Shown one piece after another: positions 1-45,824 of a stretch of DNA of 45,824 bases. The DNA is from Planctomycetaceae bacterium. Lineage in GTDB: Bacteria; Planctomycetota; Phycisphaerae; Phycisphaerales; SM1A02. How positions within the stretch are numbered: the stretch's first letter is position 1; every line of letters starts with the position of its first letter. The position numbers and the translations under genes are program-made. The notes below the pieces were generated by a model. It saw only the letters and a list, made by a program, of their open reading frames with translations, was not told the DNA's origin and made no database searches. Location: positions 1-45,824 of the forward strand of contig CANKBX010000003.1 of the NCBI GenBank assembly GCA_947480055.1. Direction: 5' to 3'.

Positions 1-854
1 GTTTCGTTTTCACAGAACAACAACTCGTCGGACTTGTCGCAACTCAACACATACTGATCCATATGGTTTGGTGAAACAACAATGTGCCCAGGCTCTTGCA
101 TGCGCATGGCCGGCTTTGTGGCGTTGTGCACCCAACTCCAATTGTTGCGGAACCAAGCTTGTAGCAACACATGAATGTCCGCGGCTTCAGGACCTTGGTT
201 GCGAACAGTGACGCGCCACAAAATATCGTCGGGCGTGGCCTTGGCGTATTCAACCGTCACATCAAAGTGGCGCAGATCGCTGAAGGCTTCAGTGTCAAGC
301 AATTCATATTCGGGCGCATTCAGACCGCGATCGCGATTTGTGGTAATCAAGTCTTCATATGGATACGCGCGCTGCGGATATTTGTAGAGCATGCGCTGGT
401 AACTGGCGGTCGGCGTGGCGTCTTGATGCCAGTACAACTCCTTCACATCTTCGCCGTGATTGCCCTGCGAATTTGTGAGACCGAACAAGCGTTCTTTTAG
501 AATTGGATCTTTGCCGTTCCATAAACCAATGCCAAGGCAAACCCGCTGCTTTTCATCGCAGAAGCCGGCTAATCCGTCCTCGCCCCAGCGAAAGGCGCGA
601 CTGCGCGCGTGATCGTGTGGAAAATAATCCCACGCGTTGCCGTCGGCGGAATAATCTTCGCGCACGGTTCCCCATTGACGATCACTGACCCACGGACCCC
701 ACTTGCGCCAGCGATGGTCGCTCTTGTCTTCGAGCAAACGCTGACGCTCAGGATCGTTGCTTCGCTTCACTTGTAAAAATCCGTCATTGCGAAGTGTGGG
801 ATTGGGATCGGCAACAACATTTGATTTTGCGGATTTATTCGGGTCGGCGCTCAT
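1..854 (-). CDS. GH63 / MGH1-like glucosidase, partial (C-terminus beyond left edge)
   Basis: Open frame on minus strand from ATG at 854 to window edge, absent from the ORF track because no stop is inside the window. Translation includes WGTVREDYSADGNAWDYFPHDHARSRAFRWGEDGLAGFCDEKQRVCLGIGLWNGKDPILKERLFGLTNSQGNHGEDVKELYWH, typical of this glucosidase family. Confidence 0.85.
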   Translation of the reverse strand, partial: MSADPNKSAKSNVVADPNPTLRNDGFLQVKRSNDPERQRLLEDKSDHRWRKWGPWVSDRQWGTVREDYSADGNAWDYFPHDHARSRAFRWGEDGLAGFCDEKQRVCLGIGLWNGKDPILKERLFGLTNSQGNHGEDVKELYWHQDATPTASYQRMLYKYPQRAYPYEDLITTNRDRGLNAPEYELLDTEAFSDLRHFDVTVEYAKATPDDILWRVTVRNQGPEAADIHVLLQAWFRNNWSWVHNATKPAMRMQEPGHIVVSPNHMDQYVLSCDKSDELLFCENE

Positions 855-860
855 GGGTGT

Positions 861-1529
861 ATGAGAGCATCTTTAACGCGTCTTTACAAGCAAATTGGAT
901 ACGCTGTTGGGATGAATTTTGTGGCGAAAATATTTATTTCAAGGAATACAAATCGATTCACGGCGACTTGCATGATTGTTATTACAGCAGCGTGGAATTT
1001 TGGTTGCGTGACAACAACCACGCCCGTGAATGAAGATCAGTGGTTGCCCAGGCGTGATGCTCCCACCGCGGTGAAGCAAAATGCGAAGTCAGATGAGAAG
1101 TCAGATGCGAAGTCGGGCGCATTGCCAAACGATAAGCCTCGGGCGCAAGCATCAACCGAACCAGTGGTGAAACCGTGGGATATGCCCGCGGTTTCCGCGA
1201 CTAAGTCGGATTTAACTCAGCCGAGCTCGCAACAAATGCGGCAGTGTTTAGAGGGCGCGACTTGGATCAAACTTGATGAGAACGGCACGCGCCGGCGAAG
1301 TTTGAAATTAAATGCGGACGGAACATTTGTCGCCAAATCCGACGGCGAAAGTGGCGAGTTACCGGCATTCACTGGATTACTGGTGCAAGCGAAAGGCCAA
1401 TGGTCGGTCAAGGAAAATGAGTTGAGATTGCTTCCGCATGCGGGCGATCCAGTTGTGGTGCAACTGCAATGGCTTGGTGACAAGCGCTTGGTCATGATGA
1501 ACGGCGAGTCGTGGATGCGAAGCCAGTGA
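861..1529 (+). CDS. hypothetical secreted/lipoprotein (true start may be 912 or 972)
   Basis: Open frame; hydrophobic segment ending in Cys (FTATCMIVITAAWNFGC). The first ATG lies only 6 bp from the divergent gene, so an internal start is plausible. Confidence 0.55.
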   Translation: MRASLTRLYKQIGYAVGMNFVAKIFISRNTNRFTATCMIVITAAWNFGCVTTTTPVNEDQWLPRRDAPTAVKQNAKSDEKSDAKSGALPNDKPRAQASTEPVVKPWDMPAVSATKSDLTQPSSQQMRQCLEGATWIKLDENGTRRRSLKLNADGTFVAKSDGESGELPAFTGLLVQAKGQWSVKENELRLLPHAGDPVVVQLQWLGDKRLVMMNGESWMRSQ

Positions 1530-1570
1530 GGCGAATTATGAAATGTAGAAGTACAAGTTGCCCGAAAGAC

Positions 1571-2545
1571 TTAGCCTTCATCGGCGCGCATGATTGCAAT
1601 CTCTTGGCGCATTTGATCAAGCACGCGCATCTTTGCGTGCCGAATAGAAGCTTCGCTCATATCTAAATCTTTCGCGACGCTGGCAACTGGTTCGCCGCGA
1701 ACGCCGTAGCGCTCAAATGCCTCGAGCGTTTTGGGTTGGATATTTGTCTTCACTTTTTCCAAGGCGCGGCGCAACAAATGCTCCGTCCATTCACGATCCC
1801 ACGCCGCGTTTAATTCGCTTTCACCCGCCGGCGGATCATAAGATTCTGGCAAGCCAACGATGGGACGCTTGCGACGATAGCGATCACGGATGGCGTTGAG
1901 CGTGATGCGCTTGAGATAGCCGCGGAAGCGGCCCTTTGCGGGGTCATATTCAAAAACCCGGGACTGCTTGAAAAATCCAAGCATGACGTCTTGCAGAATG
2001 TCGTCCACTTCTTGTGGCTTTGCGCCGGCGTTGCGGGCGAACCCCGCGATCACGGAGCCATACATTTTTGAGAAATCATTCCAACCAACTTGGCGATCAA
2101 GCGTTCCATCGGCGCGCAGACGCAACAACATGGATGCGCTGGTTTGATACGGATCTTTGGAATCAGTTGGTGGCGGCGGAAGTTCTGGAATTTCCTGTTC
2201 GCCATCGCCATCATCTTCATCGGTGGTTGTGCGCGCGATAAATGTCCACGGCCCAATGGCGAGCACATCGCGGTCATGTAATTCCATTTTTTCATTTGGC
2301 TCAAGGCGCACGCCATTCAATAAAGTTCCCAGTGAACTTGTGGCGTCCTCAATGGTCGCGCCAGCGCGATCGATCCGCAGAACCGCGTGTCGACGCGAGA
2401 CAGATTCATCTTCTAGCACCAAACCAGAATCGGTTGCGCGGCCAATGATGCAAGTGGAATTTCCCTCTATACGAACACCGGGACAGGCTGGGCCGCTCGC
2501 CCGAATGAGCGAAAGAAATTTATTTGTTTTTGGGAGGGGCGCCAT
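1571..2545 (-). CDS. FHA domain - ECF-type sigma-70 factor fusion
   Basis: N-terminal FHA signature (IIGRATDSGLVLEDESVSRRHAVLRID...SLGTLLNGVRL), then sigma regions (DDILQDVMLGFFKQSRVFEYDPAKGRFRGYLKRITLNAIRDRYRRKRP ... EPVASVAKDLDMSEASIRHAKMRVLDQMRQE). Confidence 0.9.
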   Translation of the reverse strand: MAPLPKTNKFLSLIRASGPACPGVRIEGNSTCIIGRATDSGLVLEDESVSRRHAVLRIDRAGATIEDATSSLGTLLNGVRLEPNEKMELHDRDVLAIGPWTFIARTTTDEDDGDGEQEIPELPPPPTDSKDPYQTSASMLLRLRADGTLDRQVGWNDFSKMYGSVIAGFARNAGAKPQEVDDILQDVMLGFFKQSRVFEYDPAKGRFRGYLKRITLNAIRDRYRRKRPIVGLPESYDPPAGESELNAAWDREWTEHLLRRALEKVKTNIQPKTLEAFERYGVRGEPVASVAKDLDMSEASIRHAKMRVLDQMRQEIAIMRADEG

Positions 2546-2596
2546 GGTGAAGTGTGAATAGTGACCGCAAATCGGCGACCATGCAAGCCAACATTT

Positions 2597-4423
2597 TTAT
2601 TGATTGGCGGACGTGTTGGCGGGCGTCACGCTTTGGCTGGTTGAAAGCGTTCGGAACAAAGAACTTATTTTTTTTGATAGTTTTTCATTGAGTTCCGGGG
2701 CATCTTCCAGCGCGGTTTGTGCTTTATTAAGAAATGACACAGCATCAGAATTTTTGCCTTCTGCCGCTGAAATACGCGCCAATTCTAAATATGCCCGCGC
2801 AAGGTCGTCGGTGTCGGCTGGCGATTCAGACAAAAATTCCCGGCGGGCCTTGTCGGCGTTGCGGCGCGCATCAATGAACGAACCATCCGCGCGAAGCGAT
2901 CCAGCAAGAAGCAGTTCCGTTTCCGCAAGTAGGCGCGTTTGATCATTTGATTGAAGAAGTTCAATGGCTCGCGAAAATTCCTGGGCGGCAAGGTCGTTGC
3001 GATTTTGCGAAATCCACAAGTGACCCATGGACGCACGCACGCGCGCCTCCATGATTGGATCGTTGTTCAAGCGAAGTCCGGCAAGTCGGCTGGCCTCCGC
3101 CAAAATGTCCGCCGAGGTTCGTGGGGTCGCGGCCGGTTTAGAAATAATTTCAGTAAGCAACTCCGTTATGAGAATGGTGGCGTCGTTGGCGCCTTGCGAA
3201 GCAATTTCGGCGCGATCTTTTGCCGCCAAGGCCATGGCGCGCTGTGAACGCGCGTTTAAGAAACTCGCAGTCAAGGCAAGAATGGCGATCAACGCAAGAG
3301 AGACGGCGAGTGGGTGGTGACTCATCGCGCGCTTCAGTCTTCGCGGCGGCGTGTCGGGGCGCGCATGCACGGATTCGCCGCGGCGGAAACGCTCCAGATC
3401 TTGCGCAAGAGTGAGCGCGGAGTCGTAGCGGCGGCGCGGATCGCGGCAAAGACAGCGCGAGATGATGGCGTTGAGATCTCCGCGCAATTCAGAAATAATA
3501 TGAGCGGGAGTTGTGGATCGATTTTGCGCGGCCAATTTCTTTTCCGCATCGGGAAGTTTTTTAAACAACTCATGAGCCGCGCGGGTGTCATCATCATCGG
3601 GCAAACAGTCGGTGAGAAGCCGCAGCATGACCGCGCCAAGCGAGTAAATATCCATGCGGGAATTCGCCTCCCCGGTGCGTAGATTTCGCGCTTCGGGCGC
3701 CATGAAAGTTGGAGTGCCAACCAAAGCACCCGCGCGTTCATCGGGATTCGTAGGATCAAACGCGGCGCGCGCAACTCCGAAATCAATCACTTTCACAACC
3801 GCTTCATCGGCATCAAGAGAAACAAGAATGTTGGAGGGCTTGAGATCGCGGTGAATCACGCCGCGTTGATGGGCGTGATGAACCGCGCGGCAAACTTGCG
3901 CCATGAGATCCATTCGTTGACCAAGTGAATGACCTGCGACATCACAAGCTTGTGTGATTGGAGAACCCGCGGCCAATTCCATCGCGAACCACGGACGACC
4001 ATCGGCTGATTCACCGGCCTCGAAAATTTTGATCAAGCCAGGATGATCAAGAAGCGCGACAACGTGGCGCTCGCTCTCAAAGCGCGCGCGACTTGATGCG
4101 TCAAGGCGATCGGGTCGAAGAATTTTAAACGCCACAGAGCGGCGCAGTGGTTCATCTTGTTCCGCAAGCCACACAATTCCAAAGCCGCCCTCACCAAGCA
4201 CGCTGCGAAGGTGATACGGACCAATGCAAATTTCCGGTTTGATTTCTGTTTGCCCCAAAACGCTTTGCGGCGCGTTGCCCGCGGTGGGCAGCAATTCCAA
4301 AGCCTTGTTCAGCGTGGAGCGGTTGCCGTGAAGCAACTCGCGCAAAGCGGCCGCGCGGCGAGATGCGGGTAGCGAAAGCACCTTTCGAATCGCTTCTTCT
4401 GCTGTAATAGCCGGCAACGTCAT
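2597..4423 (-). CDS. serine/threonine protein kinase with C-terminal TM segment and TPR-like region
   Basis: Kinase motifs LGEGGFGIVWLA, VAFKIL, GVIHRDLKPSNILV, VIDFGVARA; TM LAVSLALIAILALTASFL. Start taken at ATG 4423 (MTLPAITAEEAIRKVL) rather than the ORF-track start at 4768. Confidence 0.93.
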   Translation of the reverse strand: MTLPAITAEEAIRKVLSLPASRRAAALRELLHGNRSTLNKALELLPTAGNAPQSVLGQTEIKPEICIGPYHLRSVLGEGGFGIVWLAEQDEPLRRSVAFKILRPDRLDASSRARFESERHVVALLDHPGLIKIFEAGESADGRPWFAMELAAGSPITQACDVAGHSLGQRMDLMAQVCRAVHHAHQRGVIHRDLKPSNILVSLDADEAVVKVIDFGVARAAFDPTNPDERAGALVGTPTFMAPEARNLRTGEANSRMDIYSLGAVMLRLLTDCLPDDDDTRAAHELFKKLPDAEKKLAAQNRSTTPAHIISELRGDLNAIISRCLCRDPRRRYDSALTLAQDLERFRRGESVHARPDTPPRRLKRAMSHHPLAVSLALIAILALTASFLNARSQRAMALAAKDRAEIASQGANDATILITELLTEIISKPAATPRTSADILAEASRLAGLRLNNDPIMEARVRASMGHLWISQNRNDLAAQEFSRAIELLQSNDQTRLLAETELLLAGSLRADGSFIDARRNADKARREFLSESPADTDDLARAYLELARISAAEGKNSDAVSFLNKAQTALEDAPELNEKLSKKISSLFRTLSTSQSVTPANTSANQ

Positions 4424-4462
4424 GCGAGCATGGTAAGCATTACGGCGGTTACCTTTAAGCGT

Positions 4463-5299
4463 ATGGACAACTTTTCTTTGCAAGGAAAAACCGCGCTGGT
4501 GTGCGGGGCGACACAGGGAATTGGTTACGCGACGGCGCAGGCGCTGGCCGCGGCGGGAGCCAGGGTGATTCTTTGTGGACGCAATGATGAAGGTCTTGCA
4601 AAGGCGCTTGAAGAATTGCCCAAGGTGAACCAAGTTGCGCGTGGCGTGAATACAAATGCTGAGTCGGTGACCACGTATCAACACGAAATTATGTTGGTGG
4701 ACCACGCAAATCCTGTGGCGGTGGAGAAAGCTGCCGACGCATTGGTGGCGCGAATCGGCGCGGTGCATATTTTGGTTGTGAACACAGGCGCGCCGGAAGC
4801 GGGATATTTAATAGACGCGTCAACGGATGAAATTGACAAGTGCGTTGCGCAACTTTTATCCGCCGCGCACAAGTTAGCGCAAGTGTGCGCGCCGGTCATG
4901 CGCGCGGCGAAATATGGACGGATTATTGTCGTGGGCAGCACAAGTATTGAGCGGCCAATTCGTGGTCATGGAGTGAGCAATGTCGCGCGCGCGGCCATGG
5001 CCAATTGGACCCGCACGCTTGCGGGAGAACTTGGTGGATTTGCAATTACGGCGAACTTGATCATGCCAGGACCAACGCGTACGCAACGACTTGAGTCCAT
5101 CATTGCTGGGCGCGCCAAGCGTTCAGGTAGTTCTGTTGAGGAAGTGGAGGCGTCGATGATCGGAAAAATTCCTACGGGTCGGTTTGCATCGCCACAAGAA
5201 ATTGCCGCGGTGATTGCGTTTATCGCTTCGCCCGCGGCGGCGTATGTGAACGGCGCGTTGATTGCGGTTGATGGCGGAATGTTGTGCATGCAGAGTTGA
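4463..5299 (+). CDS. SDR-family oxidoreductase
   Basis: MDNFSLQGKTALVCGATQGIGYATAQALAAAGARVILCGRN (TGxxxGIG-like), C-terminal VNGALIAVDGGM. Confidence 0.9.
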   Translation: MDNFSLQGKTALVCGATQGIGYATAQALAAAGARVILCGRNDEGLAKALEELPKVNQVARGVNTNAESVTTYQHEIMLVDHANPVAVEKAADALVARIGAVHILVVNTGAPEAGYLIDASTDEIDKCVAQLLSAAHKLAQVCAPVMRAAKYGRIIVVGSTSIERPIRGHGVSNVARAAMANWTRTLAGELGGFAITANLIMPGPTRTQRLESIIAGRAKRSGSSVEEVEASMIGKIPTGRFASPQEIAAVIAFIASPAAAYVNGALIAVDGGMLCMQS

Positions 5300-5327
5300 A
5301 CCCGAGCAAGAGCGTTACCATGATCGC

Positions 5328-6242
5328 GTGAAAAACATTCCTCCAAACTTTAAAACCATTTTTAAATTATCAATACAAATTGCCGCGTGCGCGGGAGTTT
5401 TATGCGGATGTGTCGCGGCGGCGCGCAAGATTGGCTCCAACGCCAACAATTCGGATTCAAGCGCGGCAACTTCACATGACACGTCCACCACGGCGTTGCG
5501 TTGGTCTGGCTCGTTCATGAATTCCAGCGGAACTTCTGGCGGGCAAGCGCGCTTTGTGATCGAGCAATCGGGGCGTGTGCGCGGAAGCATGACCGACACC
5601 GTGTGGTCGCAAGCAAATCCAACTGTGCCGCCGCGCGTCGCAACAGTTTCAGGCTTGTTGGGTCCAGGCGATGACATTGGTTTGACCGTGACGTGGACCG
5701 GCGGCTCGTATTTTTCATATGCGGGAACGTGGTCGCATCCAACAGCAGGTTCGCTGGGCGCAAATTTGAAAGCGACCACAACCAACGGCCAAAGCCAAGT
5801 CGATCAAATCACACTCGCTTTGCATGAGCAAGGAATTCCAGGTACGCCGCCGTATGGCGTTGCTCAAAAAACTGTCATGCCAGATTTTCAGAAACAGTGG
5901 ACTGGAACATGGACGGTGAATTGGTTCGACGGAGGCGCGGATTGGGGCACGGGCACGATTCGCGTTACGTCGGACGGCGCAATGAGCGGCGCGTTGGTGG
6001 ATGACGGATTTAATTCAACCGAATGGAATAAGTCTATTTCCGCGGCATTTGCAGGCAAAATCGCACCCGATGGAAGCACATCGGCGACAGTGACTTGGTC
6101 GGACACCAGACCAGTGTGGCCAGTGGCGGGCAAAGCATATTTTGTTGATCCAGAAAAGTTTCAATTGAACTTCACGCCGGCGACCAATGCCGCAACGCCG
6201 GCAAATTCAATCACTATGACATTCATGCGCGGTCATGGTTGA
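5328..6242 (+). CDS. hypothetical lipoprotein
   Basis: GTG start with signal-peptide/lipobox-like segment IQIAACAGVLCGC followed by a Ser/Asn-rich linker; the ORF-track start at 5262 is TTG and overlaps the upstream gene. Confidence 0.6.
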   Translation: MKNIPPNFKTIFKLSIQIAACAGVLCGCVAAARKIGSNANNSDSSAATSHDTSTTALRWSGSFMNSSGTSGGQARFVIEQSGRVRGSMTDTVWSQANPTVPPRVATVSGLLGPGDDIGLTVTWTGGSYFSYAGTWSHPTAGSLGANLKATTTNGQSQVDQITLALHEQGIPGTPPYGVAQKTVMPDFQKQWTGTWTVNWFDGGADWGTGTIRVTSDGAMSGALVDDGFNSTEWNKSISAAFAGKIAPDGSTSATVTWSDTRPVWPVAGKAYFVDPEKFQLNFTPATNAATPANSITMTFMRGHG

Positions 6243-6356
6243 TGAATGAGTTGGTGGTGATGCGCGTGGCGATTGAATTGTTGAGTGCGGTCGAATTTTT
6301 TATTTAAGCAATGTGTCAAGTTGTGTGAAACGCTCGTGTTGTTTGAGCGACAAAAT

Positions 6357-9300
6357 TTATGGCGCGTTCTTGGGTTGCAGTGTGGACAAATAAGCCACCA
6401 CGTCGCGCAACTCGCGCGGTGAAAGCAACACGCTCATGGTTGGCATGGCGCTCACGGGACCAAATCCCGCCGCAAGTTTTGCATTTGGTTGCACCAAACT
6501 TTCAAGCAAGCCGCGGCGGTCATATCGCGTGGCAACACCTTCAAGCGATGGGCCCGCGTGTCCGCCACCGCCGGCAATAGCGTGGCAGCGCAAGCATTGC
6601 GAGGCGGAGTTTGCGGCGACAATGCGCTGACCTTGCTCCGCGTTGCCGCCTTCAACGCACGCGTTGAATATTGGAAATGGATCGGGACTTGCGAAATTTT
6701 TCTTCCAGTCTGCGAGCGATTGTGCAAACTCCGGCTCTTGGCGTGCTTCGCATGCCTGAATTATTTCTAATTGCAAAGGCGCGGAAAGAGTTCCTTGCGC
6801 GAGTTGCTGCGCGAGTGGTTTGAGCGCGTTGGCCGCGGCAATATCTTGCATTGAAGCGAGCGCGGTAATGGCTTCTTGTTGCTCAATGATTTCGCCGTGA
6901 AGAATTGCCTGCTGTAAAAGTGCAATGGCTTTCGCGGGATTTTCTTTTGCAAACACGCTACGCGCCGCCGCACGCAACTTTGGATTCTGCGACATCAATG
7001 CAGCATCAACCGCGTTGGCCAGTTGAGGATTGTGTTCCTGCGCAAGTAGCCGCAAACAACTGGCGCGTTCGCCGGCGTTTGCATTTGTATCCAGCGCGGT
7101 GCGCAGTGCGGCCGCGGAATCAAGTTCAACGCCAACCTTGCCAGCAAGCTCACGCGCTTTGCCACGCAATTCCTCGTCTGGTGAATTCTGAGCCAACGCG
7201 GGCAAAGACAACATCAATGCGCGCTTCCAGATTTTTTCATCGCGAGTCTTGGCGTCGATATCAATCACGCGTCCATGCACGGGTTCGCGCGCGCCGGGCG
7301 CCGACCATTCCGCAAGTGCTTCAAACGCAAGCATGCGCGCCGCCGGGGAAATAAGAGTGCTTTGGGAAAGTTCAGCAAGGCGATTCACCGCGGCGGCGTC
7401 AGCCAACAATCGATTGGTCGCAATAATGCGCCGCAATAGCGGCAATGTGCGAGGATCTTGTTGCGTGAACGCACCAACATTTGTCTGGGAACTATTTGCG
7501 TGATCGCAAAATCGCTCGCCAAGCGTCGCCAACATTTGTATTTGTGATTCAATGTTCAAGTCGTAAATAGCGCGCGCCGCTTCAAGCGCAATGGTGGCGT
7601 CGGAATCAAAGAGCAAGCGGCCAATTGCAGGATCACGCATTTGCCGAAGCGCCAGCAACGCGCCCAAGCGCACCTGCGGAAATTGATCCGCGGCCATGAT
7701 TTCTAGTTTTGCGCGATCACCAATGCGAGCAAGCGCCGTTGTGGCGGCTTGTCGTAGCCACGGATCGGCGTTGTCATTTTCCCAAAGCACCGCGGTGAGA
7801 TTTGCAATTGCATCCTTGTCTTGCAAGCGACCGAGTGCTGCGCAGGCGTACGCGCGTGCGCGCGGATTTTCATCCAGCGTCATTGCGCGAATTAGATCAA
7901 GCGACTTCAGGCAGCGCGAATCACCCAACGCGCGTGTGGCTTGAGCCTTCAACTCTGAATTTGGATCTGCCGCGAGTTGCATCAGTTCATCACACGCCTT
8001 GTCGCCGGCGGGCGTTGCACTAAATTTCCGCGCCACCACACCAAGCGCCCACAATCCATGCAGACGCGCGCGTTCTGGTGTTTCAAAATTATGCGTAAGC
8101 GCAATAAGCGAATCAATCGCCGCGCCACCACGCGCCGCCAACTCCAAGTGCGCGCCCTGGCGCACACGGCGATCCGCATGATCAAGCCACGCCAGTAAAT
8201 CACTTGTGTCAGCGTCACGAAACCCTTTTTTCAAAATGTTCGCGCCACCCGCAGCCTTCGCCTTTTCCAATGATTCTGGCTGCCAAATGCGATATAAACG
8301 ACCCGTGCCATCGCTCGTCCAACCATCAAACCAATCGGTCACCCACATGCAACCGTCGGTGCCAAAGTCAACGTCCGTGGGCAACACCTCGCGCAAAAAA
8401 ACCTCCGCGTCTTTTATTTCATAGCCCGCGCCCTTAGGCTCAAGTTTGAAAGACCAAATTTGGCTGTACGCGTCTCCACCAAGAAAATCACATACGAACA
8501 TTGCGCCGTTGTATTTTTCTGGAAAGCCAACGCCGGGGTAACTCACAAGACCCGAAGGACCATCGGTGAGATGCGCGACCGGCGGAGTGATCCACGCGGG
8601 TTGCACAACATCAGTTGGATCAAACATGAACCACTCGTGCTCTTGATCCCACGCCCCGCGCTTGTTGGGGCCCTCCAAAGTTTGATAGTGCATTTCCCAC
8701 CCCACATCTCCACCATCGGGAAGATATTCCACGCGCGCTTTGTCGCCGCCGTCGGAGTTGTTGTCAACGGTGAATAGATCGCCAAGGTCATTGAACGCGA
8801 GTTCCTGCGGATTGCGCAGTCCACGAAAGACAACTTCAAGATTTGAGCCATCAAGTTCACAGCGAAATACGGCTCCGCGCGCTGCGTCTTGCAGCACCGC
8901 GCCCTCTTTTGTGCGAACGTTGTAGCCGCGATCACCAATGCTCCAGTACAAGCGGCCATCCATTCCTAGAACAAGCCCGTGCATGTCGTGGCCGCGCAAG
9001 CTTGTTTTCACACCAAAGCCCGTGAACATTTTCTCGCGCACCTCGGCCACGCCGTCACTATCTTTGTCTTGAAAGCGCCACAAGTTTGGAATGCAAGTCA
9101 CAAACACACTGTCGCCAACCTGCAACGCGCCGGCCGCGGTTCCATCAAGTGGCTCACGCAACTCGCCAGAAAAATTCACCGCGGTGTCAGCAACGCCATC
9201 ACCGTTTGTATCCGTGACATGTTTCACGCGGTCGGCATACTTGGTGTACCAATCCATGCCGTTCACGCGCTTGTCCGCGTACTTGGCGTAAATCGCCAAG

Positions 9301-9638
9301 CGTTCTTCAACAGTGCGCGCGCGCAAATCTTCCATAAGCCACCACGGCGAATAGCGATTGTCCTCCACGCCGCGATCCTGGCGCTCGCTTTCAACCACCA
9401 TCAATGATCCATCATTGAGCACGGTGAATGCAACTGGGTCCGCAACAAGCGGCTCTTTTGCCCACAATTTCCATTGAAAACCATCTGGCGGCTTCACGCC
9501 CTCGGGATCGTGCGCGGGCTCGGTCGTGGTTGCCGCGGTTGCGCTGGATTGATCGACCTGATTTTTTTCAGATGTGGTTTGATAGCGCGCGGCCAGCAAA
9601 ATTGGCATGAATAAAATAAGAATAATTCGAAGGATCAC
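6357..9638 (-). CDS. PVC-type membrane-bound dehydrogenase: NHL/sorbosone-dehydrogenase-like + HEAT repeats + C-terminal c-type cytochrome
   Basis: VKPPDGFQWKLWAKEPLVADPVAFTVLNDGSLMVVE..., HEAT-like central region, heme motif CLRCH in SQCLRCHAIAGGGGHAGPSLEGVATRYDRRGLLESLVQPNAKLA. Confidence 0.92.
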   Translation of the reverse strand: MILRIILILFMPILLAARYQTTSEKNQVDQSSATAATTTEPAHDPEGVKPPDGFQWKLWAKEPLVADPVAFTVLNDGSLMVVESERQDRGVEDNRYSPWWLMEDLRARTVEERLAIYAKYADKRVNGMDWYTKYADRVKHVTDTNGDGVADTAVNFSGELREPLDGTAAGALQVGDSVFVTCIPNLWRFQDKDSDGVAEVREKMFTGFGVKTSLRGHDMHGLVLGMDGRLYWSIGDRGYNVRTKEGAVLQDAARGAVFRCELDGSNLEVVFRGLRNPQELAFNDLGDLFTVDNNSDGGDKARVEYLPDGGDVGWEMHYQTLEGPNKRGAWDQEHEWFMFDPTDVVQPAWITPPVAHLTDGPSGLVSYPGVGFPEKYNGAMFVCDFLGGDAYSQIWSFKLEPKGAGYEIKDAEVFLREVLPTDVDFGTDGCMWVTDWFDGWTSDGTGRLYRIWQPESLEKAKAAGGANILKKGFRDADTSDLLAWLDHADRRVRQGAHLELAARGGAAIDSLIALTHNFETPERARLHGLWALGVVARKFSATPAGDKACDELMQLAADPNSELKAQATRALGDSRCLKSLDLIRAMTLDENPRARAYACAALGRLQDKDAIANLTAVLWENDNADPWLRQAATTALARIGDRAKLEIMAADQFPQVRLGALLALRQMRDPAIGRLLFDSDATIALEAARAIYDLNIESQIQMLATLGERFCDHANSSQTNVGAFTQQDPRTLPLLRRIIATNRLLADAAAVNRLAELSQSTLISPAARMLAFEALAEWSAPGAREPVHGRVIDIDAKTRDEKIWKRALMLSLPALAQNSPDEELRGKARELAGKVGVELDSAAALRTALDTNANAGERASCLRLLAQEHNPQLANAVDAALMSQNPKLRAAARSVFAKENPAKAIALLQQAILHGEIIEQQEAITALASMQDIAAANALKPLAQQLAQGTLSAPLQLEIIQACEARQEPEFAQSLADWKKNFASPDPFPIFNACVEGGNAEQGQRIVAANSASQCLRCHAIAGGGGHAGPSLEGVATRYDRRGLLESLVQPNAKLAAGFGPVSAMPTMSVLLSPRELRDVVAYLSTLQPKNAP

Positions 9639-9677
9639 ACCACCATACTAAGCAACATCCACCAAAGATCTCTACCG

Positions 9678-10832
9678 CTAAACCAGCGATTGCCAAGTTT
9701 GGCTCAAACCCTCGAGCATGGAAATTTGGGGATCAAAGTTCAGCTTAGAAACAGCGGAAGAAATGTCCGCGCACGAATGTGGACTGTCGGCGTCACGCGG
9801 CGGCAGAAGGCGCGGCGGAATTTTTATTTTAGATATGTCCGCGATCATGTCTAGAAGTTGCCTTAATGAAGTGGCGCGGCCAAGGCCAATATTAAATCTC
9901 TCGCCGCGCAGATTGTGGAGCGGATCAGCCGCGCGAAGAAATGCCTGCACCACATTGGCCACGGGAACAAAGTCTCGTGTTTGCTCACCCGTGCCAAAAA
10001 GCGACGCGGGCTGCCGCAATTTTGCTGCGGCAAAAAACGCCGCAATGACCGCCGCGTATGCGCCAGTTGCACTTTGACGCGGCCCAAACACATTGAACAA
10101 TCGCAAACTTGCCGCGTGGGTATTGTTGGCGCGCGCGTAAGTTTCTATAAGCGTTTCGCCCTGCGCCTTCCCAGCGGCGTATGGACTTGCCGCAACCACT
10201 GGATCACTTTCGCTCGATGGAATATTTGGCGCAAGTCCATACACGGCGGAACTTGAAGCGAACACAACGCTTGAAACTTTCGCGGTGGAACATTCGCGCA
10301 ACACAATTTCTGTGCCCAGAATGTTGCTGTTGTAATGTTTGTCGGGCTCGTGCACGCTTTGCGCAATACCCACCATCGCGGCAAGATGAAATACATGGCT
10401 ACAACCTGTAACGGCGCGGCGCACGGTTGCGGCGTCACTGACCGAGCCAACAATAAGTTCGGCGTCACGTTGCTTCGCAGTATCAATTTGCCGCGCTGCA
10501 ACTGCGGATTGGTCTCCATGAATATTGCGATCAGACGTGTTGCCTTTCTTTGTTGCATCCAACTGAATCTGCGCGCTCCAAAGATTGCGCCGATCGCCCG
10601 TGCTTAAATCATCAAGCACGCGCACGTGCGCTCCGGCCGCAAGCAGGGCGTCAACAATGTTGGAGCCAATAAAGCCAGCGCCTCCAGTAACCAACGCGGT
10701 TGCGCCGCGAAAGTGCGCTACATAAGCGGGGGAGTTGCTCACGCTGTTGTTTGCAGATTGCAAAGTAGATTTGGCTGAGAAATTGTCTGGCACGCCGCCA
10801 AAGCATAAGCCAGATATGAAGCGACCATTCAT
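9678..10832 (-). CDS. NAD-dependent epimerase/dehydratase (extended SDR, UDP-glucose 4-epimerase-like)
   Basis: ATALVTGGAGFIGSNIVDALLAAGAHVRVLDDLSTG, YAAGKAQGE, SLRLFNVFGPRQ. Start taken at ATG 10832. Confidence 0.9.
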   Translation of the reverse strand: MNGRFISGLCFGGVPDNFSAKSTLQSANNSVSNSPAYVAHFRGATALVTGGAGFIGSNIVDALLAAGAHVRVLDDLSTGDRRNLWSAQIQLDATKKGNTSDRNIHGDQSAVAARQIDTAKQRDAELIVGSVSDAATVRRAVTGCSHVFHLAAMVGIAQSVHEPDKHYNSNILGTEIVLRECSTAKVSSVVFASSSAVYGLAPNIPSSESDPVVAASPYAAGKAQGETLIETYARANNTHAASLRLFNVFGPRQSATGAYAAVIAAFFAAAKLRQPASLFGTGEQTRDFVPVANVVQAFLRAADPLHNLRGERFNIGLGRATSLRQLLDMIADISKIKIPPRLLPPRDADSPHSCADISSAVSKLNFDPQISMLEGLSQTWQSLV

Positions 10833-10914
10833 GAATCGCCGATAGAAACAACGAGTTACGATCACGATTGCAAATGCATCCAAACATGTCGTGCTGGTGC
10901 ACGAAAGCCTTGAA

Positions 10915-12102
10915 ATGAACGATACGCAACAAGCCACCACGAACACTCGTCCGCAAGTGGCTGTTGTGTATCACTTCTTTCCGCACTATCGACGCGCCAT
11001 TGTGGAAGAGTTGGCGCGCAGCACACAAGCCGACTTCACGTTTATTGGTGATGACCACGATCGCGGATACGCGCATGGCATTCGCGCCGCGCAGTTCACG
11101 CCCGCGGTGAAATTTATTCTTGCACCCGCGCACAGATTTGGCGGACCATTTCGATGGCAGTGGGGCGCGGTGCGCTCGGGCATGAACCCAGCATTCGATA
11201 CGGTAATTTTTCACGCTGTTCCGCATTGGCCATGCACATGGATTGGCGCTATCGCAGCGCGCTTGCTTGGCAAGCGTGTGTTCTTTTGGGGACACGGATA
11301 TTTGTCGCAACCGAGCGGATTGAAAGGGTTGTTCAGAAAGTTGTTCTACGCCATACCGCATCAGCACATGTTCTATGGACGCGGATCCAAGCAGATTGCA
11401 ATGCAGCACGGTTGGTCGCCGGAACATCTTCATGTGATTTACAACAGCCAAGACATGGCGGAGCAAATTGCGGCGCGCGAAAAAGTGAGCGTGATGCGAA
11501 CAGACCAAATTCGTCGTGAACTCTTCGGCGACGCCGCCACGCCTGTGGTGATTTGCACTACTCGACTCATTGCGCTGCGGCGACTTGACTTGCTTATCGA
11601 CGCCATTGCAGAGTTGAAACGACGTGGCACCAATGCAAATTTAATTATTGTTGGCGACGGAGAAGAACGAGCGATATTAGAAGCACAGGCTATCGCTCGT
11701 GGTGTGCGCGCCCACTTCGAAGGAGCTTGTTACAACGAGCAGCGAATTGCGGAGCTTGTCATGGCGAGCAATGTGACGGTGGCGCCCGGCATGGTTGGCT
11801 TAACTGCCATGCACAGCATGGTGTATGGCGTACCTGTGGTCACGCACAATGACGCGGACAATCAAATGCCGGAGTGGGAAGCCATTATTCCAGGCAAAAA
11901 CGGCTCGCTTTTCAACAAAGACAATGTTGCATCTCTGGCAGACGCAATTCAATCGTGGCTTACAACGCCGTATCCAACAACCGAAACGAAAGCCGCGTGC
12001 CACGCTGTCATGGATCGATTTTGGAACCCCACCTATCAGCGCCGCGCCATTGAGCGCGCCGTGTGCGGTGAGCCCGCGGATGATTTGTTTGACATCAAGT
12101 AG
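10915..12102 (+). CDS. glycosyltransferase family 1/4-like
   Basis: VAVVYHFFPHYRRAIVEELARS ... LIIVGDGEERAILEAQAIARGVRAHFEGACYNEQRIAELVMASNVTVAPGMVGLTAMHSMVYGVPVVTH. Confidence 0.88.
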   Translation: MNDTQQATTNTRPQVAVVYHFFPHYRRAIVEELARSTQADFTFIGDDHDRGYAHGIRAAQFTPAVKFILAPAHRFGGPFRWQWGAVRSGMNPAFDTVIFHAVPHWPCTWIGAIAARLLGKRVFFWGHGYLSQPSGLKGLFRKLFYAIPHQHMFYGRGSKQIAMQHGWSPEHLHVIYNSQDMAEQIAAREKVSVMRTDQIRRELFGDAATPVVICTTRLIALRRLDLLIDAIAELKRRGTNANLIIVGDGEERAILEAQAIARGVRAHFEGACYNEQRIAELVMASNVTVAPGMVGLTAMHSMVYGVPVVTHNDADNQMPEWEAIIPGKNGSLFNKDNVASLADAIQSWLTTPYPTTETKAACHAVMDRFWNPTYQRRAIERAVCGEPADDLFDIK

Positions 12103-13617
12103 GTGAGCGGCGAATCTTTTTCAGCGCGCCAACTACAAATCCGTCAATGGTGTTGCGAATGTCGGCGTGTAAGAAACGCATAATCCAAATCGCAAGCAAT
12201 GTGGCGATTGGCCCAACAACAAATAGTGACGCGATGTCGCCCAGTCGGCCAAAACTACTAGCCCATTGTGTGAGCATGTAGAAGCCGCCAAACAGTGGCA
12301 CGCACACAACCCACGGCCGTACAAAGATGGCAAGCGCATCAAACAAATGTTTGCGCGGCGAAGCGAGTGTGCACAACCACACCACAAGTGGCGCACTGAT
12401 TGCCCAGCACGCTCCGCTGGCAATAGCAATGCCAAGCGCGCCTTTCCAATCTGCGCCCATCCAGTAAATAGGAAGTGAAATTAAAAGTTGAATTCCCTGC
12501 CACGCAAAGAATGTTCCAAAGCGCCGCTGTGCGCGCAGGCATGACATGGATGGACCGGTGGCAAAATAGAAAGCCTGCATCAAACTCACCACTTGAAAGA
12601 CTGAAATAGCAGGCTGCCACTTTTCGGCAAGAATCAGCCTAAATAATGGTTCTGCCAAGATGGCTTGCGTAAAACAAATCGGCACGCACACCGCACTGAG
12701 CACGCGTTGCGCCTTCAGAAACCCTGCAACTTGCCGCTCTGGATCATCTTGCAAGCGCCCAAAAATTGGTTGAAGCACAACGCCCAGTTGATACGCGATC
12801 ACCGTGTTGGCTTGTGCCGCGATCAAGAATGCAAAACCAAATAATCCGGCTTGGTACTCACCCGAAATAAATCCAAGCACCAGAATTTCCAGCATCACAA
12901 TGACATTGTGTATGTATTGGGCGCTTGCGGCTTTCACGAATGAACGAAACAGAAATAGCGCAAGTTTGGGGTGAAAGCGCGCGGAACGCGGAACGTTTGA
13001 AATACTGGAATACCAAGTTGCCTTTGCCGCGACATTGACTATTTGGGGAACAACCAACGCCGCGGAGCGACCGCCACAAGCAGCGATTACTAAGGAAAGC
13101 AGAGTCGCACCCATTTGTAAAACGCCATCTATAAAGGCCATCTTTGGATAGGCCAGGCTTAAACGCATTGCGGAAAGCGGAACCACAAATTTAGCTTCAA
13201 TGATCGGTCGAATTGCTTGAACCGCTAAAAGACCAATCAGCCAAGCAGCTGAGAATTTAGTATAAAAGTAAATAACCACAGGAATACTCAGCAGGGTTAC
13301 AGCCGCGGTACAGCAACCAATAATCATGGCCAGGCCAGACGCGCTTGGCGCGAGCAATGCAAAGCGTTTTGGATGGGCGATCAACACATCGCCTACCGTG
13401 AGCGGAAGAAATAAACATAGAAATTGAAAGATCGCCAAAGACCCAATTCCTACCCCCCATTCAGCGGGAGTTAAAAAACTCGCGATGATAAACATTGCGC
13501 CCGCGGTGAGCGCCTTATTAATGAGCCACTGCGCCGAGTTCAACATTGATCCGCGCATGGCCACTCGACCTAAACCACCAGAATGCGTATTGGAATCCGT
13601 GGAGGTCGGCGGCACCG

Positions 13618-13621
<4 letters not shown>
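12095..13621 (-). CDS. Wzx-like polysaccharide flippase (MATE/PST superfamily)
   Basis: Polytopic hydrophobic protein; RGSMLNSAQWLINKALTAGAMFIIASFLTPAEWGVGIGSLAIFQFLCLFLPL; polysaccharide-gene neighbourhood. Confidence 0.88.
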
Positions 13622-15830
<2,209 letters not shown>

Positions 15831-15863
15831 TTAACCTTCCAATCATTGGGTACCTTTATTGAA

Positions 15864-16820
15864 ATGACTTCCACATCCGCACAACCTTTCCGCGGCAAAC
15901 GCATTGTTGTAACGGGCGGCGTTGGATTTCTTGGACGAGTTCTTGTGGACAAATTAAAGGCGCGCGGAGCGGATGAGATTTTGATTCCTTTGCAAAAGGA
16001 CTTTGATTTAACCACCGAGGCCGCCGTGGTTCGCATGTACGACACCATGAAGCCGGACGTTGTGTTTCACTTAGCAGCAGAAGTTGGTGGTATTGGCGCC
16101 AACATGAAGAATCCAGGGCGTTACTTCTACGCCAACATGGCCATGGCTCTGCATTTGATTGAGCACGCGCGCCAACGCAACTTGGGCAAGTTTGTTCAGG
16201 TTGGAACAATTTGCGCGTATCCCAAGTTCACACCGGTACCGTTTCAAGAAAGCGAGCTTTGGAACGGCTATCCAGAAGAAACCAATGCGCCGTACGGCAT
16301 TGCCAAGAAGGCGGCAATGGTGATGTTGGATGCGTATCAACGGCAATATGGTTTGAAGTCAACGTATGTGTTGCCCGTGAATTTGTACGGACCGGGCGAC
16401 AATTTTAATTTGGATACGTCGCATGTCATTCCAGCGCTCGTTCGTAAATGCGTTGAGGCCGTGACCACAAAGACCGACCACATTGAATGTTGGGGCACGG
16501 GTTCCGCAAGCCGCGAGTTTTTATATGTGGACGATGCCGCCGAGGGTTTGATTCGTGCCGCTGAAGTGCTAGACACTCCCGAGCCGATCAACTTGGGTAC
16601 TGGCATGGAAATCACCATCAAAAATTTGGTCACGCTTATCGCTAAATTGAGCGGATTTACAGGCGAAATTCGCTGGAATTCGTCCAAGCCAGACGGGCAA
16701 CCGCGGCGCTGCTTAAATGTAGAACGTGCTGCGAAGTTGCTTGGCTGGCGCGCGCAAGTTGGATTTGAAGATGGATTAAAGCGCACGATTGAGTGGTATC
16801 GGGGGCAACACAATGCTTGA
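15864..16820 (+). CDS. fcl: GDP-L-fucose synthase
   Basis: [21 protein letters not shown]..., [46 protein letters not shown]; divergent to gmd. ATG 15864 preferred over TTG 15846. Confidence 0.94.
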
Positions 16821-16887
16821 TTGCTTTTGCGCTATCTCAACGAGCGTTTCAGCAAGAGCGCAAAAAATAATTGAAGGGGTCCGCTGA

Positions 16888-18789
16888 ATGTGCGGCATTA
16901 TTGGCGCATGGGGTGCCGCGTCCGCGCGCGTGAATGCCGCAACGGATTTCATCAAGCATCGCGGACCTGATGACACCGGAATTTTTACCGCAGTTGGCGC
17001 GCCGCTCACGCTTGGACACACTCGGCTTTCCATTTTAGATTTGTCGCCACTTGGTCATCAGCCAATGCTTGATGAAAGTGGAAAAGTTGCGCTAGTGTTC
17101 AACGGAGAAATTTATAATTTTCCAGAACTTCGCGCCGCCCTTGCTAGCGTTGGCTACAACTTTAAAAGTCATTCAGATACTGAAGTTTTGCTTGCTCTTT
17201 ATTTAAGCGAAGGCATGGCGATGTTGCCAAAGCTCAACGGGATATTTGCGTTCGCCATTTGGGACGGTAGAAGTCAAGAATTGTTCGTGGCCAGGGACGC
17301 CTTGGGCGTGAAGCCATTTTATTTTTGCGCCGATGCCTCTGGGTTTTCATTTGCCAGCGAAATCAAGGCACTTCTTCAACTACGCCCAGATTTGCGGGAA
17401 TTGGACCCAATTTCGATTCACCGTTACCTCAGTTTTTTGTGGTGTCCTGGCGAAGGCACTCCGCTTCGCGCGGTGCGCAAACTTTTGCCGGGCGAGGCGA
17501 TGGTGATCAAGAACAACGCAATTTACAAGCGATGGATTTGGTATCAACTTCCCGCCTTCCGCGGAGTTGGGCAAAATTTATCTGAACATGACGCCATTGC
17601 TGGAACGGAAAGCGCGTTGCGCACGGCGGTGCATCGGCAACTACTCGCGGATGTTCCTGTCGGGGCGTTTCTTTCTGGTGGACTTGATTCAAGCGCCGTT
17701 GTTGCAATGGCGCGTGAGCGAGCTTCAAACATTCGATGTTTCTCAATTGAATCCAAGGGTGGCGCGGAGGCGGGTGAAACGGAAGATCTTCCTTACGCCA
17801 AGTTGGTCGCAAAGCATCTCGGTGTTCCGCTTGATCTGGTGCAAATTGATTCATCGCGGATGGCATCGGATATCGAACGCATGGTGTACATGCTTGATGA
17901 ACCGCTTGCGGATCCAGCCACGCTGAACGTTCTTTATATTTCACAACTCGCGCGCGAGCAGGGAATCAAAGTTCTTTTGTCGGGCGCTGGCGGCGATGAT
18001 TTGTTCACCGGATATCGACGACACCGCGCCTTGTCATATGAGAGTTTGTGGTCATGGCTGCCAGGATTTGCGAGGCAAGGTTTGGAAAATATCACTTCGG
18101 GGCTTGATCAAAGAAAGCCGCTTTCGCGGCGTTTAGCAAAGGTATTTCGTGGAGCGGCTTTGGATGGAAACGCGCGCATCGCAAATTATTTCGTATGGCA
18201 ACAGGAAAGTCGGTTGCGCTCTTTGTATTCCAAACAATTTCGGGATTCACTTGTTGGGCAATCCGCGGTTCAACCCATGATTGATTTTCTTGTGCCGCTT
18301 CCACAAAACACATCAGGCTTGGAGCGGATGCTGGCATTGGAGCAACGGTTTTTCTTGGCCGATCACAATCTTCCTTATACCGACAAAATGTCAATGGCTG
18401 TTGGACTAGAAGCGCGCGTGCCCTTTCTGGATTTGGATCTTGTGGAGTTTGCCGCGCGCATTCCGACAAAATTCAAGCAACGCGGCAACGAAGGCAAGTG
18501 GGTATTAAAAAAAGCCATGGAGCCATACTTGCCACATGATGTGATCTATCGGCCCAAGACCGGCTTCAGTGCGCCGCTTCGTCGTTGGATGCGATTTGAA
18601 TTACGAGAATTGTTTGGCGATCTTCTTTCAACTCAAAGTTTAAATCAGCGCGGTTTGTTCGATCCAGTCGCGGTTCAGAAACTGATTCAAGACAACGATT
18701 CTGGCCGAAGCGATGCCGCTTATACATTGTTGTCTTTGATGTGTATTGAAATTTGGTGTAGGCGATTTCTAGATAATAGTGGCGCTTGA
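16888..18789 (+). CDS. asnB: asparagine synthase (glutamine-hydrolysing), copy 1
   Basis: MCGIIGAWG (N-terminal Cys nucleophile), FIKHRGPDDTGIF, VPVGAFLSGGLDSSAVVAMA. Confidence 0.95.
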   Translation: MCGIIGAWGAASARVNAATDFIKHRGPDDTGIFTAVGAPLTLGHTRLSILDLSPLGHQPMLDESGKVALVFNGEIYNFPELRAALASVGYNFKSHSDTEVLLALYLSEGMAMLPKLNGIFAFAIWDGRSQELFVARDALGVKPFYFCADASGFSFASEIKALLQLRPDLRELDPISIHRYLSFLWCPGEGTPLRAVRKLLPGEAMVIKNNAIYKRWIWYQLPAFRGVGQNLSEHDAIAGTESALRTAVHRQLLADVPVGAFLSGGLDSSAVVAMARERASNIRCFSIESKGGAEAGETEDLPYAKLVAKHLGVPLDLVQIDSSRMASDIERMVYMLDEPLADPATLNVLYISQLAREQGIKVLLSGAGGDDLFTGYRRHRALSYESLWSWLPGFARQGLENITSGLDQRKPLSRRLAKVFRGAALDGNARIANYFVWQQESRLRSLYSKQFRDSLVGQSAVQPMIDFLVPLPQNTSGLERMLALEQRFFLADHNLPYTDKMSMAVGLEARVPFLDLDLVEFAARIPTKFKQRGNEGKWVLKKAMEPYLPHDVIYRPKTGFSAPLRRWMRFELRELFGDLLSTQSLNQRGLFDPVAVQKLIQDNDSGRSDAAYTLLSLMCIEIWCRRFLDNSGA

Positions 18790-18924
18790 AATTTTTAGGC
18801 AAATTAAGATTCGCCGAGTCATTCATAAAGTCTTCATATGTCCAAACCATGATTCGCCAAGCGCAGTATCTTTGAAAGTTATTCAACGATTTCTAGAAAT
18901 GCGCCGACAAATCCAATCAACTCC

Positions 18925-21051
18925 ATGAAACAAATTCTCCAAAATCTTAAAGATGGTCATACCGAAGTCGCAGAAGTTCCCGTGCCGCGCGTTGGGCGAG
19001 GTTCATTGCTTATTCATTCTTCGCGCACACTTATTTCCGCCGGCACCGAGCGCATGATGGTGGACTTTGGCAAGGCCAATTTTCTGGACAAGGCCCGTCA
19101 ACAACCCGACAAGGTGAAGCAAGTCTTTGAAAAAATTCGCACCGATGGTCTGGCGCCAACATTGAACGCCGTCATGAACAAACTTGATCAACCACTTGCA
19201 ATGGGCTATTGCAATGTTGGAACAGTGGCGGAAATTGGCGCTGGCGTAAGCGGGTTTGCGATTGGTGATCGCGTGGCTTCCAACGGCAAGCATGCCGAAG
19301 TTGTGAGCGTGCCCGTGAACCTAAGCGCAAAAGTTCCCGCGAATGTTTCCGATGACGCCGCCGCGTTCACTGTGATAGGCGCCATTGCATTACAAGGCGT
19401 GCGTTTGATTCAACCAACTTTGGGCGAAGCGGTTGTGGTGACGGGCATGGGTTTGATCGGCCTGATCACCGTTCAGTTGTTGCGCGCGCACGGATGTCGC
19501 GTGCTTGGCATTGATTTTGATTCCAAGAAACTAGCCATGGCCAAACAATTTGGCGCCGAAATTGTTGATCTTTCACAAGGGCAAGATCCAATCGCCGCCG
19601 CTGATGCATTTTCGCGCGGGCGCGGCATGGATGCGGTCATTGTTACAGCCGCAACCAAAAGCAATGAGCCCATGCATCAAGCGGCGTTGATGTGCCGCAA
19701 ACGCGGGCGAATTGTTCTTGTTGGCGTGACCGGGCTTGAATTGTCGCGCGATGATTTCTTTAAGAAGGAAATTACTTTCCAGGTTTCTTGCTCTTACGGT
19801 CCCGGTCGCTACGACCCGAATTACGAAGAGAAGGGCCAGGATTATCCCGTTGGATTTGTGCGCTGGACCGAGCAGCGCAATCTTGAGGCGGTGCTTGACA
19901 TGATGTCCGACGGCCGACTTGATGTGACAAGTTTGATTTCGCATCGTTATCAAATTGAGGAAGCGGAGAAGGCGTATGAAGTTGTGGGTGGTTCCGAACC
20001 ATCGCTTGCGATTTTGTTGGAGTATCCAGGTGCCAGCGCGAAGAATGAAAATCTAACCCAGCGCACCGTGAAATTTGCGCAGACCACCAATGCCACGGGC
20101 GCAGGTTCAGCGATCAACAATGTTGCAGTAAGTTTCATTGGCGCCGGCAACTATGCCACAGCAGTCTTGATCAATGCTTTCAAGGGAAGTGGCGCGCATC
20201 TTCGCAGTGTGGCTTCAAGCGCGGGAGTAAGCGGCGTGCACGCGGGTCGTAAATACGGATTTGAAGAAACCACCACTGACACCGATAAACTTTTCACGGA
20301 CGCGGGTACCAACGCTGTTGTGATCACTACGCGTCATGACAGCCACGCGGGCTTCACACTGAAAGCGCTCGCCGGCGGCAAGCATGTATTTGTGGAAAAA
20401 CCCCTGTGTTTAACGCTGGATGAGCTGGCGAACATTCACACCGCCGCCGCTGCTGGCAAAGCCCTTGTAATGGTCGGATTCAACCGTCGCTTCTCGCCGC
20501 AGGTGCAAAAAGTGAAGCAGCTTTTGAAAGCGGCGACTGGTCCCAAGTCATTCGTGATGACCGTGAATGCTGGCGCCATTCCCGCAGATCATTGGACACA
20601 AGATGCCGAACAAGGCGGCGGTCGAATCATTGGCGAAGGCTGTCACTTCATTGACCTGCTTCGCTTTCTTGCGGGCTCACCCATTGAATCACACACATCC
20701 GTCGCGATGCAGAGTGCCACTGGCGACACTGTCACGATCAATCTTAAATTTATCGACGGCTCTTTGGGAACCGTTCATTACTTCGCCAACGGCAGCAAGG
20801 CGTTTCCCAAGGAGCGTCTTGAAGTATTTTCAAACGGCGCCGTTTTGCAATTGGACAACTTTCGCAAACTAAAGGGGTTCGGCTGGAAAGGTTTTAAGAA
20901 AATGAATTTATGGAAACAAGATAAGGGTCAAGCAGCATGCGCGGCGGCCTTTGTTGACGCGGTGAAGAAGGGCGGCCCCGCCCCGATTCCGCTTGAAGAA
21001 ATTATAGAAATTGCTCGCGTGAGCATTGAGATTGCCAAGGATTGTCAATGA
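18925..21051 (+). CDS. bi-domain oxidoreductase: Zn-type alcohol dehydrogenase + Gfo/Idh/MocA
   Basis: N-terminal MDR region (VVVTGMGLIGLITVQLLRAHGCRVLGIDFD) and C-terminal Gfo/Idh/MocA (VSFIGAGNYATAVLINAF ... GKHVFVEKPLCLTLDEL). Confidence 0.92.
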   Translation: MKQILQNLKDGHTEVAEVPVPRVGRGSLLIHSSRTLISAGTERMMVDFGKANFLDKARQQPDKVKQVFEKIRTDGLAPTLNAVMNKLDQPLAMGYCNVGTVAEIGAGVSGFAIGDRVASNGKHAEVVSVPVNLSAKVPANVSDDAAAFTVIGAIALQGVRLIQPTLGEAVVVTGMGLIGLITVQLLRAHGCRVLGIDFDSKKLAMAKQFGAEIVDLSQGQDPIAAADAFSRGRGMDAVIVTAATKSNEPMHQAALMCRKRGRIVLVGVTGLELSRDDFFKKEITFQVSCSYGPGRYDPNYEEKGQDYPVGFVRWTEQRNLEAVLDMMSDGRLDVTSLISHRYQIEEAEKAYEVVGGSEPSLAILLEYPGASAKNENLTQRTVKFAQTTNATGAGSAINNVAVSFIGAGNYATAVLINAFKGSGAHLRSVASSAGVSGVHAGRKYGFEETTTDTDKLFTDAGTNAVVITTRHDSHAGFTLKALAGGKHVFVEKPLCLTLDELANIHTAAAAGKALVMVGFNRRFSPQVQKVKQLLKAATGPKSFVMTVNAGAIPADHWTQDAEQGGGRIIGEGCHFIDLLRFLAGSPIESHTSVAMQSATGDTVTINLKFIDGSLGTVHYFANGSKAFPKERLEVFSNGAVLQLDNFRKLKGFGWKGFKKMNLWKQDKGQAACAAAFVDAVKKGGPAPIPLEEIIEIARVSIEIAKDCQ

Positions 21052-22157
21052 CACAACAACACATTTTGGTAGACATCATCGCCGGCGCACGTCCAAATTT
21101 CATGAAGATTGCGCCGATTATTCGTGCGGTCAAGGCAAGTCAAGAAAAAGGCGGTCGACTCAAGTATCGACTTGTTCACACCGGCCAACATTACGACGCG
21201 AAGATGTCCGGCGACTTTTTTACGCAACTTGGAATTCCAGCGCCAGATGTGAATTTGGAGGTTGGTTCAGGAACGCAGGCTGAACAAACTGCCGTGATTA
21301 TGACGCGCTATGAGAAGTTGCTTCTAGATGCCCGCAGTAATTTATGTCTGGTTGTTGGCGATGTGACTTCCACCATGGCTTGCGCCATTGCCGCGCAAAA
21401 GTTGTGCGTTCCCGTGGCCCACGTGGAGGGCGGCATTCGTTCAGGTGACTGGACCATGCCCGAAGAAATCAATCGCATGGTGACGGACTCAATCACAAAT
21501 TATTTTTTCACCACCAGCGATGTGGCGAACAATAATTTAAAAAAGGCCGGTGTGCCAAGCGAAAGAATTTTCTTTGTGGGCAACACCATGATCGATACTT
21601 TGCTTGCCAACATGGATCGATTGCAGCCGCCAGCATTCTGGAAAGACATGAATCTTTCAGCCGGCCAATATTTTGTGCTGACTCTGCACCGACCCAATAA
21701 TGTTGACGGCGAAAACAAGTTGGCCCAAATGTTGACCGCGGTGGGAACCGGCGCAAAGGGATCACCAGTGATTTTCCCGGTTCATCCACGCACCGCAAAA
21801 ACACTCAAGGCCATCGAGGGCCTTCCTGCCAACCTGCATTTTGTGGATCCGCAACCGTATCTTGAGTTTAATTATTTAGTGAAACATGCCAAAGCTGTCA
21901 TCACGGATTCTGGCGGAATTACCGAGGAAACCACGGTAATGGGAGTGCCTTGCATGACGTTGCGTGACTCCACCGAACGGCCAGAAACCGTCACTGTTGG
22001 CACCAACGAACTCCTTGGAACGAATCCTTCAGCGCTTGCTCCCGCTTTTGAGAAATTGTTTGCGGGTAAATGGAAGCGCGGTGCGATTCCAGAGATGTGG
22101 GATGGCAAGACGGGGCCAAGAATTGTGAAGCATTTGGAGCAACTTTTGGCAAAATGA
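21048..22157 (+). CDS. wecB: UDP-N-acetylglucosamine 2-epimerase (non-hydrolysing)
   Basis: IIAGARPNFMKIAPIIRAVK ... LVHTGQHYDAKMSGDFFTQLGIPAPD ... VITDSGGITEETTVMGVPCMTLRDSTERPET; ATGA overlap with upstream gene. Confidence 0.95.
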   Translation: MTQQHILVDIIAGARPNFMKIAPIIRAVKASQEKGGRLKYRLVHTGQHYDAKMSGDFFTQLGIPAPDVNLEVGSGTQAEQTAVIMTRYEKLLLDARSNLCLVVGDVTSTMACAIAAQKLCVPVAHVEGGIRSGDWTMPEEINRMVTDSITNYFFTTSDVANNNLKKAGVPSERIFFVGNTMIDTLLANMDRLQPPAFWKDMNLSAGQYFVLTLHRPNNVDGENKLAQMLTAVGTGAKGSPVIFPVHPRTAKTLKAIEGLPANLHFVDPQPYLEFNYLVKHAKAVITDSGGITEETTVMGVPCMTLRDSTERPETVTVGTNELLGTNPSALAPAFEKLFAGKWKRGAIPEMWDGKTGPRIVKHLEQLLAK

Positions 22158-22181
22158 AATCACGAGTTTCCTCCCAACGGT

Positions 22182-23834
22182 TTGTGCTTGTCTGTTACCT
22201 TTTGCATCGTGCAACGCTTTCTTCAATATTGGCACACGCTGCGGCACTTGAAACCAGTTCAGTTCTACGGTCGGCTTTGGTTTCGTTTGCATACGCCCAA
22301 AATTGATTTGCGCGCGGCGCCATCAGTAAGATCCACAACTAGTGCATGGGTTGAACCCGTTGCCAAACATCAGACACAGTTTGGCGCAATGACATTTCGG
22401 TTTCTCAATCAAGATCAAACGCTCAGTGGCGCTGACGCCTGGAACGATACGCGCTGTGACAAACTATGGCTTTACAACCTGCATTATTTTGACGACTTGT
22501 GTGCTGCGGGTGCCAGCGATCGCATTGTGTGGCACAAACAATTGATCGAGAAATGGATCGCGGAAAATCCGCCAGCCATCGGCAATGGCTGGGAGCCTTA
22601 CCCAACATCGCTGCGCATTGTGAATTGGATCAAGTGGTCGTTGGGTGGAAATCAATTAACGAACGGCGCGCTTCAAAGCTTGGCGATTCAATCGCGCTGG
22701 CTTTCCAAGCGTGTCGAGCACCATTTGCTCGCAAATCACCTGTTTGTAAATGCCAAGGCGCTTGTGTTTGCCGGAATGTTTTTTCAGGGTTTAGAAGCCG
22801 ATTCTTGGCTGAATCAAGGTCTTCGAATTCTGGCGCGCGAAATTCCTGAACAAGTTTTGGCGGATGGGGGTCATTTTGAATTAAGCCCCATGTATCACGC
22901 CATCATTTTGGAGGACATTTTGGATTTGATCAACGCGTGTCAAAGTTGGCCGAGCGCGTTGGCTTTGCAACAGGCAAGCGCACTTCGCGCCGCCGCACAG
23001 CGAATGTTGACCTGGCTTGAAATCATGAGCCACCCCGATGGCGATGTGTCATTTTTTAATGACGCTGCATTTGGTATCGCGCCTCGTTTGATTGATGTAT
23101 CCCAATACGCAAATCGTTTGGGAGTGCGTGTGCAACAATTTGATTCAAGCAAAGAAATTCATCATCTACAACAATCGGGCTATATACGCGCACAAAAAGG
23201 CGCGGCGGTTCTGCTTGTGGATGTTGGGCGCATTGGTCCGGATTATCAACCAGGCCATGCTCACGCCGACACTCTGTCATTCGAATTTTCTTTGGGCGAA
23301 CAACGAATTTTTGTGAATAGTGGAACTTCCACATATAAATCCGGCGCACAGAGATCGCTTGAGCGTTCAACTGCGGCGCACAACACCATTGAGATCAATC
23401 ATGCGAATTCAAGTGAGGTGTGGGGGGGCTTTCGCGTTGCGCGTCGAGCGCAGCCATTCGGCATTGAATGTGTTGAAGCAGAAACCGCGCTCGCAATTAC
23501 CGCTTCGCATGCCGGCTATCAACGACTTGTCGGGCGGCCCACTCATCAAAGGATTTGGAAGCTATCTCGCAGATCATTGACGGTCACTGATCAGATTAAG
23601 GGAGAATTGAGTGGAGCCATAGCGCGTTTGTATTTGCACCCATCAGTAAAAGTGCTTGAAAATAATATGCTTACGCTGGCAAATGGACAACACTTACGCT
23701 ATTCCACCAAGGGGGCAATCGTGACTATTGTGGATTCGGTTTGGCACCCAGAGTTTGGAAAAAATGTGAGCAACACATGTTTCGTGCTCACACTCAGCGG
23801 ATCAGAATCCGTGTTTGAATTACAGTGGTCTTGA
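22182..23834 (+). CDS. heparinase II/III-family protein
   Basis: N-terminal QYWHTLRHLKPVQFYGRLWFRL, LWLYNLHYFDDL, GHAHADTLSFEFSLGEQRIFVNSGTSTYKSGAQRSLERSTAAHNTIEI. Start uncertain (TTG 22182 or GTG 22209). Confidence 0.92.
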   Translation: MCLSVTFCIVQRFLQYWHTLRHLKPVQFYGRLWFRLHTPKIDLRAAPSVRSTTSAWVEPVAKHQTQFGAMTFRFLNQDQTLSGADAWNDTRCDKLWLYNLHYFDDLCAAGASDRIVWHKQLIEKWIAENPPAIGNGWEPYPTSLRIVNWIKWSLGGNQLTNGALQSLAIQSRWLSKRVEHHLLANHLFVNAKALVFAGMFFQGLEADSWLNQGLRILAREIPEQVLADGGHFELSPMYHAIILEDILDLINACQSWPSALALQQASALRAAAQRMLTWLEIMSHPDGDVSFFNDAAFGIAPRLIDVSQYANRLGVRVQQFDSSKEIHHLQQSGYIRAQKGAAVLLVDVGRIGPDYQPGHAHADTLSFEFSLGEQRIFVNSGTSTYKSGAQRSLERSTAAHNTIEINHANSSEVWGGFRVARRAQPFGIECVEAETALAITASHAGYQRLVGRPTHQRIWKLSRRSLTVTDQIKGELSGAIARLYLHPSVKVLENNMLTLANGQHLRYSTKGAIVTIVDSVWHPEFGKNVSNTCFVLTLSGSESVFELQWS

Positions 23835-23835
23835 A

Positions 23836-26265
23836 ATGCACATTCTTTTTCTCACCGATAATTTTCCGCCCGAAGTCAACGCTCCTGCGTCGCGCACATT
23901 TGAACACTGCCGCGAATGGGTGAGGCAAGGCGAACAAGTGACGGTGATCACTGGTGCGCCAAACTTCCCCACGGGAAAAGTTTTTGAGGGCTATAAGAAC
24001 AAACTTTGGCAAACAGAAACCATAGATGGCATTCGCGTGATTCGAGTGTGGACATATATCACCGCCAATGAGGGATTTTTAAGACGCATTTTGGATTACA
24101 TCAGTTTCATGTTGAGCGCGGTAGTGGCGGCAGTATTTGTAAGCAAGGTTGATGTTGTCATTGGCACTTCACCACAGTTTTTTACGGCGTGCGGTGCTTG
24201 GATTGTGAGCGTGTACAAACGGCGCCCGTTTGTCTTTGAGTTGCGTGACTTGTGGCCAGAATCAATTCGTGTGGTGGGAGCCATGAAAGATTCTTTTGCG
24301 TTGGATATGTTGGAAAAGCTGGAACTCTTTTTGTATCGACGCGCCGACAGAATTATTTCTGTAACACACGCGTTTAAAAGAAACCTGATCAAGCGTGGCA
24401 TCAATGGCGACAAAATTAAAGTGGTCACCAACGGCGTTGATAGTTCGCGATTTATGCCGCAAAAACGCGACGAACAATTAGTGCAGCAACTTGGATTAGA
24501 GGGCAAATTTGTTGGCGGATATATCGGAACCCATGGACTTGCGCACGCGCTTGAAACCCTGCTTGATGCCGCGAAGATGGCGCAAGATCAAGGCGACGAT
24601 TCACTTGCCTTTGTGTTTCTGGGCGACGGCGCAAGGAAAGCGGAGCTGAAAAATCGTACCGCGGAATTGGCATTGAAGAATGTTCACTTCGTTGATTCCG
24701 TGGCTAAGGATCTAGTGCCGCGCTACTGGGCGCTGCTTGATGTCGCCATTATTCATCTTCGACGCACGCCATTGTTTGAGACAGTGATTCCGTCCAAACT
24801 GTTCGAGTGCATGGGTATGGGTATTCCGGTATTGCATGGAGTGGCGGGCGAATCCGCTGAAATTGTGGAGAGCGAAGGAGTTGGAATTCCATTTGTTCCA
24901 GAAGATGCGGTCGCGTTGCTGGCATCCATGCGCAGGTTGCAACAGGACAAGCAGCTCTACAACACATTCCGTGACAATGGATTGCTTGCCGCTAAAAAAT
25001 ATGATCGGAACATGTTGGCGCTGAGCATGCTTAAAGCGCTGCGAAGAATTCGGGTGCTGATGTTAAATCAAGCTTTCTGGCCAGACGTGGTCGCCACGGC
25101 GCAGCACGCCGACGATTTAGCGCGATACTTGCGCGAAAATGGCGACGATGTAACTGTGGTTGCAAGCCGAGCTATTTATGGCGAACGTGGAGCAACTCTG
25201 CCCAAACGTGAAACACACAAGGGAATCCAAATTTATCGCGTGGGGTTGCAACTCTTCGGCAAGCGCGGCATCACGCCACGTGTGTTTGATTTCACATTAT
25301 TTTATGTGGCAGCCTTGTGGCGTTGCATGATGTTGCCGCGCCACGATGTTGTGATTTGCTTCACAACGCCACCATTTATTGCCCTAGTCGGCGTGTTGTT
25401 GAAATGGATCAAGGGCACTCATTTGGTCTATTGGACTATGGATTTATATCCCGAGGTTGCTGGCGCCGCGGGCGTGATGAAATCACGGGGCATGCTCTGG
25501 AATATTTTTCGTTGGATAGATCGAATTTGTTTGCGTCAAAGCGATCGAGTGGTTGCGCTTGGTGACTATATGAAACAAAAAGTAATCGAGAAGGGCGCCA
25601 TCCCCAATCGTGTCAGCGCTATTTCTGTTTGGAGCGGTGCCGAGAAATTCGCAAAGCGAAATAGGGAAGAAAATCCGCTGCGTAAGGAGTGGAATATTGG
25701 CGACCGCTTCACCGTTTTATATGTTGGAAATTTTGGTCTTGGGCACGACATGGACGCCATTGCGGGCGCGGTTGAACGATTGAAAGATGACGACTCTATT
25801 CGTTGGCTTTTTATTGGCGATGGCAAAGCGAAACTAAATTTAGAGCGGCGTATTGAGGAGTGCGGAGCCAAGAATATTTTTGTCAGCGGCTATCAAACGC
25901 GCGAGCAGCTTGCGGATGTGTTGGATGTTGGTGATACGCACTTGGTCACATTGCTTCCAGGTTGGGAAGGTTTGATTTTGCCGAGTAAGTTCTTCAGTGT
26001 TCTTGCGGCTGGCAAGCCGGTATTGTGGGTTGGTCCCGAGAAAAGCGAATGTGTATCCATATTGAAGGAGAACCAATGCGGCTATCAAAGCGAGCCAAGT
26101 GATGGCGGTGCTTTGGCGCGCGAGATTCAATATCTTGCCGCACACAGAAACGAAGCGGCGGAGATGGGCCGTCGTGGTCAGGTTGCTTATGAAAATAAAT
26201 ACGAATCTCACCACGCCTGCAAGGCTTGGCAAAATGTTTTGCATGAAATTGTTCGACCTCTGTGA
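23836..26265 (+). CDS. tandem glycosyltransferase (GT4-GT4 fusion, WbuB-like halves)
   Basis: First half MHILFLTDNFPPEVNAPASRTFEHCREWVRQGEQVTVITGAPNFP; second half begins about 25045 (RIRVLMLNQAFWPDVVATAQHADDLARYLRENGDDVTVVAS). Both halves carry GT4-like C-terminal motifs. Confidence 0.9.
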   Translation: MHILFLTDNFPPEVNAPASRTFEHCREWVRQGEQVTVITGAPNFPTGKVFEGYKNKLWQTETIDGIRVIRVWTYITANEGFLRRILDYISFMLSAVVAAVFVSKVDVVIGTSPQFFTACGAWIVSVYKRRPFVFELRDLWPESIRVVGAMKDSFALDMLEKLELFLYRRADRIISVTHAFKRNLIKRGINGDKIKVVTNGVDSSRFMPQKRDEQLVQQLGLEGKFVGGYIGTHGLAHALETLLDAAKMAQDQGDDSLAFVFLGDGARKAELKNRTAELALKNVHFVDSVAKDLVPRYWALLDVAIIHLRRTPLFETVIPSKLFECMGMGIPVLHGVAGESAEIVESEGVGIPFVPEDAVALLASMRRLQQDKQLYNTFRDNGLLAAKKYDRNMLALSMLKALRRIRVLMLNQAFWPDVVATAQHADDLARYLRENGDDVTVVASRAIYGERGATLPKRETHKGIQIYRVGLQLFGKRGITPRVFDFTLFYVAALWRCMMLPRHDVVICFTTPPFIALVGVLLKWIKGTHLVYWTMDLYPEVAGAAGVMKSRGMLWNIFRWIDRICLRQSDRVVALGDYMKQKVIEKGAIPNRVSAISVWSGAEKFAKRNREENPLRKEWNIGDRFTVLYVGNFGLGHDMDAIAGAVERLKDDDSIRWLFIGDGKAKLNLERRIEECGAKNIFVSGYQTREQLADVLDVGDTHLVTLLPGWEGLILPSKFFSVLAAGKPVLWVGPEKSECVSILKENQCGYQSEPSDGGALAREIQYLAAHRNEAAEMGRRGQVAYENKYESHHACKAWQNVLHEIVRPL

Positions 26266-26346
26266 TCGATCCCAGGCGGATAATTTTTGTGATTTATATT
26301 TCAATGCCAGTGGGGGCACGGGTTGCGGTCATGCAGGTCATTCGAA

Positions 26347-27267
26347 TTAAGAATTTGCTGAAATGAGTTCCGCAATCTTAAGCCTGATCTGCCAGAAATA
26401 GATCGCCTTCATGCGCGCAAAGGCGTAGCCCGTGCGGCCATCCAAGAAGCCAAGTTTGTAAACGAAGATGTATAGAAAATACGCGGGCGCTAGCCACCAG
26501 CGCGTTAAGTTGTTGTACTTGCGTCGCTGGATAGCGGTGAAATGTTCTCCACCGATTGCCGAATCTCCACCGGCGTTGCGCAGTTTCATATATCGCCGCG
26601 CTTCCCATGACGAATACTCATTGTGTTTGGCAATGTACGAGTGCAGGCCCTTGAAATCATTGTGGTCAATCCTGGCTTTCAACTCGCCAACGCTTCCTTG
26701 CAGCACGGGATGTTCATGTACTTCCATGTCAAGCGAACTCCATGCATCCTCGTCAATGCGCTCGTACAAACCCGCGCCAACTTTGAACAGCGGCAACTTC
26801 AACTGCGGCACGCCGTGCTTGAGTTCTTGACCCAGAAAATAATTCGAGTAGTTCACCCAGAAACCCGTATGTTGCGTGCTGGCAATGGCGCTCTCAAGTT
26901 CATTTACAAACGCTTCGGTTACATATTCATCCGCATCCAAGAAAAAAACCCACGGCGTTTCCATTTGGTGATTCAGCAAATACCAATTGCGTTTTTTTGG
27001 ATAGTGGCCATTCCACCTGAACGGAACAAACTCACAACCAAACTTCTCGGCAATGGCTTGTGTTTGATCCGTGCTTCCGGAATCAATGATGACAATCTTG
27101 GCAAAGCGCGCGAGTTGCTGCAGACACTTGGGCAGGTTTCGCTCCTCATTTTTCACCGGAATGACCACGGTGATGGGCAATTTCGCTGAGTTGATAGGCA
27201 CGCTCATATCGTATCGGCATAATTTCCATCCCTTGTTGAAGTTCGTGGCTTCTATAACATTCGCCAT
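26347..27267 (-). CDS. glycosyltransferase family 2 (WaaE/KdtX-like)
   Basis: LPITVVIPVKNEERNLPKCLQQL ... IVIIDSGSTDQTQ ... WVFFLDADEYVTEAF; alternative start at 27207. Confidence 0.9.
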   Translation of the reverse strand: MANVIEATNFNKGWKLCRYDMSVPINSAKLPITVVIPVKNEERNLPKCLQQLARFAKIVIIDSGSTDQTQAIAEKFGCEFVPFRWNGHYPKKRNWYLLNHQMETPWVFFLDADEYVTEAFVNELESAIASTQHTGFWVNYSNYFLGQELKHGVPQLKLPLFKVGAGLYERIDEDAWSSLDMEVHEHPVLQGSVGELKARIDHNDFKGLHSYIAKHNEYSSWEARRYMKLRNAGGDSAIGGEHFTAIQRRKYNNLTRWWLAPAYFLYIFVYKLGFLDGRTGYAFARMKAIYFWQIRLKIAELISANS

Positions 27268-27350
27268 TCTTTCAGAATCTGTAACACAATGGCTCGCTCC
27301 GCATAAACGTAATTTCGCAACCCGACTCCAACTTCAACCCCCACCAAACC

Positions 27351-28166
27351 ATGAATGAACAAATAGAAACACTGCAGCGCATTAAGAACCACAGCATTGA
27401 CCTTCTTATGGAGTTTGGTCCAAGGGTGATCTCCGCCACTGTGATCATGATTGTTGGATTTCTTGTGGCGCGCTGGATCGGCAAAGCTTTTTTGCGCGCG
27501 GCGCGGCCATTGAAATTTGACATCACGCTGCAGGCGTTGTTGGCGCGCATTGTTCGTGTTGCTGTTCTGTTGATCTTTGTGCTCATGGCGTTGCAAAACC
27601 TGGGCGTGCAACTGCTGCCACTTATTGCCGGCCTTGGTGTTGCGGGCGCGGGCATTGCGCTGGCCATGCAGGGAGTTCTTGGAAACTTGGTCGCGGGACT
27701 TACGATTATTTTCACGCGTCCGTTTCGCGTTGGCGAATATGTTTCCATGCAGGGAGTGGAGGGGCGCGTGGAAGCCGTCACGTTGTTCTCCACAAAACTG
27801 AGCCACGCCGATCGCTCGATTGTGATTGTGCCCAACCGAAAAATTGTCGGAGAAATTATGCACAATTACGGCACGCTGCGCCAACTTTCACTCAGCGTGT
27901 CCGTGGTGTACGGAACAAACATTGCGTACGCCACCGAAGTTGTTCAATCCGTTCTTGCCGCAAACGCGCATGTGCTGAAGGACCCAGCGCCGGCGGTTGG
28001 AATTGCAAATCTAAAAGAAGTGGCCATTGAAATCGCAATCAAGCCATGGACGCAAGTAGCCGACGCGGGCGCCGCCGGTCCAGCCATTTACAACGAGTTG
28101 CTAGAAAAATTTCGCGCGGCGGGCATTCAGATTTATATGCCCGCCATGCGTATTGTTGCCGCATAA
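27351..28166 (+). CDS. mechanosensitive ion channel, MscS family
   Basis: MscS-like TM3/beta region GVAGAGIALAMQGVLGNLVAGLTIIFTRPFRVGEYVSMQGVEGRVEAVTLFSTKL...VIVPNRKIVGEIMHNY. Confidence 0.94.
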   Translation: MNEQIETLQRIKNHSIDLLMEFGPRVISATVIMIVGFLVARWIGKAFLRAARPLKFDITLQALLARIVRVAVLLIFVLMALQNLGVQLLPLIAGLGVAGAGIALAMQGVLGNLVAGLTIIFTRPFRVGEYVSMQGVEGRVEAVTLFSTKLSHADRSIVIVPNRKIVGEIMHNYGTLRQLSLSVSVVYGTNIAYATEVVQSVLAANAHVLKDPAPAVGIANLKEVAIEIAIKPWTQVADAGAAGPAIYNELLEKFRAAGIQIYMPAMRIVAA

Positions 28167-28330
28167 AACACATGTTTTTGATTTATCAATTTGACCGTCG
28201 CGCGCGGGGTGGGGCGACTCTCCAATGACATTACTTGCAATGCGTAGATCCGAAGTTTGAACCGCACTTCGCCCCACCAATTCTTTGAGCTTCAAACACA
28301 ACTCCTCGCTCTTGTACTTATCATTCCAAC

Positions 28331-30013
28331 ATGCCCGCCGTACACATTCACAACACGCTTACTGGTGAACTTGCCGAAATAAATCCCATCGCGGGCGCGG
28401 CTGGTCCCGTCACTTTTTATACGTGCGGGCCAACGGTGTACGACGACGCGCACATTGGCAACTTTCGCTCATTTCTAAACGCCGATATTTTGCGCCGCAC
28501 CATTGAACTCACTGGCACGCCCGTTCGCCACGTCATGAACATTACCGATGTTGGCCACATGACAGACGACACCAACGCCGACGGCGCCGGCGAGGACAAG
28601 ATGGCCGTGGCGGGTCGCCGTCTTTTGGAAGCCAAAAAATCTGGAAAAATTCACGCCGACGTCGCCATTGATGCCAACGATCCAATGGCTATCGCGGATT
28701 TTTACGCCAACCGATTTCTAGAAGACGCGCGCCTGTTGGGTCTGAAAGTTGCCATTGAAGCGCAAAGCGATCCATCGCTTATGCCGCGGCCAACTCAGTG
28801 GATTTCACAAATGCTTGACATGATCAAGCAACTCATTGAACGCGGGCACGCATATGTTGCCAGCGACGGCGCGGTGTATTTCAATGTGAAAAGTTTCGCT
28901 GACTACGGCAAACTTTCCGGAAACACGCTTGAGAATTTGCGCGAGGGCGAGGGCGGGCGCATTAGTGCGCAGCATCAGGCCGCCAAGAAAAATCCTGGCG
29001 ATTTTATGTTGTGGAAGCCGGATCCGCATCACGTGTTGAAATGGGATTCGCCCTACGGCGCGGGATATCCCGGCTGGCATTTGGAATGCTCCGCCATGGC
29101 CGCGGGTTTGCTTGGTGCGGAAATAGATATTCACTCCGGCGGCGAGGACAATATTTTTCCGCACCACGAATGTGAGATTGCGCAAAGTCGTTGCGCGCAC
29201 AACAAGCCAAGTTTTGCGCGCTTGTGGTTCCACACGCGCCACTTGATTGTTGAGGGCGAGAAAATGTCCAAGAGCAAAGGCAATTTTTTTACCGCGCGCG
29301 ACTTGTTCGCCAAGGGCGTTACACCCGCCGCGCTTCGCCTAGAAATTACGCGCACGCATTACCGCACCAATGCCAACTTCACTATGCAAGGTTTGGCAGA
29401 TTGCCAGCGCATGATTGATCGATGGAGTCGCGCCGCGGAGGCGTTGCAAGCGAAAGTTGCGGCGGGCACGCCACGTTTGGTGGGAGGCGACGCACACAAT
29501 TCCGCCAGCGCCAAAAACGCAAACGTAAACGCGAACGCGAACGCAAACGCAAACGCAAACGCAAACACAAGCGCAAACGTAAATGCAAACGCAAATATAA
29601 ATACAAATGCATGCGCAAACATCAATCACAACGCGCCGGCCGGCCCATTTGAAACCGCATTGCCGCGCTTCACCCAAGCGTTGTGTGAAGACCTAAACAT
29701 GGCGCGCGCAATTGCGGCGCTGAACGAAGCAGTCGCCGTTGAAGACAACTCCGCGTGCGCGCATCGCGAACTTGCGGCGCTGCACAAAATGGATTCCGTT
29801 CTTGGCGTGCTAGAGCGCAACACTCAAGTTGCAACCAGTGGCGACAGCGACTTCGAAGCCAAAGTGAACGCGTTGATTGAAGTCCGCGCCTCCGCGCGCC
29901 GCAACAAAGATTTTGCCGCAAGCGACCGCGCTCGTGATGAACTTGTGTCGTTAGGCGTGCAAATTAAAGATGGCGCCACGGGAACCACTTGGACGCGCGC
30001 GGTTCGTGCTTGA
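28331..30013 (+). CDS. cysS: cysteinyl-tRNA synthetase with low-complexity insertion
   Basis: CGPTVYDDAHIGNFRSF (HIGH-like), GWHLECSAMA, GGEDNIFPHHECEIAQS, GEKMSKSKGNFF. Confidence 0.97.
   Translation: MPAVHIHNTLTGELAEINPIAGAAGPVTFYTCGPTVYDDAHIGNFRSFLNADILRRTIELTGTPVRHVMNITDVGHMTDDTNADGAGEDKMAVAGRRLLEAKKSGKIHADVAIDANDPMAIADFYANRFLEDARLLGLKVAIEAQSDPSLMPRPTQWISQMLDMIKQLIERGHAYVASDGAVYFNVKSFADYGKLSGNTLENLREGEGGRISAQHQAAKKNPGDFMLWKPDPHHVLKWDSPYGAGYPGWHLECSAMAAGLLGAEIDIHSGGEDNIFPHHECEIAQSRCAHNKPSFARLWFHTRHLIVEGEKMSKSKGNFFTARDLFAKGVTPAALRLEITRTHYRTNANFTMQGLADCQRMIDRWSRAAEALQAKVAAGTPRLVGGDAHNSASAKNANVNANANANANANANTSANVNANANINTNACANINHNAPAGPFETALPRFTQALCEDLNMARAIAALNEAVAVEDNSACAHRELAALHKMDSVLGVLERNTQVATSGDSDFEAKVNALIEVRASARRNKDFAASDRARDELVSLGVQIKDGATGTTWTRAVRA
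29514..29625 (+). repeat. degenerate (GCAAAC)n hexanucleotide repeat inside cysS, encoding Asn-Ala repeats
   Basis: aacgcaaacgtaaacgcgaacgcgaacgcaaacgcaaacgcaaacgcaaac..., encoding NANVNANANANANANANTSANVNANANINTNACANIN. Confidence 0.95.
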
Positions 30014-30143
30014 TTTTAAATTGCACAACTGGGTGAATATCCGCGCGTCATAAAATATGTTGCCACGGGGCTCAGACAACACACTCCTGCTGTGGAAAAA
30101 TCTTTTTTTCACGAACTCATCTAGCCCCACGCGCCATTCATCT

Positions 30144-30611
30144 TTAGTGCGAAAATTCCACAACAGTCGTGCCGCTGTCATTCATTAATCGCAACAAACC
30201 GCCTTCTAAGGAAAAGCTTCGCACACTTGCCAGTGCCGAAAAATATGCCTGTTCGGCCTTCATAAGTTCTGGTGAGCCGCCCATTTTAGTGGACACAAGT
30301 GGACCAAATTTCAATTGCCCAGTTGCCGTTGTGCATATTCCAGAAAATCGATTCACACCGCTAAAGCCAGAGACCGCATTGTTGGCGCCAAACTCAAGAC
30401 TAAGATTTGCGCCCAGAATTGCCCCGTTGCTATTCATGCTGACCAAAACCCACTTGCCACCACCAAGCGATTTAGGATCGGTTTTCGCCTCAAGCTCTTG
30501 TTTCACCCAAACCGGTTGCGGTTGCGAATCGCAACCACCAGTAATCAGCGCGCCAAACATTGCACTAAAAAGAACTGAAGCAACCAAACGCGCGCGATGG
30601 ATTTGTCTCAT
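30144..30611 (-). CDS. META-domain (HslJ-like) lipoprotein
   Basis: SVLFSAMFGALITGGCDS lipobox; KWVLVSMNSNGAILGANLSLEFGANNAVSGFSGVNRFSGICT. Confidence 0.75.
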   Translation of the reverse strand: MRQIHRARLVASVLFSAMFGALITGGCDSQPQPVWVKQELEAKTDPKSLGGGKWVLVSMNSNGAILGANLSLEFGANNAVSGFSGVNRFSGICTTATGQLKFGPLVSTKMGGSPELMKAEQAYFSALASVRSFSLEGGLLRLMNDSGTTVVEFSH

Positions 30612-30650
30612 GTGTGTCCTCATATTTTGTAAAGATGATTGATAAACAAA

Positions 30651-30807
30651 AAGCAATTTTAGCAACCTCGCAAACGCCACAAACTCCCGCGTCACAGAAA
30701 GGGTGGCACCAAAAGCAAATTTATCACCCGCGCAAACGCTACAAACTCCCGCGTCGCAGAAAGGGTGGCACCACAAGCGAGTTTAGCACCCGCGCAAGCC
30801 CTGCTTG
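30651..30807. repeat. tandem ~62-bp repeat, about 2.4 copies (A units)
   Basis: Copies of aagcaa(a/t)ttta..cacc.cgcaaacgc.acaaactcccgcgtc(a/g)cagaaagggtggcacca at about 30651, 30713 and a partial at about 30775. Confidence 0.9.
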
Positions 30808-30821
30808 CGTGGGGTGCGTTG

Positions 30822-31045
30822 TCTGAGCGACTGGTGCCACCCTTTCTGCAAAGCGTTTCACTCTCTTGCAAAGTGTGCGTTATCTGAGCGACTGGTGCCA
30901 CCCTTTCTGCAAAGCGTTTCACTCTCTTGCAAAGTGTGCGTTATCTGAGCGACTGGCGCCACCCTTTCTGCAAAGTGTGCGTTGTCTGAGCGACTGGTGC
31001 CATCCTTTCTGCAAAGCGTTTCACTCTCTTGCAAAGTGAGCGTTA
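30822..31045. repeat. tandem 61-bp repeat, 4 copies (61, 61, 41, 61 bp) (B units)
   Basis: Unit tctgagcgactggtgccaccctttctgcaaagcgtttcactctcttgcaaagtgtgcgtta at 30822, 30883, 30944 (20-bp deletion) and 30985. Core tggtgccaccctttctg is the reverse complement of the A-unit core. Confidence 0.97.
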
Positions 31046-31073
31046 TTCCCGCGCCCGCCGCTATCCTTGCATC

Positions 31074-31703
31074 ATGTCGACCACTCCCCGACTTCCGGTC
31101 ATTGGACTTGTTGGAGGTATCGGTAGCGGAAAAAGCGAAGTAGCCCGAATGCTTGCGGAAGTTGGTTGCGTTGTATGCGACTCGGATTCTCTGGTGCGAA
31201 AAACCCTGCGCGAGCCAGCCATCAAAGAAGAACTTGTACGCTGGTGGGGCCCAACCATTCTTGACGCTCACGGAGACATCAATCGCAAAGCCGTTGCGCA
31301 CTTGGTATTCGCTTCAACAGAAGATCGCCACCGCCTTGAGCAACTGATTCACCCACGAGTGGAAGCGCTGCGTCACAAGATATTTGCCGCGGCTCCATCG
31401 ACAACACCGGCGTTGATTATTGACGCGCCGCTTCTGCTTGAAGCCGGCCTTGGACCAAAGTGCGATCGCATTTGGTTCATTGACACTCCGCTCGCAACCC
31501 GTCTTGAACGCGTGCAGCGAACCCGCGGTTGGAGCGCGCATGATTTGCAGCGCCGAGAATCCGCCCAGTGGCCGCTTGACCGAAAGCGCTTGGCGGCTAA
31601 CGATATTTTGCAGAATGAAGGAGATCCCGACTCGTTGCGTCGACAGGTATTGCAGATTCTGCGAGATCTCCCGCCAATTACTGAAATGAAATCAAATTTT
31701 TAG
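31074..31703 (+). CDS. coaE: dephospho-CoA kinase
   Basis: VIGLVGGIGSGKSEVARMLAEVGCVVCDSDSL (P-loop), IDAPLLLEAGLGPKCDRIWFIDTP; ATG at 31074. Confidence 0.95.
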   Translation: MSTTPRLPVIGLVGGIGSGKSEVARMLAEVGCVVCDSDSLVRKTLREPAIKEELVRWWGPTILDAHGDINRKAVAHLVFASTEDRHRLEQLIHPRVEALRHKIFAAAPSTTPALIIDAPLLLEAGLGPKCDRIWFIDTPLATRLERVQRTRGWSAHDLQRRESAQWPLDRKRLAANDILQNEGDPDSLRRQVLQILRDLPPITEMKSNF

Positions 31704-31941
31704 GCAACAGGCAGTCATTTGGTTTGGCATGTATTTCATAGCCAAATTAAATATGCGCCCATGTACACTTTCAGAATGAACTCCACGGTTGCGAATTGCC
31801 ACCTATCCATACGCGTAGTTGCCCGTGATTTGCGCCAACAGTTCATTGCAAAACGTGGACAGAAAGATCTATCGCCTCGCCAGGGCCAGCTTTCATGTCG
31901 TTCAATTATTTCCACTCAATTTGGTCGCTTGGAAAACTGAA

Positions 31942-33285
31942 ATGCTCGAAGTATTGACTGTCGGGATTTTTATAGCTGCCTGCGTAATGGCGCTTCTTAG
32001 TCCGGCGTGGGGGCTTGCCCTTGTCTCAGTCATGTTCACCTTGGAGCAGGCCCTGCAAGCCACTTCGTCCATGTTCTTGAACCAGTTGTCACTCGCAAAT
32101 ATTTGCGTGGCGTTGGCGGTTGGTATCGGATCTATACGAGCAATTTCAAAGCAGCACAGGCCTTTTCTTGGTTATTTTACATTTGAGTGGATCGTCACTA
32201 TTGTTATTTTTACTTGGTCGTGCATCTCTTTGATTTGGACCCCTTCATTCAAATCAGGAAGCGAACTTATTTCTGCGGGAATTCCTTACTTTATTTTATA
32301 TGTGATCGTCAGCCCTTTTTTAATTGACGGCATTGATTCGCTTAATAATTTTTTCCGCGTATTTCTAATTTTGGGATCAGTAGTAATTATTCTCATTTTG
32401 GTTAATCCAACATTTACAGTCACATCTGGACGCTTGGGTATTAACTTGGGAGCGACCCTAAGAACAAATCCGCTAGCCATGGGCGAACTTGGAGGCAGCG
32501 TTCTGCTTGTCTCCGCCCTGTTTCGAATTGGCGTCAAGTCAATCTTTATTAACATCATTCGCGTCGTAGGATTTTTCTGCGGCACCGCAATTGCGCTTCA
32601 GTCTGGTTCGCGCGGCCAAATTCTCTTCGCCGTATTGTTGGCATTCATTTTCTACCCAGTATCGGTGAGAGTTAAAAATCTATTTTCATTCCTCGCCACA
32701 TCTCTTGGTTTGATCGTTTTGCTGCCAATTACTTTATGGGTAGCTCAAGTGGTTCTTGGAGATGTGGGATTGCGACGTTGGGATGCCGACGTGATCGCGG
32801 GCGGAACGGAAGTTCGAATCGAAAATATTATGGATTTGTTGGGCGGCTTCGTCACGAATCCCGCCGCCTGGCTTGTGGGGCTGGGATTTAACGCATTTAC
32901 GTCCATCAGTACCGCTGGATCCGAACCATATTCACACGTGATGTTCATTGATATTTTTGCGGAGCTTGGTATTCCACTGTTTATTTTATTCTCCATCAGC
33001 ATGTACACCACTGCCCGTAATTCAATCTGGCTCTTTCGCCGATTTAGAGATGAACCGACACAAAGGGCAACCTTGGCCGTGCTTTTCTCTTTTCTCGCCT
33101 ATCAAATTTTGCTGATGAATAAACAAGGATACCTTTGGGCCGCGGGATCTTTCTTTGTTGTAGTTCTCATACTGTCGCGCTTGAAGTTTCGCACTGAAGA
33201 ATCAGATTTTGAATTAGAAATGAGCGATCCCGATTTGAACACCTCTACCGAGAATCAAGAAACTCATCTTGTAAAGCTGAGCTAA
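31942..33285 (+). CDS. O-antigen ligase/polymerase-like (Wzy/WaaL-type) membrane protein
   Basis: Polytopic hydrophobic protein with O-antigen-polymerase-like features (SGSRGQILFAVLLAFIFYPV; large loop; NPAAWLVGLGFNAFTS). ATG 31942 preferred over 31819. Confidence 0.8.
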   Translation: MLEVLTVGIFIAACVMALLSPAWGLALVSVMFTLEQALQATSSMFLNQLSLANICVALAVGIGSIRAISKQHRPFLGYFTFEWIVTIVIFTWSCISLIWTPSFKSGSELISAGIPYFILYVIVSPFLIDGIDSLNNFFRVFLILGSVVIILILVNPTFTVTSGRLGINLGATLRTNPLAMGELGGSVLLVSALFRIGVKSIFINIIRVVGFFCGTAIALQSGSRGQILFAVLLAFIFYPVSVRVKNLFSFLATSLGLIVLLPITLWVAQVVLGDVGLRRWDADVIAGGTEVRIENIMDLLGGFVTNPAAWLVGLGFNAFTSISTAGSEPYSHVMFIDIFAELGIPLFILFSISMYTTARNSIWLFRRFRDEPTQRATLAVLFSFLAYQILLMNKQGYLWAAGSFFVVVLILSRLKFRTEESDFELEMSDPDLNTSTENQETHLVKLS

Positions 33286-33290
33286 ATCCA

Positions 33291-35231
33291 ATGTGCGGAA
33301 TTTTTGGAATCATTTCTGCTTCTGGTCTTCGCGAAGGAGATCCGCAACTTCTGAGGGATCTTGCGGCCGCGTTGGTGCACCGCGGTCCAGATGGAGAGGG
33401 GTTCCTTGAAACCAAACAGGTCGCTTTGGGAATGCGACGGCTCGCCATTATCGATCTTGCGGGCGGTTGGCAGCCGCTTTGGAATGAAGATGAATCAATC
33501 GCATTGGTTGCCAACGGCGAGGTGTACAACTTCATTGAACTTCGCCGTGATTTAGAGGCGCGCGGTCACCGCTTTAAAACCGGAAGTGACTGCGAAACAA
33601 TAATCCATCTCTACGAGGAATACGGGTCGGATTGCGTTCAACATCTTCGAGGCATGTTTGCGTTCGCCCTGTTGGACCGAACGAAAGGCCGCGTGTTGAT
33701 TGTTCGCGACCGCATTGGCGAGAAACCACTTTTCTTGGCGTGGAACCAAAACCGCTTGGTCTTTGCAAGTGAAATGCGCGGTCTCATTGGTTCTGGCGCG
33801 GTGCCATTTGAAATTGATCCGGGTGGAGTCAATCTTTATATGCATTATGGATTTGTGCCTGAACCAAATACCGCGGTGCGGGGAGTGCGCAAGTTGTCCG
33901 CCGGGCACTTGATTGAAATTGATCTGAATCCGTGGAAGGTGAGCGAAAGATGTTGGTGGCGCATGGAAGATGCGCCGCCAATCGACGCTGATCCAGGCGA
34001 AACTATTCGGGCGGTGTTGGAGGAAATTTCCTCGCTGGTTGTGCGCTCGGATGTTCCAGTTGGAATCGCGCTTTCGGGAGGCGTTGATTCAAGCCTGATC
34101 GCCGTTATGGCCAAGGCGAAATTGCAGAACAAGCTCACCGCATTTTCGATTGGCTATGAGGGCGGCGCTTGGCAAGATGAGACAGGTCTCGCCAAGGAAT
34201 TCGCGGACAAGGTTGGCATTCAGATGCATGTTGGTCAGATCAACACCGAAGATGTCGTGAATGGCTTCGCGGATGTTTGCCTGAAAAAAGACGATCCAAT
34301 TGCGGATCTAACTGGATCAAGTTATTACGCGGTGATGAAGATGGCCCGCGAACATGGCGTGCCGGTGATGCTCATGGGTCATGGTGGTGATGAATTATTC
34401 TGGGGATATAAATGGCAGAAAGATGCCGCTATTCGCGCGGAGCGTCGCGAAAAACTTTTGCGCGGCGATGTTGGTCTAGCAAGTTATCTTCGCATTTCCA
34501 AACCACCAATCAGTTGGACCGCGGCAATGACGTGGCTTGAGCATGGAGGCGGTTTGTTGAGTGGTTTGCAAGATTGGCGGCAAGACAAATCATGGCCCCG
34601 CCATCAACTTCCGTGTTGGGATCCACATCACCAATGGCGAACTGCCGACGCGCTTGCGCCCGTTGTTCTTGATTGTTGGGAGGAGGCGCGGCAAACCGAT
34701 CCGACCGCAATTTTTAGAGGCGAGCAGTTTTTTCCGCGTACGGATATTTCCCTGACAAAGCTGGTGAGTGAAACTTATATGACCGTCAACGGCATCGCTC
34801 AGGGAGATCGCTTAAGCATGGCCACAAGCGTGGAGTGCAGACTTCCTTTAGTTGACTATCGTTTGATCGAAACAGTGATTGGTTTGCGCAAGGCTCGACC
34901 TGATCATCATCTTCCGCCAAAGGCTTGGCTTCATGCGGCGTCCAAGGACATTGTTCCTTCCTTTGTATTTGAAAGACGCAAGCGTGGATTCGCACCTCCA
35001 TGGCGTCGTTGGCATCAAGCTATTTTTGACCGCCATATTTCGGATCTTCGCAACGGGGCTCTTGTGCAAGCGGGCATCGTTCGTCGCGGCTCATTTGACG
35101 CAATTCGCAGTATTCATGACTGGTGTGGACGACCCACTCCACTTCTTATTCCAATGTTGGTTCTTGAGTGTTGGGCGCAAGGCATGACCCGCGCGGCAGC
35201 CAACGCACCGCGACCGTATCGAGCGCATTGA
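33291..35231 (+). CDS. asnB: asparagine synthase (glutamine-hydrolysing), copy 2
   Basis: MCGIFGIISASG, ALVHRGPDGEGF, VPVGIALSGGVDSSLIAVMA. Confidence 0.95.
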   Translation: MCGIFGIISASGLREGDPQLLRDLAAALVHRGPDGEGFLETKQVALGMRRLAIIDLAGGWQPLWNEDESIALVANGEVYNFIELRRDLEARGHRFKTGSDCETIIHLYEEYGSDCVQHLRGMFAFALLDRTKGRVLIVRDRIGEKPLFLAWNQNRLVFASEMRGLIGSGAVPFEIDPGGVNLYMHYGFVPEPNTAVRGVRKLSAGHLIEIDLNPWKVSERCWWRMEDAPPIDADPGETIRAVLEEISSLVVRSDVPVGIALSGGVDSSLIAVMAKAKLQNKLTAFSIGYEGGAWQDETGLAKEFADKVGIQMHVGQINTEDVVNGFADVCLKKDDPIADLTGSSYYAVMKMAREHGVPVMLMGHGGDELFWGYKWQKDAAIRAERREKLLRGDVGLASYLRISKPPISWTAAMTWLEHGGGLLSGLQDWRQDKSWPRHQLPCWDPHHQWRTADALAPVVLDCWEEARQTDPTAIFRGEQFFPRTDISLTKLVSETYMTVNGIAQGDRLSMATSVECRLPLVDYRLIETVIGLRKARPDHHLPPKAWLHAASKDIVPSFVFERRKRGFAPPWRRWHQAIFDRHISDLRNGALVQAGIVRRGSFDAIRSIHDWCGRPTPLLIPMLVLECWAQGMTRAAANAPRPYRAH

Positions 35232-35319
35232 AATTCATTCGGGTCCAATGAATTGTGCACGGAGGATTGTTACACTTTTGTCGCGGCATGGCGATCTTTT
35301 CCATGGCGCCAACCACCAG

Positions 35320-36534
35320 ATGGCCGCCGACGTTCAATCAAAGAAATCCTCCACAAAGCGTCCACGCGTCGCCGTGGTTTATCATTTTTTTGCGCATTAT
35401 CGCGAGCCCATTGTTGAAAGACTCGCACGCAGCGAGGTCGCTGATTTTGTTTTTTGTGGCGACGACCATGATTATGAAAGCACAATCAAAAAAGCGAATT
35501 TTAGTTCAAGGGTAGATTTTCGTTTTTGCCGCACGCACAAAATTTTTCGCTCGATCATGTGGCAGAGCGGAATTATCCGCGTTGCGTTATCGCGCGAATT
35601 TGATCAGATTATATTTTTAGGAAACGCATTTTGGATCGCAACATGGATCGCGGCCATCATGGCGCGTCTCACTGGAAAACGTGTTCTGTATTGGAGCCAC
35701 GGATTTTTACAAACGCCCCAGGGAATGAAGGGGTTGCTTCGAAGATCTTTTTTCGCACTTGCGCACGCGCATTTGTTTTATGGACGATACGCAAAACAAG
35801 AGGCGATCACGCTTGGCTGGAATCCTTCGCGATTGCACGTGGTTGGCAATAGCTTGAATCTAGACGCACAAACACGCGAAAGAAATTTAGTCAAGGATGG
35901 GGAGCTTGCCGCGCTTCGCCAACGCTTGTTCAAAGATCCCTCGCTTCCGATCGCATTTTGTTCCTGTCGCTTGCAGCCATCTAAGCGTTTAGATCTGCTT
36001 GTGAGCGCTCTTGCCAAACTTGCGCAACAAGGCACGCGCGCCAATTTATTAATTGTGGGTGATGGATCAGCGCGCGCCGATTTGGAGCGCTTGGCGAAAG
36101 AATCTGGAATCGACGCCCACTTCACCGGCGCTTGCTACGACGACGCGCAACTTGCCCGATATATCAGCGCTTCGGATGTAACGGTGTCGCCAGGATTTGT
36201 TGGCTTGACGGCGATACACAGCATGGCGTTTGGCGTGCCCGTAATCACACACGGCACCATGGCCAAACAAGCTCCTGAAGTGGAGGCCATTATTCCAGGA
36301 GTCACGGGCGATCTTTTTGCTCTTGGAAATGTCGATGATCTGGCGAGATGCATGAAGTCATGGTTGAGCCCACAGCGAGATCGCGAGCGCACGCGCCAGG
36401 CATGCATTCAGTTGGTCGAGCGTTTCTGGTCTCCAGCGTTTCAACAAATGATCATTGAGCATGCTGTCTTGGGGTACCCTGCGGATGACTTGTTGTTTCT
36501 CAGGCAGCCAAAGGCAAGGAGCGAACCCACATGA
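35320..36534 (+). CDS. glycosyltransferase, paralogue of the 10915-12102 gene
   Basis: RVAVVYHFFAHYREPIVERLARSEVADFVFCGDDHD ... GKRVLYWSHGFLQTPQGMKGLLRRSFFALAHAHLFYGRYAKQ. Start at ATG 35320 or 35248. Confidence 0.88.
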   Translation: MAADVQSKKSSTKRPRVAVVYHFFAHYREPIVERLARSEVADFVFCGDDHDYESTIKKANFSSRVDFRFCRTHKIFRSIMWQSGIIRVALSREFDQIIFLGNAFWIATWIAAIMARLTGKRVLYWSHGFLQTPQGMKGLLRRSFFALAHAHLFYGRYAKQEAITLGWNPSRLHVVGNSLNLDAQTRERNLVKDGELAALRQRLFKDPSLPIAFCSCRLQPSKRLDLLVSALAKLAQQGTRANLLIVGDGSARADLERLAKESGIDAHFTGACYDDAQLARYISASDVTVSPGFVGLTAIHSMAFGVPVITHGTMAKQAPEVEAIIPGVTGDLFALGNVDDLARCMKSWLSPQRDRERTRQACIQLVERFWSPAFQQMIIEHAVLGYPADDLLFLRQPKARSEPT

Positions 36535-37097
36535 TTCGAAAATTGCTTGGACGCGGCAAATTCTTCTTATTTATGAGGGGCCGAGTTATGTCATGGAGAA
36601 GGTTTCGCCATGGACTCAAGCATGTGCATCCAACTTTTTACATGGGTCCAAATTGCATTGTGACAACTGATTTAGTCGCTGGCGCATATTCCTTCATGAA
36701 TAACGACTGCATGATCCAGGCTCGCGTTGTGCTGGGTCGATATGTTTTGCTGGGACCACGGGTGTCGGTTGTCGGCGGTGATCATCGGCCAGGCTTGCCC
36801 GGCGTTCCAAACATTTTCAGCGGACGACCAGAAATTTTGGAGACCGTGATTGAAGATGATGCATGGATTGGGCACGGCGCAATATTGATGCAGGGAGTGC
36901 GGATCGGTCGTGGAGCAATCGTTGCCTCGGGCGCGGTGGTCACACGCGATGTTCCTCCGTATGAAATTCACGGCGGCGTACCAGCAAAAAAAATCAGTGA
37001 AAGATTCACAGACCCCGCCGCGCGCGCCTTGCATGACAGCATGTTGGCAGGTCCCTTATATAAAGGCCAACTCGCCAAGCCGCAGCTTGATGATTAA
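36531..37097 (+). CDS. hexapeptide-repeat acyltransferase (WbbJ/LbetaH family)
   Basis: VSVVGGDHRPGLPG..., DDAWIGHGAILMQGVRIGRGAIVASGAVVTRDVPPYEIHGGVPAKKI; ATGA overlap with upstream GT. Confidence 0.92.
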   Translation: MIRKLLGRGKFFLFMRGRVMSWRRFRHGLKHVHPTFYMGPNCIVTTDLVAGAYSFMNNDCMIQARVVLGRYVLLGPRVSVVGGDHRPGLPGVPNIFSGRPEILETVIEDDAWIGHGAILMQGVRIGRGAIVASGAVVTRDVPPYEIHGGVPAKKISERFTDPAARALHDSMLAGPLYKGQLAKPQLDD

Positions 37098-37154
37098 ACT
37101 TTATGCAACCCAGTTCAACTTTATTTGTTCGAGATTGTCTCGCCGGTTATTTCA

Positions 37155-37970
37155 ATGACAGCCAATAAAAAAGAAGTATTTGATTTTTGGAATAAGGCAT
37201 CTTGCGGCGAGGATTTATATCTTCACAACACGCAGGCTCAGGGCTATGTCGAACAGGCTCGCATGCGTTACCAACTTGAGCCATATATTTTTGATTTTGC
37301 GAAGTTTTCCGAAAGTAAAGGCAAGCGCGTGCTTGAAATTGGAGTTGGCTTGGGTGCCGACCATCAGCAATTTGCGCAAGCGGGTGCGGAACTCTTCGGT
37401 GTGGACTTGACCGCCCGCGCGGTGGAGCACACGCAAAAAAGATTGAAGTGCTTTGGTTTACAGTCCACAATTGCTATCGATGACGCGGAAAATTTATCGT
37501 TTCCAAACGACACATTCGATATTGTCTATTCATGGGGCGTGCTTCATCACAGCCCTAATACACCAAAAGCAATCTCTGAAGTATGGCGCGTTCTTAAGCC
37601 AGGCGCAGTGGCGAAGATAATGATCTATTCAAAGTGGAGTGTGATTGGCGCCATGCTTTGGACTCGCTACGCGCTTTTGCAAGGCAAGCCTTGGTTGTCG
37701 CTTACAGAAATTTATGATCGCTATCTTGAAAGTCCCGGCACAAAGGCCTACACAATTTCACAGGTCAAGCAGCTCATGAGTTCATTTGAAAACGTGCGGA
37801 TTTCTACCGTGTTAACCCACGGTGATCTTCTAAGCTCACAAGCTGGACAACGCCATGCGGGACTATTGCTTCGCATGGCTAGAGCGATTTGGCCGCGATG
37901 GCTCATTCAAACATTATTTCCAACAGCGGGGCTTTTCATGTTGATTGAAGGCTCAAAGCCCGCCCAATAA
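37155..37970 (+). CDS. class I SAM-dependent methyltransferase
   Basis: KRVLEIGVGLGADHQQFAQAGAELFGVDLTARAVEHTQKRL; DTFDIVYSWGVLHHSPNTPKAISEVWRVLKPGA. Confidence 0.93.
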   Translation: MTANKKEVFDFWNKASCGEDLYLHNTQAQGYVEQARMRYQLEPYIFDFAKFSESKGKRVLEIGVGLGADHQQFAQAGAELFGVDLTARAVEHTQKRLKCFGLQSTIAIDDAENLSFPNDTFDIVYSWGVLHHSPNTPKAISEVWRVLKPGAVAKIMIYSKWSVIGAMLWTRYALLQGKPWLSLTEIYDRYLESPGTKAYTISQVKQLMSSFENVRISTVLTHGDLLSSQAGQRHAGLLLRMARAIWPRWLIQTLFPTAGLFMLIEGSKPAQ

Positions 37971-37995
37971 TCACTCATTCAATTTCAAGGAATAA

Positions 37996-38148
37996 CGCCG
38001 AGAATCCGCTCAGTGGCCGCTTGACCGAAAGCGTTCCGCAGCGCATGATGTACTGCGTAACGAAGGTGATTCAGCTTCGTTGCAGAGACAGGTACTACAG
38101 GTTCTGCGGGATCTCCCGCCGGCGACCTCAACTGAATCAAAGCTCTAA
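37996..38148 (+). pseudogene. truncated, diverged duplicate of the coaE 3' end (last 50 codons plus stop)
   Basis: Translates to RRESAQWPLDRKRSAAHDVLRNEGDSASLQRQVLQVLRDLPPATSTESKL*, aligning without gaps to the coaE C-terminus RRESAQWPLDRKRLAANDILQNEGDPDSLRRQVLQILRDLPPITEMKSNF* (31551-31703). Confidence 0.93.
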
Positions 38149-38372
38149 ACATTCGGCGGGCGTCCGCTGCTTGGTTTAAAGTTCCCGTTCACAACTGCGT
38201 TCATGGCAAAAGCCATTACGCAAGATATGGATAGACCGTCATTACACAGCCCCCACAATCACAGCCACAACAACAGCATCAACAACGAGATCACCAAGGC
38301 AAGCGTCGACGACGACGAAAGGGTGGCGGAGGTGGTGGTGGCGGACACGGCGGTCACGGTGGTCAACCGCAC

Positions 38373-39749
38373 ATGCCTGTCATGATCTTGGCGCCAGGCA
38401 GTTTGCCAACGGATGATTTGCTCAATCAAGAAATTCAGGCTTTGGAAACTGAACTGACCGGCAAGAAAGCCGTCAAGCGTGAAGACCTTGATGTGGCCGG
38501 CATGCACAGACTTGGCGCCGAAGAAATGATCAAACTTGCGCGCGCTGAAGGCTTGGAAGAACAAGCCGGCATGCCCAAGCAAAAGTTGGCGTTTGAAATT
38601 CTCAAGGCCCGCGCCAACAAGCACGGCTTGATGATCGCCACCGGCACGCTTGAAATTATGAACGAAGGCTTTGGTTTCTTGCGTAGCGCGGAGTACAGCT
38701 ACATGGACAGCCCCGATGACATTTATGTCAGCGCGCTGCACATTCGCAAACTTAATTTGCGCAAGGGTCAAGTGTTGACCGGTTTGGTGCGCGCGCCGAA
38801 AGACACGGAAGTGTTTTTCACCATGCTGCACATAGATCTTGTGAATGGAAAACCACTCACGGCACTGCGGGATTTGCCTACTTTTGAGGCCCTCACGCCG
38901 CTGCATCCAGACAAACGAATTCATTTGGAAATGGTGGGACAGCCCACCAAACTAGAGACGCGAATTATTGACATGGTCACGCCGCTTGGCTTTGGCCAAC
39001 GCGGTTTAATTGTTGCGCCGCCACGCACCGGCAAGACCGTGATTCTGCAACAAATCACCAACGCAATTTGCGTGAACCATCCAGACGTTCACGTGATCGT
39101 GTTGTTGATTGACGAGCGCCCCGAGGAAGTCACGGATTTTCGCCGCAACACTCCGCCGCGCGTTGAAGTGATCGCCAGCACATTTGACGAGGAAGTTGCG
39201 CGCCACATTCAAGTCGCCGAAATGGTGATGGAGAAGGCGCGTCGCATGGTTGAGTTCGGCCAGCACGTTGTGATTTTGCTTGACAGCATCACGCGGCTCG
39301 CGCGTGGTTACAACAACGGAATGTCTGGCTCTGGAAAAATCGGCTCGGGCGGCGTGGACAACGCCGCGTTGATCAAGCCCAAGAAATTCTTTGGCTCCGC
39401 GCGCAACATTGAGCACGGTGGTTCGCTCACTATTCTTGCGACGGCGCTTGTGGACACGGGTAGCCGCGCCGACGAAGTCATCTTTGAGGAGTTCAAGGGA
39501 ACCGGCAACGCCGAACTTCACTTGGATCGCAAGTTGGTTGAGAAGCGCATTTATCCAGCGATTGATGTTGGCGCCAGCGGCACGCGTCGCGAAGAATTAT
39601 TGCTTGACCCCAAGGAGCACGAGTTGATTGTGCGCCTGCGCAAAGTGGTGAGCGACATGAACGTGGTTGAAGCCATGGAGCTTCTCAAGAGCCGCTTGGG
39701 CAAGACCAAAAGCAATGCGGAGTTCTTGATGACCATGAACATGGGTTGA
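38373..39749 (+). CDS. rho: transcription termination factor Rho (true N-terminus may lie upstream, see findings)
   Basis: [81 protein letters not shown]. Confidence 0.96.
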
Positions 39750-39823
39750 GCCCACGCACCCGCCGCCCCGCGGACTGCGTATAGAGAAAAGCCTTATTTC
39801 GCAAGGATATCCAAGGAAATTCA

Positions 39824-40813
39824 ATGAATTCCACGCATGCCTCCCGTATTGCTTTCAACGTCCGCCGCGCTTTCACCATTGTTGAAATTTTAGTGGTGAT
39901 CAGCATCATTGGAATTTTGATTGGCATTTTGTTGCCCACGTTGAGCGCGGCCCGCGGCAACGCGTTGCGCGCCGGAAGCATGGCGAACATGAAACAAACC
40001 TTCATGTTGATTCAGTCTTACGCGCAGACCAATCGCGAAACTGTTGTGCCAAGTGTATTTGATAATTCCGCCGCCACGGTCAAGGGGAAAGTGCGCGGAG
40101 AAGTTCCACCAGTTGGCAAGCAATACAAGGGAACATGGGCGGACATTTTATGGACCGACGCCGGATACGGACCCGTGGCCACCAATTCGGATGATCCAAC
40201 TGAATATCAATATCGCGTGGATAATCCCGACGACTTTCTCTATCAAAGAATGCCCGACTACGAACGCACTCCATTTCGATCCAAGGCGCAATTAAAAATT
40301 CCAACTAACGATTCGCAAATCACCATCAGTATGGATTCAGATATTGTCGCCAACGATTTTGGTGGCAACGCGATCCTGAGCGGAGTACCCGGCCAATTCG
40401 CGGGCAACAATTTCTTTGACGCTCGAAGCGCGGCCAAGCGCGCGCTGACCAATCATAAATTTGATTCGCTCAAGGGACCGTATTTCACATTTGGCGAAAT
40501 TGTCCGCCCGGAAATCAGCGCCTATCTCATTGATTCATTTCTTGGTGAAACAATTGATCCAGTGCAAACAACGCAAGTTGGTCCATTCAACGCCACGGAC
40601 GCCACGCAAAATCAGATCGCATTCCGCTACCCAGGTGACACATGTCTGATGTTGCTTCTTGATGGCCACGTTCAGACCGAAACTTCATGGGCCAACTTTT
40701 TTGAGCTTGAAGGCGGGTCCAATGATCGCAACGACAACGGCACTCTGAAGGACACCACGGCTGGCGGCGATCCAGGCCGGGGTGTTCGATTTCGCCACCT
40801 TGATATGCGCTAG
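39824..40813 (+). CDS. prepilin-type N-terminal cleavage/methylation (pseudopilin-like) protein
   Basis: RRAFTIVEILVVISIIGILIGILLPTLSAARGNALRAGSMANMKQ; C-terminal LMLLLDGHVQ. Confidence 0.9.
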   Translation: MNSTHASRIAFNVRRAFTIVEILVVISIIGILIGILLPTLSAARGNALRAGSMANMKQTFMLIQSYAQTNRETVVPSVFDNSAATVKGKVRGEVPPVGKQYKGTWADILWTDAGYGPVATNSDDPTEYQYRVDNPDDFLYQRMPDYERTPFRSKAQLKIPTNDSQITISMDSDIVANDFGGNAILSGVPGQFAGNNFFDARSAAKRALTNHKFDSLKGPYFTFGEIVRPEISAYLIDSFLGETIDPVQTTQVGPFNATDATQNQIAFRYPGDTCLMLLLDGHVQTETSWANFFELEGGSNDRNDNGTLKDTTAGGDPGRGVRFRHLDMR

Positions 40814-41084
40814 GCCTTGAATTGACAGTTTAAAGCGTCTGCGCTGACCTAAAAAAGCTGTTTTTGGATCAAAAACGCCTATTTTACCAAAATTGGGGTA
40901 AATATCGTTCAATACCTTAATTACTAAGGCATTCTTACTTGGGCCAAATGGCGAGTTTTTCACTTGGGCGCAATCCGCTCAAACCCTGCAAAAATATTGC
41001 GCGCCACACATCGACCGACCGCGATCATCCACATGCTTTCCCCCACTTGACCCACGCCAAAAAATCTGTACCCTTTCACACTCA

Positions 41085-41110
41085 CCGCCCGTTTCTACGG
41101 GCGGTTTTTA
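41085..41110 (+). terminator. Rho-independent-type hairpin upstream of tRNA-Thr
   Basis: CCGCCCG-tttcta-CGGGCGG followed by TTTTTA. Confidence 0.8.
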
Positions 41111-41120
41111 ATCGGTAACT

Positions 41121-41192
41121 GCCCCCGTAGCTCAGTGGTAGAGCACACCCTTGGTAAGGGTGAGGTCGAGGGTTCAATCCCCTTCGGTGGCT
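41121..41192 (+). tRNA. tRNA-Thr (anticodon GGT)
   Basis: GCCCCCGTAGCTCAGTGGTAGAGCACACCCTTGGTAAGGGTGAGGTCGAGGGTTCAATCCCCTTCGGTGGCT; anticodon loop TTGGTAA; cloverleaf folds with one C-T acceptor mismatch. Confidence 0.93.
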
Positions 41193-41199
41193 TAGACGA

Positions 41200-41303
41200 A
41201 TTCGATGTTCAATCGAATGTCAGCCGAAATGAAAGTCGTTCGAGCACGCGCTCGAACGCAGTCGCCCGAGCGACTTGACGAACCTTGTCGGAACAGTTCC
41301 GAC
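41200..41303 (+). promoter_or_regulatory. structured tuf leader: four consecutive hairpins
   Basis: ATTCGAT-GTTCA-ATCGAAT; GTTCGAGC-ACGC-GCTCGAAC; AGTCGC-CCGA-GCGACT; GTCGGAA-CAG-TTCCGAC, between tRNA-Thr and tuf. Confidence 0.7.
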
Positions 41304-41343
41304 GCGTCGAGTTTCTCAAAGTCTGTTGGATTGGAGCAATGTC

Positions 41344-42570
41344 ATGGCCAAAGAAAATTTCAATCGCACAAAACCACACGTCAATGTAGGCACGATCGGA
41401 CACGTCGATCACGGTAAGACAACTCTCACCGCTGCCATCACCGCAGTTCAAGCCGCCAAGGGCCTAAGCAAAGCCGTCGCGTACGACGCCGTTGCCAAAG
41501 CCAGCGAAAGCGAAGGCCGCCGCGATCCAACAAAGATCGTGACCATCGCAACCAGCCACGTTGAATACGAAACCAAGAGCCGCCATTACGCGCACGTTGA
41601 TTGCCCAGGCCACGCCGATTATGTGAAGAACATGATCACCGGCGCCGCGCAAATGGACGGCGCAATTTTGGTTGTGAGCGCAACCGACGGCCCGATGCCG
41701 CAAACCAAGGAGCACATTCTGTTGGCGCGCCAAGTTGGCGTTCCAGCGCTTGTTGTGTTCTTGAACAAGTGCGACCTTGTTGATGACAAGGAATTGCTTG
41801 AGTTGGTTGAAATGGAAGTTCGTGAATTGCTCACCAAGTACGGATTTGATGGCGACAAGATTCCAATTATTCGCGGCGCCGCTTTCCCAGCTCTGAGCAA
41901 TCCAACAGACGCCGAGAAAACCAAGTGCATTTCCGATCTTATGGATGCAATCGACACGCATATTCCAGAGCCTGTTCGTGAAACAGACAAGCCTTTCATG
42001 ATGAGCGTCGAAGACGTGTTCAGCATCAAGGGTCGTGGAACCGTGGCCACTGGTCGTATTGAGCGCGGCATCATCAAGGTCAACGATGAAGTTGAAATTG
42101 TTGGTCTTCGCCCAGACACACGCAAGTCAATTGTGACCGGCGTTGAAATGTTCCAGAAGACACTCGATGAAGGTCGCGCTGGTGACAACGTTGGTTGTCT
42201 CCTTCGTGGCGTTGAAAAAGCCGACGTTGAGCGTGGTCAAGTTCTCTGCAAGCCAGGAACCATCAAGCCACACAGTCAGTTTGAAGCGGAAGTTTATGTT
42301 CTGAAGAAGGAAGAGGGTGGTCGATCCACATCTTTCATCTCTGGCTACAAGCCACAGTTCTACTTCCGTACATCAGACATCACCGGTCGCATTGAGTTGA
42401 TCAAGGAAGGCGTTGAGTCGAAGGACTTGATGTGCATGCCTGGCGACAATATCACCATGCGCGTTGACCTTGAAGGCAAGGGCGTAGCTATGGAAGTTGG
42501 AACACGTTTCGCCGTCCGTGAGGGTGGTCGAACCGTGGGTTCAGGTGTTTGTACGAAGATCAATCTGTAA
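41344..42570 (+). CDS. tuf: elongation factor Tu
   Basis: [99 protein letters not shown] 41344. Confidence 0.98.
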
Positions 42571-42581
42571 GTTTCATCCTG

Positions 42582-42616
42582 TCTGTTCCCGCTGACCACG
42601 TGTCGGCGGGAACAGA
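42582..42616 (+). other. 11-bp perfect inverted repeat (hairpin) between tuf and rpmG
   Basis: TCTGTTCCCGC ... GCGGGAACAGA; no clear T-tract follows, so processing/attenuation or a Rho-type end is possible. Confidence 0.7.
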
Positions 42617-42652
42617 TGGGATTTATCAAAGGCCTCAGGCCTGGAGTTTGTC

Positions 42653-42832
42653 ATGGCTAAAAAATCTCTCGATCGCGAATATGTTTGGCTTCAATGCACC
42701 GAAACCGGTGACTTGAATTACCGCACCGAAATCCGCGTGAAGGGCGGAATTTCCGAACGAGTGAAAGAAGGCTTTAAAAAGTTTTCGCCACGACTTCGCA
42801 AGCACACCCTTCACAAAATCAAGCGCAAGTAA
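42653..42832 (+). CDS. rpmG: 50S ribosomal protein L33 (59 aa; below the ORF-track cutoff)
   Basis: MAKKSLDREYVWLQCTETGDLNYRTEIRVKGGISERVKEGFKKFSPRLRKHTLHKIKRK*; located between tuf and secE. Confidence 0.92.
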   Translation: MAKKSLDREYVWLQCTETGDLNYRTEIRVKGGISERVKEGFKKFSPRLRKHTLHKIKRK

Positions 42833-42858
42833 GGATCTCAATCTTTGCTCACGCATAA

Positions 42859-42931
42859 ACGTCGGTAGCTCAGCTGGTAGAGCAGCGGATTCCAAATCCG
42901 CAGGTCGCGGGTTCGATCCCCTCCCGGCGTG
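42859..42931 (+). tRNA. tRNA-Trp (anticodon CCA)
   Basis: ACGTCGGTAGCTCAGCTGGTAGAGCAGCGGATTCCAAATCCGCAGGTCGCGGGTTCGATCCCCTCCCGGCGTG; anticodon loop TTCCAAA. Confidence 0.94.
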
Positions 42932-42988
42932 TTTGACAGCCTGTTGGTCGGCGTGTTTGGCGTTACTCATTCATTGTGAAAGTTCAAT

Positions 42989-43399
42989 ATGGCAAGTGCA
43001 ATTAAAAAATTTGGTCAAGGCTATTGGACCCGAGTGATGTCCGTTGTTGGCTTTGGTTTGGTGGCCGTGCTTGGCGCAATTTGGCTTTGGCGCATGTTGG
43101 AAACTGTCAACGTGGGCTTTCCCGCGATCTATCTTGCCAGCGGCGTAGCCACATTATTTTTGGCAATTATTGGCGCCGCCATCTGGTGGTTTGTGGGTTG
43201 GAACGCCCGCAGCGTTGACTTTCTTGTAGCCACTGAAGGCGAAATGAAAAAAGTGAATTGGTCCACCAAGCAAGAGCTTGTTGGAAGCACGGTTGTGGTG
43301 ATCGCGGTGGTCATCATCATCTCACTGTTCTGTTGGTTGTTTGACTTTATCTTTTCAACCCTGTTCGTCTGGATGAAAGTTTTGGACATGAGGAGCTGA
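42989..43399 (+). CDS. secE: preprotein translocase subunit SecE (with extra N-terminal TM region)
   Basis: C-terminal SVDFLVATEGEMKKVNWSTKQELVGSTVVVIAVVIIISLFCWLFDFIFSTLF; upstream of nusG. Confidence 0.92.
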   Translation: MASAIKKFGQGYWTRVMSVVGFGLVAVLGAIWLWRMLETVNVGFPAIYLASGVATLFLAIIGAAIWWFVGWNARSVDFLVATEGEMKKVNWSTKQELVGSTVVVIAVVIIISLFCWLFDFIFSTLFVWMKVLDMRS

Positions 43400-43404
43400 T
43401 CGAC

Positions 43405-44232
43405 ATGCTGTCAGAAGAATCACCAAATAACGAAAATCATGATGAAGCCAGCGGCGATGCCGCGGCCAAGACCAAAAATCTTTCCGCTGGACTGAGCGCG
43501 CTTCGAAGCACCGGTCCATTGAAGGGCGGCGTGGCCACAAGTCGCGCGTATGAAGCTGCGAGCACAAAGAACAAGGGCACGCCAATGTTGGCGCCACCAA
43601 CAATGTCCGCCGCGGAAATGACCGCCAACGGAACGCTCACGCCAGTTGATCCCGACAGCGAGTTGCCGATGTATCGCGACGGCATGGATTGGTTCGTGCT
43701 ACGCGTCGCAAGCAACAAGGAAAATTCCGTTCAGTCAACGCTGGAGCGTAAGGTTCAAATTGAAGGCATGAAGCATTTGGTTGGTCGCATCATGGTGCCA
43801 ACCGAAAAGACAAAGACCATCAAGGCCGGCAAGCAACGCGTGACGGAGACAAAGTTGTATCCCGGCTACGTGTTTGTTGAAATGAAGTTGGAGCCGGACG
43901 GACGCATTCCGCAAGACGTGTTTTTCTTGATCAAGGAAACAACGGGCGTGGGCGATTTCGTTGGTACAGCTGGTCGGCCAACGCCAATGGCGCCGCCAGA
44001 AGTTGAGAAGATGTTGTTTGACAGCAAGAAGCCTGATGAATCACCGACCGTGCGCATGGAGTTTGTGAAGGGCGACGCGGTTGTGATCAAGGAAGGTCCG
44101 TTCCAGAATTACGAGGGAACGGTGGACGAAACATTGCCCGAGAAGGGCTTGGTTCGCGTGTTGGTTACCATCTTCGGTCGTCAGGCTCCTGTTGAGCTTG
44201 AGTATTGGCAAATTGCCAAGGCTGAAAAGTAA
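43405..44232 (+). CDS. nusG: transcription termination/antitermination protein NusG with N-terminal extension
   Basis: NGN domain DWFVLRVASNKENSVQSTLERKV... KLYPGYVFVEMKL; KOW FVKGDAVVIKEGPFQNYEGTV; GAGGAG upstream of ATG 43405. Confidence 0.96.
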   Translation: MLSEESPNNENHDEASGDAAAKTKNLSAGLSALRSTGPLKGGVATSRAYEAASTKNKGTPMLAPPTMSAAEMTANGTLTPVDPDSELPMYRDGMDWFVLRVASNKENSVQSTLERKVQIEGMKHLVGRIMVPTEKTKTIKAGKQRVTETKLYPGYVFVEMKLEPDGRIPQDVFFLIKETTGVGDFVGTAGRPTPMAPPEVEKMLFDSKKPDESPTVRMEFVKGDAVVIKEGPFQNYEGTVDETLPEKGLVRVLVTIFGRQAPVELEYWQIAKAEK

Positions 44233-44256
44233 GCACCGGGTTACATCGTATTTGAA

Positions 44257-44868
44257 ATGGGAGCAGCTCTTATGCAACGAATCGGATCCACATTTGTGCT
44301 CGCAATTGTGTTTGCCTCTGCTCTGATTATCGCGCTCACGGGTTGCACCGCGGGCGCCACCTATCCACCAACTGCTGGCAGGACAACGCTTTCTCCATCC
44401 ACTCCGCCATGCCCGCAACTTATGGCCAGCGGTTTGCGCTATGCGCAACAACGTCTTGCGCCAGCCGGTGAAATTCTTGTTTTCAATTTGCCTCCGCAAA
44501 CAGCGCAATATGTTTGGGATGATGTTGCATTGAAGCTTGGCGAAGGCTCGCGCCCCATGACTGCCAGCGACACCACAGGCATGACGCTGCAACAACTTCG
44601 CCTCAATGGCAGCATGGCGGAAGTTGATGTGATCTACGTCACCACCGAGGGTGTTTGGCAAATGGCAACCGTGCATTTAGAAGGCGCGTTCGGCGTGGAA
44701 TTTCGCCCGTCATTTGTGCAGCGTTGGCTGATTCCAGTGGAAAAGCCAGCGTTCAATCCACCTCTTGTTGGATCTTTTGACGATGCTCCGGAGTCGCCTG
44801 TTTCGTCGCCAATTATTCCAAGCACGCCAACTTCCGCTGTTTCCACAGATCCAGCGCCTCAGCACTGA
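44257..44868 (+). CDS. hypothetical lipoprotein
   Basis: Signal peptide with lipobox: FVLAIVFASALIIALTGCTAG. Confidence 0.75.
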   Translation: MGAALMQRIGSTFVLAIVFASALIIALTGCTAGATYPPTAGRTTLSPSTPPCPQLMASGLRYAQQRLAPAGEILVFNLPPQTAQYVWDDVALKLGEGSRPMTASDTTGMTLQQLRLNGSMAEVDVIYVTTEGVWQMATVHLEGAFGVEFRPSFVQRWLIPVEKPAFNPPLVGSFDDAPESPVSSPIIPSTPTSAVSTDPAPQH

Positions 44869-44916
44869 TTTGACGAAGCGCTCGGAACTTTTGCCGCTCT
44901 TTCGTAGCATCTGAGT

Positions 44917-45824
44917 GTGAAACCGCACTCGCCCGCATCCAAGTTGATTCATAATGTATTGCATCAAGAATGCGAGTCGGCGCACAGAAGATTGGCGCAA
45001 GCCATGGGTGACGCTGAGCGTGATCAAGTAGAGGGCATTCGCGGATACAGGCGAGCCGTAAAAAAAATTCGTTGCGCGTTGCAATTAACCGCCGGTGGTT
45101 TGGGTTTAGAAAAACGCAAAGAGCTCGATGCTCAGTGGGCGTCGCTGGCGCGGCGACTGGGAGTTATGCGGGACAGGGACGCGCGCGATAAAAAGATCAA
45201 TGAAATTATTTCGCTGTTGCCAGTTCATGCGCAAGAAGGCGCACGCTTAGCGTGGGTTGGCGTTGCGCATTCGTTGAATTTTTTAGAAGCGCGCAACGCA
45301 ACAGCGCCAAAAATAGGGACAGTGATTTCTAGCCATGATCACCGCGAAGTGCTTGAAGGTTTAGCCAGCGACACAGAGCGCATGATTTTAGCGACGGAAG
45401 CGATTCGATTTTCCGATCTTTCTCCGCAGATGGTGGCGGGCTCGGTTGAACATCTTTGGAATCGCGCGCAAAGGCAGGCGCGCAAATCATGGGATGGTCG
45501 TGATCAGGCTTGGTTGCACGCATTGCGTAAGCGAGTTCAACGCGCGCACATTGCGTTTCGACTTCTACGCGCGCAGGGTGGCGAGGGTGGTTTGGAGGTT
45601 GAGAAACGCTTGGATGCGGCGGCAAAGGCAATGGGGGAATTTCGTGACGTGTGCATGCTTGAATCGCAGTTGCGAGACCATTTTGCGCAAGTGGGAATTG
45701 CAAAAACAGCGCCAACACAAACAACGCTCCAACATATTTTGCCCGCGCAAGAACAACTATCGCAAGCGCCCGCGCCAACTCCGCTTTCGGAAATTATCGC
45801 CCCGCTTGAAATGCTTCGAAATCA
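44917..45824 (+). CDS. CHAD domain-containing protein, partial (runs off right edge)
   Basis: Open frame from GTG 44917 to window end, absent from the ORF track because no stop is inside the window. VEGIRGYRRAVKKIRCALQL and HALRKRVQRAHIAFRLLR are CHAD-like helices. Confidence 0.8.
   Translation, partial: MKPHSPASKLIHNVLHQECESAHRRLAQAMGDAERDQVEGIRGYRRAVKKIRCALQLTAGGLGLEKRKELDAQWASLARRLGVMRDRDARDKKINEIISLLPVHAQEGARLAWVGVAHSLNFLEARNATAPKIGTVISSHDHREVLEGLASDTERMILATEAIRFSDLSPQMVAGSVEHLWNRAQRQARKSWDGRDQAWLHALRKRVQRAHIAFRLLRAQGGEGGLEVEKRLDAAAKAMGEFRDVCMLESQLRDHFAQVGIAKTAPTQTTLQHILPAQEQLSQAPAPTPLSEIIAPLEMLRN

Follow-up and report, generated by a model that had tools for sequence, protein, structure and literature searches.

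In the window, the whole stretch of 45,824 nucleotides that we analysed, the native 3' end of the dephospho-CoA kinase gene coaE has been displaced to a position in front of rho, and the comparison with related genomes suggests that this displaced end very probably still acts as the start signal for its essential neighbour rho. Our best explanation of the whole, which we consider probable, is that the fragment has been retained because it is the rho promoter, and that the 38-bp identity between the fragment and the intact coaE represents a boundary of homologous recombination. The duplication of the coaE end, the empty sites in related genomes, the contrast between a foreign and a native tail, the pattern of codon constraint and the movement of the motif with rho can all be read directly from the sequence. 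The window comes from contig G000:C3 of a 2.2-Mb metagenome-assembled genome (MAG) that is 82% complete.

Apparently hybrid coaE and its displaced native end

The coaE, cassette, promoter, leader and rho features described here all lie on the forward strand. The intact coaE gene (31074-31703; Pfam CoaE, 8.9e-41) is apparently a hybrid, which on comparison with the sister genome G002 divides into a native-type head (31074-31550), a core repeat (31551-31588) and a foreign-type tail (31589-31703). Its nearest named database records are 86-93% identical and include MAGs labelled Planctomycetia and Phycisphaerales, one of them from Lake Baikal. The core occurs a second time at 37996-38033. A preliminary description of this DNA had reported that the two 38-bp copies differ by one base, and this was borne out at both positions: 37 of the 38 bases are equal, and the sole mismatch is a C/T difference at position 15 of 38. 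No third copy was found in the window at up to three mismatches, and none is expected from shuffled sequences.

The same description had located the repeat inside coaE and had seen the identity drop sharply on both sides. The location holds for the left copy, which lies within the intact gene, but the right copy opens a displaced native coaE 3' end (37996-38148) that has neither a start codon nor a head, is located upstream of rho and matches the coaE end of the sister species. This displaced end is an open frame of 50 codons, RRESAQWPLDRKRSAAHDVLRNEGDSASLQRQVLQVLRDLPPATSTESKL, closed by a TAA stop at 38146-38148. As to the identity, the copies are indeed unrelated leftward of the repeat, since the right copy, a fragment, begins at that point. 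Rightward of the core, however, they stay alike up to 38141 (75% overall) in what is clearly coaE sequence.

The head of the intact gene shows 28 synonymous changes and 1 nonsynonymous change against G002 over 159 codons, whereas the tail attached to it shows 11 synonymous and 14 nonsynonymous changes over 38 codons. The displaced end is closest to G002, with one synonymous difference in 38 codons. Since the attached tail is about equally distant from every native tail of the group, that of the distant G014 included, it most likely arrived from another lineage along with the insert. Judged by these comparisons, the end that is now attached to coaE in the window is the foreign one, and the displaced end is the native one. 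No donor of the foreign tail was found in 181 genomes of the family, the best matches being native tails of the same genus.

In six genomes of this genus (G002, G005, G006, G009, G013 and G014) coaE and rho lie about 0.2 kb apart without any insert, and the single coaE end of these sister genomes has the sequence type of the displaced copy. The left and the right flank of the window both align to this single locus, joining at the core. All five cassette genes recur in G011 together with the displaced coaE end (95.5% identity over 7.8 kb), and the arrangement is therefore not peculiar to one assembly. Because the contig of G011 begins within the foreign tail (window position 31681), the left junction is known from a single assembly. 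At the right junction, a spacer (37971-37995) lies between the stop codon of the methyltransferase gene and the displaced fragment; it was delimited by alignment with cassette-free sites and is shared with G011. At the right joint itself (37995/37996) the alignment reveals a couple of bases in common, with some relatives only. The repeat had been put forward as a crossover site resembling an att site; the empty sites of the relatives and the foreign and native tails support a recombination boundary. The att site of a recombinase is not supported.

Predicted rho promoter within coaE codons

The sequence in the right part of the repeat is CTTGACCGAAAGCG, and a promoter scan placed a predicted rho promoter at 38021-38049, with the -35 box TTGACC (38021-38026), a spacer of 17 nucleotides and the -10 box CATGAT (38044-38049). 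This sigma-70-like motif, TTGACN-N17-xATxAT, is present in 108 of the 181 family genomes. The form with a spacer one base shorter is present in 14 of the 181. Spacers other than 17 gave almost no matches; the xATxAT form of the -10 box is a weak match to TATAAT. In the copy attached to coaE, TTGACC is kept (31576-31581), but the aligned -10 position reads AACGAT (31599-31604), so the predicted promoter has been lost there. This foreign-tailed copy lacks the -10 box and also most of the pairing of the hairpin described below.

The Leu codon in the repeat was CTT in all 30 relatives that were read first (30/30), in genes whose third-position G+C reaches 86%. Synonymous constraint was measured by shuffling synonymous codons within each of 90 coaE genes. 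In this set the -35 codons (Leu, then Asp) were the most synonymously constrained of coaE, with z values of 23 and 27, and the -10 codons xAT xAT were also constrained (z of 14 and 8), whereas the RRESAQWP codons in the left part of the repeat showed no synonymous constraint (z ~0). The preliminary description had allowed that codon conservation could contribute to the identity of the copies, and equal conservation of the 38-bp segment among unrelated coaE genes had been proposed as a mark of purifying selection. Codon conservation does not account for the whole repeat. Its right half, CTTGACCGAAAG, shows strong non-coding constraint, since it contains the predicted -35 box of rho, but the RRESAQWP codons are unconstrained, and the probability that codons agree by chance over the first 12 residues of the repeat is ~3e-5.

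Outside the genus, the Leu site is CTT in 54 of 70 genes, as compared with 15% of other Leu codons (p = 5e-29). The native coaE tails also contain fewer synonymous changes than the heads (e.g., 2/38 versus 49/159, p = 0.0007), in comparisons that share one reference. From the sequences we infer that the motif functions as a promoter.

The motif stays with rho

The conserved part of rho, which encodes the transcription termination factor Rho, extends over 38373-39749 (Pfam Rho_RNA_bind and ATP-synt_ab) and is 99% identical to G002 and G005. The true start of rho is probably upstream of 38373. The frame is open back to 38235 but contains no ATG, GTG or TTG before 38373; an ATT near 38238 could be the start, and the conserved basic N-terminus of Rho, KRRRRRKG, is encoded upstream of 38373.

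Nearly every genome examined has rho after coaE, as have 24 of 24 loci from other families of the order, and the motif CTT GAC/GAA ... xAT also occurs in families f4 and f6. When its place was determined at 90 loci, the motif was inside coaE at 52, across the coaE stop codon at 4 and in the coaE-rho gap at 12, while 22 had no exact form; about 8 of these 22 miss the embedded form by one or two bases in the -10 box. Thus, when coaE is without the motif, it is often located closer to rho. Two motifs at one locus were not seen among the 90 loci, and the comparison of embedded versus gap motif gave p = 1e-5.

In G061 (L244 1-6500, contig G061:C60) rho lies away from coaE on a different contig, preceded by a type III restriction-enzyme-like gene, and TTGACC-N17-CATCAT is found just upstream of the relocated rho, at 4263. 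In the window, TTGACC-N17-CATGAT is located on the displaced fragment near rho and not on the copy attached to coaE. In each case the motif goes with rho and not with coaE, which is strong comparative evidence for the predicted promoter. We also considered whether the gap promoters of rho in other genera are relics of duplicated coaE ends, and found no support for this, as the likeness is confined to the two promoter boxes. Among open-licence papers we found none that describes a rho promoter within coaE or names coaE as a site of integration.

Structure of the rho leader

After the -10 box, the rho leader is predicted to begin with a hairpin of 9 pairs (38057-38083) that shows covariation at third codon positions. 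One pair formed by third codon positions appears as C-G, A-U, G-C and U-A across this genus and several related genera, and in 19 sequences 91% of the cells pair, as compared with 22-61% in slid versions of the hairpin. The RNA of the leader (38056-38240) folds better than shuffled sequences (z = -3.96), and Rfam gave no match in 31000-39800. The hairpin is suggestive only, because the genera were chosen for a visible fold, and other genera are without it. With somewhat less than even confidence, we propose that in most Phycisphaerales the last ~50 codons of coaE could be a dual-coded control region of rho, composed of the promoter, the covarying 5' hairpin and possibly a regulatory structured leader. 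This would tie coaE and rho together, and inserts between them would need either the segment to be duplicated or a promoter in the gap.

The polysaccharide cassette and the history of the locus

Five polysaccharide genes separate coaE and rho in the window, so that the segment with a function for both genes occurs in two copies. The first cassette gene (31945-33285) encodes a membrane protein resembling an O-antigen polymerase/ligase; it has no Pfam match, its name is deduced, and it is 61% identical to its counterparts in the polysaccharide (EPS) clusters of genus g41. It is followed by a gene of the asparagine synthase/glutamine amidotransferase family (33291-35231; Pfam Asn_synthase, 5.1e-56; 76-78% to g41), a group 1 glycosyltransferase gene identified by Pfam (35248-36534; ~70%), a hexapeptide-repeat acyltransferase gene (36531-37097; Pfam Hexapep; 76-85%) and a class I methyltransferase gene (37155-37970, alternative start TTG at 37125; Pfam Methyltransf_11; 63-70%).

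In genus g41 (G070) the EPS cluster is contiguous and lies upstream of cysS-coaE-rho. Its order is polymerase, asparagine synthase 2, flippase, glycosyltransferase, acyltransferase, second glycosyltransferase, asparagine synthase 1, methyltransferase, dehydrogenase and epimerase, followed by further genes. The five cassette genes between coaE and rho keep the order and orientation of g41, and the cassette proteins are 55-85% identical to those of g41, while the polymerase of the same-genus genomes is only 30-43% identical. The window also has an upstream EPS cluster (9678-27267) without close copies of the five cassette genes, and this cluster and the cassette together make one full EPS set as in g41, each gene once, in two blocks (9678-27267 and 31945-37970) around mscS-cysS-coaE. 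The gene content fits the uptake of a set of EPS genes of the g41 type, perhaps in the form of a second block that was trimmed later.

Some further features were observed around cysS. The cysS-coaE interval (30646-31068) contains repeat families of 62-107 nt (TGGTGCCACCCTTTCTGCAAAGCG and its reverse complement), which also occur in G002, G005 and G006 in differing copy numbers. Within cysS, an in-frame low-complexity insert of Asn-Ala repeats (29500-29631) corresponds to an alignment gap in close relatives. In G014 (L067, G014:C6:50000-66000, ~4063-8371) cysS and coaE are separated by about 4.3 kb of other sequence, and this junction therefore also accepts inserts.

In the explanation that we favour, the rho promoter of these Phycisphaerales would be located inside the coaE 3' end and written in coaE codons (CTT GAC ... 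xAT xAT). Homologous recombination in the shared core would have fused the native head of coaE with a foreign tail bringing the polysaccharide genes, and one copy of the coaE end would complete the reading frame with this foreign tail. The right-hand joint may be illegitimate, or it may mark where a later deletion halted just upstream of the promoter, and the headless native coaE end would have been retained before rho as its promoter and 5' leader. The order of the recombination events is inferred from the present-day sequences.

Duplication followed by complementary loss would be another history with the same end state, compatible with the promoter reading, and we regard it as possible though rather unlikely. 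A second EPS-cysS-coaE block, acquired from a donor via one crossover in coaE or arisen in tandem, would have been trimmed until each gene remained once, and the right repeat with its tail could, with similarly limited likelihood, be the last trace of the second coaE. The division of the g41 set between the upstream genes and the cassette, each gene once and with the g41 order and orientation kept, is what such trimming could leave. However, no intermediate with two copies of cysS or coaE was seen, and the EPS loci of the genus are so variable that separate acquisition fits too. A purely internal duplication fails, given 14 amino-acid changes in the tail versus 1 in the head.

It must also be considered that a 38-bp repeat around an insert together with a restored gene end resembles the product of an integrase. 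A recombinase, either lost or acting in trans, would have inserted a circle made of the core, an alternative coaE tail and the cargo into the coaE 3' end, leaving the 38-bp repeats as attL and attR and restoring the gene, in the manner of phages and islands at the ends of other genes. We judge this to be improbable. The direct repeats are present at both boundaries (37/38), the reading frame of coaE is restored by a diverged 3' end and the site is empty in relatives, but no integrase or transposase domain and no site-specific recombinase was found in the insert (31704-37995) or the annotated flanks. The only two tyrosine recombinases of the genome (82% complete) are both matched in cassette-free relatives, the exact core is absent from 2.9 million viral contigs, no second coaE end stands beside other cargo in the other family genomes (181) among the loci listed, and the cargo is made up of ordinary EPS genes that keep their chromosomal order. 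An example of an integrative element in the 3' end of a gene is prophage e14 in the Escherichia coli gene icd. Our locus resembles it in that direct repeats flank the insert and an alternative end restores the target gene, but it differs in that there is no integrase, the EPS cargo follows chromosomal order and the core coincides with a conserved promoter box. An att site is not supported, and an integrase is unneeded. A tRNA as the insertion target was rejected as well; the only tRNAs of the window are at 41121 and 42859.

It is very unlikely that the coaE head and the contig with the foreign tail come from two species and were joined at the 38-mer as an assembly chimera. The left junction does occur in a single MAG (82% complete) with 38 bp of identity at the join, yet the right junction, the cassette and the displaced tail were found independently in G011, whose assembly contains no intact coaE elsewhere. 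Such a chimera, if real, would alter the claim of the hybrid head alone and not that of the displaced rho promoter. The reading that the 38-mer is alike only since coaE proteins conserve RRESAQWPLDRKR, a peptide that is kept in the family, is refuted by the codon-shuffle constraint and the head/tail divergence: the copies agree at all but one base even where the RRESAQWP synonymous sites are free, and the displaced copy lies outside any functional coaE.

Comparison with known systems and significance

For the T6SS effector modules and the Rhs orphan 3' ends of Vibrio cholerae, homology-facilitated illegitimate recombination that leaves displaced 3' ends has been proposed (PMC5361080). Our interpretation, in which a displaced coaE end has been kept as the rho promoter, shares with that system an anchor of homology within a conserved portion of the gene, a new 3' end and an old end orphaned downstream, and here the homologous crossover would have produced a native/foreign hybrid coaE, the left junction being found in one assembly only. 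Unlike in V. cholerae (PMC5361080), the altered gene is coaE, and the orphan has apparently been retained to provide a housekeeping gene with its promoter and not as an immunity gene or a toxin reservoir. In Chlamydia pneumoniae a sigma-70-type promoter directs an internal start inside the preceding gene lcrD (PMC3333780), and there, as here, the promoter of the downstream gene lies within the upstream coding sequence. In contrast to the lcrD case (PMC3333780), the arrangement described here is conserved in three families of one order, is accompanied by clear synonymous constraint and has been duplicated apart from its coding function.

A caution that follows from this locus is that direct repeats flanking an insert can stem from selection on an overlapping promoter and not from a recombinase. 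The displaced end also offers a testable candidate promoter and leader for rho in uncultured planctomycetes. The locus represents a natural experiment on overlapping information: in many genomes of the order, one essential gene appears to hold within its codons the promoter of a second gene, and in the window the two functions have become separated after duplication, one copy encoding protein without the predicted promoter and the other carrying the predicted promoter without the protein.
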